Source of the DNA: Callaeas wilsoni | Lineage: Eukaryota; Chordata; Aves; Passeriformes; Callaeidae | Length of the DNA stretch: 64,000 bases | Reading direction: 5' to 3' | NCBI GenBank assembly: GCA_013398955.1 | Contig: VWPU01004623.1 | Location: 124,001-188,000 of the forward strand | Shown: piece after piece, positions 1 to 64,000 of the stretch | Numbering within the stretch: the first letter of the stretch is position 1 | Layout: every line of letters begins with the position of its first letter | Notes under the pieces: generated by a model | The model's database searches: none | The model's input: the letters and a program-made list of their open reading frames with translations, nothing else | What the model was told of the DNA's origin: nothing | Position numbers and translations under genes: made by a program

Positions 1-1965
1 TCTACTCCGCTCTGTGATGGTTTCAAGTTAATTAACTGAGTCAGTTCATCTCCAGAAGCAAAGGTTCTGTCTATGTATCAACAAAAACAACAACAAAAAA
101 GCAAACAAAAAACCAAAACACAACAACAAAAACCCAAGAAGTTTTTAATTATTATTGTTCATAGTGCAAAATCTTGGCTTTAAAAACTAGGGAGCTGCAG
201 TATATATATATATTTTGCTGCTTATATTGTGGAAGTGAGAAAATGGAAGAAAATATTTTCATCTTACTTATGTTCACAGCAGAAAGAAGAGTAAGTCAGC
301 ATCATGGATACAACCAGCACTGCATTTCATGTTATTTGGAAGCAGATCCAAGTATTGCAAGCTATTTCCTCACAGAGTTTCTAAATACAGTCTGTTCTAA
401 ATAAACTGTTCTTGAAGAATTGTAAACTTTATTGCTAGTTTGTACTGGTATAGGAGACTCTGGCCACATCTTCACAGAGAATCATCTTCATGTTTCCAAC
501 ACTTCCATGACAATTAATATTGCCACACCCCACTGCTAGGAATAATCACGGCAAATTCTTTCTTCCTAAAGTAAGCAAATATATTTTTCTTTTCATCTTA
601 CCTCACACTCCCCTTCAAGAACAAGATATGAACTAGCTTTGATGTAGCAAAGCCAGGATTCGGTTTTTCTACTTAGCTCATCCTGAAATATATATTCTGA
701 TCCAGTACTTGACAGATTAAGAAAATGGATAAACATTGCATCTCCAGAAATATCACTACTCTGCTGGAGCAGTTGAAAAACTTTTGTTCCCATGTTGAGT
801 AAAACCAGTAGCTTTTTATGTAAAAAATAGTGGTTTGAGGCAGAGGAATTAGGGAATTTGGAGTTTTTTAGTCATACGCTAGTGTTCGCAAAGGATAACG
901 TGCCAAAGAAAACCTGATTATCTGTTCCAGGGGTTTGTTGCAGGATGAAGACAAGAAAGCAAGGCTCTGCTTTCATCTTGTAAGATATCAGCTCTACTCT
1001 TAACTAATTTCTGTTACAATAGAGTTGTGCTTGCTGTGTTTTTGTCTGGGCTACAACTTGCCCCTGCCTTGCCTGAGCTTCTAGGACACTCTGTGTTTGC
1101 ATTGCATTCTCTAGCCCTCAAAGAGGCTCCTATTATCTAGTTGAGAGTGCCAGTGAAGACAGATCCCCGCTCAGACAGAGCACACTCTTTCCCATACACC
1201 TCTCCTTCCAGATCAAGGGGAATTAAAAAACCCCAAACTCTGAGCAGGTAGTAGATGATAGATTGGTTATAATTTTCTGTTTGCTGGCCAGCAAGGCTTG
1301 GTAGTGTGAGGGAGTTAACTGTGTTATACTTCTAATAAGAGCCGTCAGCAACTCAGTGCTTCCATAGGGTGAGAAGAAGCAGGGAGAGAGAGCAACCTGT
1401 ATTTTACAGAATCTGTGAGATACTGCAGCATCCTCAGTATGATTCCTTTCACAAATTATTCTCATTTGGAGCAGAAGGAGCTTAATTTTCATAAAGGAAC
1501 AATTAAGCGGATTCTTTCTGTAAATTCTTCTGGTGTCAGAGGGGCTTTGGCACCTGAGCTGTCAAAGTGCTTCAGTACATGCTTAAGCACATCAGTTCTA
1601 GAGTTTTTAATGAAATTGTAATGGGAGGTGAAATTCAGTGATTCTGGGAACAATGTCTTGAGAGAGAATTTGACCTTTCATTCTGCATTTTTAAGTGTTT
1701 AATTTATGTTTTTTAGGAGTTGTACGGGAACAGTAAGGGAGAGAGGAGAGACCTCCTGAGGTATGTCTCCTTTTAGAGGTACAAAGGTTTGGACGGCCTT
1801 CCTATGCATCAGTGATAAAAACTGTGTCTTGAGTGCCCTGGTCTTTGAGACTGAAAGAGCAAATCCTTAGCTTGTATGCAAGGGACTGGTGGTGTTCTCA
1901 GTGCACGTATATGGAGGTGCTGGGCTATACTGTTGAAGAAACAAGAGAAGTTTTTGCATGATTAC
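1..1965. other. Left end, unassigned
   Basis: There is no exon I can support here. If the gene continues into a phosphatase part, its next exon should enter in phase 1, and I found no such exon with a family match. One minus-strand island at 602-682 has good splice sites (TATATTTCAG and GAG|GTAAGA) and an open frame starting DELSRK, but its phase does not fit exon 39 and its residues match nothing known to me. Confidence 0.5.
77..140. repeat. CAA/A-rich low-complexity stretch
   Basis: Irregular repeats of CAACAAAAA and CAAAACA on the plus strand. It may be a decayed poly(A) tail of a retroelement or plain simple repeat; no adjoining element is recognised. Confidence 0.6.
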
Positions 1966-2074
1966 TTCTAGGTAGAACAGGAATCCTGTGGGCCATAACA
2001 TCATCTTCGTTATTCCAGCTGCCTGACTCAGACTGTTGATTTTCTCTTCCGCAGCTTTCACATTCTGCACATTT
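1966..2074 (-). CDS. Possible coding exon 39: acidic pre-phosphatase-like linker
   Basis: The candidate runs from a TTACAGGTCACAG acceptor to an A|GTAATC donor, phase 0 in and 1 out. The frame reads [20 protein letters not shown], then [16 protein letters not shown]. The [11 protein letters not shown] segment recalls the acidic EITWGNDELPI stretch of PTPN13 that lies between PDZ5 and the phosphatase domain. The better-looking acceptor (GTTGTTTTACAG, exon start 2081) has the wrong phase for exon 38, so either the inner AG is used or another exon intervenes. No phosphatase exon is visible between here and the left edge. Confidence 0.4.
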
Positions 2075-5000
2075 CTGTGACCTGTAAAACAACGTTAGTT
2101 GAAGTGGCAGAAGCGTTGATAATCTGAACCATAAAAGATTTTGTGTTTAATCTATTTTTGATCACTTTTAATTTTCTTGAGCAACTATTTTCAGGAATTA
2201 GTCTGAACTCTGAAGATCATAAGTTCAAGGACTTGTAGTAGCATTTTGTCTGGAGTATTCTTTGCAAATAGAGCTACGAAAAATACTATTATCGGTATGC
2301 GATTGTCGTTGTTTTTTTCCAGAGGTAAAAAACATACTCTGAATAAAAAGCTGCTCGAAAATGACTGGAAGTAAGGTTCCTCACAGCTAGAGACCATTTT
2401 TCATGTCTGACATTTTTCTATTGCTAGCCCTGACACCTGAAAGCTTCATTTTCCTTGTCTCAGTAGCTGTGTGGAAGCTGTTTGGCAGCTCTTCCTGCAG
2501 GTGGAGCTGCATTCCAACAGACCCATGTTTCTGTCATTCGCATACCATAGCAGGACAGGGCTGGAAATATAAGAATAATTTATCCATATTATTTTCTTTT
2601 AATAATTTTACTTCATTTGAAAGATTTACCTGTCCGAAATTATATCCTTGTAGTCTTGTCCAGCCAGCTGACCTTGCAGAGGAGATTTGTCTGTACTTTC
2701 TGGCTCCTGCAGGTTTCAAGTAAGAAAAAGCTGTGAAAAGTCAGTACACAGAAACATCAAGAATATAGTTACTTTTATCGACACTCTTTCTTATTTCTGA
2801 CAGGAATGTGTCCTTCACTCAAGAAGGAAAGGGAAAATACAATAGTTTCCACTTTCAGAAGAAAGTGTGTATTGCAGTACCTAGTCAGAGTAAAAAGCCT
2901 TATCAGCTGCATTTTTAAGTTTCTGAACAATAGAACAATACAGTCTAGAGACACCTCTATGTCTCAGCATGCATGACTGAACTTTGAAAAGTTTATTATA
3001 TCCTCTCTGATCTCATAAAGAAAATGCAATCACAGGAATCATGAGTCACACTCTTCCCCTCCCAATTCTTGGCAGCAGGAAGCACCAGCATCTGAGATGG
3101 AACTGTTGGTAATAATTTCCTTTTTTTATCTTAGACACAATGATGCCAACAGTAGAAGCAGGGTGCAGCTGCTCTGCTGAAGAAGTACTCAACTAGCAGA
3201 GAAGGCAGACCTTTGATGACCCTCCATATGCAATACAAGCAACAGTATTGGTGGCTATTTTTCCATCCTAGAGAGTAATAACTAGGTTCTGCAGTTAAGT
3301 AATCATACAGGGCATCTGCTGTTAGTATGTGAAAGTAGCTTCTTCTCAGCTGTAACACTATACAGATAATTATTTAAATTTTAGTTCAAACTGGTGTTTC
3401 TTCTTATTTCACTGCTTAATATTTCAGATGACCCCAGAAAATACCCTGGCGTGCTGCACAGTATAAATTACTGAACGACCCAGAGAATCTTAATGGTAGC
3501 TCCCACTTATACCTTATTTTCTTACTTTTGTGCATGTATTTCCCCATTAGAATAGGGACATTTATAGCTGCTCATTTAAGCATGAATTCATGTACCCAGT
3601 TTCTGCACCTACTGATTATGTAGATTAGAGACTGCTATATTGATTTTTGTGTTTGATTTGCAAAGAAAAGCTATTTTACTGCTTCATTTTTACTTTTTTT
3701 TCTAGTAGCTTGTCATTTTCAAAGTCTACATCTCTGGAGTAGGTGGCAGCTGTACTCTATAAAGCACAGCATAAATAGTTTCTATTCATAGGAGACAACT
3801 AAAGGCAAGCTGCAAATAATGAAGAAGAGAGAGGTTAATGGAACCAATTCAGGAAAAACACTAAGTACATGCTTAAATTTAGGCATGTGCTGTGCTGAAC
3901 CAGATAGACTTAACCACGTTGCTTAGCACTAAATGTTTCCCTTAATACCTTGCTAACTCAGGGATCTGATAGGTAACCTGTAACCTTACTACTGTCTCTT
4001 ACTTCTCATTGATATTATTTGTTGGGTGTACTGCTTTGTCAGATCATAGAGATGACCTCATTTTCATACTACATTTCACTAGTCTCTAAAAGTTTAGTTT
4101 CAACACCCATTCCAACAGCATACTTAAAACTTCCACAAACAAGTTCCTTTTCAAGGTTTTCTCAGCTTATTTATGCCAAGGATTCTTACTATTTTTCTAG
4201 TTCAATTCTATTACTTGGATCAGAGTTGGTTTTTTGAATTTGTTTTCTAGGGGATAAGAAGACCTAAATTTCTCATGTTTACTGAGGGGTTTTGCAGTTT
4301 TAAACTTAGAAATAATAGATGTTCTGAATTTAGTGTGAAATGTCTTGCAGGATTTACTAAGATTCAAAAACATAACCATGTTTAAATTTAGATGCATTTG
4401 AATGATGAATATTAGTGGAGATAGTTGAATAGAAATCTTTTAATGTATATGGTTTTGAAATACTGAAAGAATGGTAAAATTAATAAATTATTCATTTCAG
4501 TATTATGAAGAATCAGAACAAGACTTGCATATGCAACCTTTCTTCCCTGCACCCTTTTAGCGTATGTATTATGCTATTGTATGCTCTTGTCTCAGTGGAA
4601 TCCTGACCCACTCAAATGCCAGCAGCTCACATCCCTCACATTAAACTTTTTTTCATTAAGAAGATGAGGTTCTTGCCCACATTGCAGCAAACCCATGTTG
4701 TAAACAAACATAAGAGTACATTGCCTGATAACTTGTGAAACCTTCTCCGATTTTACCTTGTTGCACATTTGTTTGGAGCCTTCTTCCTTGAAACTGAAAA
4801 CAGGCTGAGCTCGCAGGCTTTCCTCACCACTTGCTGAATACCAGAAAACAAAACCGAAATCAAATGCTTGAAAATACAGGTCCATTTCTTCTCTGCTGCT
4901 TGCACCAAAGGACTTTGACCTCAGGTGGGGCACTGAGATACAGTGCATTAAATTGGCATGGCATCTCCCTTTTGTGAATGCCTTGGAGAGTTAATACAGC

Positions 5001-8000
5001 ACAAATGCCATGTGTCACCACTGAAGAAGCCAGCATAATTCAGACTGCCAGAGGATACACTGAAGTAAAGCCCTGTATCAACAGCAGCTACCAAAAAAAC
5101 CCTGAAACTGTTTCAATCTGCCCTCCCTAACCCAGCTTATTCCTCCACAGTGCTAAGGGGAAAATACCATAGATAACTTTGCTGCCAGTACTTCTATAAT
5201 ACCATTGTGTTTTGCAGGAAAACTGTTTAAACTTCCCAGAAACTATGTAATTCATGGATGTCATGTAAGAAGAAAGTGGCAGTGTCTTCTTGACTAAGAA
5301 TACTTGAAACAAAGGCTCCAATTTGTAACCAGCAGGCCAGAAGGAGGAATTCTATATCCTTCCCATTTAAGTTTCTCCACATTATAGGAAATGTTTCAGT
5401 ATTCAAAGAAAAAGAAAGTTGAGGACTATAACTCCATAATCTATTGGTAATTTTATATCCTTGCTTCTGCTCCCAGCTCTAATTAGTATTTAATTTTTGA
5501 ATATTCAGTAGAGCAGAGCATAGAGCACAAAGTTCTTCCATAGTTAGTCATGCCTCTAAGTACTGCCTTATGCAAGATGGGTGTGCTCTCGAATGAATAA
5601 CAATAGACCTGGGAGCAGAGGCTTCTGGATTTGAGCATGATTCTGTGCTTGTTGCACAGAAGAGACAGGATCTGTCTGCCAGACAGAACAGGAGGTGTAG
5701 GGCTTCCAGGAGATAAGTAGGAGTGATGGGATGTGAAGTTTGTGGGAGAAGTATTTTAGCAACTGAGTCAAAAATGGACTGTGATTCCATCAGTGAGTTG
5801 TGTAAAATGGGGTAAAATCAGACCAACATTCATGACTTAAAAACTTAAGCTGAGTTAAAGCATCTTTGAGGGTCTTACACCTTTCTTCCTAGACTGTTCA
5901 TAGACTTAAAAATCACACTTGGGCATTCCTTCCCTGTGGTCCTATGTCGTGAGCAGTTTAGCTAAAGCTGCAAATCAGGGTGAAGAATGTGCTTGTACTT
6001 ACAGCTATGAAACGGGACTAACTGTAAAATTGACTCGTTTTGATAATACCAAAGTTGAATTAAGGCAACACATAATCCCACTTCTGTCATATGGTGAGTG
6101 GATGTAGCTGCTTACCAGGCTCTGCTTTTGTGTTTGGGGTGGAAGCTCTGTTGCTCTGGTTGCCCGAATAAGCCCAATGCAAAGCCACACTTCGGCAGAC
6201 CGTGAGTTGAACAGTGCCTTGAGCCTTGCGCAACAAATCTGTAACTGTTTGGCGTGGCAGACCAGACACAAAAGTCTCATTCACCTGAAAGATACAATGA
6301 TGTGTATTTTCAGATTCCTGTAACACAAAGCCTTTTTTTAATCACAAATCCTAGCACTAAGAAATCTTTATATAACTTCTTTGAGGTTTGTTTGTCCTCA
6401 TTTTCTCCCGTTTTTGGGAGAGTTCTCATTCTCTCCTAACTTGCTTGACCCTCTATGTCTTTATACCATGATTGCCAGCAGGACACCACAAAAGTATAGT
6501 TTGGGATAGTAAGTGGGCATTCCCCCATTCTTTAGCGAGAAGATGAAGGAGACATGGAAGTAAATGAAAACCAGAAAATCAAACAACTTTGAAACTCGTG
6601 GAGGGAGAAGAAAAAATAATTTGGGGTAACAAAAAGGATGATTTATATTAAAATGTGGCAAGGTGGCTAGGATAGTAAAATTTTAATTAAAGATTCAAAA
6701 GCCCTAATTCCAGTGCTTTTTGTTTGTGTTGATAATAGCTAACTGGCACTGTGACAGGTTCTTCCCAGTAGCCTCGTGGTTAGCTGTTACCTGCATGCTT
6801 GGTCAGTTAACTCTGGTTTCCCTGAACTTTCTCTGGAAACCTTGCTAGGCACAATTACAGTCCGGGGCAGGTGCAGTTGGCTGCTTGCTCGCTTGTTCTG
6901 GGTCTGCCTCTGCCGCAGTGTCCGACCAGCAGCTCTGGGGAAGCCCAGTCCCACAGGAGGCTGAACCCCAGGGAAGACACGGGGGCCCCAGGACAAGGCT
7001 CTGGCCGCCAGGAGCCGCGGGACAGCACTTCCTGTGCGTTACTGTGCACAGCAGCGTCAGAGTTCCAGTCTGCACCAGCGTTGTATGGAACAGATGCTCC
7101 TTATAGAGTAAGTAGAGAAAATGTAGGCCAAAGGAATGAAGAACAAACATTACCTTGAGTAAGATGTCACCAACTTGAAGTCTCCCATCTAGATCTGCAC
7201 TGCTGTCCGGGCTGATGGCTTTTATTAGGATAGCCCTGCCATTTTTTCCACCTACCAGTGCAAATCCTAGGCTTCCATTTTCTGCTTTTTCCAGCTCAAT
7301 CTTAATAATGAAGTCCTACAACAGACAAGGATGCAGTCTAAAGTGGAATTTATTCAGGGCTGTATTTTGTTGGCATTTTTATTACTGAAGATTCCCATTA
7401 TGCTTCACAGTCCTCACTGTCTGATGTGGATTATAGGATATATCCTACTCTTGAATAGATCCATAGAGCTTCCAGGGATCAAGATAACAATTGCATGTAT
7501 GTAACAGAATGAAAATAGTAAATACTTATTTTCATTCCCCTTTTAGTAATTGCTGCTGGAGAAAATAACCCCGTAAGAGCAAAGAAACATGTACTTCTGT
7601 AATCCTTTTATAATACATCAAATAAATCACCTTAATTGACAAATAAGGCATTCTTATCTTCAGCATGACAGTAATACAGTACATAGTTTATTCTCTTATT
7701 TTTTTATAATTTAAATATTAATCTTGTAGTCCCAAAATTCCCATCTCTTTTACTTTAGCACTTCATTTGCTTTTAAAATCAGCTGCTTTTTTAGGGTCAA
7801 GTACTATGTCAGAAATAGCAGCAAGCTAGAAATGTTTATGACTTGCAGCATGACTAGTTCCAATGCCACAAATATCAGCCTCAGAAATTATTTTTGCTAG
7901 TTGAACAGATAAACCATCATTGATTAAATCATGCAGAAGCAGCAGTAATAGTGATGACAATCAAAAGCAAGAAAATTGTTCCAATTTTTTTGCCAGGTTG

Positions 8001-11000
8001 GAGGTCTAATTTTAACAGACAGCTTTTTTTTTGCAAACCACAATCAAGAGAAAACTAATCTATTCACATGAAATATCAGTCCAATTTGGATAATTTCAAT
8101 TAACATTACTTTCCATGTGTTTGCACCAACAGAAGTGATGTTTGCACTTGTAAGAATTTTCAAGAATTGTATGCTGAGCATGGAAATAACTTTTTTCCCC
8201 CAACAACAATTCCTGTGTATTTAGAAATTCGTAATTTAATCATAAATAATTTTAAAAATTCATTGCTCTTGCCAAATTCAAACCATAGTGGTGCTTAATA
8301 TTGCAAAGATTTGGGGTCATTTTATTCTCTTTTGAAATGTCCATCTGAAAATTGCAGAATGAAGCGTATTAATCTCAGTTTTCAAAGACTGTTGTGGAAA
8401 ATGTTTCACAATTGCACATATTTTCCCCAGAATCCCATGCTGTGACATTCTGTGTCTTTTTCTTGTGCTACTTTTTTTCTAAGCATTGAAAAACAGCAAT
8501 AGAAGAGTCTGTCCCCAGGAAGTGCCCAGTGCATTCTTCTCTGTGAATGCTGAAGCAATTCAACACTTACAGGACACTCTACAAGTGCATTATATTCACA
8601 TTTTCAAAGAGAGGAAGAAAATACATTAAATACCACTATTGGAAAAGCCTCACTCCATATAGCTCACTTCACTTGATGAACCACCTCATACCTCGGAGTG
8701 TCACTTACTTTACATTCTGGAGAATCGGGAGTGTTCTGCTGAGCATCACAGTTTGTTTCCTCCAAATGTTTCTCTGTGAAAAAGCAACAACAATTTTTGG
8801 ATAGTTGTCCTGGTAAAATATTCTACAGTATAACTCTCAAAGTCTTATTCAGAGACATAATAAAACATTTTATATGCGAGATACAAAATAAATCCTATGG
8901 ATTTATGTGGCCTAAAACTCCTGAAATGTGAACCGCACTGTGACTTTTTACCTCCCTGTGAGCAGGTTCCAAAACAAGCTTTAAAAACTGCATGCTACAG
9001 AGACACCAGATGGACAACAGTATTGCATAAATGTTCTCTGAAATTCTTGAGGGAGGCAGGTTTTTTTATGAAGAGTTAATCTTTCCCAGGCGATGCTATT
9101 ACCACCTATAGACTTATTTTCTTTGAAAGAGAAGGCACAAAATTTTACTAATCCTAACTGAAAAGTTCCTTACCATGTTGATGCAGCAGATGCTGTTCCT
9201 GGGAGTTGAGGTTTTCATTTGACAAAGAAATATTGGCTTTCTCTGTTTCAGCCGGTGGCCCTAAAAACATACACATATGTTTGTCCTGACAGGCCTCCTG
9301 CTAAACGTCATGTACACATGGAATGTAAACTCTGTGCTCAGGTTATTAAACAAAGCATCAATATCCAATATTGGTACTATATGAAGCAGTGTAAGATCAC
9401 TGCATCATGAAGTTTGTCAACTTGCACAGAGATATAAACATTTCAGGCATGAATTGCAGAGATATTGCATCTCAGCCATTGCTATTTTAAAAATTGTAAC
9501 AACAGAGATCAGACTGAGTCATTCTAGACATGTGGAAATGATCAGGCAGATGAAGGAACACTCCCACCTCTACCCAGCCCCCCCCCAGTTTTGTGGTTTT
9601 GCTTTATTGTGTTTTGATGATCTTAGCTGTCTTCCACAAAGTACTCTTAATGTGTGAATTATGGAAAATAAAGAATGTCCTGTAGTTTAAAAAGAAGCTA
9701 CCTGTTGCAATTGCAATTTTAGTATGTGTTCTTGTAAATAAGACAGCCTGTAAAAATGAAGGCTTGCTTTCTTAATAACAAATTATTACAGATTTATCTA
9801 TAAATCTGTCTGTGATGCTAGCAAATGGCACACCAAATATGAAATTACTATAGATTTTTAAAAGTGCCTATAAAAGGGAGGAATCATAGAATCACAGAGC
9901 AGTTAGGGTTGGAAAGGACCTTAAAGATCATCTAGTTCCCGCTCTCAGCTATGAGCAGGGACACCTTTCACTAGACCAGTTTGCTCAAAGCCCCATCCAG
10001 CCTGGACCTGAAGATTTTTGAGGATGAGAGATCCACAACTTCTCTGGGCAACCTGTTCCAGTGTCTCACCACCTTCACAGTAAAAAATTTCTCCCTACTA
10101 TTTTAACCTGCCCTCTTTCGGTTTGATGCCATTGCCCCTTGTCCTATCACTACATGCCTTTGTCAGAAGTCCCTCTTCAGTACCCCTGTGGTACTGGAAG
10201 TTGCTGTAAGGTCTCCTTGGAGTCTTCTCTTCTCTTGTCCAGGCTGAACAACTCCAGCTCTCCCAGCCTGTCTTCATAGGAGAGGTGCTGCAGCCCTCTG
10301 AGCATCTTTATGGCCTCCTCTTTAAATTGCTCCAACAGCTCCATGTGCTTTTTATGCTGGGGACCCCAGAGCTGGATGCAGCTCTCCACATTGGGTCTCA
10401 CAGAGTAGAGGGGCAGAATCCCCTCCCTCAACCTGATGGCCACACTGCTTTTGGTGCAGACAAGGATATGAATTCTGGGCTATGATTTCACATTGCTCAG
10501 TCATGTTGAGCTTGTCATCAACCAATACCTTCAAGTCCTTCTCAGGGCTGGTCTCAGTCCATTCTCTGCCCAGCCTGTGTTTATGCTTGGGATTGCTCCG
10601 ACCCATGTGCAGGACCTTACACATCTTGTTTTATAGGAGAGGCAGGTAACTGTGCCAGTATAGGGTTCATGACTCTATCAGAGGTGGATCAGGTCTGGTT
10701 ACCTATTTAAGGTGTCTTGAGAAGTCTTGGAATCTGCAAAGCTCACCCAAGGCTGTGTAAGCACAGTGCTACTGGGATACACATTTGCTGTGCTTTAGTT
10801 CTATTGCGTTAACTGGGAGTACACATAGCTTTATCCATATCTTGCAGAAAATCGCTTCAGTTTATAGTAACAAACACATGGCTGCATGTGATAAAGTAGG
10901 AAACCTGTAATTAACTTGACTTGGAATAAGTTCTTCGGGTAACCATATGCCAGTATTCAGATGAGTGTAGGCATGTGAACAGTTGTGGTCCACGGTTACT

Positions 11001-14000
11001 TTTTGAGGTCATCTTTGCATGATTTAAAAAAAAGCCAAAAACCATTGAGATATCCAGTCAGGTAAATGAAACTGGGGTTAGGCCTGACTTAATGCTGCAG
11101 CCAAGTGTGGATTGGAAAGTACTACTTGCATAACTAACACCCTTTGTATGCGCTGACCTGAATGGGATACCTGTGCTTCCACCTGAGTGTGCAGGTGCAG
11201 CCTGTGCTTGCTGAGACTCCTTCCACTGCTAGAGCAATTCTGGTCAAGTCTTTGTAGTGCAGATGATTACTGAAGTTTTGCATCAGTTAGAGTACTGAAT
11301 ATCTTCCCTGATAGGAATGCTTTTATATTAACTAAGATATCTTGGTGCTGCCTGCTTCTGATTTTATATGGTTTATTGATAACAGTTTAAAAAAGTGGTC
11401 TAGGTGATGAAGGAGTGCCTCATATTAAATAGTGGCTCAAGAAATGCTGGAAAACTCCTCAGAGAATAGTTTCAGTCAAAACAGATGTTGAAATATGACC
11501 ACATAAAATTCCTATTTAATAGCAAATTAAAAAACCAGAAACTAAATATGTAATTAATTTTTTTTTTTTACAGAGAACTATCCATTTTATTTCTGTCTTT
11601 AAACAGCTACCACATTTTCTTCAGACCCTTAAACTGGCCACAACAGAAATACTGGATGCCAAATTACAATCTGTTAATAACTTTTAAATGCAATGAATCA
11701 ATACCTTATGCTTATTTTCAAAATCAGAGGCAAGTTTTGAACTAAAACCCAAAAATATTAGCCTTACTTACTATTTTCATGCTCTATGGGAACCACTGGA
11801 TTGCCATTTCTGGGGGCAGAAAAAGTGAAATATGTGAGCCATTAAGAGCTTCATGCTTTGTAAAGCACATATGAAAATTATTTTTAGAAAGTCAATTGTC
11901 TAAATAGTAGTTGTGCTTCTATGATTTTGTCAGTGGTGCTTTTCTAAAGAGAGTTTATATCAGTATATGAAAATATTTGACTATAGTGAAACATTTTATT
12001 AAAATGTGTTGAGGAAAAAAATAAGCATGTTGAATCATCTGGCCCAATACAGAACTGCTTTCTGGTCCATTCTGAATTCAGCTTTGGTTACTCCCTGTAT
12101 AAAGTGGGAATGCTCTTTTGTCAGTTCCTTTACCCTGTTACTGTTTACCTCCTTAGTTTGTAAATTCTGACAATCAGGAGGTGCTGCCTACTAACTTGTA
12201 CAGCAAGATGAATAGTGAGGCAGCAGTTTCTTCTTCTGTTAGATAAGCATAAGTTAATACAACAGTGATAAAAGTTTAAACTATGTTAAAACAGCTGTGA
12301 CAGCCATTCTGTCACACACTCTAGTTATGTAACTCAGTTATTCACATGCTTTGGGTTAATATTTTACTGTTCTTCTGAGATCTTTGGAAGTTATTTCTGC
12401 ATCAGTCCAGGACCTGAGCTGGTGTGATATCAGACTGTGGAACACAATGACTCTGAAGTGCAGCCATGGACTGAGGAGCGAAATCCTTTACAGCCGATCG
12501 TTGTTCAGTCCTGGAAAGACTTTCTGTTCATGCTGCAGATTAAATGCTGCATTTTTAGTACCTTTCTAAAATGTTTGGCTTTTGGAATTAACTCTGAATT
12601 TATGATCAGAGGTAGTTCCTTGCTTGTAGTCATGAATCTGAGATTGTAAGGAGAAAGTTGACACTACTGGTGGGAATACAAAGATTTTCCCTGGAGAACA
12701 AGACATATGAAAATGGCACTCAGCCTCACAGTTAAAGGCTTCAGATTTGGTTTTGGATGACGAAATTTGAAGAGTTCTCATTTGTGTTTTATGAGTCTAC
12801 TTGCACTCGCTGTGTTAGTTGTAATTACAAGGAGTTAAGATATCTTATGAATGTTATTTATCAGGTTGCAACATTCAGACCTTTGAGATTAAGCATTTTT
12901 CTGTTTTGTGCTGTCTGACTTGTTGATGTAAAATTTAGAAACCTGCTTCAGCATTAGGATCAAGTATGCTCAGATTTACCTTGTGGCTTTGATTTGAACA
13001 TTCTGGGTGGCAGCTTCACACACTCTCACTGCATCATCCAGGCTAATGCCCTCAGTCCACAGTCCACAGATGTAAACAATCTGATCTCGTGGCTGCAAAC
13101 TGCCTTCCACACTGGCAGGAGAGCCAGGCACTATCTCTAGCACATAAATACCTTGTAACTTGCTTCCAGCTCCTCCTGTCAGCTTCAAGCCTAGAATAAT
13201 CCAGAGAGAGCATCTTTTGTGGGAGCGTCTTTTGAATTTCACTGTCAGTGACATAAAGTCTAACGGAATAGATGTGAGTCACTGAAATGCTGAACAAATC
13301 ACTGACATTATAAACAACAGTCTTGCCCCAGTAAGATGGGGTGTACAAGCTGGACTGAGAGAGTGAAATGCCATTACATGTTTAAAAAAGTATGGAAAAA
13401 CTTAAATGGTGGTGTCCATCTCTATGTTTCAGTGATTCTGCAGTGCTTTATTTCATAGTCATTGCAATAGGATGCTGAGCTGCATAGCAGCAGCTCCCTC
13501 ATTACCAGCACATTTAAATGCTTGCAGTCGTCAGGGTGCCATTGGGAATGGAGGCCTACGACAGCTGAGGAGGTGCCTACACAGCGCAAACGACATTCAA
13601 GGGATCTCTGAACAAACTAGTTCCTGCCTGGAAACAGGATGTTGTACATGAGCAAATACAGCCATACTGCTCCCTGAGTTTTATCTGTGTGCAGTACTCA
13701 TAACATGCTACAGAAGTACCAAGATACTCACATTGTGGGGATTTCTTTTATCATTTGTATTGCACAATGCAGATAAAGCCTTGTGTCTGTGGTGAATCAA
13801 GGAATCAAGTGGAGATTTTGAATAGCAAACTGTAGTCTCAACCTGTGGCTCATCCTTCTTAAACTTTACCTTTTCTTCAATTTTTTTCTTTCCCTCCAAA
13901 TAAATCTTTTTATGTCTCTGCAGGTAGTAGATATTATTATCCAACTACCCAAAACTTAGGTGTATCAGTAACATAAAAATGTGAGACTGGAAATTTGCCA

Positions 14001-17000
14001 GAAACTTCAGTTAATAGGGTGATAACACAAAGATCATTTTTCCAACTATCTTCATTAGTCTAGTAAGAGAGATTAGTTTTCCCTCTTAGATGTTGCCCAA
14101 AATAAAGCTCTCATTCCTTGGTCATGGGTGATCATGAAGAGCATAAAGGTGTCAAGGTCAGTTTGTATCATACTGATCTGAGACCACGGTTGTTTATGAT
14201 TATCTTATGCTGTCATTCCTGTCCAAAATAGCAAGTACAGATTTTACTACACACCTAGCTGTCCATCGGCATCCTTTGTGAGAGTAATTTCAGGAATCTC
14301 ATCTGGCCTAATTGAGGGACGTGGGTCGCTGTCAGCACGACCAACCACGAGATGCAGATCTGGAGGAGAGCTTTGCAGTAAAGTCAGGACTTCAGTGCAT
14401 GGCAAAGATGTGACATCAATTCCATTCACCTAAGTGACAAACCAGTAAAATCATGTCATAGACCTCAATGACCATCGTTTACTTCTCTCTCCACTCTGAA
14501 TTTTGCATATGAACTTAAATTAGTTTTTACTTCCTTGTTATTGCTTTGCTGTGGTATTTAATATCAGCGAATTAAACAGTTAAGATTGCAGTAATATTTC
14601 TTTTTTGAACTTTTATTTTTCTGAATGCAGAGCTTTAATAAAAATGGCTTTTTTTTTCCATTGAAACTCAAGATCTTGTTGCAAAAAACAAGGAAGTGCA
14701 AAAATTTGAACATGAACCAGGCTGAAAAAAAGGTTTTATTCTTACATTACAAAGGACATAATTCCTGCATCCTTTGTGTGTCACCTACCACCTTATTACA
14801 TTTATTCAGTTTATGTCATTTAATTGGGAAGGCATTTAATGTCTCACTTGTCTTGCATTGCTCCTAGATTCATGTTATTTGCCTGGTCATACAATCTATT
14901 CAGTCTGAAATTTATCCAGCTGAGGTCAGCAGAATTAGATTTATTTTATGATTTATTTACATACCTAAATACATGATAAATGGGTGATACCAAACGAAGA
15001 ATGCCAAAACTAAATGACATTGATCTGCAAATATTTTCTCCTCCTTATAAACTCAAACAATTACTGTACCATAATGATTCTGTCTCCCCTTCTCAATCTT
15101 CCATCAGAAAGGGCAGGATCATTCAAGATTTCATCAACGTACAGGCAGGTGTCCATTTTGTTAAGAACTACAGAGAAGCCATAACCGTTGTTCTCTGACT
15201 TTGTTAAAGTCACAAAGATCTCCATTTCCTATTAAAACAAGCACAAAGTACGTTTGATGTAGGCTTTTCTGTTGCTTGATTAACATCTTCCGTTATTTTT
15301 TATATGTGGGTAGGAATCAGATCCTCAGATGGTACAGCAGGAGTATGCGAAAGGTGTTCTGCCATATCCCAGAACTGTGGAGGTTCATGCTGATTGATTG
15401 ATAGGGCCTAATAAGGCAGGGAATACTACCAGGAGCTGGGATTTGGGCATTTGGAATATGTAAAGAAAGACTTGGAGTCCTCTGAGCTGGTAAGCATTGC
15501 AATAGCACGGTGCAAAGATTACTGTTGTTCCTGCTATTGCTGTCCCACTGAAGGAAATGCCTGGAGCTAAATTTTGTCCACAGTGCTCTCAAATTAGCAG
15601 GAATTCAGAGCTCATTACTGTCAGTAGGAATGCAAGATGTTCAGCATTTGGCAGGACTGAGCCTTATATTTTGAATAGTAATTAGCACAAAGATCATACT
15701 TTCTTATCAGGACATTACAGCAATATCACTGTAACAAAGTGATTTTCTGCATGGGCTTGAAACATGGCAGAAAAAACAGAAGTAGCTGACTCCAATTAAT
15801 TTTAGAAGCTACTAGAGAGCTTTTAGGCCTTTGTATACTGAGAGTAATAATGCAGAATTTGAGAAAGTTGAAGAAATAGTAAGATGTCAAGAAAAAAGGA
15901 GTAGCCTTAAGGCAAATGGTTAAGAATTCTGGAGAGCTGGGCGTAGTGGAAGGTCTGCTTTATTTGAAGATTGTGGGTATTCAGGAAAATTATATTAAAA
16001 AAAAAGTCACGTGGAAATAGCATAGAAAATGAGTTAAACTTAATGTTTAAGAATGTAACATTCTGAAAATTGTTTCTTTTTCCTTGTATTCTACCTGTTT
16101 GTAATTTGGTGCCTATCACATACCTGAGTGCAGTCTTCATTTTCTTCCTTCTCTTCTTCTGGTTCCTCCAAGTCCTCCCATTCGTTGTCACTGTCATGTG
16201 TCTCTCTAGCAGGCAGGGATGATGATGAGGGAGCACAAATGCGCGGTTGTGGGGCCGCAGTGGTTGCAGAGACTGTCTCGGAGCTTCCTCCTCGTGAAAG
16301 TGAGGTCACAGGCATTGAGCTGATAGTGAGATACTCTTCATCAATAGGGGTTAGAGAGAGAGTTTCAGGCATACATTTTGCGTTCGATAGGTCATCATGA
16401 CTCTTATTAAATACACGGCTGGAAAATAAAAAGATTGCAGTGCTGGGGTTTTCCTCCATATGCTTTATTAGACGGCCACTGAAAACTCTACTGCTTATGC
16501 ATTACCTTATTTTCATTTTAATTGAATTACTAGTTATGATATTGAATTGCTGTCTGAATCCTCCAATGTTAGTGTAAAAACAAATAAGTAATCAATATTT
16601 TACAAAGCAACCTGAAAGATTAAAAAGCTTTCATTATTCACCTTTGCAAAATCTTGTGCTCTTTTAATTTTTTAAGGCATTAGTTAGTACTTTGGTTGCT
16701 TCTCGAAAAGAATAATTGGACAATGCCGAGACCATTAATTATTTCATCTTCCATAAAAAAATTAATTAACTTTTCTGGTAAGCAGTATGGACATTAAAAT
16801 ACTGCTACAATTTTTATATTAGCATTTTTTTCTGGAAAAAGGAATGCCAGCCACATTTCTGGCTTCTACAGGTCTTTCCTTGGTAACTGTGCACAGACCA
16901 GAAACATGAAATATGAAGTGCTTCCTGTTTCTTCATGAAAAGTAGAAGTCCTTACTCCTTTTTGTAAGCTTGCCTTTATTCTTATGCTTGCCTTGAAGCA

Positions 17001-20000
17001 TATGAGTTGTCCAAAAGACATCAATGGACTTATTAAATTTATTAAATAAAATTATTATTGATTCTATTCCACTATATTGCAGACAAAGTATTCAGCACTT
17101 TTGATGTTCAAGCCCAGGCTGTAATCATACATGCTGTGTTTAATAGTTTTTGGCTGTTGTCCTTGATGAACCTAGTAAACAACTGTGGCATTGTCTGCCA
17201 AAAATTTACCATTAAAACTCATAAAAATGCTGTAAACACTTTTTTTTTTTTCTAAGTATGTTTTCTTCCTCTCAATCCTTATTTAAATATTTCTAAACCT
17301 CATTCACCTTAAAAACACTTAAAATAGCATGTTCATATGTAAGTCAGTCAGGATCTTTTGCTCTTTGATAAAAGTGAACTGTCAATCATCTCCCAAGCAA
17401 ACATAGACAACTAAAGTGAAAACAAATTGCCCATCCTGTATGAAATCACAGAAGATATCAGAAAATTTATACATTTGCATGAAATGTTTTGAGCAATCAG
17501 GGGAATTTTCTTCATTTAGCAAAATTTATTAATGCTTATTTCCTTATGGGGATTTTGTTTGGTTTTAGCTGGAAGGATTTAAATTGAGATTATGTTGAAA
17601 ATATTGTTTAAAATACACGCCATCCTAAACTTCTCTGGCTGCCTTTTAAGAATGCAAAAGCTGATACTAAATGATACTGAAAGTGTATCAAACAAAAACA
17701 TTTATTTCAGAACTTCCTTCTTGGGAAGAATCCAAAACTTTTCTTGGAATTGATATCTTCCCACAATAAACTTAGTTTTGTTGAATCTGTATTATCTCTT
17801 GGCAAATATGTTTGCTGCAGACATACTTCTGCTGGTTTTACTCTCAGAAGTAGAGAAGCAGAAAATTAAGCAGGAGTTTCATTCATGAATCGAGTGAAGC
17901 TTCTCCACTCGACAAAGAGAAGATAAAATTATGAATTTCCATTGTGATCCCACTTGAGTTGCAGTGTCAGGTAGTGCTGTCACTCCCCAGAGACTGGAAT
18001 GTTTGTCTGGGGCTGTGCTTGATGAGTGTCAAAAGTAACAAAATGATTTCAAGTGACTGTGTGGAGAAACAGAAATTAGTTTCTCAATAAAATTACTAAA
18101 GCTCTAAATTAAAGGCCTGTAGAGGACTTTTAATTTGTCTTTGCATCAATCCCCTCTGTTCTGATAATTTATACTTTTTTGCATTGGGAAAGATGATGAA
18201 AATGGAATGGATCATCTTCTGTGTGACAGTGTCCTATACATCCAAAAGAGTGGAAAAGGAGACTGAGTCCATTTCCACTACATTTTAGTGTATAATTCCT
18301 CTGGCTCAGGGGTTCTATTGGCTTCTGAAGACCAGAAAACTGAAAATAACCTTTTTTTTTCTCCTTGATTACAGTTTGTCTTCTGAGATGTTTTTATTTC
18401 CTATGAAAAAATTTGAAATTAAGAGATCACACAAGAATAAAATTTTTTGTTGCCTATTTAAACCAAGTCTGAAAAAAAATTTGAAAGTAAAAGATCATAT
18501 AATCAATAAAAAAGTGTTTGTTTCCTATTTAGGTGAACAAGAGTCTTTCCACTGATTTCAAATGGCAACCAGCTTCAGCTGAACAGCATAAATGTTTACA
18601 GTGGTGTGGAACTCTTACAAGTATCTTGCAATGCATACTTATGCAAAATTCTAATAAAATGAGAGTAAATAGGGAAAGCAGATTAGGCGAGTCAGAATAA
18701 GATGATAAAACAAAATCTTCAGTAATCAGGAGTGATTAGAAGCAGAGAGCCCTGTACTTAAACCTAAGCAATTCACTTTCAAAGTTCTAAGAGTCGAAGG
18801 AAGGCTGCAGAACAGATTTTGGTATTCCCTACCTTTTGGCCTGTCCAAATTCACATGGTGAGTAGCAGTTCCGCTTCACTTCTTCCTCTAGGGAGTGAAA
18901 GACTTCAGAACTGGAAGCTTCTTGATGAATCTTCCAAAGATGCTTATAGAAATCCTCTCTGGAAGTTGGGAGTTCCTGTATGGGTTTCTCTTGAAAATCA
19001 GCTTCCTGCTCTTCATAAGCTGAGCTGTCATCCTCAGGAGGCTCACTGAAATATTCTCCCACTGGAGAATCGAGGCAGTCTTCGAGGTCTGGAGAGGTGC
19101 TACCTCCGTCACTGGTAGATTGATCCATACTGTTTCCTGCCTCAGTGCTGCCTGGCATTTCTGCCACAAAGTCCTTAATTGGAGATGGTGCTGGAGTCTA
19201 TCAAAATAACAGAAAGGTTAGTGTAACTCCTCTTTAATATCCCATCTTTTTTCCTTCAAGAGCAAAATACTTTGAAAAGGCAATCTTAATAGGCTTCTGA
19301 ATGGGAAAATACCAAATGGTAGCTGGAAGGAAGGAGAAAAAATAGGAGGTACTCTCTCACCAAATAACTCTTTTGTCTTTATGATTATTTTTCAAGTTCT
19401 GTAAGAGTTCCAGTCTAAAATACTGCACCAGATCACTCTTCCCAACGAATTATTTGCTAGAGGTTCTTTTTTATTATTTCTGTTCATATCATGCCTCAAT
19501 GCTGTGTCTATATTCTCTTCATTCCATAGAAGTAGCTTCCAGACTTGACTCCCATGTGACTGACCGTAGAAATCAGCCAAGGGCACACTGCAGCAGAGCA
19601 GCAGGAATCAGCTTGTTATATGGAGATGGTTCTGACTGTCATTTCTGTCTGCCTGTCAGTGCCTATAAATCCTAGTGGGATGGGAACCATGAGTGGGGCA
19701 TTCTGAATGGAGCAAGAGTAGTGCCAATGCATATTCATTATAAGAATACTTGTTATGTGTCCATGAGTTGTGTTCAAGAAGCAGGAGTAATAACGGTAGC
19801 ACATCTAATAGCAATGCTTTAGTCTCTGCAGTGTCTATGGTTTGGGGGTATTTTTTGTTTGTTTGTGTTTTGTTTTTCCCCCTGCAGATTCTGCTAACTA
19901 TGAATAAGAACCTGAATAACCAGCTGAAACCATTATTTCATTTCTTTAACTTCATAAAGAGATAGTCTGGATAGGAAAAGTTCTTTATTTTCTTCTCACT

Positions 20001-23000
20001 TTGGGGAGCTGCAATAGCTGCATTTGAGAATATCTGCAGTTTCTGGCTGAGGATCTGGTAGAGCATTTTAGAAGCATCACTAGAAGACCTGCTTGGGTAT
20101 GTGCTGTTTCACTTCAGTGACAATATGGCAACTCAAAAGTTGTTGGGCTGGGATAAATATGTTTCATGTCTGCCAGATTTGTATTATTTTGGTTGCTAAG
20201 GAAGTATCAGTTGAACTCTACAAGCTGAGTTGAAGCCAGGAAGGGAAAGAAATGGAATAAAGGGCCTTGGAGAAAAGAGAAGGTTGCCTTGTTCAAGCCT
20301 GGGTAGAAAATGTAGTAGTGTCTTTGCAGGTTTACAGAAGCAAGTTTCTGTCAGAAGCTTTGACTTACCAGAGCAATCTGCTCTATTTCTGGAAGAACAC
20401 CTTTTGGTGGTCTGCAAAGTAGCAATGTAACTTCTCGAGGAGCTCCTCTTAACAAATGCAGGACATCCTAAACAGAAAGAAGGAATATTGTATTTCTGAT
20501 GGAACATGGTCTATCGCACATGTCATTCTACCAGCTGAGACGGAGAAAATTTTTATTGTGAATGCTACATTTCTGGTCTTTGTGCCTCTCAGCAGTGTCT
20601 GAGGGCCAATATTCACCACTGAAGGATTGTCATATAAGTGGACCATAGTTTATATGTGAACATGTATCTAAAGTCAAGTCAGTTCTGTTTACAAACTTCT
20701 GTTTCACCAACAGACACATAGGTTTAGGTTAATTAATTTTCTTTTCTTGAAGAAAACAGAATTTTCAGGCAAATTCATTCAAACCACATGTGGCAGTAAC
20801 ACATCTTTGGTGAATTTTTTCAGCATAGCTCCCCAAACAGCCATATTCCAATTAAAAAAAAAAAAAATCCACACGTAGGCCATTGCCATTTAATTTCTTC
20901 ATTGAGTATGGAATTTTTCATTCCAGGTTAAAAACTTATGCAGGACTTACCACTCTTGGTAGAAATTTGAATCTGGGGCATTATATTTAGCATGACATTA
21001 CAAAGCACAAATGACCACAGGGGGAAAATTGTTCAATTATGCATAACAGCAACAAAGATTCCAACTAATTAACAACTGGTGTGCATCTAACAATAGAATT
21101 CATATATTAGTGGTAGAAACTTATAAATTAAATAGCAGAAGAAATTCGCTGTCAGAATTCATTTAGAAAGGAATTCTACATAGGAGTTCTAGAGAAGAAT
21201 CCTACATAGAAATCAGATTAATTATATGCAAGTTCTGCCTCCCTCTGGTGATAATTAAGTTTAAATTCATTGTCTTTTTTAACCTGTTACCTATATGGAT
21301 CCCCAGTAATAATACTTCCTGCTACCTGATACAGAAGCCCTTGGAGAGGTTTTCCATTCACAGCTAAAATGACATCTCCAGCTTCAATTTCTCCATTCTC
21401 TTCAGCTGGCTGCCCTGGAAACAGTCTTTTGATCCTGACAATAGCTCCTCCAAGGTGTTCCCAAGCATCTCCTTCCATCTGCAGAACACTAAATCCAAGA
21501 CCTCCAGAATTCTTGGTTAATTTCACTTCAAATGTATTACCTGCTCAAAGCAGAGATTGGGAAAAAAGGTGGGAACCATGGCATATGTACCCCCTAAGGA
21601 GCCAATATAAAACATACTCTCAAAAGACTTTTTCCCTGGGTGCTGAACAGGTAGATCTACTGATACTAATGTCAAGAGAAGGTTTAGGTGTTCCTTTATG
21701 TTACATAAAGCTTTGAAATCTCACAGGCAGAATAGGGAGAACTGGAATCTGCTCCAGCATGTGTTCACAATCTGGTATAACCCCATAAAGAAAAAAGCTT
21801 TTTGTGCCTGCATAAAGAGATTCACATGCTATCTTTTTCTGACATTCTTCTGTAAGTGTTGCATAGATTCTACTGTTCTGTAGCTGCCCGGTGTTAGTTT
21901 AGGTCCTGCACTAACCAGCATAAGCTAGAATTGGAGCTCCTGCTCTTTCCAGTCAAGAATGAGAGATCAGGCCTTTCCCAAACACCATGCTCGTAGCTGA
22001 ATTCCAATGTAGAGGACTAACTGCCCCGTGGAAAACTATGGTTCAGACTTAGTGTTTATGAGACAACCTTCAGTAAAAGATACAGCATTTATTTGTTGTC
22101 TAAATTCTGTGTAAGCGATCTCTAAATCTTCTGCTTTTAATACATTAAGTGATGGCAGTCTCCAGTTCACTCCAGCTTCATCACTGTTCCCGCATCAGCA
22201 GCTGTGCTGGCGAGGCTCTCCCTGGGTAGCAGCCCGGCCACACGCACACAGCCGCTTCCTGCCCAGATGCTGTGGACTACAGACACGGTGTCCCCGTGCC
22301 AGCCCAGCCTCACAAAGGCTGAGAGATACCGTAATTATGCCTAGGATAAATTCCTCTGTATCTAGCCACTATAACTCTACGTACAGCAGAAATATCTTGC
22401 TCAGAATTGATTTTTGATAATGTCGTTAATATTGAATATTATAATTTTATTCAGTATACAGTTTTCCTTCCAACCCACAGAAATTTCATAGAATTATTTT
22501 CATTCATTCCTTTCCTGCATATTGTAGGAAGTCACCCTGAGTTCCTTCTTTATCACTTACCATCTGTCAAAAAGCAGCAGTCCTTGGTACCATCTGTGAG
22601 GGATGTTGCCACAGAAACAACTGCACACTGGTCCTCCTTACTGTCATTAGCAGTCACACATGGCTCTGCCAATTGGTAGTTTCCTCTTTCTAGAACCAGC
22701 CTGGCAATCTAAAACAGTGATGAACAGGTTCCAGTTACACAGGACACAGTGAGCCCTAAGTCTTTTTACTTTTCTGTTTAGAGGAACGGGGTCAGAACAG
22801 AGCGGGGGTGGTTCTTTCAGCCAAGCTTGGCTGCTGTGCTTCACACTAGGTCCAGTTTAGTCTGCTGGGTATCTTACTGATCTCTGCTGTTGTACAAACC
22901 TGGCCAGATTTCTTAAGGTGTTCCACAGCCTGTTTGTGGGTGATGCCACAGAGGCTGATGCCATCTACTTCCAGCAGACGATCACCTGAGGTTAAAATAA

Positions 23001-25965
23001 AAAGAACATCAAGTTGCTTTGATGTTCGGGTTCAGAGGGTGTAAACCTTCAGGCTGCCCATGTTACAAGAGGTCTTCATGCTTACGTATGTCGAATTAAT
23101 ATTAATTCGTAGAAAAGCAATACTGCTTGCTGTACAGCATTCTGTAACTAGCAGCTAAAACATTCCAGGGTATTCAGTAAGTAAATGCAGTGACAGCATC
23201 TGGTTATCACAGTAACAGTGATGTCAGAGTCACTAGCCTGAGGGCAGCTTCAGAGGGTAACTCTACAACGCTGGTGTGAGGCTTCTCCTTTTTCAGTGGG
23301 ATCCCTACATGTGGTCAGAGACAGGCTGAGGAATGATGGACTGTATATTACATTTTGCAGTTGTAAGACCTCCAATCCCAAATGTGTTTCATTGTCCACA
23401 CTAACACTGAGTTCTGCAGCCCAGGGTTTTATTGCCAGGCATGTTACCTATCTTTATTTGTCCATCCTTATCTGCTGGTCCCCTGGGAATAATTGACTTC
23501 ACATATATGCCACCATGACGCACACTGGTGTTAATTCCACCCTGCAAAACATGCCCACAGGTTAGAGTCTTCATATATCCTTCCTCTGGTAAAAATCAAA
23601 GCAACTTGCACATGCATTGCAAAGTAACTGCTTCAGAAATTATTTTCTTCTTTAAATATTGGAAAAAAGGAAAAGAGGATATTACTCCAAAACTCCATCT
23701 AGTTGTAATATACTTCTGTAGGCAGTTATTTTATTTTATTTACTCAGGAAAATGCAATGTATTTCTATGTGACTATATAAAAATATTTACTAAATGTTCA
23801 TAAATTTTTCCCTATGCTCACATAAAATGGTCTTGCATCTTTCAGTTATTCTCTAGCCCAGCTTCTGAGCTGTGCAATATCCATTCTGCAATTATTAATC
23901 TTTCAGACAATATATCAAGCAGGGACCAGAACTTGGGCACTGAGAGAAATTCCAGATTAACCTAAGAATCATGTTCTGCCCATCTACATCTCTTGGCCGA
24001 ATTCAGATTTAAAAAACCCAGCCCTTAATTTGTTCTGCAGGCAATGAGATGGCTGCTGCTTCCCATTCCATTTCAGCAAAGACTATAAAGATATCTCTGC
24101 CTGGAGGTGTAAATTCAACTTAAATGGCTAGGACCAGGAATTATCATCCAAATGTGGCAGACAGTTTTCGCTGCTGCCTTTTCTAGTCCTTCCTGACCAA
24201 ACTCTGCTTTCAGTGGTAGATCTTGCTCTCAAATTGAGTAAGGACAAAAAGGGTTTGTACTGCCATGTGCTTTATGCCAGAACACTTCTTTCACAGATTG
24301 TGTGGGTAAGAACCAGGGAATGAGCAGAGACAGTACTTTCATGCATTCTATGTCAATCAGTTAGACACTTAGGTTTAAAATGTGCCATGCTAAGAGTTTC
24401 TGTTATCAGCCTATCTTCTTTGTTCTCGGTTATGTAACAATTTGACAGACACAATGAAAGATTAACAGTAACACTTGCAGTCACGCTGATTCCAAAAGTC
24501 CCATCTTCTTTAACAAGCTCCACCGTAAAGATTTCCTTTGAGTTGGTTTCTGATGGAGATGGTAAGTGGGAAGAATCAGCTGCCTGTCTCAAAAATAAAA
24601 ACTTTAATGAGATTACAGCATCTCAGTTTAAAAAGAAAGGGGGGGAAAGAAAATTAAAAAAAAAAAAAAAGGAGGAGAGCGTTTCCAGAAGACATAGAGA
24701 GGGTTTCATCATGCTCTCACTGTAAACCTGGAGTGATACCATTTATATCCTTGATATTATTGGAAGCTTATGCTAATGCTACTCAAAATGCAATCTGTCT
24801 AAATGCACATAACCTGAGTATATATAGGGAGGATGTCTAAAAGTAGGAAATTAGACACAGAATGTTCTGTGACTGGTTTGAAAACTTAAAAGATAGCAAG
24901 AAAATAATCAAAATTTTGTCCCTCCACTGGAAAAGGAAGGAGAATTTTAAAAACATTTTGTAGAACAGTTTCCCCATTTATTCACATATTCCAGACATGT
25001 CTGTCATTTCGACATTTTCAATGTGATTTATTCCAAGGTTTTCTTTCTCCTTTCCTTCACAGTTACTTTCCCTTCTACATGTAGCTGGTATGTTGTTATA
25101 TATTGTGTGCTGGGTGTAACATTACTGAGCAATATCAAAATCTCAGTTACCTCTACATCCAGGCAATCAGCTGAAGGAACTGGAATCCTAGGGCCCAATT
25201 TTGGTGCTAAATTCCAGGAAAGAGTCTTCTCAGGTTCGTCTATATTTGTGTCCTGTTCTTTGGGGAGAGCTGTATGACAATCCTGAATCTTTTTTCTCCC
25301 ACTGTCTACACAAGAGATCTCAGATCCACTAGTGCTGTTTCCTCGTGATAGATTCTTTTCTTCATTTAATCCTTCTTCATACATGTCTGTAAAGCCATAC
25401 CAAAATAAGACATAGTTGAATACAAATAGCAAGTAAACTTAAAAAAAAAGTTGTTATAACCCAGAACAAGAGAACGAAGTAACTTCCTATTTCAACTGAT
25501 TGTGAAATCCCATCTATAAAATGAGTTAGCCACTGTAAAATGGAGCACTGATATTGTAAGAGTTCAGAAATGTGCTTCATCACTGCAGAGGACTATGACT
25601 CTCTGTCAGAGAAAAAAATGCCAAAATTTCTTTAGTGTTCAGCAAGGCAGCCCATAATAGATTTTTTCACACTGGTGTAGCAGAGACATCACATGATACC
25701 TACTAGAAGTCGACTATTTTAGCGTATGGTTGTTCTCAGTGGCAGTCAGTAGCAGGAACGTAGTACTACATCCCAGTGCCTAATAAATACGAGTGTCCTG
25801 AGTTAACTGCTAGCATCCCATGGCCAGCCCAGTCATTTGCCTTTATACCTTTGGGTTGAGAGATGATAAGCTCCACTTCATCGGGAGAGTTCTGTATGAT
25901 TTTAACTGCAGTATTAAATGAAACACCCTCCAGGCTAATATTGTTCACAGAGATGAGTCGTCCTC

Positions 25966-26027
<62 letters not shown>

Positions 26028-29000
26028 NAAAAAAAAAAAAAAAAAAAAAAAAAAAAGATAAAATAAGACAAAGCATGTCTAAATAAGGAAATAAATCCAG
26101 AGTAGCTAACTTTAAACTATGTAAGTATTTTAATTCTAATTGAAAACTAAGGAAAATGACCTGGTTTGATATTTCCAGCTCTGTCTGCAGGTCCCCCAGG
26201 GATAATTGAAGCGATAAAGATACCAAGGTCTAATTTGCCTACGTTTTCTCCTCCAATAATTACAAAACCTGCAAAAACGAGATATCATGAGCATGCAAAC
26301 ACTGGCAGTATTAGAAAAGATGAACCTTAGGAGCACAAAAGGCTCTTGCTCCAATGGCATAAGTTTTGTACATGATCTGAAGGATGGGGAGCTTTGATCT
26401 ACATGGCATCAAGGTCGTAACTTGAGAGAGCTTTAAACTTACATTATAATTAAAGTGTGCTGGTGACTTTGGTCACTATTTAGATATAATTTCCCACTAA
26501 CAATGCTTTCCTGGCTTGCTGCTTTTAAAGACTATAACTACTTTCTTGCAAGAGTCATGAACTAGGTGGACCTGCAGCATTTAACACCTGCAGGAGGGGA
26601 ATGGTATAAAAGCTCATTAGATAAATTTGGACATTATTCTACATCATGCAACCAGAAAAGCTGAGATGGGCCATGTAAAGTTTTGAAGTAAGATATCTAA
26701 GAAGATTAAATCTATTGTTAAGTAGTCCAATTTCACTATCCTAACTCTAAATATTGCAGAATATATTCTTCTCATTGGTATAATAGTTGGGTTTGAGATT
26801 AAGATATTACACACAGACTTGCACCGTTTATAATTTGATTTTTAGTTGTATTAATGGTCATCTGTGAAATTTGATGGTCCGAACTCATCCACAAGAACAG
26901 GATACAATATGATTAAGGTATTAGATAACAAAAACATTATCCAAGTAACAATCCAAAAGCTGAGAAACATTCATGTTAAGTTTGCGTAAACATTTTGCAT
27001 CCCCACAGACACTGTCTGTAAGGTCTAAGATAAATAGTATCAGTACACTTGTATTTCAGACACAAAACTAAAATCACGTTCCTTTCATTCTACTCTTAGC
27101 AGTTGGTTCCTTTGGTCTCTGTGGCCTTAGTTAATACTCTGAAAACATAATGGTCTAGATTTATGTGCTTAGTTCTTTTCAGTCCTGGAAGTTCTGAGTC
27201 CTTCACAAAGCCTGGTACTCTCACTCTATAAGAAGAACAAATGGAGTAAAGGAGTTTACAGTCTTGCCCAGCCTGAGTCAGCACGTATCACCGTTAGCAC
27301 CAGGATCTGATAGTCCCGGTAACAAACATAGCATTTGTGTTCCTTACTTACCAAACCCATTCTTAGGGTCACGTTTTAGGCTGACACAAATGATTTCTCT
27401 TTCTAGACCACTTAGCAAAACTTCCTTTTGGGTGGCTGGTGATCCAGGTGCTGCAGAAACAAAACAGCTAGAATAAATGTAGATTAATTCAGGGAGACAG
27501 TAGATTCATGCATTATGCAAAACTGGAGCTTCAAAAATTAATATTTTTTTGTCCTTGATTTCAACATTACTGTTACTTTTGAATCAGTATAACTCTGGAT
27601 AGAAGCTCAAACAGGTGTTCAGAAGTTTTCATTCTTTAGAAAAATCTACATACAGAGCTGTGTGAGCTCTTCCTTCAATGCTCCTTCCTGGGAGACTATA
27701 TATTTTTCTGCAATGTTTTTATTAAGATCAGAATATTTAAAGAGTCAGGCATGTAGTGCCCGTTGCACCTGAGGGTGATTTGGACACAAAATCTCCTATG
27801 GGCTCTATCCTTAGGCCCTGTGGGCCCCTTTGGCTCCGAAGGTGCAATCCAACAACACTGGTTGCAATGGTGACCTCTGTAGTGTTAACACTACTTAACA
27901 TTGTGCAATTGCCACAGTGTGTTTAAAGTACCGTTCTGATTTTAAAATGGACTAACCAAATAAGCATAGCTTCATACTCCATAGATTGGCTTCCCACATG
28001 TATGCAGTCTGGCTCTGATAGAAAATTAGGTATCCAGTTCTTATTCCAGGAAGTGTCATGCAATTGCCACAACAGAGGAAAGACCTGGAGCCTGCTGTCT
28101 CATGCATTATTTATTGAGTTGTAGATCTCAGTTGCAAACCGAACAATGACCTCTGAGCACAGGGATATTGCCCTGTGCAAGAGTCTCCGGGTGTACTGAA
28201 CTACATCTCTGTAGAGCACTAGGCACCATTATGATATCATTTATCAGGAAGTCCCTTACCACTGAACCTGATGAAAAGTGGGAGTTAAGGGCAAGAAAAC
28301 AGCTTGTCTTGCTAAACTCTGGATTATTTTCCAGGGCTAGAAGTAAAAAAGGATAGTCTTTAATCTGTAAGTAGAATATATGTTGGTCTCCTTCTATTGA
28401 AACAATAAATATGGAAGGGTGCTGTCTCTCTTTATGATCATTTTACTCACCACTGATTGTGTTCTGAGTTGAATGAATAGAGAGGAAGTCGTAACTCCTT
28501 TGCTTTCCATTCAAATTGATGTTTATTTCTGACTGGGATAGCCCTGATACAGATCTGTACGGCAGGAAAAGAAGACTGTGTTACAATAAAAAGTCAGCAG
28601 TGGTATTTATCACTCTTCATTGTCATTAGGCTGTCAGAGCCAAGCTGGGAATGCACAGGTTTATAGCCTTTCAATAAGTATTCTGAATTCTGGAACATAT
28701 TTCATTTTAGGGGCAAGGTAGTTTATCCTTGCCAGCATTTGCTTCCAAATAACAGCTACCATTAGACCACTCATGTCATGACCGATTTCCTCCTATGTTT
28801 TGCTCTGAGCTGACTGCAGGTATCAGGAAAACACAGAATAGCTTCACCATGATTCATTTAACCCTGCTGTCCATTTAGAAAAAAAACGTCTGAAAATTTT
28901 CCTGGTAGTTTATTTTCTCTTTGGCTCTATTCTAACTCTTAGTATTCTAAAAGGCACTAGAATTCATCAGAGGCCTTGAGACTGTGCAGTTATAGTAACC

Positions 29001-32000
29001 ACCTACACAGGTGAGTGTACCAAAACAAAGAGGGAGAAGTTCTTGCACTGTTCCCTATGATTTGCACGTTTGGACATGGTGGAATCAACTAGGTATTGAT
29101 CCCTGCATTCCTGATCAAAACCAGCTTCTGCTGTTTTTTTAGTTCACATACTGTAATTTCCAGAGAAAACACACAGACATTAAAGATTTCACATTTATCC
29201 TCCCTCATTTTTATACTTCCCCATAACCCAATTAGTGGTTTCTTCCCGAGTCTGGTACAAATTTAAATGTCACTCTTTTTCAAGTTCTTCTCTGTTAGTC
29301 TATTAACTTCCTGCCTGCATTTGCACTACTTGCTGGCACCATGGAGCCCTAGGCCTTTTGGTGTGACCACAATAAGAACTTTTTAAAAAAAATAGTTTAC
29401 GTCTGAGTCTTCTTACACACGTTCAGAGAACAAAAGGAAACCTACCTGCCAAGATTGCTTTTGTCTCTAGTCCTGTTGTTGGTTTCCACACTGAGGTTGT
29501 CACAAGATTTGCTCATCATCCCAGCAGAAAGGTTTTCCAGGTTTGCTCCGTAGAGCACATTCTCTGAGCGAGACAGTCTCTGAATAAGGGCAAGGTGTTC
29601 ACGCTGAGCTGCATATGCAGAATTTGATTTGTCTATTTCCACAAATTTACTGTCCTCTGAATAAGAAGCGAGAGAGGGGAAGAAGCAAAGACAAATGCAC
29701 TGATATTATCACATCTTTTTAAGCTCAAAGGAACTTTAAATAAAATTTTTTGAATATGCCAGAAATAAAGATTGACATTACAGATATTTGTTCTTGTATC
29801 CTTGAGGATACCTAGGCTTTGGAGTGAGTAGAAGGAGTATTCTTTCATAAAAAGTATGTGCTGCATTTATGTTTAATTTCTATGAATTATACTACAAATC
29901 CGCTTTCCACAAAGACAGATGAAATGTACAACCTTATATAATTTAAACCTGAATATTTCTGTAAAGTGTATTTTGTAAATGATTGGTATATGAGAAACAT
30001 CTGTCTTTCAGAGTCTGAATTATCCAGGTTGGTAGTTTCTTATCCTTCACAGGCCTTCCACTCCAGTGTATGTATATCTGAGAAGACAGGAACTCTAGTA
30101 ACACGTGCTCTCCAAAGTTCAGAGAGACCCCAAGGAACTGAGTGATTTGCACAAGTGAAGTCAAGTGGGAAACATCTTGGTGGCAACACTTGCTATCCAG
30201 TTTTCTACCTTTCTGTGGAATCTACTACTTCCTAAATGACACCTGGGCTCTGCTATATACAAATCTGTTCTCTCAAAAGACTTCATTTTTCTGAAACAAG
30301 ATGGTGCTGAAGGAGACATTAATTTATTTGGGTTCTTAATGGGTGGGCTGGTGAGGGGACTTGGAGGATGGAGAGACAGCAGGGAATTGGAAATGCATTG
30401 GAAAGTAAAACAAAAACTTGGCTTCATACAGGCTAGCATAAACATGAGCTTAAATTCTGCTGGTACATGACAGCAAAACTCCTGTGTGTTTTCCTAATAA
30501 ATGGTAGCCTGAATACGACTTTCTAGAACACTACTGTGCAGCATTAAATCTAGGTCCCCTCTTTCCTCAGTGACTTTGATCAGAGGCATTTCTTAAGGCA
30601 TCAGAAGGCTTAACTGTCCAGAGTATTAGCACAGCCTGGGAGTTGCCATGGTGATTCCGAAGTAGGGGGTTGCTATCAAGTTTTGAAGTGATGGTGACTT
30701 ATACATCTGAAGAGTGCATCAGAAGCAGAAGCGTGCAGAAAGAGCCTCATAATCTCTTACAGCCTCCCTGTGGTGGCAAAGGCAGCATTTTGAACTACTG
30801 TCTGTCATTGCCTTACTAAGCTTTTTTTCTGGGACAGCAAGCCCACACTGAACCCCAGAACCTGCGGTCACATGCCTTGTGTAAGTCTGGCTTGCTTCAG
30901 TGATTACAAGTGTACTTGTAATCAGCACTTGGGTTATAATTTTCTTAGTTCTCAATAATTTTATTCTGTCATATATGGACTGTAATAATTTTTTTTTAAG
31001 ATCAATTACCATAAGCAAATGTGACAAAAGAAACTGTAAGAAGCACTGTTAGCACTTATTTGAATGCAATAGAGCACAGTCCCACTAAATTGTGTTAGAA
31101 GCTATGGATGTCAAGCAACAAGCAGTGCCTTGAACCTAAATGCCTTCCCAGGGCCCTTTTCAATGGTAACAAATTTGTGCAAGAATTTCATCTTTCATGA
31201 AATAATTTTAGTAGTAAGGAGGCAATATATCAATCATCCTGTTACATGCCATGGTAGTATTTCTTGCCAACACTTTTAGGGTTTTACTGCAGAAAGGAGC
31301 ATGACACTTGATTCTCCTGCAGTGACTCACCAGGTCAAACACTCAGGGGTTGTAAACGGTCATGATTCTGTTCAAGGCAGTGGATGAGCTACTGGAAACT
31401 CATGTTGCTCCACTGAACTCAAGAGTGATGACAGTTGTCAGCTTAGGCTCTTATTTCTTATGTGCCTCAGTTTCCCCATAATAATCCTCATGCTGAGAAC
31501 TGTGGGTGAGACATGCTATGTACCTGCCTTGGGTTGAGCAGAATCTTGTTGTAGAAACTATGGAAAATCTGAATCCTGAGGAGGTACTAGTCATACCTTC
31601 CACAGACACGGCAAAATCTAAGATTAGAGCTGCTAGCAGCTATATAGTTAAGTGGGTATGACTCATGTGCCTTTGGTTTAGTGATTTCATCCTGGGACTG
31701 AACCATTGGGTTGCATCCCTGTCTTATGCAAAATAACTAAGTTCATCTCCAGCATGTCTGGGCACTATTATAGTTTTAATTTGTGTGGAACATTTTTCAG
31801 GTTACATTTGGGGTAGGTCTGATACATTCCTGCAGAATTCTCAGCAGCAGAATTCTCCTGAAGGGAAGTGAAATCATGCTCATTTCTTTTTTAAATCTGA
31901 GTTTAGCTACATAGTTGTTATCATCAGAGAACCCCTCTTCACACCTTGCACATGCCTACTCACATGCACATGCCAAATTAGACTTAATCAGACAAATTAG

Positions 32001-35000
32001 ACTCTTCTAACTTTCAGTGTAGTAGGAGACTTTTTTCTGACTGAAGCAGAATGAAACTTAGGTGGCAGGTTCTAATTCTCAGCTTTGGAGAATATACCTC
32101 ACCTAAAGCATAACCTTATCCTACGGCCCCAGTAACAAAAGTGCATTTATACCTCACCTGGTGAAGTTTGCCGAAGTTGCCTAGAATTCATCTGTGCATT
32201 GAATTTGTGCTGGGCAGAGCAGAGGTCCAGTAGGTATTTACATGTCTTCGCTGTATCAGTGAGGAAGGTGTGTTTCTTGCCACTGAAGCTGCTTTCAATC
32301 ATGAATTTTTTTCTCTGAAGAGGAGAAGAAAAGTACAGCTTGCTTCATATATATCAGTCATTACACTGAGTCACTGGCAGTTAATTTATATAATCTTGTT
32401 GGTTTGTTCAGTTGTATTTATGCCTGACTGCATCCCATTTGCGTGCAGTAAATGCCTGTTGTATATTCAGCACTTGTAAGCAAAGTGTCTGTCATTGGGG
32501 TTGTAACTCAGTTCTATATCAAAAGTCAAGAACTTTAGGACATTGAATGCATTGATAGCAGGTTGCTAAAACTGCACAATTTGGCCCTACGGATTGTTAA
32601 AATTATTAAACAAATTTAATGTGAAAAGGAACACATCTTCAAGGGGGAGAAGAACCATTTTTGGAGAGCAAACAAGCTGGCAAATGTGTGATCCAGTCTG
32701 ATACCTAAACTCTACGATAGTGCATTGATATACCTCTAATGTCAAAAATCCCATTTAGAAAGGGGTCACAATCTTGTCACCAGTACTAGTTTGTTAGCAG
32801 ACATCAATATACTGTGAGATGAGGATGGGAATAATGAGATTTGGAAAGTGGAAGACATGATCCAATGACCTGATGTAGGCAGAAAAACAGAAGAAAAGAG
32901 CAGTAAAGACAAGAGAGGAATGGATATGGAATATGCCATAGAGAGGTTTGGCATAGTCTCTGTAATAGTCAGCACTAGATTATTCCGTTTTATAGTAATT
33001 TGACTTTGGCCTCGGCATAAAAACTGCAGAACTATACGTCACAAAGAACACAGTATCTTCACATCCACATCCAGATCCGGCTTTGGTTTTAAACTCTTTT
33101 CAGAAAGGACTTGCCCATACAGAGTGACTCTAATTCTAGCTCTGAATGCAATAAATTTATCAAAGTGGCAGGAGGAAGGGCAGTAAAGTAGTAGAGTACA
33201 GAAGAGATTCAGTTAGTTCCAACTCACATGAGCTGAAATTCTCTCTGTTTCACGCCACTGGAATCTTAAACTGGCAATTCTTGTGTGATTTTTGTTCTCA
33301 TAGACGATGATGCCTTTGGCACAGATTCCCAGGATGATGTCCCCTTCTGTCCCTTTCTTCTCTTGGGACACACGATAGAATAACACTCCATATTCAGGAA
33401 GCTGCTGAGTCACCTTGTAGAGAAAAAGTGCTTTTGCCATGCATTACTCAAAAAGACTCATGGGAAGAAAAGTCAGGTAGATGGAGGAGAAAATGCTTTT
33501 GAGTGTCTGAGGAGGCAGCGTCTGCCTCTACTATCTAACCATGCAGGGGATATTCTGAGGAACTCACCCAGAGGCTCTGGGTGTTCATGCTTGTCTTTCC
33601 CCCTCCTGTACTTGGCCACAAAAGTGTTAAAATGTGACTCAGGCGCTTTACAGAACTATGGAATATGAGTAGGATTTACTGTCTGATCTGCAGACCAATA
33701 TGAGTTTATCCTAAAACCTTATATTTTCTTTCTGGGAAGCTATTGTAGCATCCCCAAATGACTTTTCAATTGTGAACAGAGATTTTCAGTGACCAAAATA
33801 AACCACTTTAAGAAGATCTGTTTTTCAGGAAGTAACCACAGTACAAATGTTCAGGTCCTGAAAAGTGGGGCATCTATAATCACTAGCTGAATCTGGGTTT
33901 TAATTTTTAATCCCTTTCATATTTGGAATTTACATGTTCTTGCCATGGGGTCTATCTTTCTCACTTTGTATGATGTGTTGGCTCCTTCTACAGACTTATT
34001 CAGTGAAACAGATACTAACAAAGCTGCTTTTCTTCATTGGATTTGCCACGCATGATGAGACTGTCATTAAGGCTAAGCTTCAATCTATTTCTTCAATTGC
34101 ACCGACAGTGTTAGATGAGGAAAAAATATAATTAAATAGCAACCGAACTAAAATGATGCTATAAATAAAAGTGTGTGGCACTGCAGCAAAATCACTACTG
34201 GTATTTATTCATTATCTAATCCCTGATATTTTTCATTTTATGGAAAGCAGAGAGGTTTGGGAAGAAAGAAATTAGCAGGAAAAAAGTTAAATCCCATATC
34301 ATCGTGACACTTTAGAGCCCTAGAGAAATAGTCAAGTGAGAAAATACTTCAGATAACTCCTTCCTCACTTCCAGAGTTCACAGATACTTTTAAACAAACA
34401 ATCACTACATGTTTAAAAAGTGGCTGAACAGCTGCTGTAATTTCAGAAGTAAAAAAAAGTGCTTATCTCATGTTTTATAATCTTCTGGAGCATAGATATG
34501 TTGGTAACATGTCAAAAATTTACATCAAGCCTTAGAACGCTGCAAATACACCAAAACGTGTTATAAAAACTCTCAGTGATAAGTGACAGCATCTACAGCA
34601 GAATGAAATTCTGAGGTTTTTGTTGACTATTCAAATTCTTTCACGGTATCTAAAATCCACTGTATCAGGCAAGAAGAAAATAGACAACGGTAAACAGAGA
34701 GGCTTTCTACCTCAAAATTAATAAATAGCATTTGGGGAATGGCAAGTTACCTTTAAAAATTCTAGTTCAGCTTCATCCTCAAATAGGGAGCGATTCATAC
34801 GATGTAATTTAGCAAGCTCTCGCTGTACATATGCCAGGGTCATTTTCTCTATTCGACTTGCTGGAACATAGTCTTCAACACGAAAATAGCTCTTTCCATG
34901 CATCTGTGGGGAAAGAAATGGAAAAAACAAAGAGACAGGACCCTTTTGTTCTTTCTTGACTTTTCTTTTTCATTGCATTTCATTTTCAGGGTGACCCATA

Positions 35001-38000
35001 TGCAGAAGTCACCCTGCTGCCATTTCCCAAAGGAAGGTGAGAACAGTGTGTGGTGTCCTGACAGCCAAATTGCCTCCTGCCCCTGTGCTCAGGCAGCTGC
35101 TCAAAGCACACACCACTTCTTTGAGCAGAGGAAAGAAAGGAGCTGGGCCTACAGGAGTGTCCTGCATTTAGAGCTGACAGCTAGAGCTGCATCAGTTCAA
35201 CCTACAATGGGACACCCATTGCCATGATGGATCTGACACATGGATCAGACCACTCCGAGTTCAATTAGCAGAGCTATACTGATCCACATGACTGAAGATA
35301 TGGATGCTTGAAAACTGGGACAGCTAGTTCAGATGTACAATCAGTGACCTCCCTGTCTTTGCAGCTTGTGGATCTGAGCCTACACATAAAACAGCTGTGA
35401 AGTGTTTTGAAGTGTTCATTTGCTTTTCTCTTCCCTATTTACTAATCTCTTAAAGCCCCTCTGCAAATCCAATCCGGGCCTATGTTAGAAACTTTCTACA
35501 GATTTTCTGGAGTTTCTAGGATATATTATCAATTGTGAAGGGCCTAGACTCTCTCATCATTCTGCCATATTTCCTGACCAATTCACCTAGCTCATTACTA
35601 CTCCATAATCTGGAAAATTCTGTGATTTTTAAAATTAAGTCTGAAGGACTTATCTGGAGGACTTAACTGAAGTTCTGTGCTATTCACATTTCCTCTTTAA
35701 ATGCTATGTGACAAACAAAAGCTGCAAAAGTTGTAGAGAGAGACCTCTGAGAAATACTGTATTATTTCTCCACACCTCAGAAGCATAATTGCCAAGCTCT
35801 GCCTGTAAAGCCAAAGCACCGAGTTTCAGGGCAGTCTCATCACTGCAATATAATCGCTCCTCCAAAATATCTTTACGAAGCTGCAGGTAAAACTGATGCC
35901 TTGTCAAGCCGTGCCTGGAAAAGAAAAGAGTTTAGAAACTCAGGGGGAGCTTTGAATGGTATCCCTAAATGCTACTGGTTTTCCTTCAGTCAGTAGAATT
36001 TTGCACTTACTGAATAACATTAAAGTGGTTGACAAAGAATTTTATCCTTAGAAAGAGTGTGAAATTAATGATGGACATTTTCTTCTTGGGTTGGTCATTC
36101 CAGCCATCTGGGGCCACTTTGTAGAGTTTGGTCTCCTCATCCAAAAAGAAGAATTCTTTACCTGAAATGAGAATTTTGGGTTCTGTGATAAACCTGGATA
36201 TACTTCAGCAGCTCAAAGTTCTGCTGTCTTCACAGAGTGCATCACTAGCAATAAAAAATAAGATGGATTAGGGATGTCAGCTGAGATTAACTTCTCTGTG
36301 TAATGATTTAACTTATTGCTCCTTTGATGGAGAACTTAGGACAGTATGTAATTTTGGATTACAAATGTTAGATGCTGGATTAGTATGGTATCTGTGAAAT
36401 CACTCAAGGATTCATGGGGCTTGCCTTCTGCTCCCCATTCAGGTTCTGCACCCCATTGTGATCCTCATGCCCTACACACAAGGTGTGCTTTTTCCCAGTG
36501 CCTCAGCTGTGCCTCCCATCGGAAGGGGACTAGGGAGATGACATAGCCAAACCTGTACTCCCACTTACATCTAGGAATAAACACAGGCAGCCTTTCTCAG
36601 TGCAGTGTTTCCTGGAATGTCTGGTGGAGCTGCATGGCTCAGTATTATTTGAGTGCAAGGCTGGGACACAGCCTTTTCTGCCTGGAAATATCAGCCAGTA
36701 ACGTGATGCACAGTCCTAGGGTAGACATGCTTTACATCAGTGCAATACAGTTTAAACCAACATACCTTACTTTTGCACAAGCTTTTATCTACTTCTACCT
36801 AAGAATCTTAAGGAATCTTACTGGAATTCATTGATAAAGTGACTACAGAGGCACTGAGGAACAGAGCTGTCACTGTACTTAACTGTCTCGTTACCTTTCA
36901 GGTAAGCCAAGCCAAAGTAGAAATGTTCCACCAAGTTTGCATACGCCACCACGGTATTGAAAACATCTCTTGCCTTGGTCTTGATGTCACATTGCACCTC
37001 AAGGCACTGGCCATTGAGTAGAATCACATTGAGATCCCTTTGGGACAAATAGGATTTCCCTTTTTTAGTCTAAGAACATGCAAGAAAGAATGAAGAATGA
37101 ATGCAAAGTACAAGCAATGCAAGTTCCACAGCATTTTATTACTGAGGCCCGCCAGCAGGCTGTCTCTATACAACCTGGTGGAATTGATCACAACAGCATG
37201 CTGCTCTCTGCCTCCCTTGTCATAAATTAATAGCACCAACATTTCTATTTTTTTTAAAACCCACAGAATCACAACAAAACAGCTGAGCATACCCAAACTC
37301 TCCAGTCACCAGGGTTATTCTAGATTTGGGGCTAATTCCAAATTCTCTTTGCTCTCATTTTTACTGCTGTCTCCTGTCAACTTTCTACCTTATCTTAATG
37401 AAAGGTAAAGGATGTGCTTGCAAGCTGGAGAATTCCCATACATTGGCACTAGATGTCATATAACAGATTTGCCGTATAGTCTTTGTCTCAAAACTCCTGG
37501 GCTAAAGTGAGCATTCTTAGCTGAGAAGGATAAAGTAAGCTTTTTTTGCACCAACAGAAATAACTAAATAGCACTAAGAATTAAATCACCTCCTTTCAAG
37601 CCTCAATACCTCTGCAGGAACCCTAACTTGTTTTGAGAGGAGAACATGGAAAGAACACTGGGTTGAGACTCAGGTGGTTCTTACAAAGAGTCCTGACTAA
37701 AATGTCACTAGATTAGTTCTAAATTCTTAATGTTCATACTTACCACAATTGATCCAGGCAGCTGTAAGGTCACTGGTGGTTCACTAGACAAAATAATAAA
37801 TTCTGGACCTGAAAACTGCAAGGAGGCAATTTTAAAATTTAGTAAATATCTCCTTAATGGAATGAAGATCCCAAACAGAAGTATCAGTGAAACCCATTTC
37901 TGTTGATCTGTGTGCTGTACGCAATTGACTTCAGTGTCTAATAAGGTACAAATGCTGACTGATGATTTCTCTGTTTGGCATCTCTCCTGTGTAGCCTCCA

Positions 38001-41000
38001 GGGTCTAGGTAGGGGTAAGCTCATGGTGAAGCCTTTTTTTCTGTTAAGGCACTTAATCAAGATCCATTTCCTTTGCAAGGCACCTATTTTCATGACACTT
38101 ACAGAAACTTAATTTATTCTGAGACCTTTTCTCATTTGATTCCCAAATTACTCTGTGGACAATCGCAGACAGGTAAACACATACATACACACCACTGTGT
38201 TTGAATAAGCCCAGCTCCCCTAGGAACCAGACCGAAATGCAGAGCTGCTTTCTTCCCCATAATAAAGGCTGACTGATGGTTCTTATTAGTAGACATTGTA
38301 TTCTTTTGTTTAAACTTCAAAAAACTTCAACATGATTTTTTTAAGGTCTTTTTTTCTTGCTGACCATCCACCTCAACTAATTTTATATGTTGGGTTTTCA
38401 TCAGATACATCTATGCTTTTAGGTCTCTTAAGGAGACAAATAATTAAATGTCTACAAGTGATAAGATGTGAATCCTTCCAGCCATTCACCATGACTTCGT
38501 AGCTTGACCCATTTAGATTTATTTTTTTAAATTTAGGATTTATTTAATAATAGTAGTATTGTCCTACCAACAGACAATGCAGTTTTGTATCACATTAAAG
38601 AGGGACTAACACTGTATTGTAACAGTTGCTGAACTCCTGAGAAATGCCCTTATTATTCCCGTTAAAAAAAAAAAAAAAAAGAAATTTAAAACAAAATTTA
38701 TATAAGAAAAGATAATTTTCCAAAGTATCAAACTGAAGCTCTTGACCAATATCTGTCACTGGTCAGTGTTGGGCTTCTGAACTGGGAAGAGGTGAAAGGG
38801 ATCATCAGCCTGAAACAATCCCTTCTTCCACAATAGAGAACTCCATAGGCAGGATCATGGTGGAATGTTCTGTGATTCAGTTATTTCTGAATTTTTGCAA
38901 TCCAACTTTTAAAGAAACATTATCCTTTCCACTTAAGAGAGTCCTACCACAACTTAGCAACTAGAAATAGTCAATTAGGAGAACTCATTGAACTACTGGT
39001 TGGGCACATTCACTGCCAGCCTATGTTTTCTGTCCAGATATGCACTGCCAAAAAAAATTAAGTCCTTTGAGCACCATTGGCTGGCAAATGTTTAAGTGTC
39101 TCTGTAAATTTTTTTGCAGTTCTGAAGCTGCTGTCAAAGTGGTTGGTGAAAACAGTCCATATGGTGTTTGGTGCTAGCAGAAATCACATATGTAGGTCAG
39201 AGAGGGCTCAATTATCAGCTGTTTCACAGTCTTTATGGACAACTGCTTTCAGTGCCTTCAGTTCTGATAGCACAACTGGATCATGCCTAATTTGGAGTCT
39301 GTCAATTGAGAATACTCGTCTAATAAGATGACTCAGTAGCTAATATGCATGTCACTGTTGAACAAAAATTAGAGAGGCTTCTCTTTCGTGATATTTACAT
39401 TTTGAAATCAGCTTATATGTTTTTCATCATTCACCTTTTCCTTCCTGTGGAACAAACACTTCTGTGATGCAGCAGCTGCTGAGAAGTCCTTTGTAGACAC
39501 CGAGAAGGTGGAGCCCAAGCTTAGCAGGTTCTGCCGGCTGTTCTTCTGAGTTCCACCCGGGATTTCTTCTACAGCGCTGACCGACCTTCAAAGGAAATGC
39601 CACAGTGAGCAAAATATATAACACGCAATCAACACAACACTGATTTGGGGACAGACAGCTTAAGGTGCAGTAACTACTGGAATACTATGAAGTCCAGGGC
39701 AATGTCTCTTATAAGCGCCTAAATGCTTTTTACAGAAAAAGATTAATTTAAGAGGAGTAATATTACTGGTGCCCTTTATAAAGAAATCTAAACTCTGCTT
39801 TGATTCAATAGAGTCAGGTTTGTTTCTTTTTTTCATTTGGTGATTCAGATGTAGCTAGTTTAAGCTTGGTGAAGCCAACAGGGAAAGAATTTAGTGGCAT
39901 TCCCTTCTGGGAATTCCACAGGATGAAGCAAATTCCTCATTTCTTATTTTCTCAAGAAAAAGCTTCAGAAAACCTTAACGTTTGTTGTTACATTATTCAG
40001 AATTTTCCAGGAATGAGATCTAAATTATTTGAATACTAAGTCATTGGATACATTAATGCCCTAGGAAACTGAGGGTATTTTCAAATTATTAAGAAAAAGA
40101 TGTGTGAAATCTCAGACCAGAAAGCTGTCTTTGTTACTGTAGTTTTAATGCTGAAAGTAGTGGTGTTTTCCATGTGAACAGATGTGTATCTTTAGAATAA
40201 ACTTCAAATATACTATGTAGTCAATGAAGAAAGAATGATTATGTTGTTCAGAAGGAGAGGTTTGTTGAGGTGGATTTTTTGTTAATTACGTTTTTTCAAC
40301 AAATGCCAAAGACACATGGAAGCTTTTTCATTATCCCAAAGTTTCATCCTTTTCTTTTGCACGTGCAGATTTTCTTCAGGAAACTATTCAAGGAATTTCT
40401 AAAACTTTTTAACAAATTAACTGAGTAGTTTCTCATCTCTTCTGCCTAGTATCCAATGACAGGGAACATGGGAGTGGTTCAAAGCTGCACCAGGTGGGGT
40501 TCAGAGATGATGTTAGGAACCATTTCTTTACTTAGAAGGAGACCAAACACTGGAACAGGCTTCCTAGAGAGATGGTCACTGGTCCAAGCCTGTCAGTTTT
40601 TAAGAGGCATTTGGACATGCCCTTAATAACATGCTTTAACTTTTGGTCAGCCCTCAAGTGGTCAGGCAGTTGGACTAGATGATTATTGTGAATCTCCTGT
40701 CCTGTCCTGTCCTGTCCTGTCCTGTCCTGTCCTGTCCTCTCCTCTCCTCTCCTCTCCTCTCTTCTCTCCTTGTCCTTGAAGTTCTATGGGAGGTAGCTTG
40801 CTGGAAATTTGGAGAACAGAGTTCATCTTTCAGCAGGGGAGGGGAACTTATTCTTGGCAGCATGATGTTAGATCAGGCATATTAAGGTCATGTCCAGGTC
40901 GCTAGTTGGAGGCATGGCAATTGCTCCAAAATATGCAGTAAATAAATCCTCTGTTATTCATATAACTGCCAGATATATGATGCATATATAGATGTGTACG

Positions 41001-44000
41001 TGCACACATATAAATGAATGTGTTTGTAGTTAGACAGATAGACAGAGACTCCTTTCTTGACAAAAGCAGCCACTAGCCTGCAACCTGCTTGGAGATCTCT
41101 CTTGTTGCAGTTTTACAGGTGTACTGGGATATCTCATATTGCCCAGATTATCATGGCTGATTTATCAGGAAGTTCAAACTATTTACTTGGGACACATTTA
41201 ATTGGGAGTTGTTCTAAACTGAGCATTTCCTGTGGGCCTGAATTACTCGTGTCATGGTTAAAAGAAGAAACTCCTGTTTAACTGGGTCAAGAAGCCAATT
41301 TAAATGGGATGTCTGTAGGGATTATATGATGCTTAACTGTGGGATTCTGGTCTTTGTGGTGCCTAGAGTCTGACAGTACTTACATCTCTTCTTCATTTGG
41401 AAACAGCCATGATTATAGCTGCACTGTGCTAACACCCAGTCTAGAAAACTCTTGTTTGGCAGCAGTGGTGCTTCCCTGGCTTTTGAAAAGGAGTTAGTGT
41501 CAGTTGTACAGTTCTCAGTTTTCTTTGTCAATGCCTGCAGGGCTGCTGTCCATGCCATGGCTGAAATGAGGCTAATCCTCATGACAGAGCAGAGGTCTTC
41601 ACTGCTTGTGTCCCTGGGTTACCTATAACTCCCCAGTAAAGTGGCAGTGCAGGGCTGGATATGACTGACACAAGTGAGAAAAATCAATCTAAGGACTGAG
41701 GTGGAAATGCAAATGAAAATTACGGAACATATACATGGTCTGACGTAACCGCTGCGGAACACATAGGGTATAACAGCACTTTAATGCGAGAGCAAGGCAA
41801 GACCACATCCAAAATCTGAATGTGGACAAATAAGGACTCTGACAAAATGCCTTGACAAGAAAACTGATGACTAATCATACCTTTTCAATATATTTTTCCC
41901 TTCACAAAATTATATAATCATTTAGGTTAGAAAAGACCTCTAAGATCATCAAATCCAGCCTTTGACAGTCTCTGTGGGGCAGTTTCCCAGTTGTTTCGGT
42001 CACAGAGGGCTAGTGCTGCTTCCCTGCCTGGTGGAGACACAGCTGGGGGCAGCTCTTCTGGGGGGCATCCCTGGCATCTGGCAGGACACAGTGGTACAGA
42101 GTAAATGTGGAATCCTGAATTTGCTTGTTGTGTATGGATTGTTCAGGGCCCAAGTTCCATTTCACTAGAGCTTTTGGACTGTTCCACTTGGAACCAAACC
42201 AAGTCTAGGTGAACGTTATTTATTTATTCTACATATTATGTATTTATTAAGGTATTTATTGTATATAAATAGTATGTATTATCAAAATAGGTTCAGATGG
42301 CAATTCAGGCATTTTCTGGTACTGGCATTGCCACACTAATTGTCTGCTTCACTTGGTTATAAAACACCTTCCATCTTGTAGAAATTGGAATTGAGCTTAC
42401 CTGTTTATGAAGAGCTTGTAGCTACTTTGTGTCCTTGACCCACTAAGTGTGGTGTCACATGATCTGTGTGTCTCTGGAACTCTCCCTGAAATAAATAAAG
42501 GAAATTTCAAAATTCAAGCGGTAGTAGCAGCACTCAGCATCAGATGTTGGGACAATTACAACAGGGAAGAAATTTAGACTGGCAACTTCCTCTCTTGTGT
42601 CCTCGCTTGGACATGATAAATGGCTATTTAATAAGGTTCATGAATACTACGCCAGCAGTATTCCCAGTTCCCTAGTTATTGCTACTTCCTCTTCATAACC
42701 CTGTATGTGAATGTAATTTGGAAAACAGCTGTGTAGGTACAATGGCTGTCATTTCCATCTGTATTGGGGGTAATTTGTGAAACAGCTTTTTCTCTTCAGA
42801 TATTATGCTCACTTTTTTTCTTCTATTTCCAGGCATAAAATGGGCAGAAAAAGGCATGAAACTTCTCTGGCTTAATCAGAGTAGAATATAAAATCAATGA
42901 AAAGAAAATGATTGTATCTATTCCACCAGTTACTTTCTATGTTAAATATATTGTGAATGTTTTTACATCATAAAAACCTGGTGGGAGTAGTGGATGGTTC
43001 GTGGATCCTTAGCAAATAAGGATTGCATTGTTTTTCACTTTCCATGATCTCTGTTGCTACAGAATGGACAGGTGTTGCTTTGCCCAAATACATGAAGGTT
43101 GAAGTTTAGAGGCAGAACCAGAGAAAGTTATTCAAGTGGTAGTTCTATGAATGTTTCTTGAACTCTTTCAGGAAGGGTGAGATTGACTTTTTCTTCACTT
43201 GGATAATTTCATTGATCTTGTTTGAGGAATTGTGTATCAAACTATTACATAAGCAAGATGATAGACATGATAAGCTGTGTGGAAGCAATCGTTTAGATAA
43301 AACATTCATGCACTACACCCTGAGATTTCACCCTGAATTCCAACATGAAAATGTGACACCAAATTCTAGTGTACCAACCAACCAACTGCAATTTTAAAAC
43401 TTAGAAAATCTACAGTTGCACTGCTAAAATAAGCATAAACATGTGGGGTTTTTTCAAGCTGCAGATGGTAGTGACAAAATGTGAGATTTGAGATAAGCTA
43501 GTTACCAAAGTTAAGATTCAATCCTGCATTCTGAAACTACATGCTTTTTAATGAGAAAACCTTGCAAAATTCTCCACTTACACTGCGGTTTTCACATAAT
43601 TGTATAAATCTATTTCAACAAGCACATAAAATTCCCCCTAGTCTTTCTATGTCAGCTGTTACAGCAGTGGGACAGCTTGGCTATTTTCAGTGGCCAGACT
43701 GCCATGCTTTGATCACAAATCCAACACACACCTGACATTAAATTAAAGTGTATCCTTCAAAGAAGCGTAGCTTTACTATATGTTAAATGAGCTTCTAATG
43801 TACAGTCTTGATAGATATTGATCTCCTTTGATAATGGTGCTCTACTAGATGGTAATATTTCTCTTCAAAGAATGCTTTTTTAAAAAATATATTATTTCAT
43901 GAAAGAATGTCTGTGACAAACAAGCTCTCACATTCTGTGTTTAGTCATGTATTTTTAGAATCTTGTCTTGCATAATCCTGAGTATGAACAGCTGCCAGTG

Positions 44001-47000
44001 TTTCAGTGGAGACTGAGACATGCACAAAGTCACTGGAATGAGCCTTTGTCAAGTTAATGACCAAAATTTTTTTGAAAGTGCTTACAAAACAGGCTTCTGT
44101 TCTGAGTTTCCCTTCACTGTATTTGACTGTGTATGTGACTGACACGTGTGTGTCACTCAGGGAGCAGCTGCAGTCTCAGGTTTTTATTGCTGCTGATATT
44201 GATTGCAATTCTGGAGCTTCAGAAAAGCACCTCGCAGGAGGAGAACATTAACATGAGTAACCTCACTTTCCTCATCCTTGGGCTGAGGGTTTAGGGCTGA
44301 GAAGCTATGACGTGATGGGTTTTTTCCCCAGGATAAATTCTCTCTGAATTATGTCCTCATAGAACATTCAATCTTAGGTATTATTTATAGATTCAACTGA
44401 TTTCAGAGCTGACATCTTGACATTGCCCACCATATGCATTTGTGGGGTAGCCCCACCTTTTCTGTATCAAGACCCCATGTGCTAAAAAGATGTCAGGCTT
44501 TGTGATCTGCTGAACAGCTTTACCTGGCAAAGGGGGCATGAAGCAAGAAAGAGGTGATATTACATGGTAACCAGGGAATGTATCGCTTTACAATAGGACA
44601 CAAGTGAAAAACAATCTAATATAAAAGTATCTTTCTTCTCTACAACTTAGCACAAATATGACAACCTCCGTAGTCACATAACCACAAATTGCATGGGAGT
44701 GTCTATCACCTGGTACATGGTGAGTCCCACTCTTCAGGGGACAAAAGAGATGAATAAATAATTCAAAAACATAATCTTTTGTAAAAATCTTACCTCTCCT
44801 GAGTCCTCTGTTAGACAGTATCAAAGATGTACTTTCAGAAATACTATTAGAGTCACTGTAATCCACAGAGAGTTGTCTGTAATCTTCTGTTGACTGACTA
44901 TAGTTCATTAATCTGGACCCTTTATCTGGAAACAGAAAGGAAATGTGGTGAATCATATATTTTGATTATAAGTCCTTGTATTTGCATGTTAATGTAAATA
45001 ACGTTTGGATTGACTAATTTTTATACAGTCCACATTCGTCTGTCTTCTAACCCTCACTCCAATTCCTTAAAAACTGAGGAAAGCTTGGTAACTTCATTCT
45101 ATTACTTTCATAATCTTATTCTGACCAAAATTAGTTTTCATAGTTCTCAACTATTCCATATAAAACAAATCTAATACATTAATTCTATTCTACATGTTTA
45201 ACTGAAAGGTTACAGTGTGCAGATAGCCTGCAAAGTTCTTATTCCTTATACTCTGAGGTCCAAAACCTTGAGCTATAACTTCTTCTTTCTGTGTGGAGGG
45301 TGGACAATGCCCAGACAGAATCCACTACCAGAGTCAGATGCAGAAATTCCATTAAAGGGTTATCCTAACTGATCAGGATTTACATATTTTTCTTGCATTC
45401 TGACTTTACTTTGTTTGCATTCTCTCTTGTCCTTTTGCAGCATCTCTGAAGCATAATTTCTAATTTTAAAAAAAAAAAAAAGGAAGAAATGGAATGCTGT
45501 CTTGCAAAGTGCAGCTCACACATTTTCAATGTAATTGGCACCCTAATTCATTGAAGTTCTTTGTCAAGTGTTAGCCAAGTGACCTGAATCACTGGCAAAC
45601 AGAGATCACACCAGATACATAATCTCTAGAACCAGTGTAAGGAAACTGGCAAGAATTTGTGGCTAATGTGGGGCTGAAGATGGGGCCATCCCTTTTGGCA
45701 GCAGCAGAATTTTTACCTACTTTTGCAAATGTGAATCTACAAGCTCAATTTTTGAGTAAGTGAGCCAATATGGCTTAGGGGTGGTTTGTCTGTATGTTTC
45801 CAAAAGAATCCCCTTTTCTTATAACCAATAATACCTAGTAGAAATGTTCCACATGTATTTAAGTCTGTGTTTGATTCTAGCTGATGCAACGGAGCATATG
45901 TGTGATTTGCTGAATAGGAATTGTATTGCTCATATGCCTAGTGTTGAGCATATCCCAAAAAAATCCTGCATAGCTTGGGGCAGCTTCCCCTTGCCCCAAA
46001 ATCAGAGATCTCTGTCAAAGTGAACAGTCCAGTGTAGACACTAGAAAAAAGATACTGTTTAAAATTACTCTGAGGGATAATAAATCTTGATCTTAGTCAA
46101 ATGAAATACAAAATTGGTATATACTGGTTTATTTATATAGTGAGCAGGACTTGGCCTTGTGTCTTGAAATCACTCGAACAATTAATGTGTAAATTTATAA
46201 AACATCTTTTGAATAGAAAATTAAACTCAAATCAAAAAGAAACCACAAATCTTTGTTTGAGTAATCAAATAGGAGAGATGAATATATATTCCTTAATGAC
46301 AGGAGGATAACCTCACAGAATCCTACCTTAAAAAATACACTGGAGTACACAAAGTACAAAAGCAGTTTTGAAAGCAGAGGTGTTTTATATGCACAGGTTT
46401 TATGCAAAGTGCTATAAGAGTCAAATCTGTGCAAGCTGATTTGTTATCATTGCTTCACAGCCCTGAGACTACTGTCCTTTGTGGAAATAAGGAAAAGAAA
46501 CCTCACTGACTTGCCTCAGAGTCTTTCCATTAGGAAGTAATTTATATGTAAAGCAATAACTATCCTATCCAACACTACATATAATCACTACAGCATGAAA
46601 TTAAACAATTAATCTACCTTGGGAAAGACACAGAAAAGGCTGGCTGTATCCTTATTAGAGAGTTCACATTATAAATCTTTCTTTACCTTGGTGAAAATTC
46701 ATCTGGGATGACAGTGTTGAGGTGTCCGATATTTTTTCGTGCAGCCTTTTCCTTATCACATGACTTCTGTTCAGCCGAGAGGCTGTGCTGTCCTCGGTGA
46801 CCACTTGCTCTGTCTAGAAGGCAGTAAGATTGAAAGTCAATGTTATATGATATGTGAACTTCAGACTCCCACAGTGAAGTGATCCTTGCCCTCTGGCTGC
46901 CAGAGGCTGCTGATTTGCCTTGTATAAGCAACTTCATTTTCTCAGATTAACATGAAGCGGGACTGAGTATGTTGGCTCCATGCTCTCATGCTAGCTAAGT

Positions 47001-50000
47001 TTAAAAGGGGACAGCCTCTGTTATAGTAGTAAAGAGAGTAACAAAGAGTGCAAGGGGAAAAATTATTCTCAGAATCTTAATGAATACTGGTTGAAAACAA
47101 AAAATTCTGATGTGTTTTCTTCTGTTGTCATTCAGCTTTTCAACAAAAAGGTTTTTTGATATTTCAAATTTTGAAAAAACTCAGGTGCTGACATATTAAA
47201 GACCTCAAGTGGTCAGGCTTGATTGCACAGCAAATATTCAGTTCCACTCGAGGACAATGAATTAATTTCCTAACATGATGTAAATGAGATTTCTTTGAAT
47301 TGTTTGAAGTCTGAAACCAGAGTGGCAATGGAGAAATCTTTACTGTTGTGTAAAGTCCATTCCTTTGGCCAATGTGAGGTTTCTGTAAAGGTAATGATTG
47401 CTTCCATACTAACCAAAGAAATTAGGATACTGTAAGTACAAAAGCTGGATCACTTCCCAGGAGTGTAGAAGTGGTGTGTGAGACAGCTTCATTGCTTTAT
47501 TTGCTTGTACGTGTGCCCACACAATTTCCTGCCTAGAAATTTAGAACCAAATCTCACTTCCTTAATCCATAAAAACATTAATTTTGGTAATCACTCATCA
47601 GTGTCCGGTGTTGCTGCACACCTCTCTCACCACAGAAAAGGAGTATGAGAGTAGTACCTACCTCGCTGACACTTCCCACTGCAAACTGAACCATTTTCTT
47701 TATGTAGAATTTTGCTGGTAGGGAAGCAGATTCCTTCTGATGTGCTTCACATGCTTCCAGAATTGATTCAGGAGAAAGTCTTCTATGTGGCAGATCTTCA
47801 CACAGTGTCAGCAAGAGTGTATGTAGTTGGTCGCTCAGCTGGAGGGACTGAGTCAAAATAGAGGTACTGTTAAATGACATCTCCCAGGGGACTGAAATCC
47901 TGTGTAAACTGGGACCAAGAATTTCTGTAAGCCTTTCACTCTGGGTGAGAAACATGCACCGAATTCCTTTAGACTTTGGGAAAATTCTGGACAAGCAGCA
48001 TAACAGCACTAAATGAACCCCTAGTGGGATCCAGGATAGCCTTGGAGGGAATTGACATCTCCAAGAATGATCATCAGCCCAGTTAGGGGCTTCTTGATGA
48101 CAGACAGTTCAGTTTGCTCCAGAGCTTCGTTAATTAGACTGTGAATCAAAGATTCATGCAAGTAAGATATGTGGTAGCATTAGCTTTAAAAAGGTGAGGA
48201 GTTATACCAGGCAAAACTGTTGTCATAGATACCACATATATTTTAGGGCCACTTAGCTTATAAAGCCTTTTCTCTTAGAATGTGAAAGGGAGGTTAAATC
48301 CACCAGAAGCCTGTGCTGTCCAAATTGAGAACAAGCAACCAAAAGCATCAATATAGAAATGGAGCAAAATGTATGTCACAAGTCTTTGCAAGGATTCTGG
48401 GTAAGCAAGAAATTTATAATTTCAGCTAGCAGAGATACTGATAGAATTTGCTCAGAAATAAGGAGAGTTACTTAGTTTTATTCTTGCATCCTGTTTTTGA
48501 AAAAGCACATAAATGTGCCCAGCACCACAATCATGTGAACACGGTTTTGTTTTAGTCCTGCCTGCCTTAGAATAATAGAATCATAGAATAATTTAGGTTG
48601 AGAAAAACCTTTAATATCATTGAGTCAAATCATAAACCTAACACTGGCAAGTCCACCACTAAATCATGTCCCTAAGTGCCACATTAAAACATCTTTTAAA
48701 TATATCCAGGAATGAGATTCAACCACTTCCCTGGATAGTTTGTTCCTAATTGTCTTGGTATAAATAATCTTCTCCCTTAAAATCAAGGTATGATTCATCT
48801 TAATAAGAACAATTCTGGTTGTTTTGAAGAAACAGAAGAAAAAAAAAAGGAAAGAAAGATGAGCTCCAACTAAATTCCCTGATTTGGTGAACTGGTACTT
48901 TTGGTGAAGCTTAGACCTTGACACAAGCTCTTCAATTCTTTCTAGTGGTCCAAGACATAAAGCCCCTCTTAGTGATACTTCAGACTATGCCTCTCATTCT
49001 TTGAACCTACCAGAATAAAAGAAAATAAAAATGTTTGTGTTACTGGCCTGGTTTGGAGGAACCTGGTAATCTGCTGACCAGTAGAGGGTCATTCCTAAGG
49101 AATACACCAGCATCTGTCAAAACAGAAAGGGAAACCCTGTGTGAAATCAATCCTTAGTATAGAAAAGCCTCGTACTATTTACACCATCTTTTTGTGTCTT
49201 TGGTCGCAAAATGGTAGAAGTCAAACAGATGATCCTTTTTAAAAACTAGACTAAACGTATGTAGAAGAAAAATAGTGACTCTTAGCTTATGGACTAGGTT
49301 GCATGCAATTAGTACTGCTCAGCTTGAGGGGCTGAGCCAGGCTGCCCTCTGTTCAATGATGCCAGGAGCAGGGAAAGAAATTTGAACTCCTTTCTTAATT
49401 TTGAAGCTCTCACATTGCTGATTAAAGTTCTCCCCTACCTGTGGGACTGACTAGCAGTTATATGCAGGAAAATAATTACGAGACTAAAAGCTGCCTATTC
49501 CACAGCTTCACTTTTCTGCCTAGTGTCTAAGTGGTCAGTTAGGTGGGAATCCAAAAATACTGTGTTCTGCCTGAGGGGAGTATGTGGTCTGAGTGGTATT
49601 TAAAACTTTTAGGTGCCTGAATGTTGTATCTTACTGTCTTTCCAGAGAGACTCATTTGTCAGAGAGAAGAAAAATAAATTGTTAACAAAGCTGAACATAT
49701 TTCTGACTTCCTGAGACTGCTTCCACCCTCTGCTTGTACAGATACTGCAGTTCTGCTGCTTCTGGGATTTCAGTTACCATATCTGCTTGAACACCATGTC
49801 GTAGAAATATTCTTCATTTCTATGGGCCTTTACAAATAATGCATTTCTACAGGCCGTTAAGGACTGATGTTCAAAATTGATTTTGATGTTGACATGCATG
49901 CTAATCCAATGGCAAGCTGCAAGATACATGTAAATCTTTCTAACTATAGCCTAATTTGATTAATTTTATTAGAAATAGGATGTGACAGTAGGTGCCTGGT

Positions 50001-52163
50001 ATGCTGTATTAAAGCCCACGAGCTTGTCTTCATGAGGTGCTGTCAAGATGCACTTTGCAATATACCTCACCTTTGTTAGTCCAAAGTACTGGTTTTTACT
50101 GGGGCGGTGGAGCAATTCTGGTGGGCTGAAAGGGACAACTTCTGTCTGAGATGCATTGTTTTGGAAGAACAAATTTCCTTCAGCAGACAGTAGTACTGAC
50201 CATGGGCAAATCACACAGATGGCAGGGTCTGAAAAATGTTGAAGTAGATAATGGAGATCTTAGTATTGAATTCACTGCACTCAGAAAATCTTATTTCTGG
50301 CATCTCACCTGTATAGCCAAACCCATCACTGGAGATGTACCCAGAATGACTTGCCTGACTGGGGACCTCATAGGTCCTGACCCACAGACTGACTTCCCAG
50401 CCTGACCTCAGACTTGCCTTGTCACTGTGACCTTGCCTGGTGACCCCTGGGCTCTCTGACATGGTTGCCTTCAGCTAGCGTTCTCTTTTGCTCCTTCCAC
50501 GTTTTCTGTAGTGTTGTATGCAAATACAAGTCACACATGCTAGGAAGCTTGTCTGTCTTAGGAGCAGCCAGCCAGCTTGTACTTCCGCCTAACGAAGAAT
50601 ACCTGGCCTTCTGTAGTGCTGGCCACCCAACAAGTGGCATTCCTGCCTAACCTGGCAGTGCTCCAGCACACTGGAAATATTCCATAGCAAGTGGTGCTGA
50701 CCATCATGGGATCTGGCACGATTTATTACATCAAGCACAGGGCAGCAAATGTCGCAGTATTAGCCTTGAAAAGGGGCTGATTCCAGAAACAAAATAGCTG
50801 TAATTGAGAGATGTGGAGACAGAAATACGCCTTACTCAACTGGGATGATGCTATGCAGAGATAGGTAACCTTCCCTCTCCTCCAAGAAACTGGAGCTCTG
50901 TGGATTCAGCTTCAGAGTGACTCCAGCTTGGCATCACTTCTGGACCCGAGCTCTCTAAAGATGTGTTTCAGCAGCCTTACACTTGGCCTATAATCCAGCT
51001 TGGTTCTACATCCCTACTTCTTCTTGGTTTAGTTTTCATCTTCTGATATCCTAAATTCATCTGGAGCAGCATAGGGAACCTAGGCTGATTATCTCAATTT
51101 TTTTAAAATTTTGTTTTGTTAAGTCAGCGATCAGAAGAGCATAGTGTCAGCTTAGTGTCTGGCACAGTTAACAGATGGACCTGAGCTGAACCTATCCAGG
51201 TGGGTATCTCTGTGCTTCACTCCTTTGCACATTTCTGGTGCTTGTATTTCCTGGGCTATTCTATCCCCTTGTTATACCAGTTAATAGAGAACTGATGGTA
51301 GAGTCAACCTGCTATAGTGTTCCAGTCCTTTAAAAACCAGTTGGTAGTGAATTTTCACTCCTCCAGATATAGTAGAAGTTGCACAACACTTGTTTTCTGT
51401 ATTTTATATTTTGATTCTACATGCTTACGAGGTAAGAACACATCCATTCTCCCCTCAAAAGAAATATCCATACACATAAACAGTTCTCAAAATGTGACAG
51501 GTTGCTCAGCTGTGCTCTCTTGTTGTCGCTCAGTTGTGCTTTGTGCTCTCTCAAGCTGGCCGGCTTGGCAAGCAATCATCATAATGGAAAGTCACATTAT
51601 TATCATCAAGGATAAAAGTCTCTTACTAGCTGAATGGAGAGCCATGTGGATTTGCCTGTCCTTCTCTATCAGTCCATGAAGGACATGATCCTAGCTGGCA
51701 CTGCACTTTCTCTGGGTGCATGTTATTTAGACTTTAGGAAGGACTCTTCTGTCTCCATATAGTGGTACTTAGATTAATTACTACTTGGTGTTTAATTTGA
51801 TAAAAAAAAAAGACAAAACTTTGTGAAGACCTTCTATGTAGGTAGAGCAATCTGCACGTAATTCCAGCAGCACTGAAAGATTTCTCACTTTTATTAGCAA
51901 TATGCTGTTAGTGCCATTAGAGCTTTTTGTCTCCACCCCACCCCCACAAACAAACAAAAAAGCAAACTCAAAAGAATTAAAATAACTCAAGAATTAATTT
52001 CCAACAGTAAGAACTCTAAAAAGATACTTTTCACCTCACCTTTGTGAAGATCCTCCAGAAGCTGCATTGTGGACAGGTACAGGAGTGCCCATATTTCTTC
52101 TTCCTCCAGAGGGCTTCCTTTTGCCCACAGGACCTCGGCCAATGTCACACAGGAACTGCTCAT
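1966..52163 (-). CDS. FRMPD2: FRMPD2-like scaffold gene, KIND-FERM-6xPDZ (whole span)
   Basis: This is the span of the only gene found, read right to left. Thirty-eight exons chain in compatible phase from the ATG at 52163 to 4757 (1,829 codons); a 39th exon at 1966-2074 is probable. Approximate residues are KIND 1-178, FERM 344-687, PDZ1 808-900, PDZ2 998-1083, PDZ3 1124-1217, PDZ4 1449-1532, PDZ5 1545-1629 and PDZ6 1694-1778. FRMPD2 is a non-catalytic scaffold at the cell cortex and basolateral membrane of epithelia: FERM supports membrane targeting, and PDZ domains bind C-terminal peptides of partners. The assignment rests on my memory of human FRMPD2, which is clearly similar from KIND to the segment after PDZ3 but ends there at about 1,300 residues. 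The rest resembles PTPN13 and may lead into a phosphatase domain off the left edge. Exon borders are by eye, without transcript support. Confidence 0.9.
2075..4756. other. Non-coding gap between candidate exons 38 and 39
   Basis: About 2.7 kb of AT-rich intron-like sequence. A further small exon may be hidden here if the phase-correct acceptor of exon 39 is the one at 2081. I see no repeat or other gene. Confidence 0.5.
4757..4833 (-). CDS. FRMPD2: Probable coding exon 38, after PDZ6
   Basis: This 77-base candidate has a good acceptor (GGTTTTGTTTTCTGGTATTCAG) and donor (CAAG|GTAAAA). It enters in phase 1, exactly what exon 37 requires, and leaves in phase 0. It encodes [20 protein letters not shown] then QMCNK. 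There is no domain and no sure homology. I include it because phase and splice sites fit and because the gene seems not to end at PDZ6. A longer open frame over it (4592-4948) runs through both splice sites and is probably fortuitous. Confidence 0.5.
6116..6284 (-). CDS. FRMPD2: Coding exon 37: PDZ6, second half
   Basis: The exon has a GTATCTTTCAG acceptor and GTAAGC donor, phase 0 in and 1 out. It encodes [20 protein letters not shown], then [12 protein letters not shown] and a basic/polar tail through [15 protein letters not shown]. The first helix B residue is Leu-Pro-Arg-Gln rather than His, so this is not a standard class I pocket. Unspliced, the frame runs nine more codons to a stop at 6087-6089, which would end the protein just after PDZ6. 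Residues 1748-1803. Confidence 0.9.
6840..7090. other. GC-rich, CpG-containing patch in the PDZ6 intron
   Basis: Inside the 0.9-kb intron between coding exons 36 and 37 lies a stretch with many GGC, CAG and CCC blocks and several CpGs (for example GTCCGACCAGC, GGCCGCCAGGAGCCGCGGGA). It stands out from the AT-rich introns around it. Several frames are open on both strands because stops are scarce in GC-rich DNA; none resembles a known protein. Confidence 0.6.
7154..7315 (-). CDS. FRMPD2: Coding exon 36: PDZ6, first half
   Basis: The 54-codon exon is phase 0 at both ends, with a TTGTCTGTTGTAG acceptor and GTAATG donor. It encodes [20 protein letters not shown], then [20 protein letters not shown] and [14 protein letters not shown]. 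All PDZ hallmarks are present: GSLGFAL loop, VGG, the [14 protein letters not shown] turn and GDILLKVN. PTPN13 has five PDZ domains and nothing equivalent that I know of, nor does mammalian FRMPD2. Residues 1694-1747. Confidence 0.94.
8709..8773 (-). CDS. FRMPD2: Coding exon 35: linker before PDZ6
   Basis: This 65-base exon (phase 1 in, 0 out) has a GTTGCTTTTTCACAG acceptor and GTAAGT donor. It encodes [20 protein letters not shown] then CK. There is no domain, and it rests on splice sites and on joining exons 34 and 36 in frame. Residues 1672-1693. Confidence 0.7.
9174..9260 (-). CDS. FRMPD2: Coding exon 34: linker
   Basis: This 87-base exon (phase 1 at both ends) has a TGTTTTTAG acceptor and GTAAGG donor. 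It encodes [20 protein letters not shown], then [10 protein letters not shown], a Glu/Gln/Asn-rich linker with no domain. Support comes from strong splice sites and frame continuity only. Residues 1643-1671. Confidence 0.7.
9881..10625 (-). mobile_element. CR1 non-LTR retrotransposon, 3' part
   Basis: The minus strand encodes fragments of the C-terminal part of the CR1 reverse transcriptase polyprotein: [59 protein letters not shown] and [20 protein letters not shown]. Several frame shifts split it into separate frames. The 3' end (left) carries the avian CR1 tail pattern AATCATAGAATCACAGAG. It sits in the intron between exons 33 and 34, in the same orientation as the host gene. It is a dead, 5'-truncated copy. 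Confidence 0.95.
11772..11809 (-). CDS. FRMPD2: Coding exon 33: micro-exon after PDZ5
   Basis: This 38-base exon (phase 2 in, 1 out) has a CTTTTTCTGCCCCCAG acceptor and a GTAAGT donor. It encodes [12 protein letters not shown], giving [10 protein letters not shown] across the junction. PTPN13 reads ATRNDLPVVP at the same point, which strongly supports such a small exon. Two donors overlap (A|GTAA|GTAAGG), four bases apart; only the upstream one keeps the frame. Residues 1630-1642. Confidence 0.88.
12980..13190 (-). CDS. FRMPD2: Coding exon 32: PDZ5 (PTPN13 PDZ5-like)
   Basis: The exon has a TGGATTATTCTAG acceptor and GTAAAT donor, phase 1 in and 2 out. It encodes [20 protein letters not shown], then [20 protein letters not shown] and [20 protein letters not shown], ending VQIKATR. 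PTPN13 PDZ5 reads NPRSVAAIEGNLQLLDVIHYVNGVSTQGMTLEEV in two pieces and ends VLKATR. The usual VNG turn is changed to ICG here. Residues 1560-1629. Confidence 0.95.
14255..14429 (-). CDS. FRMPD2: Coding exon 31: PDZ4, second half, and start of PDZ5
   Basis: The exon has a GTTTGTCACTTAG acceptor and GTGTGT donor, phase 0 in and 1 out. It encodes [20 protein letters not shown], then [18 protein letters not shown] and [22 protein letters not shown]13 reads VNDTDVTNMTHTDAVNLLRA, LVIGRVLELPR and LPDITLTCNKEELG. The LHLVVGR strand, the short proline-rich spacer and the first strand of PDZ5 are all conserved. Residues 1502-1559. Confidence 0.94.
15070..15228 (-). CDS. FRMPD2: Coding exon 30: PDZ4, first half (PTPN13 PDZ4-like)
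   Basis: The 53-codon exon is phase 0 at both ends, with a CTTGTTTTAATAG acceptor and GTACAG donor. It encodes [20 protein letters not shown], then [20 protein letters not shown] and DRIIM. PTPN13 PDZ4 reads LLITLIKSEKGSLGFTV and VIQDPAKSDGRLKPGDRLIKV, a clear match including DPAxSDGRL. No frame from an ATG covers it, so an ORF scan would miss it. Residues 1449-1501. Confidence 0.93.
16124..16418 (-). CDS. FRMPD2: Coding exon 29: acidic linker before PDZ4
   Basis: The exon has a TTTTTATTTTCCAG acceptor and GTATGT donor, phase 2 in and 0 out. It encodes [20 protein letters not shown], then [15 protein letters not shown], a Ser/Thr/Ala-rich stretch and the highly acidic [20 protein letters not shown]. 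There is no domain. No mammalian FRMPD2 counterpart is known to me. The position matches the long linker between PDZ3 and PDZ4 of PTPN13, which is also Ser-rich and acidic. Residues 1350-1448. Confidence 0.85.
16419..18832. other. Large intron at the mammalian end point of FRMPD2
   Basis: This 2.4-kb intron separates exon 28 (the last part shared with mammalian FRMPD2) from exon 29 (the extra part). Apart from the diverged tandem repeat near 18.4-18.5 kb it holds nothing I recognise. A cryptic terminator or poly(A) signal here could end a short isoform; I did not see an obvious AATAAA on the minus strand just after the in-frame stop at 18829-18831. Confidence 0.5.
18388..18531. repeat. Diverged AT-rich tandem duplication, period about 68
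   Basis: Two neighbouring copies share the order GAAAAAA(TT)TGAAA, AAGATCA(C/T)A, AATAAAA, TTTTTTGTT or GTTTGTT, and CCTATTTA. They start near 18405 and 18471, with a partial unit (TTTTTATTTCCTAT) before the first. The repeat is intronic, between coding exons 28 and 29. Confidence 0.6.
18833..19197 (-). CDS. FRMPD2: Coding exon 28: acidic linker; mammalian FRMPD2 ends near here
   Basis: This is the longest exon (365 bases), with a TTATTTTGATAG acceptor and GTAGGG donor, phase 0 in and 2 out. It is rich in Asp, Glu and Ser ([20 protein letters not shown]) and ends [20 protein letters not shown]. Human FRMPD2 has [20 protein letters not shown] at its extreme C-terminus, then about 15 residues and a stop. 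Here the frame reads AAA AG|G TAG, so failure to splice would stop translation at once and give a mammal-like three-PDZ protein. The splice to exon 29 is supported by frame and by the PTPN13-like domains beyond. Residues 1229-1349. Confidence 0.93.
20369..20467 (-). CDS. FRMPD2: Coding exon 27: end of PDZ3
   Basis: The 33-codon exon is phase 0 at both ends, with a CTTTCTGTTTAG acceptor and GTAAGT donor. It encodes [20 protein letters not shown], then [13 protein letters not shown]. Human FRMPD2 has [30 protein letters not shown], and PTPN13 also has LLLCRPPPGVLPEI here. Residues 1196-1228. Confidence 0.95.
21326..21540 (-). CDS. FRMPD2: Coding exon 26: PDZ3
   Basis: The exon has a TTTGAGCAG acceptor and GTAGCA donor, phase 1 in and 0 out. 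It encodes [20 protein letters not shown], then [20 protein letters not shown] and [20 protein letters not shown]. This is most of PDZ3. Human FRMPD2 has [29 protein letters not shown], and PTPN13 PDZ3 has VKKLFPGQPAAESGKIDVGD. Residues 1124-1195. Confidence 0.96.
22180..22320. other. GC-rich patch in intron between PDZ2 and PDZ3 exons
   Basis: A 140-base stretch with blocks such as GCAGCCCGGCCACACGCACA and CGGTGTCCCCGTGCCAGCC lies in an otherwise AT-rich intron. There is no exon with usable splice sites. It may be a short insertion or a regulatory element; the sequence alone does not decide. Confidence 0.5.
22561..22708 (-). CDS. FRMPD2: Coding exon 25: end of PDZ2 and linker
   Basis: The exon has a CACTGTTTTAG acceptor and GTAAGT donor, phase 0 in and 1 out. 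It encodes [20 protein letters not shown], then [20 protein letters not shown]. The last strand VARLVLER and the SANDS...AVSLVTAL stretch of human FRMPD2 are recognisable. Residues 1075-1123. Confidence 0.93.
22900..22985 (-). CDS. FRMPD2: Coding exon 24: PDZ2, helix B region
   Basis: The exon has a TTTTAACCTCAG acceptor and GTTTGT donor, phase 1 in and 0 out. It encodes [20 protein letters not shown], then [14 protein letters not shown] places a histidine at the first position of helix B, the feature of class I PDZ domains that bind S/T-x-hydrophobic C-termini. PTPN13 PDZ2 has the same THKQAV. Residues 1046-1074. Confidence 0.95.
23448..23541 (-). CDS. FRMPD2: Coding exon 23: PDZ2 core
   Basis: The exon has a CATGTTTTGCAG acceptor and GTAACA donor, phase 0 in and 1 out. 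It encodes [15 protein letters not shown], then [17 protein letters not shown]. Human FRMPD2 has [23 protein letters not shown] and PTPN13 has [15 protein letters not shown]. This is too short and lacks an ATG, so it shows only from its translation. Residues 1015-1045. Confidence 0.95.
24479..24583 (-). CDS. FRMPD2: Coding exon 22: start of PDZ2, with GC donor
   Basis: The 35-codon exon is phase 0 at both ends. It encodes [19 protein letters not shown], then [16 protein letters not shown], the first strands of PDZ2. Human FRMPD2 reads [22 protein letters not shown], so the exon must end right after SVT. The bases there are ACT|GCAAGTG: a GC donor with an otherwise good consensus. The open frame continues through [11 protein letters not shown], which would be intron. 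An in-frame GT 12 bases further could add four residues. Residues 980-1014. Confidence 0.9.
25151..25386 (-). CDS. FRMPD2: Coding exon 21: linker between PDZ1 and PDZ2
   Basis: The exon has a TATGGCTTTACAG acceptor and GTAACT donor, phase 1 in and 0 out. It encodes an acidic, Ser-rich linker: [20 protein letters not shown], then [18 protein letters not shown] and [11 protein letters not shown]. The corresponding human linker has a similar length and composition but low identity. Residues 901-979. Confidence 0.85.
25849..25965 (-). CDS. FRMPD2: Coding exon 20: end of PDZ1
   Basis: Phase 1 in and out. The exon encodes [20 protein letters not shown], then [18 protein letters not shown], the second half of PDZ1. 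Human FRMPD2 has [30 protein letters not shown]. The acceptor is TTTTTTAAG directly preceded by a run of 88 T on this strand with one unresolved base. The donor is GTATAA. Residues 862-900. Confidence 0.94.
25969..26056. repeat. 88-base poly(A)/poly(T) run with one N
   Basis: A homopolymer of A on the plus strand (T on the gene's strand), with an unresolved base at 26028. It starts three bases from the acceptor AG of coding exon 20 and fills almost half of that 195-base intron. The true length is uncertain, because such runs are poorly resolved by sequencing and assembly. Confidence 0.98.
26161..26268 (-). CDS. FRMPD2: Coding exon 19: PDZ1 core
   Basis: The exon has a TCGTTTTTGCAG acceptor, phase 1 at both ends. 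It encodes [20 protein letters not shown], then [16 protein letters not shown]. The loop NGFGFVIIGG and the IIPGGPAD motif are typical of PDZ domains. The donor CAG|GTCATT matches the consensus poorly beyond the GT. The intron that follows is only 195 bases and nearly half of it is homopolymer. Residues 826-861. Confidence 0.95.
27352..27450 (-). CDS. FRMPD2: Coding exon 18: start of PDZ1
   Basis: The exon has a TTTTGTTTCTGCAG acceptor and GTAAGT donor, phase 1 at both ends. It encodes [17 protein letters not shown], then [17 protein letters not shown]. The [13 protein letters not shown] strand opens PDZ1, and human FRMPD2 has REIVRVTLKRDPHRGFG. The GFG is the start of the carboxylate-binding loop. 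Residues 793-825. Confidence 0.93.
28451..28554 (-). CDS. FRMPD2: Coding exon 17: linker before PDZ1
   Basis: The exon has a CTGCCGTACAG acceptor and GTGAGT donor, phase 2 in and 1 out. The frame reads [12 protein letters not shown], then [19 protein letters not shown]. There is no domain. It is supported by its splice sites and by joining exons 16 and 18 without a frame break. It is shorter than the usual ORF cut-off. Residues 758-792. Confidence 0.75.
29446..29656 (-). CDS. FRMPD2: Coding exon 16: linker after FERM
   Basis: The exon has a CTTATTCAG acceptor and GTAGGT donor, phase 1 in and 2 out. It encodes [20 protein letters not shown], then [18 protein letters not shown] and [12 protein letters not shown]. 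Human FRMPD2 has DKFVQMANLS, WIQRLSCSENELF and STSMDNFNVD at the same places. The IQRLSRSEN piece recalls the PTPN13 LKRLSCSELSLY segment. Residues 688-757. Confidence 0.9.
29657..32157. other. Intron between FERM and the following linker
   Basis: About 2.5 kb with no coding exon, repeat family or RNA gene that I can identify. The open frames in it on both strands lack fitting splice sites and family matches. Confidence 0.6.
32158..32314 (-). CDS. FRMPD2: Coding exon 15: end of FERM F3 lobe
   Basis: The exon has a TTCTCCTCTTCAG acceptor and GTGAGG donor, phase 0 in and 1 out. It encodes [20 protein letters not shown], then [19 protein letters not shown] and [11 protein letters not shown]. 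This matches the human KKFTITSSVTGKKHTFVTD and [11 protein letters not shown], the last strand and long helix of F3. No ATG-started frame covers it. Residues 636-687. Confidence 0.96.
33228..33413 (-). CDS. FRMPD2: Coding exon 14: FERM F3 (PH-like) lobe
   Basis: The exon has 62 codons, phase 0 at both ends, a TTTCTCTACAAG acceptor and a GTGAGT donor. It encodes [20 protein letters not shown], then [16 protein letters not shown] and [16 protein letters not shown]. These are the F3 lobe motifs [14 protein letters not shown] and LRFQWRET found in FRMPD2, with PTPN13 having LRFPWRETKKIS. Residues 574-635. Confidence 0.97.
34751..34903 (-). CDS. FRMPD2: Coding exon 13: FERM F2 lobe, end
   Basis: The exon has 51 codons, phase 0 at both ends, a TCCCCACAG acceptor and a GTAACT donor. 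It encodes [20 protein letters not shown], then [13 protein letters not shown] and [10 protein letters not shown]. This matches human FRMPD2 YFHVEDYIPASLIE and DAELKFLRV. The opening ATG is an internal methionine. Residues 523-573. Confidence 0.96.
35776..35914 (-). CDS. FRMPD2: Coding exon 12: FERM F2 lobe
   Basis: The exon has a TTTTCTTTTCCAG acceptor and GTGTGG donor, phase 2 in and 0 out. It encodes [20 protein letters not shown], then [19 protein letters not shown] and LGNYASE. The [21 protein letters not shown] string is almost identical to human FRMPD2 and close to PTPN13. This is the helical F2 lobe. Residues 476-522. Confidence 0.97.
36011..36161 (-). CDS. FRMPD2: Coding exon 11: FERM F1/F2 boundary
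   Basis: The exon has a TCTCATTTCAG acceptor and GTAAGT donor, phase 1 in and 2 out. It encodes [20 protein letters not shown], then [19 protein letters not shown]. The LDxExKLxKVAPxGW block and the [10 protein letters not shown] block are FERM hallmarks, conserved in FRMPD2 and PTPN13. No open frame here begins with ATG, so the exon is recognisable only from its translation. Residues 426-475. Confidence 0.95.
36895..37069 (-). CDS. FRMPD2: Coding exon 10: FERM F1 lobe
   Basis: The exon has a GTTCTTAG acceptor and GTAACG donor, phase 0 in and 1 out. It encodes [20 protein letters not shown], then [20 protein letters not shown] and [13 protein letters not shown]. This is the ubiquitin-like F1 lobe of the FERM domain. 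PTPN13 has the closely related VNIMLLNGQRLELTCDTKT. Residues 368-425. Confidence 0.95.
37744..37815 (-). CDS. FRMPD2: Coding exon 9: entry to FERM domain
   Basis: The exon has 24 codons, phase 0 at both ends, and ends at a GTAAGT donor. It encodes [20 protein letters not shown] then GSIV, matching human FRMPD2 FSRPEFILLAGE...LHLPGSVV. Two AGs lie seven bases apart at the acceptor (CCTTGCAG|TTTTCAG|GTCC). Only the upstream one keeps the frame and restores the FS residues. Confidence 0.9.
39435..39585 (-). CDS. FRMPD2: Coding exon 8: linker before FERM
   Basis: The exon has a CATTTCCTTTGAAG acceptor and GTGAAT donor, phase 2 in and phase 0 out. The frame reads [15 protein letters not shown], then [15 protein letters not shown] and ends CLFHRKEK. 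It is Ser/Ala-rich and probably disordered. The longer open frame here (to 39624) is in another phase and cannot join its neighbours. Residues 293-343. Confidence 0.72.
40455..40692 (+). mobile_element. CR1 3' fragment, plus orientation
   Basis: The stretch contains CCAAACACTGGAACAGGCTTCC, GGCATTTGGACATGCCCTTAAT and GTCAGGCAGTTGGACTAGATGA in pieces, which I recognise as the 3' end of an avian CR1 subfamily. It ends directly in a pentanucleotide repeat. It lies in the intron between coding exons 7 and 8, opposite to the gene. Confidence 0.85.
40693..40772. repeat. (TCCTG)n then (TCCTC)n microsatellite
   Basis: About eight TCCTG units are followed by about five TCCTC units and a degenerate CT tail. 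The tract is purely pyrimidine on the plus strand apart from the G of each first-type unit. It begins where the CR1 3' end stops, so it probably grew from the element's short terminal repeat. Confidence 0.95.
41911..41965 (-). mobile_element. Short CR1 3'-end remnant
   Basis: The plus strand has AATCATTTAGGTTAGAAAAG then ACCTCTAAGATCATCAAATCCAGCC, the terminal CR1 motif in reverse orientation (compare the element at 9881). Only the last 50 or so bases are recognisable. Confidence 0.75.
42401..42485 (-). CDS. FRMPD2: Coding exon 7: linker
   Basis: The 85-base exon (phase 1 in, phase 2 out) is flanked by a TTTATTTCAG acceptor and GTAAGC donor. It encodes [20 protein letters not shown] and then [10 protein letters not shown] recall a comparable RVSERSTETQ...LLVNR stretch at this point of human FRMPD2, which supports the exon although no domain is present. 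It is shorter than the usual ORF cut-off. Residues 265-292. Confidence 0.75.
42486..44793. other. Intron between coding exons 6 and 7
   Basis: About 2.3 kb with no recognisable exon or repeat. The frames at 43158 (plus) and 43945 (minus) have no family match and no fitting phase. Confidence 0.6.
44794..44925 (-). CDS. FRMPD2: Coding exon 6: serine-rich linker
   Basis: The exon has a CCTTTCTGTTTCCAG acceptor, a GTAAGA donor and phase 1 at both ends. It encodes a Ser/Asp-rich unstructured stretch including [19 protein letters not shown]. There is no recognisable domain. It is assigned from strong splice sites, a continuous frame and position between the KIND and FERM parts. This linker is the least conserved part of the protein. 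Residues 221-264. Confidence 0.75.
44926..46686. other. Intron between coding exons 5 and 6
   Basis: About 1.8 kb of AT-rich intron with a 14-base A run near 45.47 kb. No other structure was seen. Confidence 0.6.
46687..46813 (-). CDS. FRMPD2: Coding exon 5: linker after KIND
   Basis: The exon has a TGCCTTCTAG acceptor, a GTAAAG donor, enters in phase 0 and leaves in phase 1. The frame chosen encodes [20 protein letters not shown] and RKRLHEKIS, matching human FRMPD2 around [20 protein letters not shown]. A longer open frame over the same bases, starting upstream at about 46937, is a shadow frame and does not match the family. Residues 179-220. Confidence 0.85.
47662..47847 (-). CDS. FRMPD2: Coding exon 4: KIND domain, C-terminal part
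   Basis: The exon has 62 codons, phase 0 at both ends, a TTTTGACTCAG acceptor and a GTAGGT donor. It encodes [20 protein letters not shown] followed by [16 protein letters not shown] and later [12 protein letters not shown]. This aligns with human FRMPD2 (LHSILLTMCEDQPHRR, VLEAC) and with the end of the KIND fold in PTPN13. Residues 117-178. A KIND domain resembles the C-lobe of a kinase but lacks catalysis and serves as a protein-binding module. Confidence 0.92.
48573..48765 (-). mobile_element. Diverged CR1 3' fragment
   Basis: It begins with AATAGAATCATAGAATAATT and continues through CATGTCCCTAAGTGCCACAT and ACCACTTCCCTGGATAGTTTG, matching the reverse complement of a CR1 3' region. It lies in the intron between coding exons 3 and 4. 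The right border is approximate because similarity fades. Confidence 0.85.
49048..49113 (-). CDS. FRMPD2: Coding exon 3: KIND domain, [10 protein letters not shown] core
   Basis: This 66-base exon (22 codons, phase 0 at both ends) encodes [17 protein letters not shown] then VPPNQ. The block [10 protein letters not shown] is shared by FRMPD2 and PTPN13 KIND domains. The acceptor is TTTTGACAG. The donor needed to keep the frame and join to SLQL of the next exon reads CAG|GCCAGT, so this intron appears to start with GC rather than GT. A nearby GT (CCA|GTAACA) would break the frame of the next exon. Confidence 0.88.
50071..50228 (-). CDS. FRMPD2: Coding exon 2: KIND domain, middle
   Basis: The exon has an AACATTTTTCAG acceptor and a GTGAGG donor. 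It enters in phase 1, making the codon for D with exon 1, and leaves in phase 0. It encodes [20 protein letters not shown] and further on [10 protein letters not shown]. This matches the human FRMPD2 segment containing VVCPWSALLSAAG and the PPEL/APEL motif of KIND domains. Residues 42-94. Confidence 0.92.
50229..52039. other. Intron 1 of the recognised coding part
   Basis: About 1.8 kb between the first two KIND exons. The 120-codon plus-strand frame at 51317-51679 has no recognisable features. Nothing else stands out. Confidence 0.6.
52040..52163 (-). CDS. FRMPD2: Coding exon 1: start of KIND domain
   Basis: Residues 1-41 begin [16 protein letters not shown] and include [17 protein letters not shown], the diagnostic N-terminal part of a KIND (kinase non-catalytic C-lobe) domain. 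Both FRMPD2 and PTPN13 have a similar L-EEEIW core. The exon ends in phase 1 at a GTGAGG donor. The ATG at 52163 is the first in this frame after an in-frame stop 36 bases upstream. The frame also stays open through AAG and STA residues resembling the N-terminus of human FRMPD2, and a CCCAG acceptor lies at 52181, so translation may begin in an unseen upstream exon. Confidence 0.85.
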
Positions 52164-55100
52164 GCCTGCTGCAGTAGATACTGGGGTTTGGACACACTAA
52201 AGTAGACTGAATTGCTCAAGACAAGCCCTACAGATTATAGCTGTACCCTTCTCTCACAGTAAGAAATATTTTGTGAACCACCCTGCTTTTTTGTTCAGAA
52301 CAGGTAGATATTGTTTATCCCTGTCTTAATCTCAGTAAGAGTAAATAAAGGGGACTGAACTAAGGGACTTTCTGTAATCTTTTTGAGCCCTTTTACTCAT
52401 AATTTGAAACCAGTCATAAGATTCTGTGGAGCAAATAGTTTTTACTCAGGAGGTCCTTCATGAATATGTGCTGTTCAGATTGTGTGAGTGGTTATTTGAA
52501 AGACAAGTGATTGATTTTGCTGCTTAATTGGATGTTCCTGTCTATAAAAACATGACAGAGTTAATCTAAGAAAAAAAGAAGGCAAAGCAAAAGATATGCC
52601 CTGTAACATGAAAAGTTTATAAACAGTGCAACAGAGCAATTAAATTCCATTCATTGCTCAGCAGATTGATCAGTAAAACCTTATAGACTTTTACTGAATT
52701 CTCTTAATTAATTCATTGATGAGAGATTTTCATGCTCACAGATCTGAGACTCAGTGCTTGCAGTTCATCCCTTTCAATATACGTATAAACTTGCTTTGTT
52801 TCACTAAACCAAATTAAAAGATGACTCTTTTTTTGAACTGTCGAATAGGAATTTAGTGGTTCCCAGCACGCTTGTCCTATCTGACAAGTACTTAAGATCC
52901 GGCCTACTGCAGAAGAATTTGGGTCCACACACTCACCCTGTTTTGTCTCAGTTTTCAACACAGCATCAGCTCGTTTGACAAAGGCACTCTATAGTGAATC
53001 ATAATTTCATGTCCTTCCTACTGGAAAAGTATTTTCATAATCCCAGCCAAACAGAAACTGACTTGTGACTTGAAGTATCATGGCTGCTTTTCCTTCAAAT
53101 GTTTTGTCATGCTAAATATTCTCAAAGAAGGCTATGCTCTTCATAAATGCATCTGATCTTTCCAGCTAATGAGTTTTATATTTCTGTAATTTCCTAATCT
53201 AGTCGGAGCTGCTCTAGGTCTACACATCAGTAAGGAAAACTGAATCCAAGCTTCAAATTTCCTAAAGATTTTTGTACAGCTTTTGCTATTACTCTCCTGT
53301 AATGCTGCATAGGTTCCTTTGATGCTGTGTAAATAGGAGAATAATGAGAAAAGAGTGATCCATTTACTGATTTGAGTTTTTAACATTGTCTGTAGCCCAG
53401 CAAGTGAGGACACTGTAGCCTGGCATGCTATTGTCTCATACAGGATTGCAAACACCACTGTAAAATGAGTTCCCTCACAGCCTGAGGTCAGATCTTCCCC
53501 CCACCAATTTCTTCCTCTCCGTACACAGCCCACTTACAGTCACCGTTTGCTCTCTGCCTGCAATAGAACTCTTTGTGTCTTACAGCTGATTGCTTTGCCA
53601 GCTTCCCGTTCATTGTGGAGGCTTCAAGGGGTCACTGCAGGAGCATTACAGTGCCCTGTAGGAGCAACCTGTTGCTGATTAATAGAATACTCAGACTTTG
53701 TTTCATGGGGTCTTGTCCTGGCTCAGTAGTTTGCAAACAAGGAATCACAACACAGGGAGAATGATCTCTTGTTGCAACCACTACAGGATTATAGACCAAC
53801 CTAGTGACATTTTAAATGGAACCAGAGTCCTAATTTTAGTCTCTGTAGCTTCAAAGGGCAGTAAAGCTTCTTACAAACCTAACCTTAATTAGAAGAGACA
53901 GACAAATCTTCTTAATCTAAGCCATCACCGTTTCTCTTAATAATAAATTACTGTGATAGCATTTCACTTAACCCTGTGGTACTGGCACTAAGCAATCAAT
54001 TCACGTCCCCAGAGCCAGAATCTGTGTGGCTTCTCCATACAGGTAATCCACCAGATTGTACTCAGTGCTGTTTTATTTGAGACCGTCCTGGGGGAAGGAG
54101 CACTGCATCCTCTGTTTGAGATAGAAGTGCTGAGACCAAGTGATCTCAGTGCTGATATTTCTAACTAGCAGCTATCCAAAGTGCAGGTGTTACAGCTTTG
54201 TAGAACCAAAGTGAAATAAGCAGTTACACCAGAGATGCTTAACTTTTGTAGTGAATGGTTTTTTCTAAGAGTAAAAATAATGTCTCAGATCAATACTAAG
54301 TATGAATTATATGAATTCTGCTATCAGTGATGTGCAAACTTCTTGAAAAAATATTAGATTGTATGGCTATGGAAATCATAATCTCTTTAACAAATTATTG
54401 CTTTAAAGCAATGTGGTGTTAAGCAATGTGCTATTTTACAAGCAGATTGGCAACTGCTTTTTAAACGTACTCAGAATGCCCTGTATCTTTAGGCTGTACT
54501 TTTGACTTCTGATTTTCAAGACCAACATGTGGTCCTGTGATGTGATGTGATGTGATATTTAACAAAAATCTAACTGCATGAGTGCTTGGGGAAAAAACTA
54601 TAGCCAGGCTACACTATGTGTATTATAAGAGAGTAAAAGTGATGGAAAGATATTGTTATCATTGTAGCGCTGGCCATATTCATGGTCCCTCAGTTTAAAA
54701 AAGGCTGTGATCCAGAACCAAACAATTCTGACCTTCAAACAACCTATAACTCATAAGATAAGGCAGAAAAATAGGAGGCAAGAAGGAAAAATTGGCAGCA
54801 ACTTTGCAAAAAGGGAATTTTTTTCAGTAACACTACATATAAGGAAATTATACTGGATCTGGTTGAGCCTGCAGGGAAAAATTAGAGCAGCAGAATGTAA
54901 TCACCCACTTTGGAGTTTGGCCAGGATATAGAGGTTAATGTTTTTGTGACTGGAAAAAGTAGCAAAGAGCTTCCAGTGCCGATTCATGTTTTGAGGTCAA
55001 AGGCTGATTTTGCTGATGTCTATGGAAGAAGATAGTACCATCTAAATTAGCCTAAAATATTCTCCCTGTTCTAATCTTTCCAACACACTTATTCATTACA

Positions 55101-58100
55101 TGGACTCTCTAAATTCAACAGATTTTTCCCTACTCTTCTTGCATAGCTATGAAAGGTTGCATTGGGGTGAGGTTAAGCCATTATTTTGCCAGCAATGTCC
55201 ACCTATTTGTCACATTTCTTTCTAAATAATTCAATTTTGGTACATTTTTTTTTATCATATGTGCAACTTTTCATCCATTGAAAGCTGGAGTCTATGAAAT
55301 AAATTGAATTTATCATGAAAGTAAATGAACTACAGCTTTACATCTGAATTTGACACCTAGCAACAATTGTGCATTAGTAATTTCATATGCCAGGGTCACT
55401 TTATTGGATTTGGCAGTCTTCTTTAGTAAAACGTAAAGGAGCAACTTGGCTTTGGTCAATCTTCATCTTTACTTTTGCTATTTTGTTTACTGTGTAAAGA
55501 AAGCAAAAGAGCCAAAACCTATTACTTTTGTAGGAAAACTGACCTTCCCTCATCAAACACATTCAAGTGCATTAAATACCTTCCAGAGGAAGGGGTCAGC
55601 TGCATTTCTAACTACACGACAGCCCTTTTCATGCCCACTTATCAGAGGGAATTTACTGGGGAGTAGGTTCAGCCGTGCAATGAGTTCTATGGCATGAAAG
55701 TCAATCCATTATCTGGATGATGGTGAAAAAAGATGAAGGGAGATCATAGGACATACCAGTGAAGAAGATGATGAGGAAGGAGAAATCACATTTAGCTTTT
55801 GAAAATACGGAGTTAAGTTTGTTTCTGGTCTACTTGTAAAGGCATGAAGCAAAAACAGATTTGCTCCATCTGGACATCCTGAAGAACTGGAAATGAGAAC
55901 TTTGGCAAAATAGTTTGTGTATAAAAACAAAAACAGCAATAACATCAATAACAAAGGATTAACCTTGGTAGGCATCAAGGATTCCGTGAACTGGAAAGGC
56001 CTCTGTCAAATCAGAAAGGCCTGTCAATTTTTACTGCCTGGAAGCTGTTCTTGCAGAGGTCTTGTCTTTCGTGTGACTGATCTTCCAGTTCTGCTTCATT
56101 GCTCTGTGCGTGTATATTGAAAAATACCTATCTGTAAACTTAACCAACTTTTAATTTGCTGAAAGGTGTAAACAAATGTAAATTTTGTAAACAATTCTGT
56201 CTGGGAAGGCCTATTTATGGTTTGGACATACACGCCCTCTATTAGAGGTGTCTAATTGATTTTGACAAGAGTGAGCCAGAGAGGGGCCACTTAGGTAGGT
56301 CCTCTGACAGACCTGAGAGGTTGCTAACATTGGCCACTAACCTCACTAAAAGAGGGTAGGTGTGTACTGACAGACAAGTGAGAGGGACTTGGAGTGTAAC
56401 TTCTTCCATTTGCACCACTATATCCAGGAAGAGTTCTCTGCTCATGACAGTTGGTGGGAGCTGGCGTGAACCCACTGCACTTGAAGATGTATGAAGTTGG
56501 CTAATACTGATTTTGCTTCATTTACCTGCAATGCCTGAGTATACATCAGTCGTTTTCAAGGGCAGCTTTAGAGACCCGTAATTGCTTCTTCTAGTGTGGC
56601 ATTGAAGGACACACTGATAAAACTACATGCAAGTCTACAAAAAGATGGTCTTTAGCCGTCTTTCTTTAGACAGAATTTTCCTTAGCCTTCTGTCCCTTTC
56701 ATCTGTTGAGCTCCAATTTCTTAGCTATGTTAGCAGTCCCTTTTAGCACTCAGGTGCTACCTGGTAGTCTAAAAGCACCTTCTGTAAACAAATAACCAAA
56801 CTCAAGGGAGCTCAATCCTCAGAACAGCCAAAGTCAGAACTTCTTGTATCAGTGACAGCAAGATGCAGCGGAGAAAAAGAGAGCTTTCTGAAAGAAAGGA
56901 ATTATCTGCAGGACCTCAAGTGCTGGTCAGCAAGACTTCATGCAATCTACTTTCAAGTCCAGGAGATACGGGAACTTGAAGTGACACTTTTCTAGGGTGT
57001 TGGAGGGCTAATAGACTGATTTTAAGGACTGAAAAGGGGTCCACAGAGACAGATTAACTTAAAGAGAGACTTGCTAATTCTGAAAGATCTTTTAAAATGA
57101 AAAGTTACAAGGAAAATGCAAGGAAAATTTAGTCAGCATCCTTTTACTTGACCTGAGTGCTGGACAGTGGGTTAATTCCATATCAAGTAATGTAATTTCT
57201 GACCATAACCAGGTGAGGACCTCGATGAAGATGAAATTAGTCTTGCTATCCTATCTCTTGATTTTCCTCTGTGGTTCCTCCCTCAAAGATTAATAACTGA
57301 CAGTAACACATTGCTTTGAAGTGCCTTATGTTTAAGAGCAGGGATAAATTTTTATCTTTAAATGTTTATGGCACAAAAGTTCAGAAACTTCATCAAAAGG
57401 GGCTGAAAATTCATGGAAGAATAGATGTAAATTAAAACACAAATAGTATCTCACTAAGGGAAGACAAATGATTGTTTAATATCAAGTATTCCAAATACAG
57501 TAAGAAAAGTTCTTGCGTCCTATCTCAAGACTGGCTGCATAATAAATCAAATTTGGAATACAAAATTAGGGGAATTAAAAATAGAATGAAAAGGAGATTG
57601 AGCTATAGTTTTGAAATAATCAGTGTTAATTTCAAAGTAAATTTACAGAATTTATGAACAACCTGTCCTGAGCCTTTTCTGTAGTCGCAAATAGAGAAGG
57701 AACAATGCATCAATGTCACTGCCTCTGACTCCTCTAAATCATGGTGGCAGGAAGAGCATTTGGCATGAACCTGCATTCAGTAGGAGGTATCTCCAGGAAG
57801 ATACTTAAATGTTTTCTTTTGTGTCCTTAAAAATCATATAGTTATAAAAATGAATATAGAGACAGTTTTAAAATTTAAAATTATCCTAGTGTGCATACAG
57901 ATTAAATGTTTGATATAGATAATAATTTGTGAATTAAAATGGGAAGATATGACTTGCTTTTTATAAAGACACAAGATTATTCCATAGCACATATGTATTA
58001 ATCTGATTCTGGGTCTCTACAGACAGTTTGGGATCAATGAAATAATTTTGCCGCACTCCAGTGTCTACACTGAAATATTCTTAAATGAAGTTTTCACATG

Positions 58101-60059
58101 AGGATCCCAATTCTTTGTTGCTCAAGGCTGCATGTTTTGCTTCTTAAAAAAACCCCAAACATTAAAAAAACCAACCCAAATCCTGTAAATTAGAATACTG
58201 TATTGAGATTTTGAGAGATGTTGGTCTCCAAAATATTTAGGACGAGGTAGTTAGAAGATCCTGAATAATCAATGAAAGCTGTGACCAAACCGTAAGTGAC
58301 AATGCTAAAGCTTTTTTATTTTTCATCTGATTCATAACAATCCACAAAACTGTAACATGAAAGAGGAAAGAACGTGATCACTCATCCTGTAACTGTGAGC
58401 TTTTAATAGGGTCTGATTGCATCTATTATGTTGATGATTATTCTGATTTAATACTTCGGGTTGTACTCTGTTTTTGAAGAACAGTGTTCTTCCACAAGAA
58501 AAATCAAAGTTATAAAAATATAATATAGACATAATTTAGTAAGAAAAGACAACTAAATATATTTGCTTTATAGGCACTATTCATCTAGAGCATGTAAAAT
58601 TGAAAACCCAAGTAAATTCTTAAAATATATTTAAATGTAGTTCAAATTGAATTAAGGTAATTCAATTGGTTGTTGCCATCATCAAATTGTTACTATTATC
58701 TTAGGGGAAATACAGAAAAAACTCTATTGAAAATAAATGTAGTATCTTAAGTATCCTAATCATAAATGTACGCATATTTTAGAAAAATGAAAACAGGAAG
58801 ACCTTGGGAATAGAAGGTGCCCACCCTGTGTACTTTAGACTTCCTTAAATGTCTACATTAAACTCTGAGCCTCTTCTGTATATAATACAAGTTGGGCCAA
58901 ATCCAGTAACTGAAGGGGTATAAAATTTTAGTGCTACAGAGAGATGAATTTCAAATGAGTTCCTGCTCATTTGAGGAACTCATAAATGTCATGTGAGGTG
59001 GGCCAGTCCCTAAACAGTCTAATCTTTGAAGGAGAGAATTGAAATCTAGTTCCTGAATAGTGTAGTTATGTGCCTCTCTGTAGGGAATTTCATGAGCTGA
59101 GTGGTAAGGGTGCTAAAAGTTTGACTTTATTACAAGACCTATGGACATTGCTCCTCAAAGACACAAAATATTATTGATACCAAAAGAAAATTTAGAAAAA
59201 CCCATCATCCTACAAAATCAGACTTAGAGGGTCAAATTCCTGTTTCCTCTCTACTTCAAAGGGAACCTACCAGTGAGTTTCAGAGGACAATATTATACTG
59301 TCTGCAGTCAGTTTGCAAGTAGATATTCTTTCAATAGAAATGCCTAAAAACATATCACTGGGTAACTGCAGTCAAGAGAAAGTGGTGCTATGCTCATTCT
59401 TTCTAAGTTTATATGCCCTTTCCCCTCTGCCCTGGCTGATGCCAAGTGCCAAGGACCTCATGGAATATCTGTCTATGATAGACAGCTGCTGTCTCTAAAG
59501 TAGCTAGTGCTACTTTTCTTTGTTTTTTTCATGCACCTTTCATAAAAGCTCATTCTGCATAAGAGTAGACCAGACTGGTGGCCCAGAACTAAATCTAATA
59601 CATCTAATACATTATCTACATTATTCTAGCACTTCAAAGACTGACGCTTCAAAGCCATGCTCTCTGCTGCTGCAGTGCCAGAAACAGTAGGACAGTAGAA
59701 CTCAAGCACCATGGTAATGTTTCTCTTTTATATTTATTGATTTATGTCCTTTTTAAGGCATTATGTAATTCTCTGAAATGAGGCAGCCTTGTGACAGACA
59801 CAGGAATAGGGAATGAAGGCTCAAATGATATGCTGATGCTGAGGTTAGTAGGAAGCACCACAACACAGGTAAAAGAACCTGAGCAGGCTGTACACCAGCT
59901 TCTTTAGGTGCCAAAGAGAAACGTAGTCCTAAATGAAAGATGAAGAGCTAAGATTTTGGCTTATATTGTCCAGTCTTCCCAAAGTCTCTCCATAGCTTCT
60001 CACAGCTAATCCTGTTGTAGTCAAAGCTGCTGTGGTTTGCGAATTGTTAAAGCAGGTTC

Positions 60060-60115
60060 TTGAGTTCTGACACTGCCACAGTTGCAGTTGAGTTCTGACA
60101 CTGCCACTGTGCTTG
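60060..60115. repeat. 28-base tandem duplication
   Basis: The segment TTGAGTTCTGACACTGCCAC occurs at 60060 and again at 60088, separated by AGTTGCAG. It is a short local duplication in the region upstream of the gene, with no coding signal. Confidence 0.85.
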
Positions 60116-61139
60116 CAGAAGAGAGATATTCAACGTGTCTGATCTTGATTCTGATGCTGACTGGTTCTGTTACTTGAGAAAGACTCAGTCTCTTCTTTCA
60201 CCACATCTTTGAGGATGATGTGGTTTCCCATCATTAATAATACACTTTAGATGTAAATAGTAAATGATCAGTATTTTTATTCCTCTGGAATCTACACCTA
60301 TAAATTTCTAGATCAGTAATGATTATGAAGCCTATGCCAAAACTTCTGCAAAATGAGGTTGCTTTTATTTTAGAAACTGCAAACTGTAATGTAGAGACTT
60401 GCTAAAAACATTGGAGAGCAGTAGAGAAGAAATTAGGAAAGCAGTTTCTTAATTGAGATTCTTTAGTCGCAGGTTGTAATCACTGGTAATCTTTCTGCTG
60501 TTTGGAGTTCAGTGCTCTTTCCAAAATAATAGTACTCAGTACAAATCCATGAAAAAATAATGTACTTAAACATGTTTTCCAGAATCATGTGAACTGTGTT
60601 ATGCAAACAAAGACTTATCCCTGCCATAAGTGCAGTAACAATTCAGTGCCTTCTACTCGTTTGCCTTCAATAGAAAACAAGACTATGCTGATGTACCCTG
60701 ATTTTTTAACAATGAAATTCTGTTGTAGGTGAATGTTTTGACTCTCAAAGAAGGCAGGAGGGACTGAGCACTGACATTCTGTATGACAATCCAGCCAGCT
60801 CTATATTATCATTTCTCATACAAACAAACAGCCTTCTAATCAGAATTAGCTAGTGATTTAAGAGAAATGAAGTAAGGTTTAATGTAAAAAACCCAAACAA
60901 TAAGGTGAATATTAGATACTGCTGTACAAAGCCAAGATGATGAGTGATTTAATACTTATTTAATTGATAATGAGATTAAGAGAAATACGTAAGAACCTAC
61001 CTGTACAAGTTGGACAGATGCCGCATCCAGAATAGTCTGAAATCTTCTATATTTTTGCCCAATAATGATTGTTTAGACCATAATCGTTCTAAATATAACG
61101 TTAAACATATTCAGGTCTTGATTGGACTTCAGTTTCTTG

Positions 61140-61383
61140 GTTTTTTCTCTATTTCTCTTTCTTACCTTCCGTCTTCTCTCTTTCTTTCCCCCTTTCTTCC
61201 TTTCTTTCTATTGTTTTGTTTGTATCTTGTAACTAAGCACTGTGTGGTCTGGCAAGTGGCTAAGCAAGTAAACAGTGAGGTTCCTTCTCTTACTTGCAAG
61301 CCAAACCTAGCAGCTCCTGGTTTACACTCCTTTTTTTTTTTTTCTTTCTTTCTTTTTTTTCTTTCTTTTTTTTTTTTTTCCCC
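61140..61383. repeat. Pyrimidine-rich region with T/C tract
   Basis: Two CT-rich stretches (about 61140-61215 and 61331-61383) contain repeated CTTT, TTTCTTTC and long T runs. They are low-complexity DNA; the long frame running through them is an artefact of TTT and CTT codons. Confidence 0.85.
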
Positions 61384-64000
61384 TGGTAGTTCACTTCTCA
61401 GGTAATGAGAGTCAGCTTTTAGGAAGTGGCTCAGTGTAAATCCCTGGGTCCGTCGACTTACAAGGACTCAATTGGATTACCTGACGCACACGGGAGCATT
61501 AGATCTAAACCCCCAGAGACTGATGGCACTTTCAGCCTCCGGCCAATCCAGGGAGCAACAGCACAACCAAGGCAGGCACTGATGGTCTGAGGGGTCAGTG
61601 TGTCTTTTATGAGCAGCAAAATCCTTCAGACTCAATAAACTATGCAGATAAGATTTTGATGGGTCTATCTAGCAGGAAAATAAACCAAGCCAAAACTGAA
61701 GGAAGGAAATTGGATCTTTTTTTAATATTGTCTAGTCTGAAAATTTTTTGTTAGTTATAGCAGAGTGCAGCTGTCCTCAGAGCAGGGCAGAGGGAGCTCT
61801 TGGGATGCTGCAGGGCAACTGTGAGCTGAGTGTAAGAAAGTGAAGGGAGCAAAACATTACTAAAAAAGAGAGCTCTATTGGACTTATTCAGTAAGCTCTT
61901 CACATTAGTTGTTCTTCCATTTTTCCCAGCTCTGTTTCTCTTTAATTCTATCTTTTTAATATTTGTGTAAGTCCACAAATCTACATTTGTTTAATTGTTC
62001 TCCCTATATTTTGTCCCCGAACAATGGGATTTACTAATCATTTTTGTCTACAATCCTTATGGCAGTACCTCACAGATGACTGTAGTGTAGATTTCTTTCT
62101 TCATGTCAAAATGAAAATCTTGGATTTATTACATTGCCTAACTTCATGCAACTAGTAATTTAAGTTCAATGTGGGAAAAGAAAAAAACCACAAACCAGCC
62201 TCATATTTTCTTTTTTGTTTCTCAGTCACTATGGATGTTGCCACTGTTGTCCCTAGCCCACACTCTGGATTTCACATTCAGTTTGGTCAATCCTTCCACT
62301 ATATGAATGTTGACATGTGCTTTTGAGGAAAATATACAAGCTGTGGTCTTCTTTGTTTATCCTTAAAGAAAATTTATTCAGATTTTCGTCATCTCAATGG
62401 CTGTAAATCCCTCTCTTTTGACACTTGGAAATGCAATATTGCCTTATCCAAAATGTCACAGAAAATATATATTTTGCTGAATTCTCACACTGGGTACATC
62501 ACCCCTCCTTTCATATCCTTCTCTGGTCCCTTTAGTTTGTAGCAGCAAAATAAAACTACTTTTTTATAAATTCTGGCTTGGTCCAGAAGTAATAAATCTG
62601 ATCTGACAGGCAGTCTGACAGGACTGCAGGCAGGAATAAAACTAGTTAAAATGTCTCACATCTGAGATGTCCCAAACAGAACATGCTGGAGTTGGCAAAC
62701 CAACATTTATTGATAAACCTTACCAACTGTGCAAAAGAAACTATTTGTTGCCTTCTACTGTGATCACTGGACTGATACTGCTCTTCATTTTTGAATTTGT
62801 GGATCCAGATACCAACAGATCAGAAAAAAGGCTGTTAATGAAAAAAATGGAAGCTGAGAATTGATGCAGCTCAGGAAGCATTTTGCTTACAGTCACACTA
62901 GCAGGACAAAGCAACACAGAAGTTTGTGGCTGCTCCTTCCCCAGGTAATGAGTGGGGAAGAGATAGGAAGTTATTTTTAGTGGTGCACTTGTAGCTAGCA
63001 GATTTAATTTAAGTAGGTGTGTGTATAATGCTGTTTGTGGAGTTAACAGGGTGTGTGGCTTGTTGAATCATTTTGGTAGAAATAATGTGTTGTGTGAACA
63101 TGCTCCTGTTAAATCAGGTAGAAATGCTGATTTGATTAACTAATTAAAGTTCCTAAAGACTTTATGCTCTATTGCTTTAAGAAAACACTCGACAATTCTT
63201 CTCATGAAAACGTGCAATTGGCAGACCTGTGGTAGTTCTGTTGGCCTAAGCAGCAGTTCCAGATTTGTGAGATCAAATTCTCACCCATGGTTCCTTCTTT
63301 ATTCTAAATAGTCATTGAAAACAGCCATTTTAGAAAATTGCTCACAACCTACTGCTTTGAACCAAAGCGGTATTTCAGACTCAAATATAAACTCCGAGTA
63401 TACAGTATGAGAGCTTTGGTTGAATTCCTCCTGTTCATCTATTGAATCCTCACTGTGTACAGGTGACATGTATGTAATTGCAGCAAAGTTTATATAACTA
63501 GATCACTATGAAAGAAGGTTAACAAGATGAAAGTCTATTTATCCCAGTGAAGGAACTGCTGGATGGAGGCTTAGGATCTCCCTTATGTTCCTTCCAGCTT
63601 TCTGAGAACCGGCAATGGCTAGAATCCAATTATTCTCTGACATTAATGCCTTTTTATCCCACAGAAGCTGAAGTGTGGGAAGCTCTTAAAGTTTACATAA
63701 AGGTGAAGATTACTATTTACTTCTCAGCTGATGGTGGTACAAGCAAGCTGTCAAAACTACAACCACAGCTCAGGCCTGTGGTTTCTGTTAAACAGAGAAG
63801 ACTTATAGTGCTTCTGTTAAGTTTTAACTATTTTTAGTGTGGAGTCCCATGGAGCGGATCATAAACTGCTTGAGCTGTCAGAGCGAGAGCTTTCAGAAAA
63901 ATCAGGGAATCTCCCTTTTTGTTTTAGATCTGCTCAAGTCACACAACAGGACCTAACCAATTCTGATAGTGAACTTCCATGCATCATCCCTATGTCTACT

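Follow-up and report, generated by a model that had tools for sequence, protein, structure and literature searches.

A bird gene that very probably unites FRMPD2 and PTPN20

Domain exons across the window

The 64,000-nucleotide stretch of bird DNA analysed here (the window, which corresponds to contig C2604:124001-188000 in its own genome) very probably holds, as judged from sequence comparison, most of a single gene: full-length FRMPD2-PTPN20, a paralogue of PTPN13. The gene lies on the minus strand, and homology, reading phase and the adjoining contig sequence show that it continues past its sixth PDZ domain (PDZ6). A joined protein of 2200 residues from Zonotrichia (P0006) mapped by tblastn in order and on one strand, from window position 52163 to contig position 118397, with all but 18 of its residues covered by matches (cross-matches between PDZ domains set aside).

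The N-terminal region is KIND-like, with exons 90-95% identical to P0006 residues 1-178 (tblastn), beginning with a first coding exon at 52041-52163 (residues 1-41, 90% identity; borders approximate). Pfam KIND gave no match in a rough draft of the window protein; elsewhere, this family was over its cut-off in a shark protein (P0115), barely over in a gar protein (P0118), just under in P0006 and unlisted for P0092. The FERM exons (32158-37069) encode all three lobes: in the draft protein, Pfam FERM_N, FERM_M and FERM_C each exceed their cut-offs. Six PDZ domains follow, every one over the Pfam PDZ cut-off in the same draft. Approximate extents from Pfam and tblastn, here and for FERM, are 25849-27450 for the PDZ1 exons, 22561-24586 for PDZ2, 20369-21540 for PDZ3, 14255-15228 for PDZ4 together with the start of PDZ5, and 12980-13190 for the main PDZ5 exon. 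PDZ6 is split between an exon at 7154-7315 (phase 0 at both ends; acceptor 9.1, donor 6.9) and a second at 6116-6284 (acceptor 7.6), which exits in phase 1 through a strong donor (CCTG/gtaagca, 9.7 bits); joined, the two score 58 bits to Pfam PDZ.

An open exon chain from PDZ6 to a phosphatase domain

Splice scoring alone yielded 217 minus-strand candidate exons above threshold in the window and did not separate real exons from decoys; the exon evidence is drawn from homology, phase and adjoining sequence. On that evidence, the transcript after PDZ6 would be spliced in sequence from 6116 to exons 4833-4757, 2706-2630 and 2081-1966 and then to the exon that starts at 70. The first of these linker exons (4757-4833; phase 1 in, 0 out) had been proposed base for base in a first-pass annotation of the window, and matches P0006 with an E value of 1.5e-7. 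The second (2630-2706; phase 0 in, 2 out; E 9.9e-7) was absent from that annotation, as was the fourth. The third, which encodes an acidic segment, had been placed at 1966-2074; the exon is real (E 5.6e-17), but it starts at 2081 (acceptor 8.2), and the start at 2074 was probably chosen because, without exon 2706-2630, a phase-0 start was required. It was missing among the splice-scored candidates printed for positions up to 8000, its donor scoring only 2.5. The fourth linker exon (NRTFASGDELTQLINLKPSQSGV...; phase 1 in, 0 out; E 9.3e-22) occupies window positions 70-1 and leaves the window, running on to C2604:123922. Its acceptor at 70 is also weak (3.5), giving two weak splice sites in the linker.

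Phosphatase exons, predicted by the first-pass annotation to lie left of position 1, are present there on the minus strand, 1.8-5.6 kb from the window on contig C2604. The genome's highest-scoring profile match to the phosphatase family (PF00102; 109.9 bits) falls at C2604:121289-121633, minus strand, and another match lies at C2604:119594-119881. A search within the window for the signature HC..G..R returned one meaningless match, because the phosphatase exons lie outside it. Counted from PDZ6, 11 exons join through AG/GT introns of compatible phase into 508 open codons closed by a stop, and the phosphatase domain sits within this same open chain, with a WPD motif and a signature that reads HCSTGIGR, where HCSAGxGR had been anticipated. 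The exon starting at 70 would be followed, to the left of the window, by five further exons that lead to the stop at contig position 118397. The linker exons are conserved in frame and sequence in aligned chicken, turtle and alligator proteins. Taken together, the chain in this genome supports the earlier proposal that FRMPD2 would run on into a phosphatase as one PTPN13-like KIND-FERM-PDZ-phosphatase gene.

One further candidate exon, at 763-602 (sites scoring 8.1 and 10.1, with an open frame), was rejected: its frame misfits the phase after 1966, the aligned proteins of relatives pass directly from the 1966 exon to the 70 exon, and its single Pfam match is far below cut-off. Pfam found nothing in the two first-pass candidate exons when joined. 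The minus strand from 5494 to -7636 contains many poly(A) signals (AATAAA or ATTAAA), which do not decide where the gene ends. Among the 40 longest open frames in the rest of contig C2604, viewed by eye, there was no nameable neighbour gene.

The encoded product would be a submembrane scaffold phosphatase, consisting of a KIND-like region, FERM, six PDZ domains, an acidic linker and a C-terminal classical tyrosine phosphatase. By analogy with PTPN13 and FRMPD2, the FERM and PDZ domains would hold the enzyme at membrane sites and deliver substrates to it.

Joined and separate models among relatives

Among 120 listed relatives, from sharks to birds (mostly computed protein models), 102 carry PF00102 together with PDZ domains, and 100 of these also carry FERM (unlisted for P0046 and P0104); the remaining 18 lack PF00102, which counts against the one-gene reading. 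PDZ6 was present in 118 of the 120, all of which had been retrieved with a PDZ4-6 query. Because joined models occur in sharks, ray-finned fishes, coelacanth, reptiles, birds and marsupials, the fusion is, on sequence comparison, likely ancestral, and the two halves would have separated in the lineage leading to placentals. This much agrees with the first-pass proposal of a later split into FRMPD2 and PTPN20, although the placental split may concern annotated models only: joined transcripts are reported from human HEK293 cells (PMC3335823), and a phosphatase-only record from ferret (P0205) is itself named an FRMPD2 isoform.

Could the joined form be a minor product? One locus might instead make two main proteins: a phosphatase-free FRMPD2, whose transcript ends early or retains a linker intron, and a short PTPN20 that is initiated internally. 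The 18 models without PF00102 are in line with this, as are the weak sites at 1966 and 70, the endings of P0002 and P0048 (by read-through of 1966-type and 4757-type donors, respectively), the preservation in the window of like-reading frames at both donors, and the bird PTPN20-only models, which begin at internal methionines (P0122, P0124, P0127, P0128 and P0129). Yet most listed models are joined, and the in-frame, conserved linker exons of chicken, turtle and alligator would be needless in a spacer that is never joined. We regard two main products as unlikely; the weak 1966/70 junctions and the read-through in P0048 and P0002 suggest, nonetheless, that phosphatase-free products are also made.

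It is very improbable that gene-prediction software alone fused two adjacent genes. Placental genomes are mostly annotated with two, and PF00102 appears in none of the 112 rows listed under placental organism names, but in this bird the phase-compatible exon chain is unbroken from PDZ6 to the stop, and joining of the two halves by RT-PCR is described in PMC3335823 (section 5), with joined FRMPD2-PTPN20 transcripts in zebrafish embryos and human HEK293 cells.

PDZ content also differs among the models: marsupial models lack PDZ4, placental FRMPD2 models lack PDZ4-6 and the phosphatase, and PDZ4-6 were likewise absent from the placental PTPN20 records aligned. A plausible, if tentative, model is that the jawed-vertebrate ancestor had six PDZ domains and a phosphatase, followed by stepwise erosion in mammals, in which marsupials would have kept the joined form minus PDZ4, and placentals would have lost PDZ4-6, with FRMPD2 ending after PDZ3 and PTPN20 starting at a former internal methionine just after PDZ6; PDZ6 itself would have been lost by PTPN13 or gained by FRMPD2-PTPN20. 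We hold this model less firmly because in at least one placental, as P0205 shows, annotators assigned the phosphatase to FRMPD2.

Comparison with PTPN13 and published FRMPD2 and PTPN20

That FRMPD2 and PTPN20 are one gene is a confirmed idea rather than a new one, in print since 2012: van Eekelen et al. (PMC3335823) treat FRMPD2 as the upper half of full-length Ptpn20, with KIND, FERM, PDZ and phosphatase in one gene. The PDZ count given there and in a 2023 review (PMC9900141) is five, as opposed to six in the window gene. Among the FRMPD2/PTPN20 papers listed, judged by titles and abstract starts, we found neither six PDZ domains nor the marsupial and placental PDZ differences.

The same genome has a second KIND-FERM-PDZ-phosphatase gene, on contig C5139, which we take to be PTPN13 (PTP-BL, PTP-BAS). 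It resembles the window gene in domain order, PDZ1-5, linker and the linker/phosphatase introns compared. Of those introns, four match in position and phase when both flanks are considered, and another two match on the single flank that was compared. These likenesses are what would be expected were the window gene PTPN13 itself, a reading that the existence of the second locus already refutes and that we consider exceedingly improbable. No PDZ exon was found in C5139 between 27684 and 19072, leaving that gene without PDZ6, whereas the window gene has it at 7315-6116; the phosphatase loop reads HCSAGIGR in C5139, as against HCSTGIGR; and over PDZ4-6 the bird FRMPD2 records closest to the window gene, among the matches listed, share 88-89% identity with it.

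FRMPD2 and PTPN20 mostly carry separate gene names in placental records; a complete chain in one bird genome, where the paralogue PTPN13 serves as internal control, makes their origin from one gene plain and marks PDZ4-6 as the parts that the placental FRMPD2 models seen do not have. Studies of either protein in chick, fish or marsupials should expect a joined scaffold phosphatase. The NCBI bird models named 'FERM and PDZ domain-containing protein 2' (such as P0006, P0001 and P0044) represent the same gene with the phosphatase already annotated, differing from the window gene by species changes and, within the linker, by the isoform chosen. Placental FRMPD2 matches the window gene from KIND to PDZ3 and placental PTPN20 matches its linker and phosphatase, these being mostly annotated as two proteins, unlike the single gene of this bird.

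The FRMPD2-like gene and its continuation into a phosphatase

The minus-strand gene of the window is, judged by sequence, the bird FRMPD2. A rough draft of the protein encoded by the window served as the query for relatives; scored over PDZ4-6, it was closest to bird FRMPD2 (88-89% identity; Corvus, Agelaius, Molothrus and Geothlypis). In this draft, Pfam placed a three-lobed FERM domain as well as six PDZ domains, all of them above cut-off; its KIND family gave no match there, but the KIND-like N-terminal start was clear by homology to P0006, a joined FRMPD2-phosphatase protein of Zonotrichia. A long poly-T tract (minus strand, window ~25970-26040), which contains the window's single N, adjoins the PDZ1 exon at 25965-25849.

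The first-pass annotation had proposed that this gene continues beyond PDZ6 (6116) into a phosphatase encoded left of position 1, and this was borne out. A search of the bird's own genome (1.003 Gb) located the window at C2604:124001-188000. The top-scoring phosphatase-family match in this genome (109.9 bits) lay on the minus strand of the same contig, at C2604:121289-121633, with a further match at C2604:119594-119881. P0006 (2200 residues) mapped to the window and adjoining sequence on a single strand and in order, from window position 52163 to contig position 118397, with all but 18 residues covered, a figure stated apart from cross-matches among PDZ domains. The chain after PDZ6 was derived from full-length proteins of close relatives; the splice-border and frame check, which covered the 11 exons from PDZ6 onward (7315 on), found AG/GT introns, compatible phases and 508 open codons followed by a stop. 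The second PDZ6 exon (6284-6116, minus strand), ending in phase 1, is followed on the same strand by linker exons at 4833-4757, 2706-2630, 2081-1966 and 70 onward. The first of these had been proposed exactly, as alignment with the relatives' proteins showed; that proposed at about 2074-1966 is real, although its correct border is 2081; and the exons at 2706-2630 and 70 had been missed. Splice sites were fair to good, save donor 1966 (2.5) and acceptor 70 (3.5). The 223 joined residues aligned end to end with proteins of Zonotrichia, Corvus and Geothlypis; with those of chicken, alligator and sea turtle they aligned through the linker, with that of gar weakly in the linker and with a shark protein (P0107) over PDZ6 only.

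The WPD loop is present, and the active-site loop (C2604:119839-119624, minus strand; window -4161 to -4376) reads HCSTGIGR, versus the usual HCSAGxGR. This loop was found by pattern in 215 of the 357 fetched proteins (97 HCSAGIGR, 71 HCSTGIGR, 40 HCSAGVGR and 7 others); among the birds compared, the varying residue was Ala in chicken, emu and ostrich, and Thr in Zonotrichia, Corvus, Aythya and Falco.

Two other features were seen on the contig. The minus-strand island 763-602 is exon-like: its splice sites score well and its frame is open, but its phase is incompatible with the gene; it is probably a decoy, and cautions against relying on splice scores alone. On the plus strand, two closely alike long open frames, ~3.3 kb apart (C2604:192012 and 195335, by eye), are probably a duplicated or repeated stretch.

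Joined and shorter models among relatives

With the PDZ4-6 query, 643 proteins passed; the best 120 of these span birds, turtles, alligator, lizards, coelacanth, gar, other bony fishes, sharks and rays. Within this set, the tyrosine phosphatase family PF00102 occurred together with PDZ in 102 (100 of which also had FERM) and was missing in 18. PDZ6 was present in 118 of the 120 (exceptions: P0093 and P0104), a count that gives no measure of its absence, as the query selects for it. All four proteins scanned with Pfam (P0006, P0092, P0115 and P0118) had six PDZ domains. NCBI bird models already carry the FRMPD2-phosphatase fusion.

Some models are shorter: P0002 (Agelaius) ends by read-through of a 1966-type donor and P0048 (Hirundo) by read-through of a 4757-type donor, and open tails resembling both endings are present at the same places in the window. 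The linker may thus be where phosphatase-containing and phosphatase-free products part, and the window gene would likely give shorter products too. Separately, the bird PTPN20-only models P0122, P0124, P0127, P0128 and P0129 start at internal methionines, which by sequence fall inside the PDZ6 exon for P0122 and in the 4833-4757 exon for P0127.

Marsupials, placentals and the one-gene proposal

That frmpd2 and ptpn20 form one ptpn13-like gene was proposed by van Eekelen et al. 2012 (PMC3335823), who joined the two by RT-PCR, both in zebrafish embryos and in HEK293 cells, and gave the PDZ count as five; a 2023 review (PMC9900141) repeats the one-gene view and the count of five, with FRMPD2 as the missing upper half of PTPN20. 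On these accounts the core idea was already known. Our results confirm the continuation into the phosphatase and support the suggested unsplit FRMPD2-PTPN20 gene; neither the six-PDZ count nor the marsupial-placental difference was found in the literature searched on FRMPD2, PTPN20 and PTPN13.

Mammals were surveyed as annotated models with a human FRMPD2 probe (candidates of ~720-2290 residues, length limits that conceal some). A total of 523 proteins passed, and the 120 rows listed (rows, not species) comprised 112 placental by organism name, 4 marsupial, 1 nameless and 3 bird. PF00102 occurred in none of the 112 placental, two of the four marsupial (P0350 and P0352) and two of the three bird rows. 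PDZ4, PDZ5 and PDZ6 were found in neither the 112 placental rows nor the nameless one; all four listed marsupial FRMPD2 models (P0349, P0350, P0352 and P0353) had PDZ1, 2, 3, 5 and 6, with PDZ4 missing. Pfam counted three PDZ domains in each of four placental proteins scanned and five in each of two marsupial ones.

Against the joined marsupial P0350, the placental FRMPD2 proteins P0242 and P0347 aligned to about residue 1282 and that of Acomys (P0338) to 1379, and the placental phosphatase records P0230 and P0205 aligned from about residue 1644. The start methionine of the latter two lies opposite an internal methionine just after PDZ6 of P0350, with weak likeness in the first stretch. P0338 (Acomys russatus) extends beyond the usual placental end into an acidic ...SDWEDLEEP linker, which may be a remnant of the middle part that was lost. 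The name of P0205, a phosphatase-only ferret protein (Mustela putorius furo; 421 residues) called 'FERM and PDZ domain-containing protein 2 isoform X5', speaks against a plain split in placentals, because annotators thereby place the phosphatase in the ferret FRMPD2 gene; so does the human HEK293 joining reported in PMC3335823.

Relationship to PTPN13

A second KIND-FERM-PDZ-phosphatase gene in the same genome (C5139:101567-15613, minus strand) was taken as PTPN13. It carries PDZ1-5 in the same order as the window gene. Four linker/phosphatase introns agree between the two genes on either side, both in position and in phase, and two further introns match on the one side examined. From domain order, PDZ1-5 and common introns, the window gene is, on sequence grounds, a paralogue of PTPN13. 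What separates the two is PDZ6. A profile built from the window's six PDZ domains (E up to 0.5, open frames of at least 20 residues) detected exons of all five PDZ domains in the C5139 gene, but no further one in the stretch from PDZ5 (27684) to the linker (19072). The top genome matches to PDZ6 were the window's own two exons; none fell on C5139, and the four other matches at E ≤ 0.001 (3.6e-4 or weaker) all lay elsewhere. Beyond this structure, which is evident at the genome level, we infer that the product would be a FERM-PDZ scaffold carrying its own phosphatase, as PTPN13 does.
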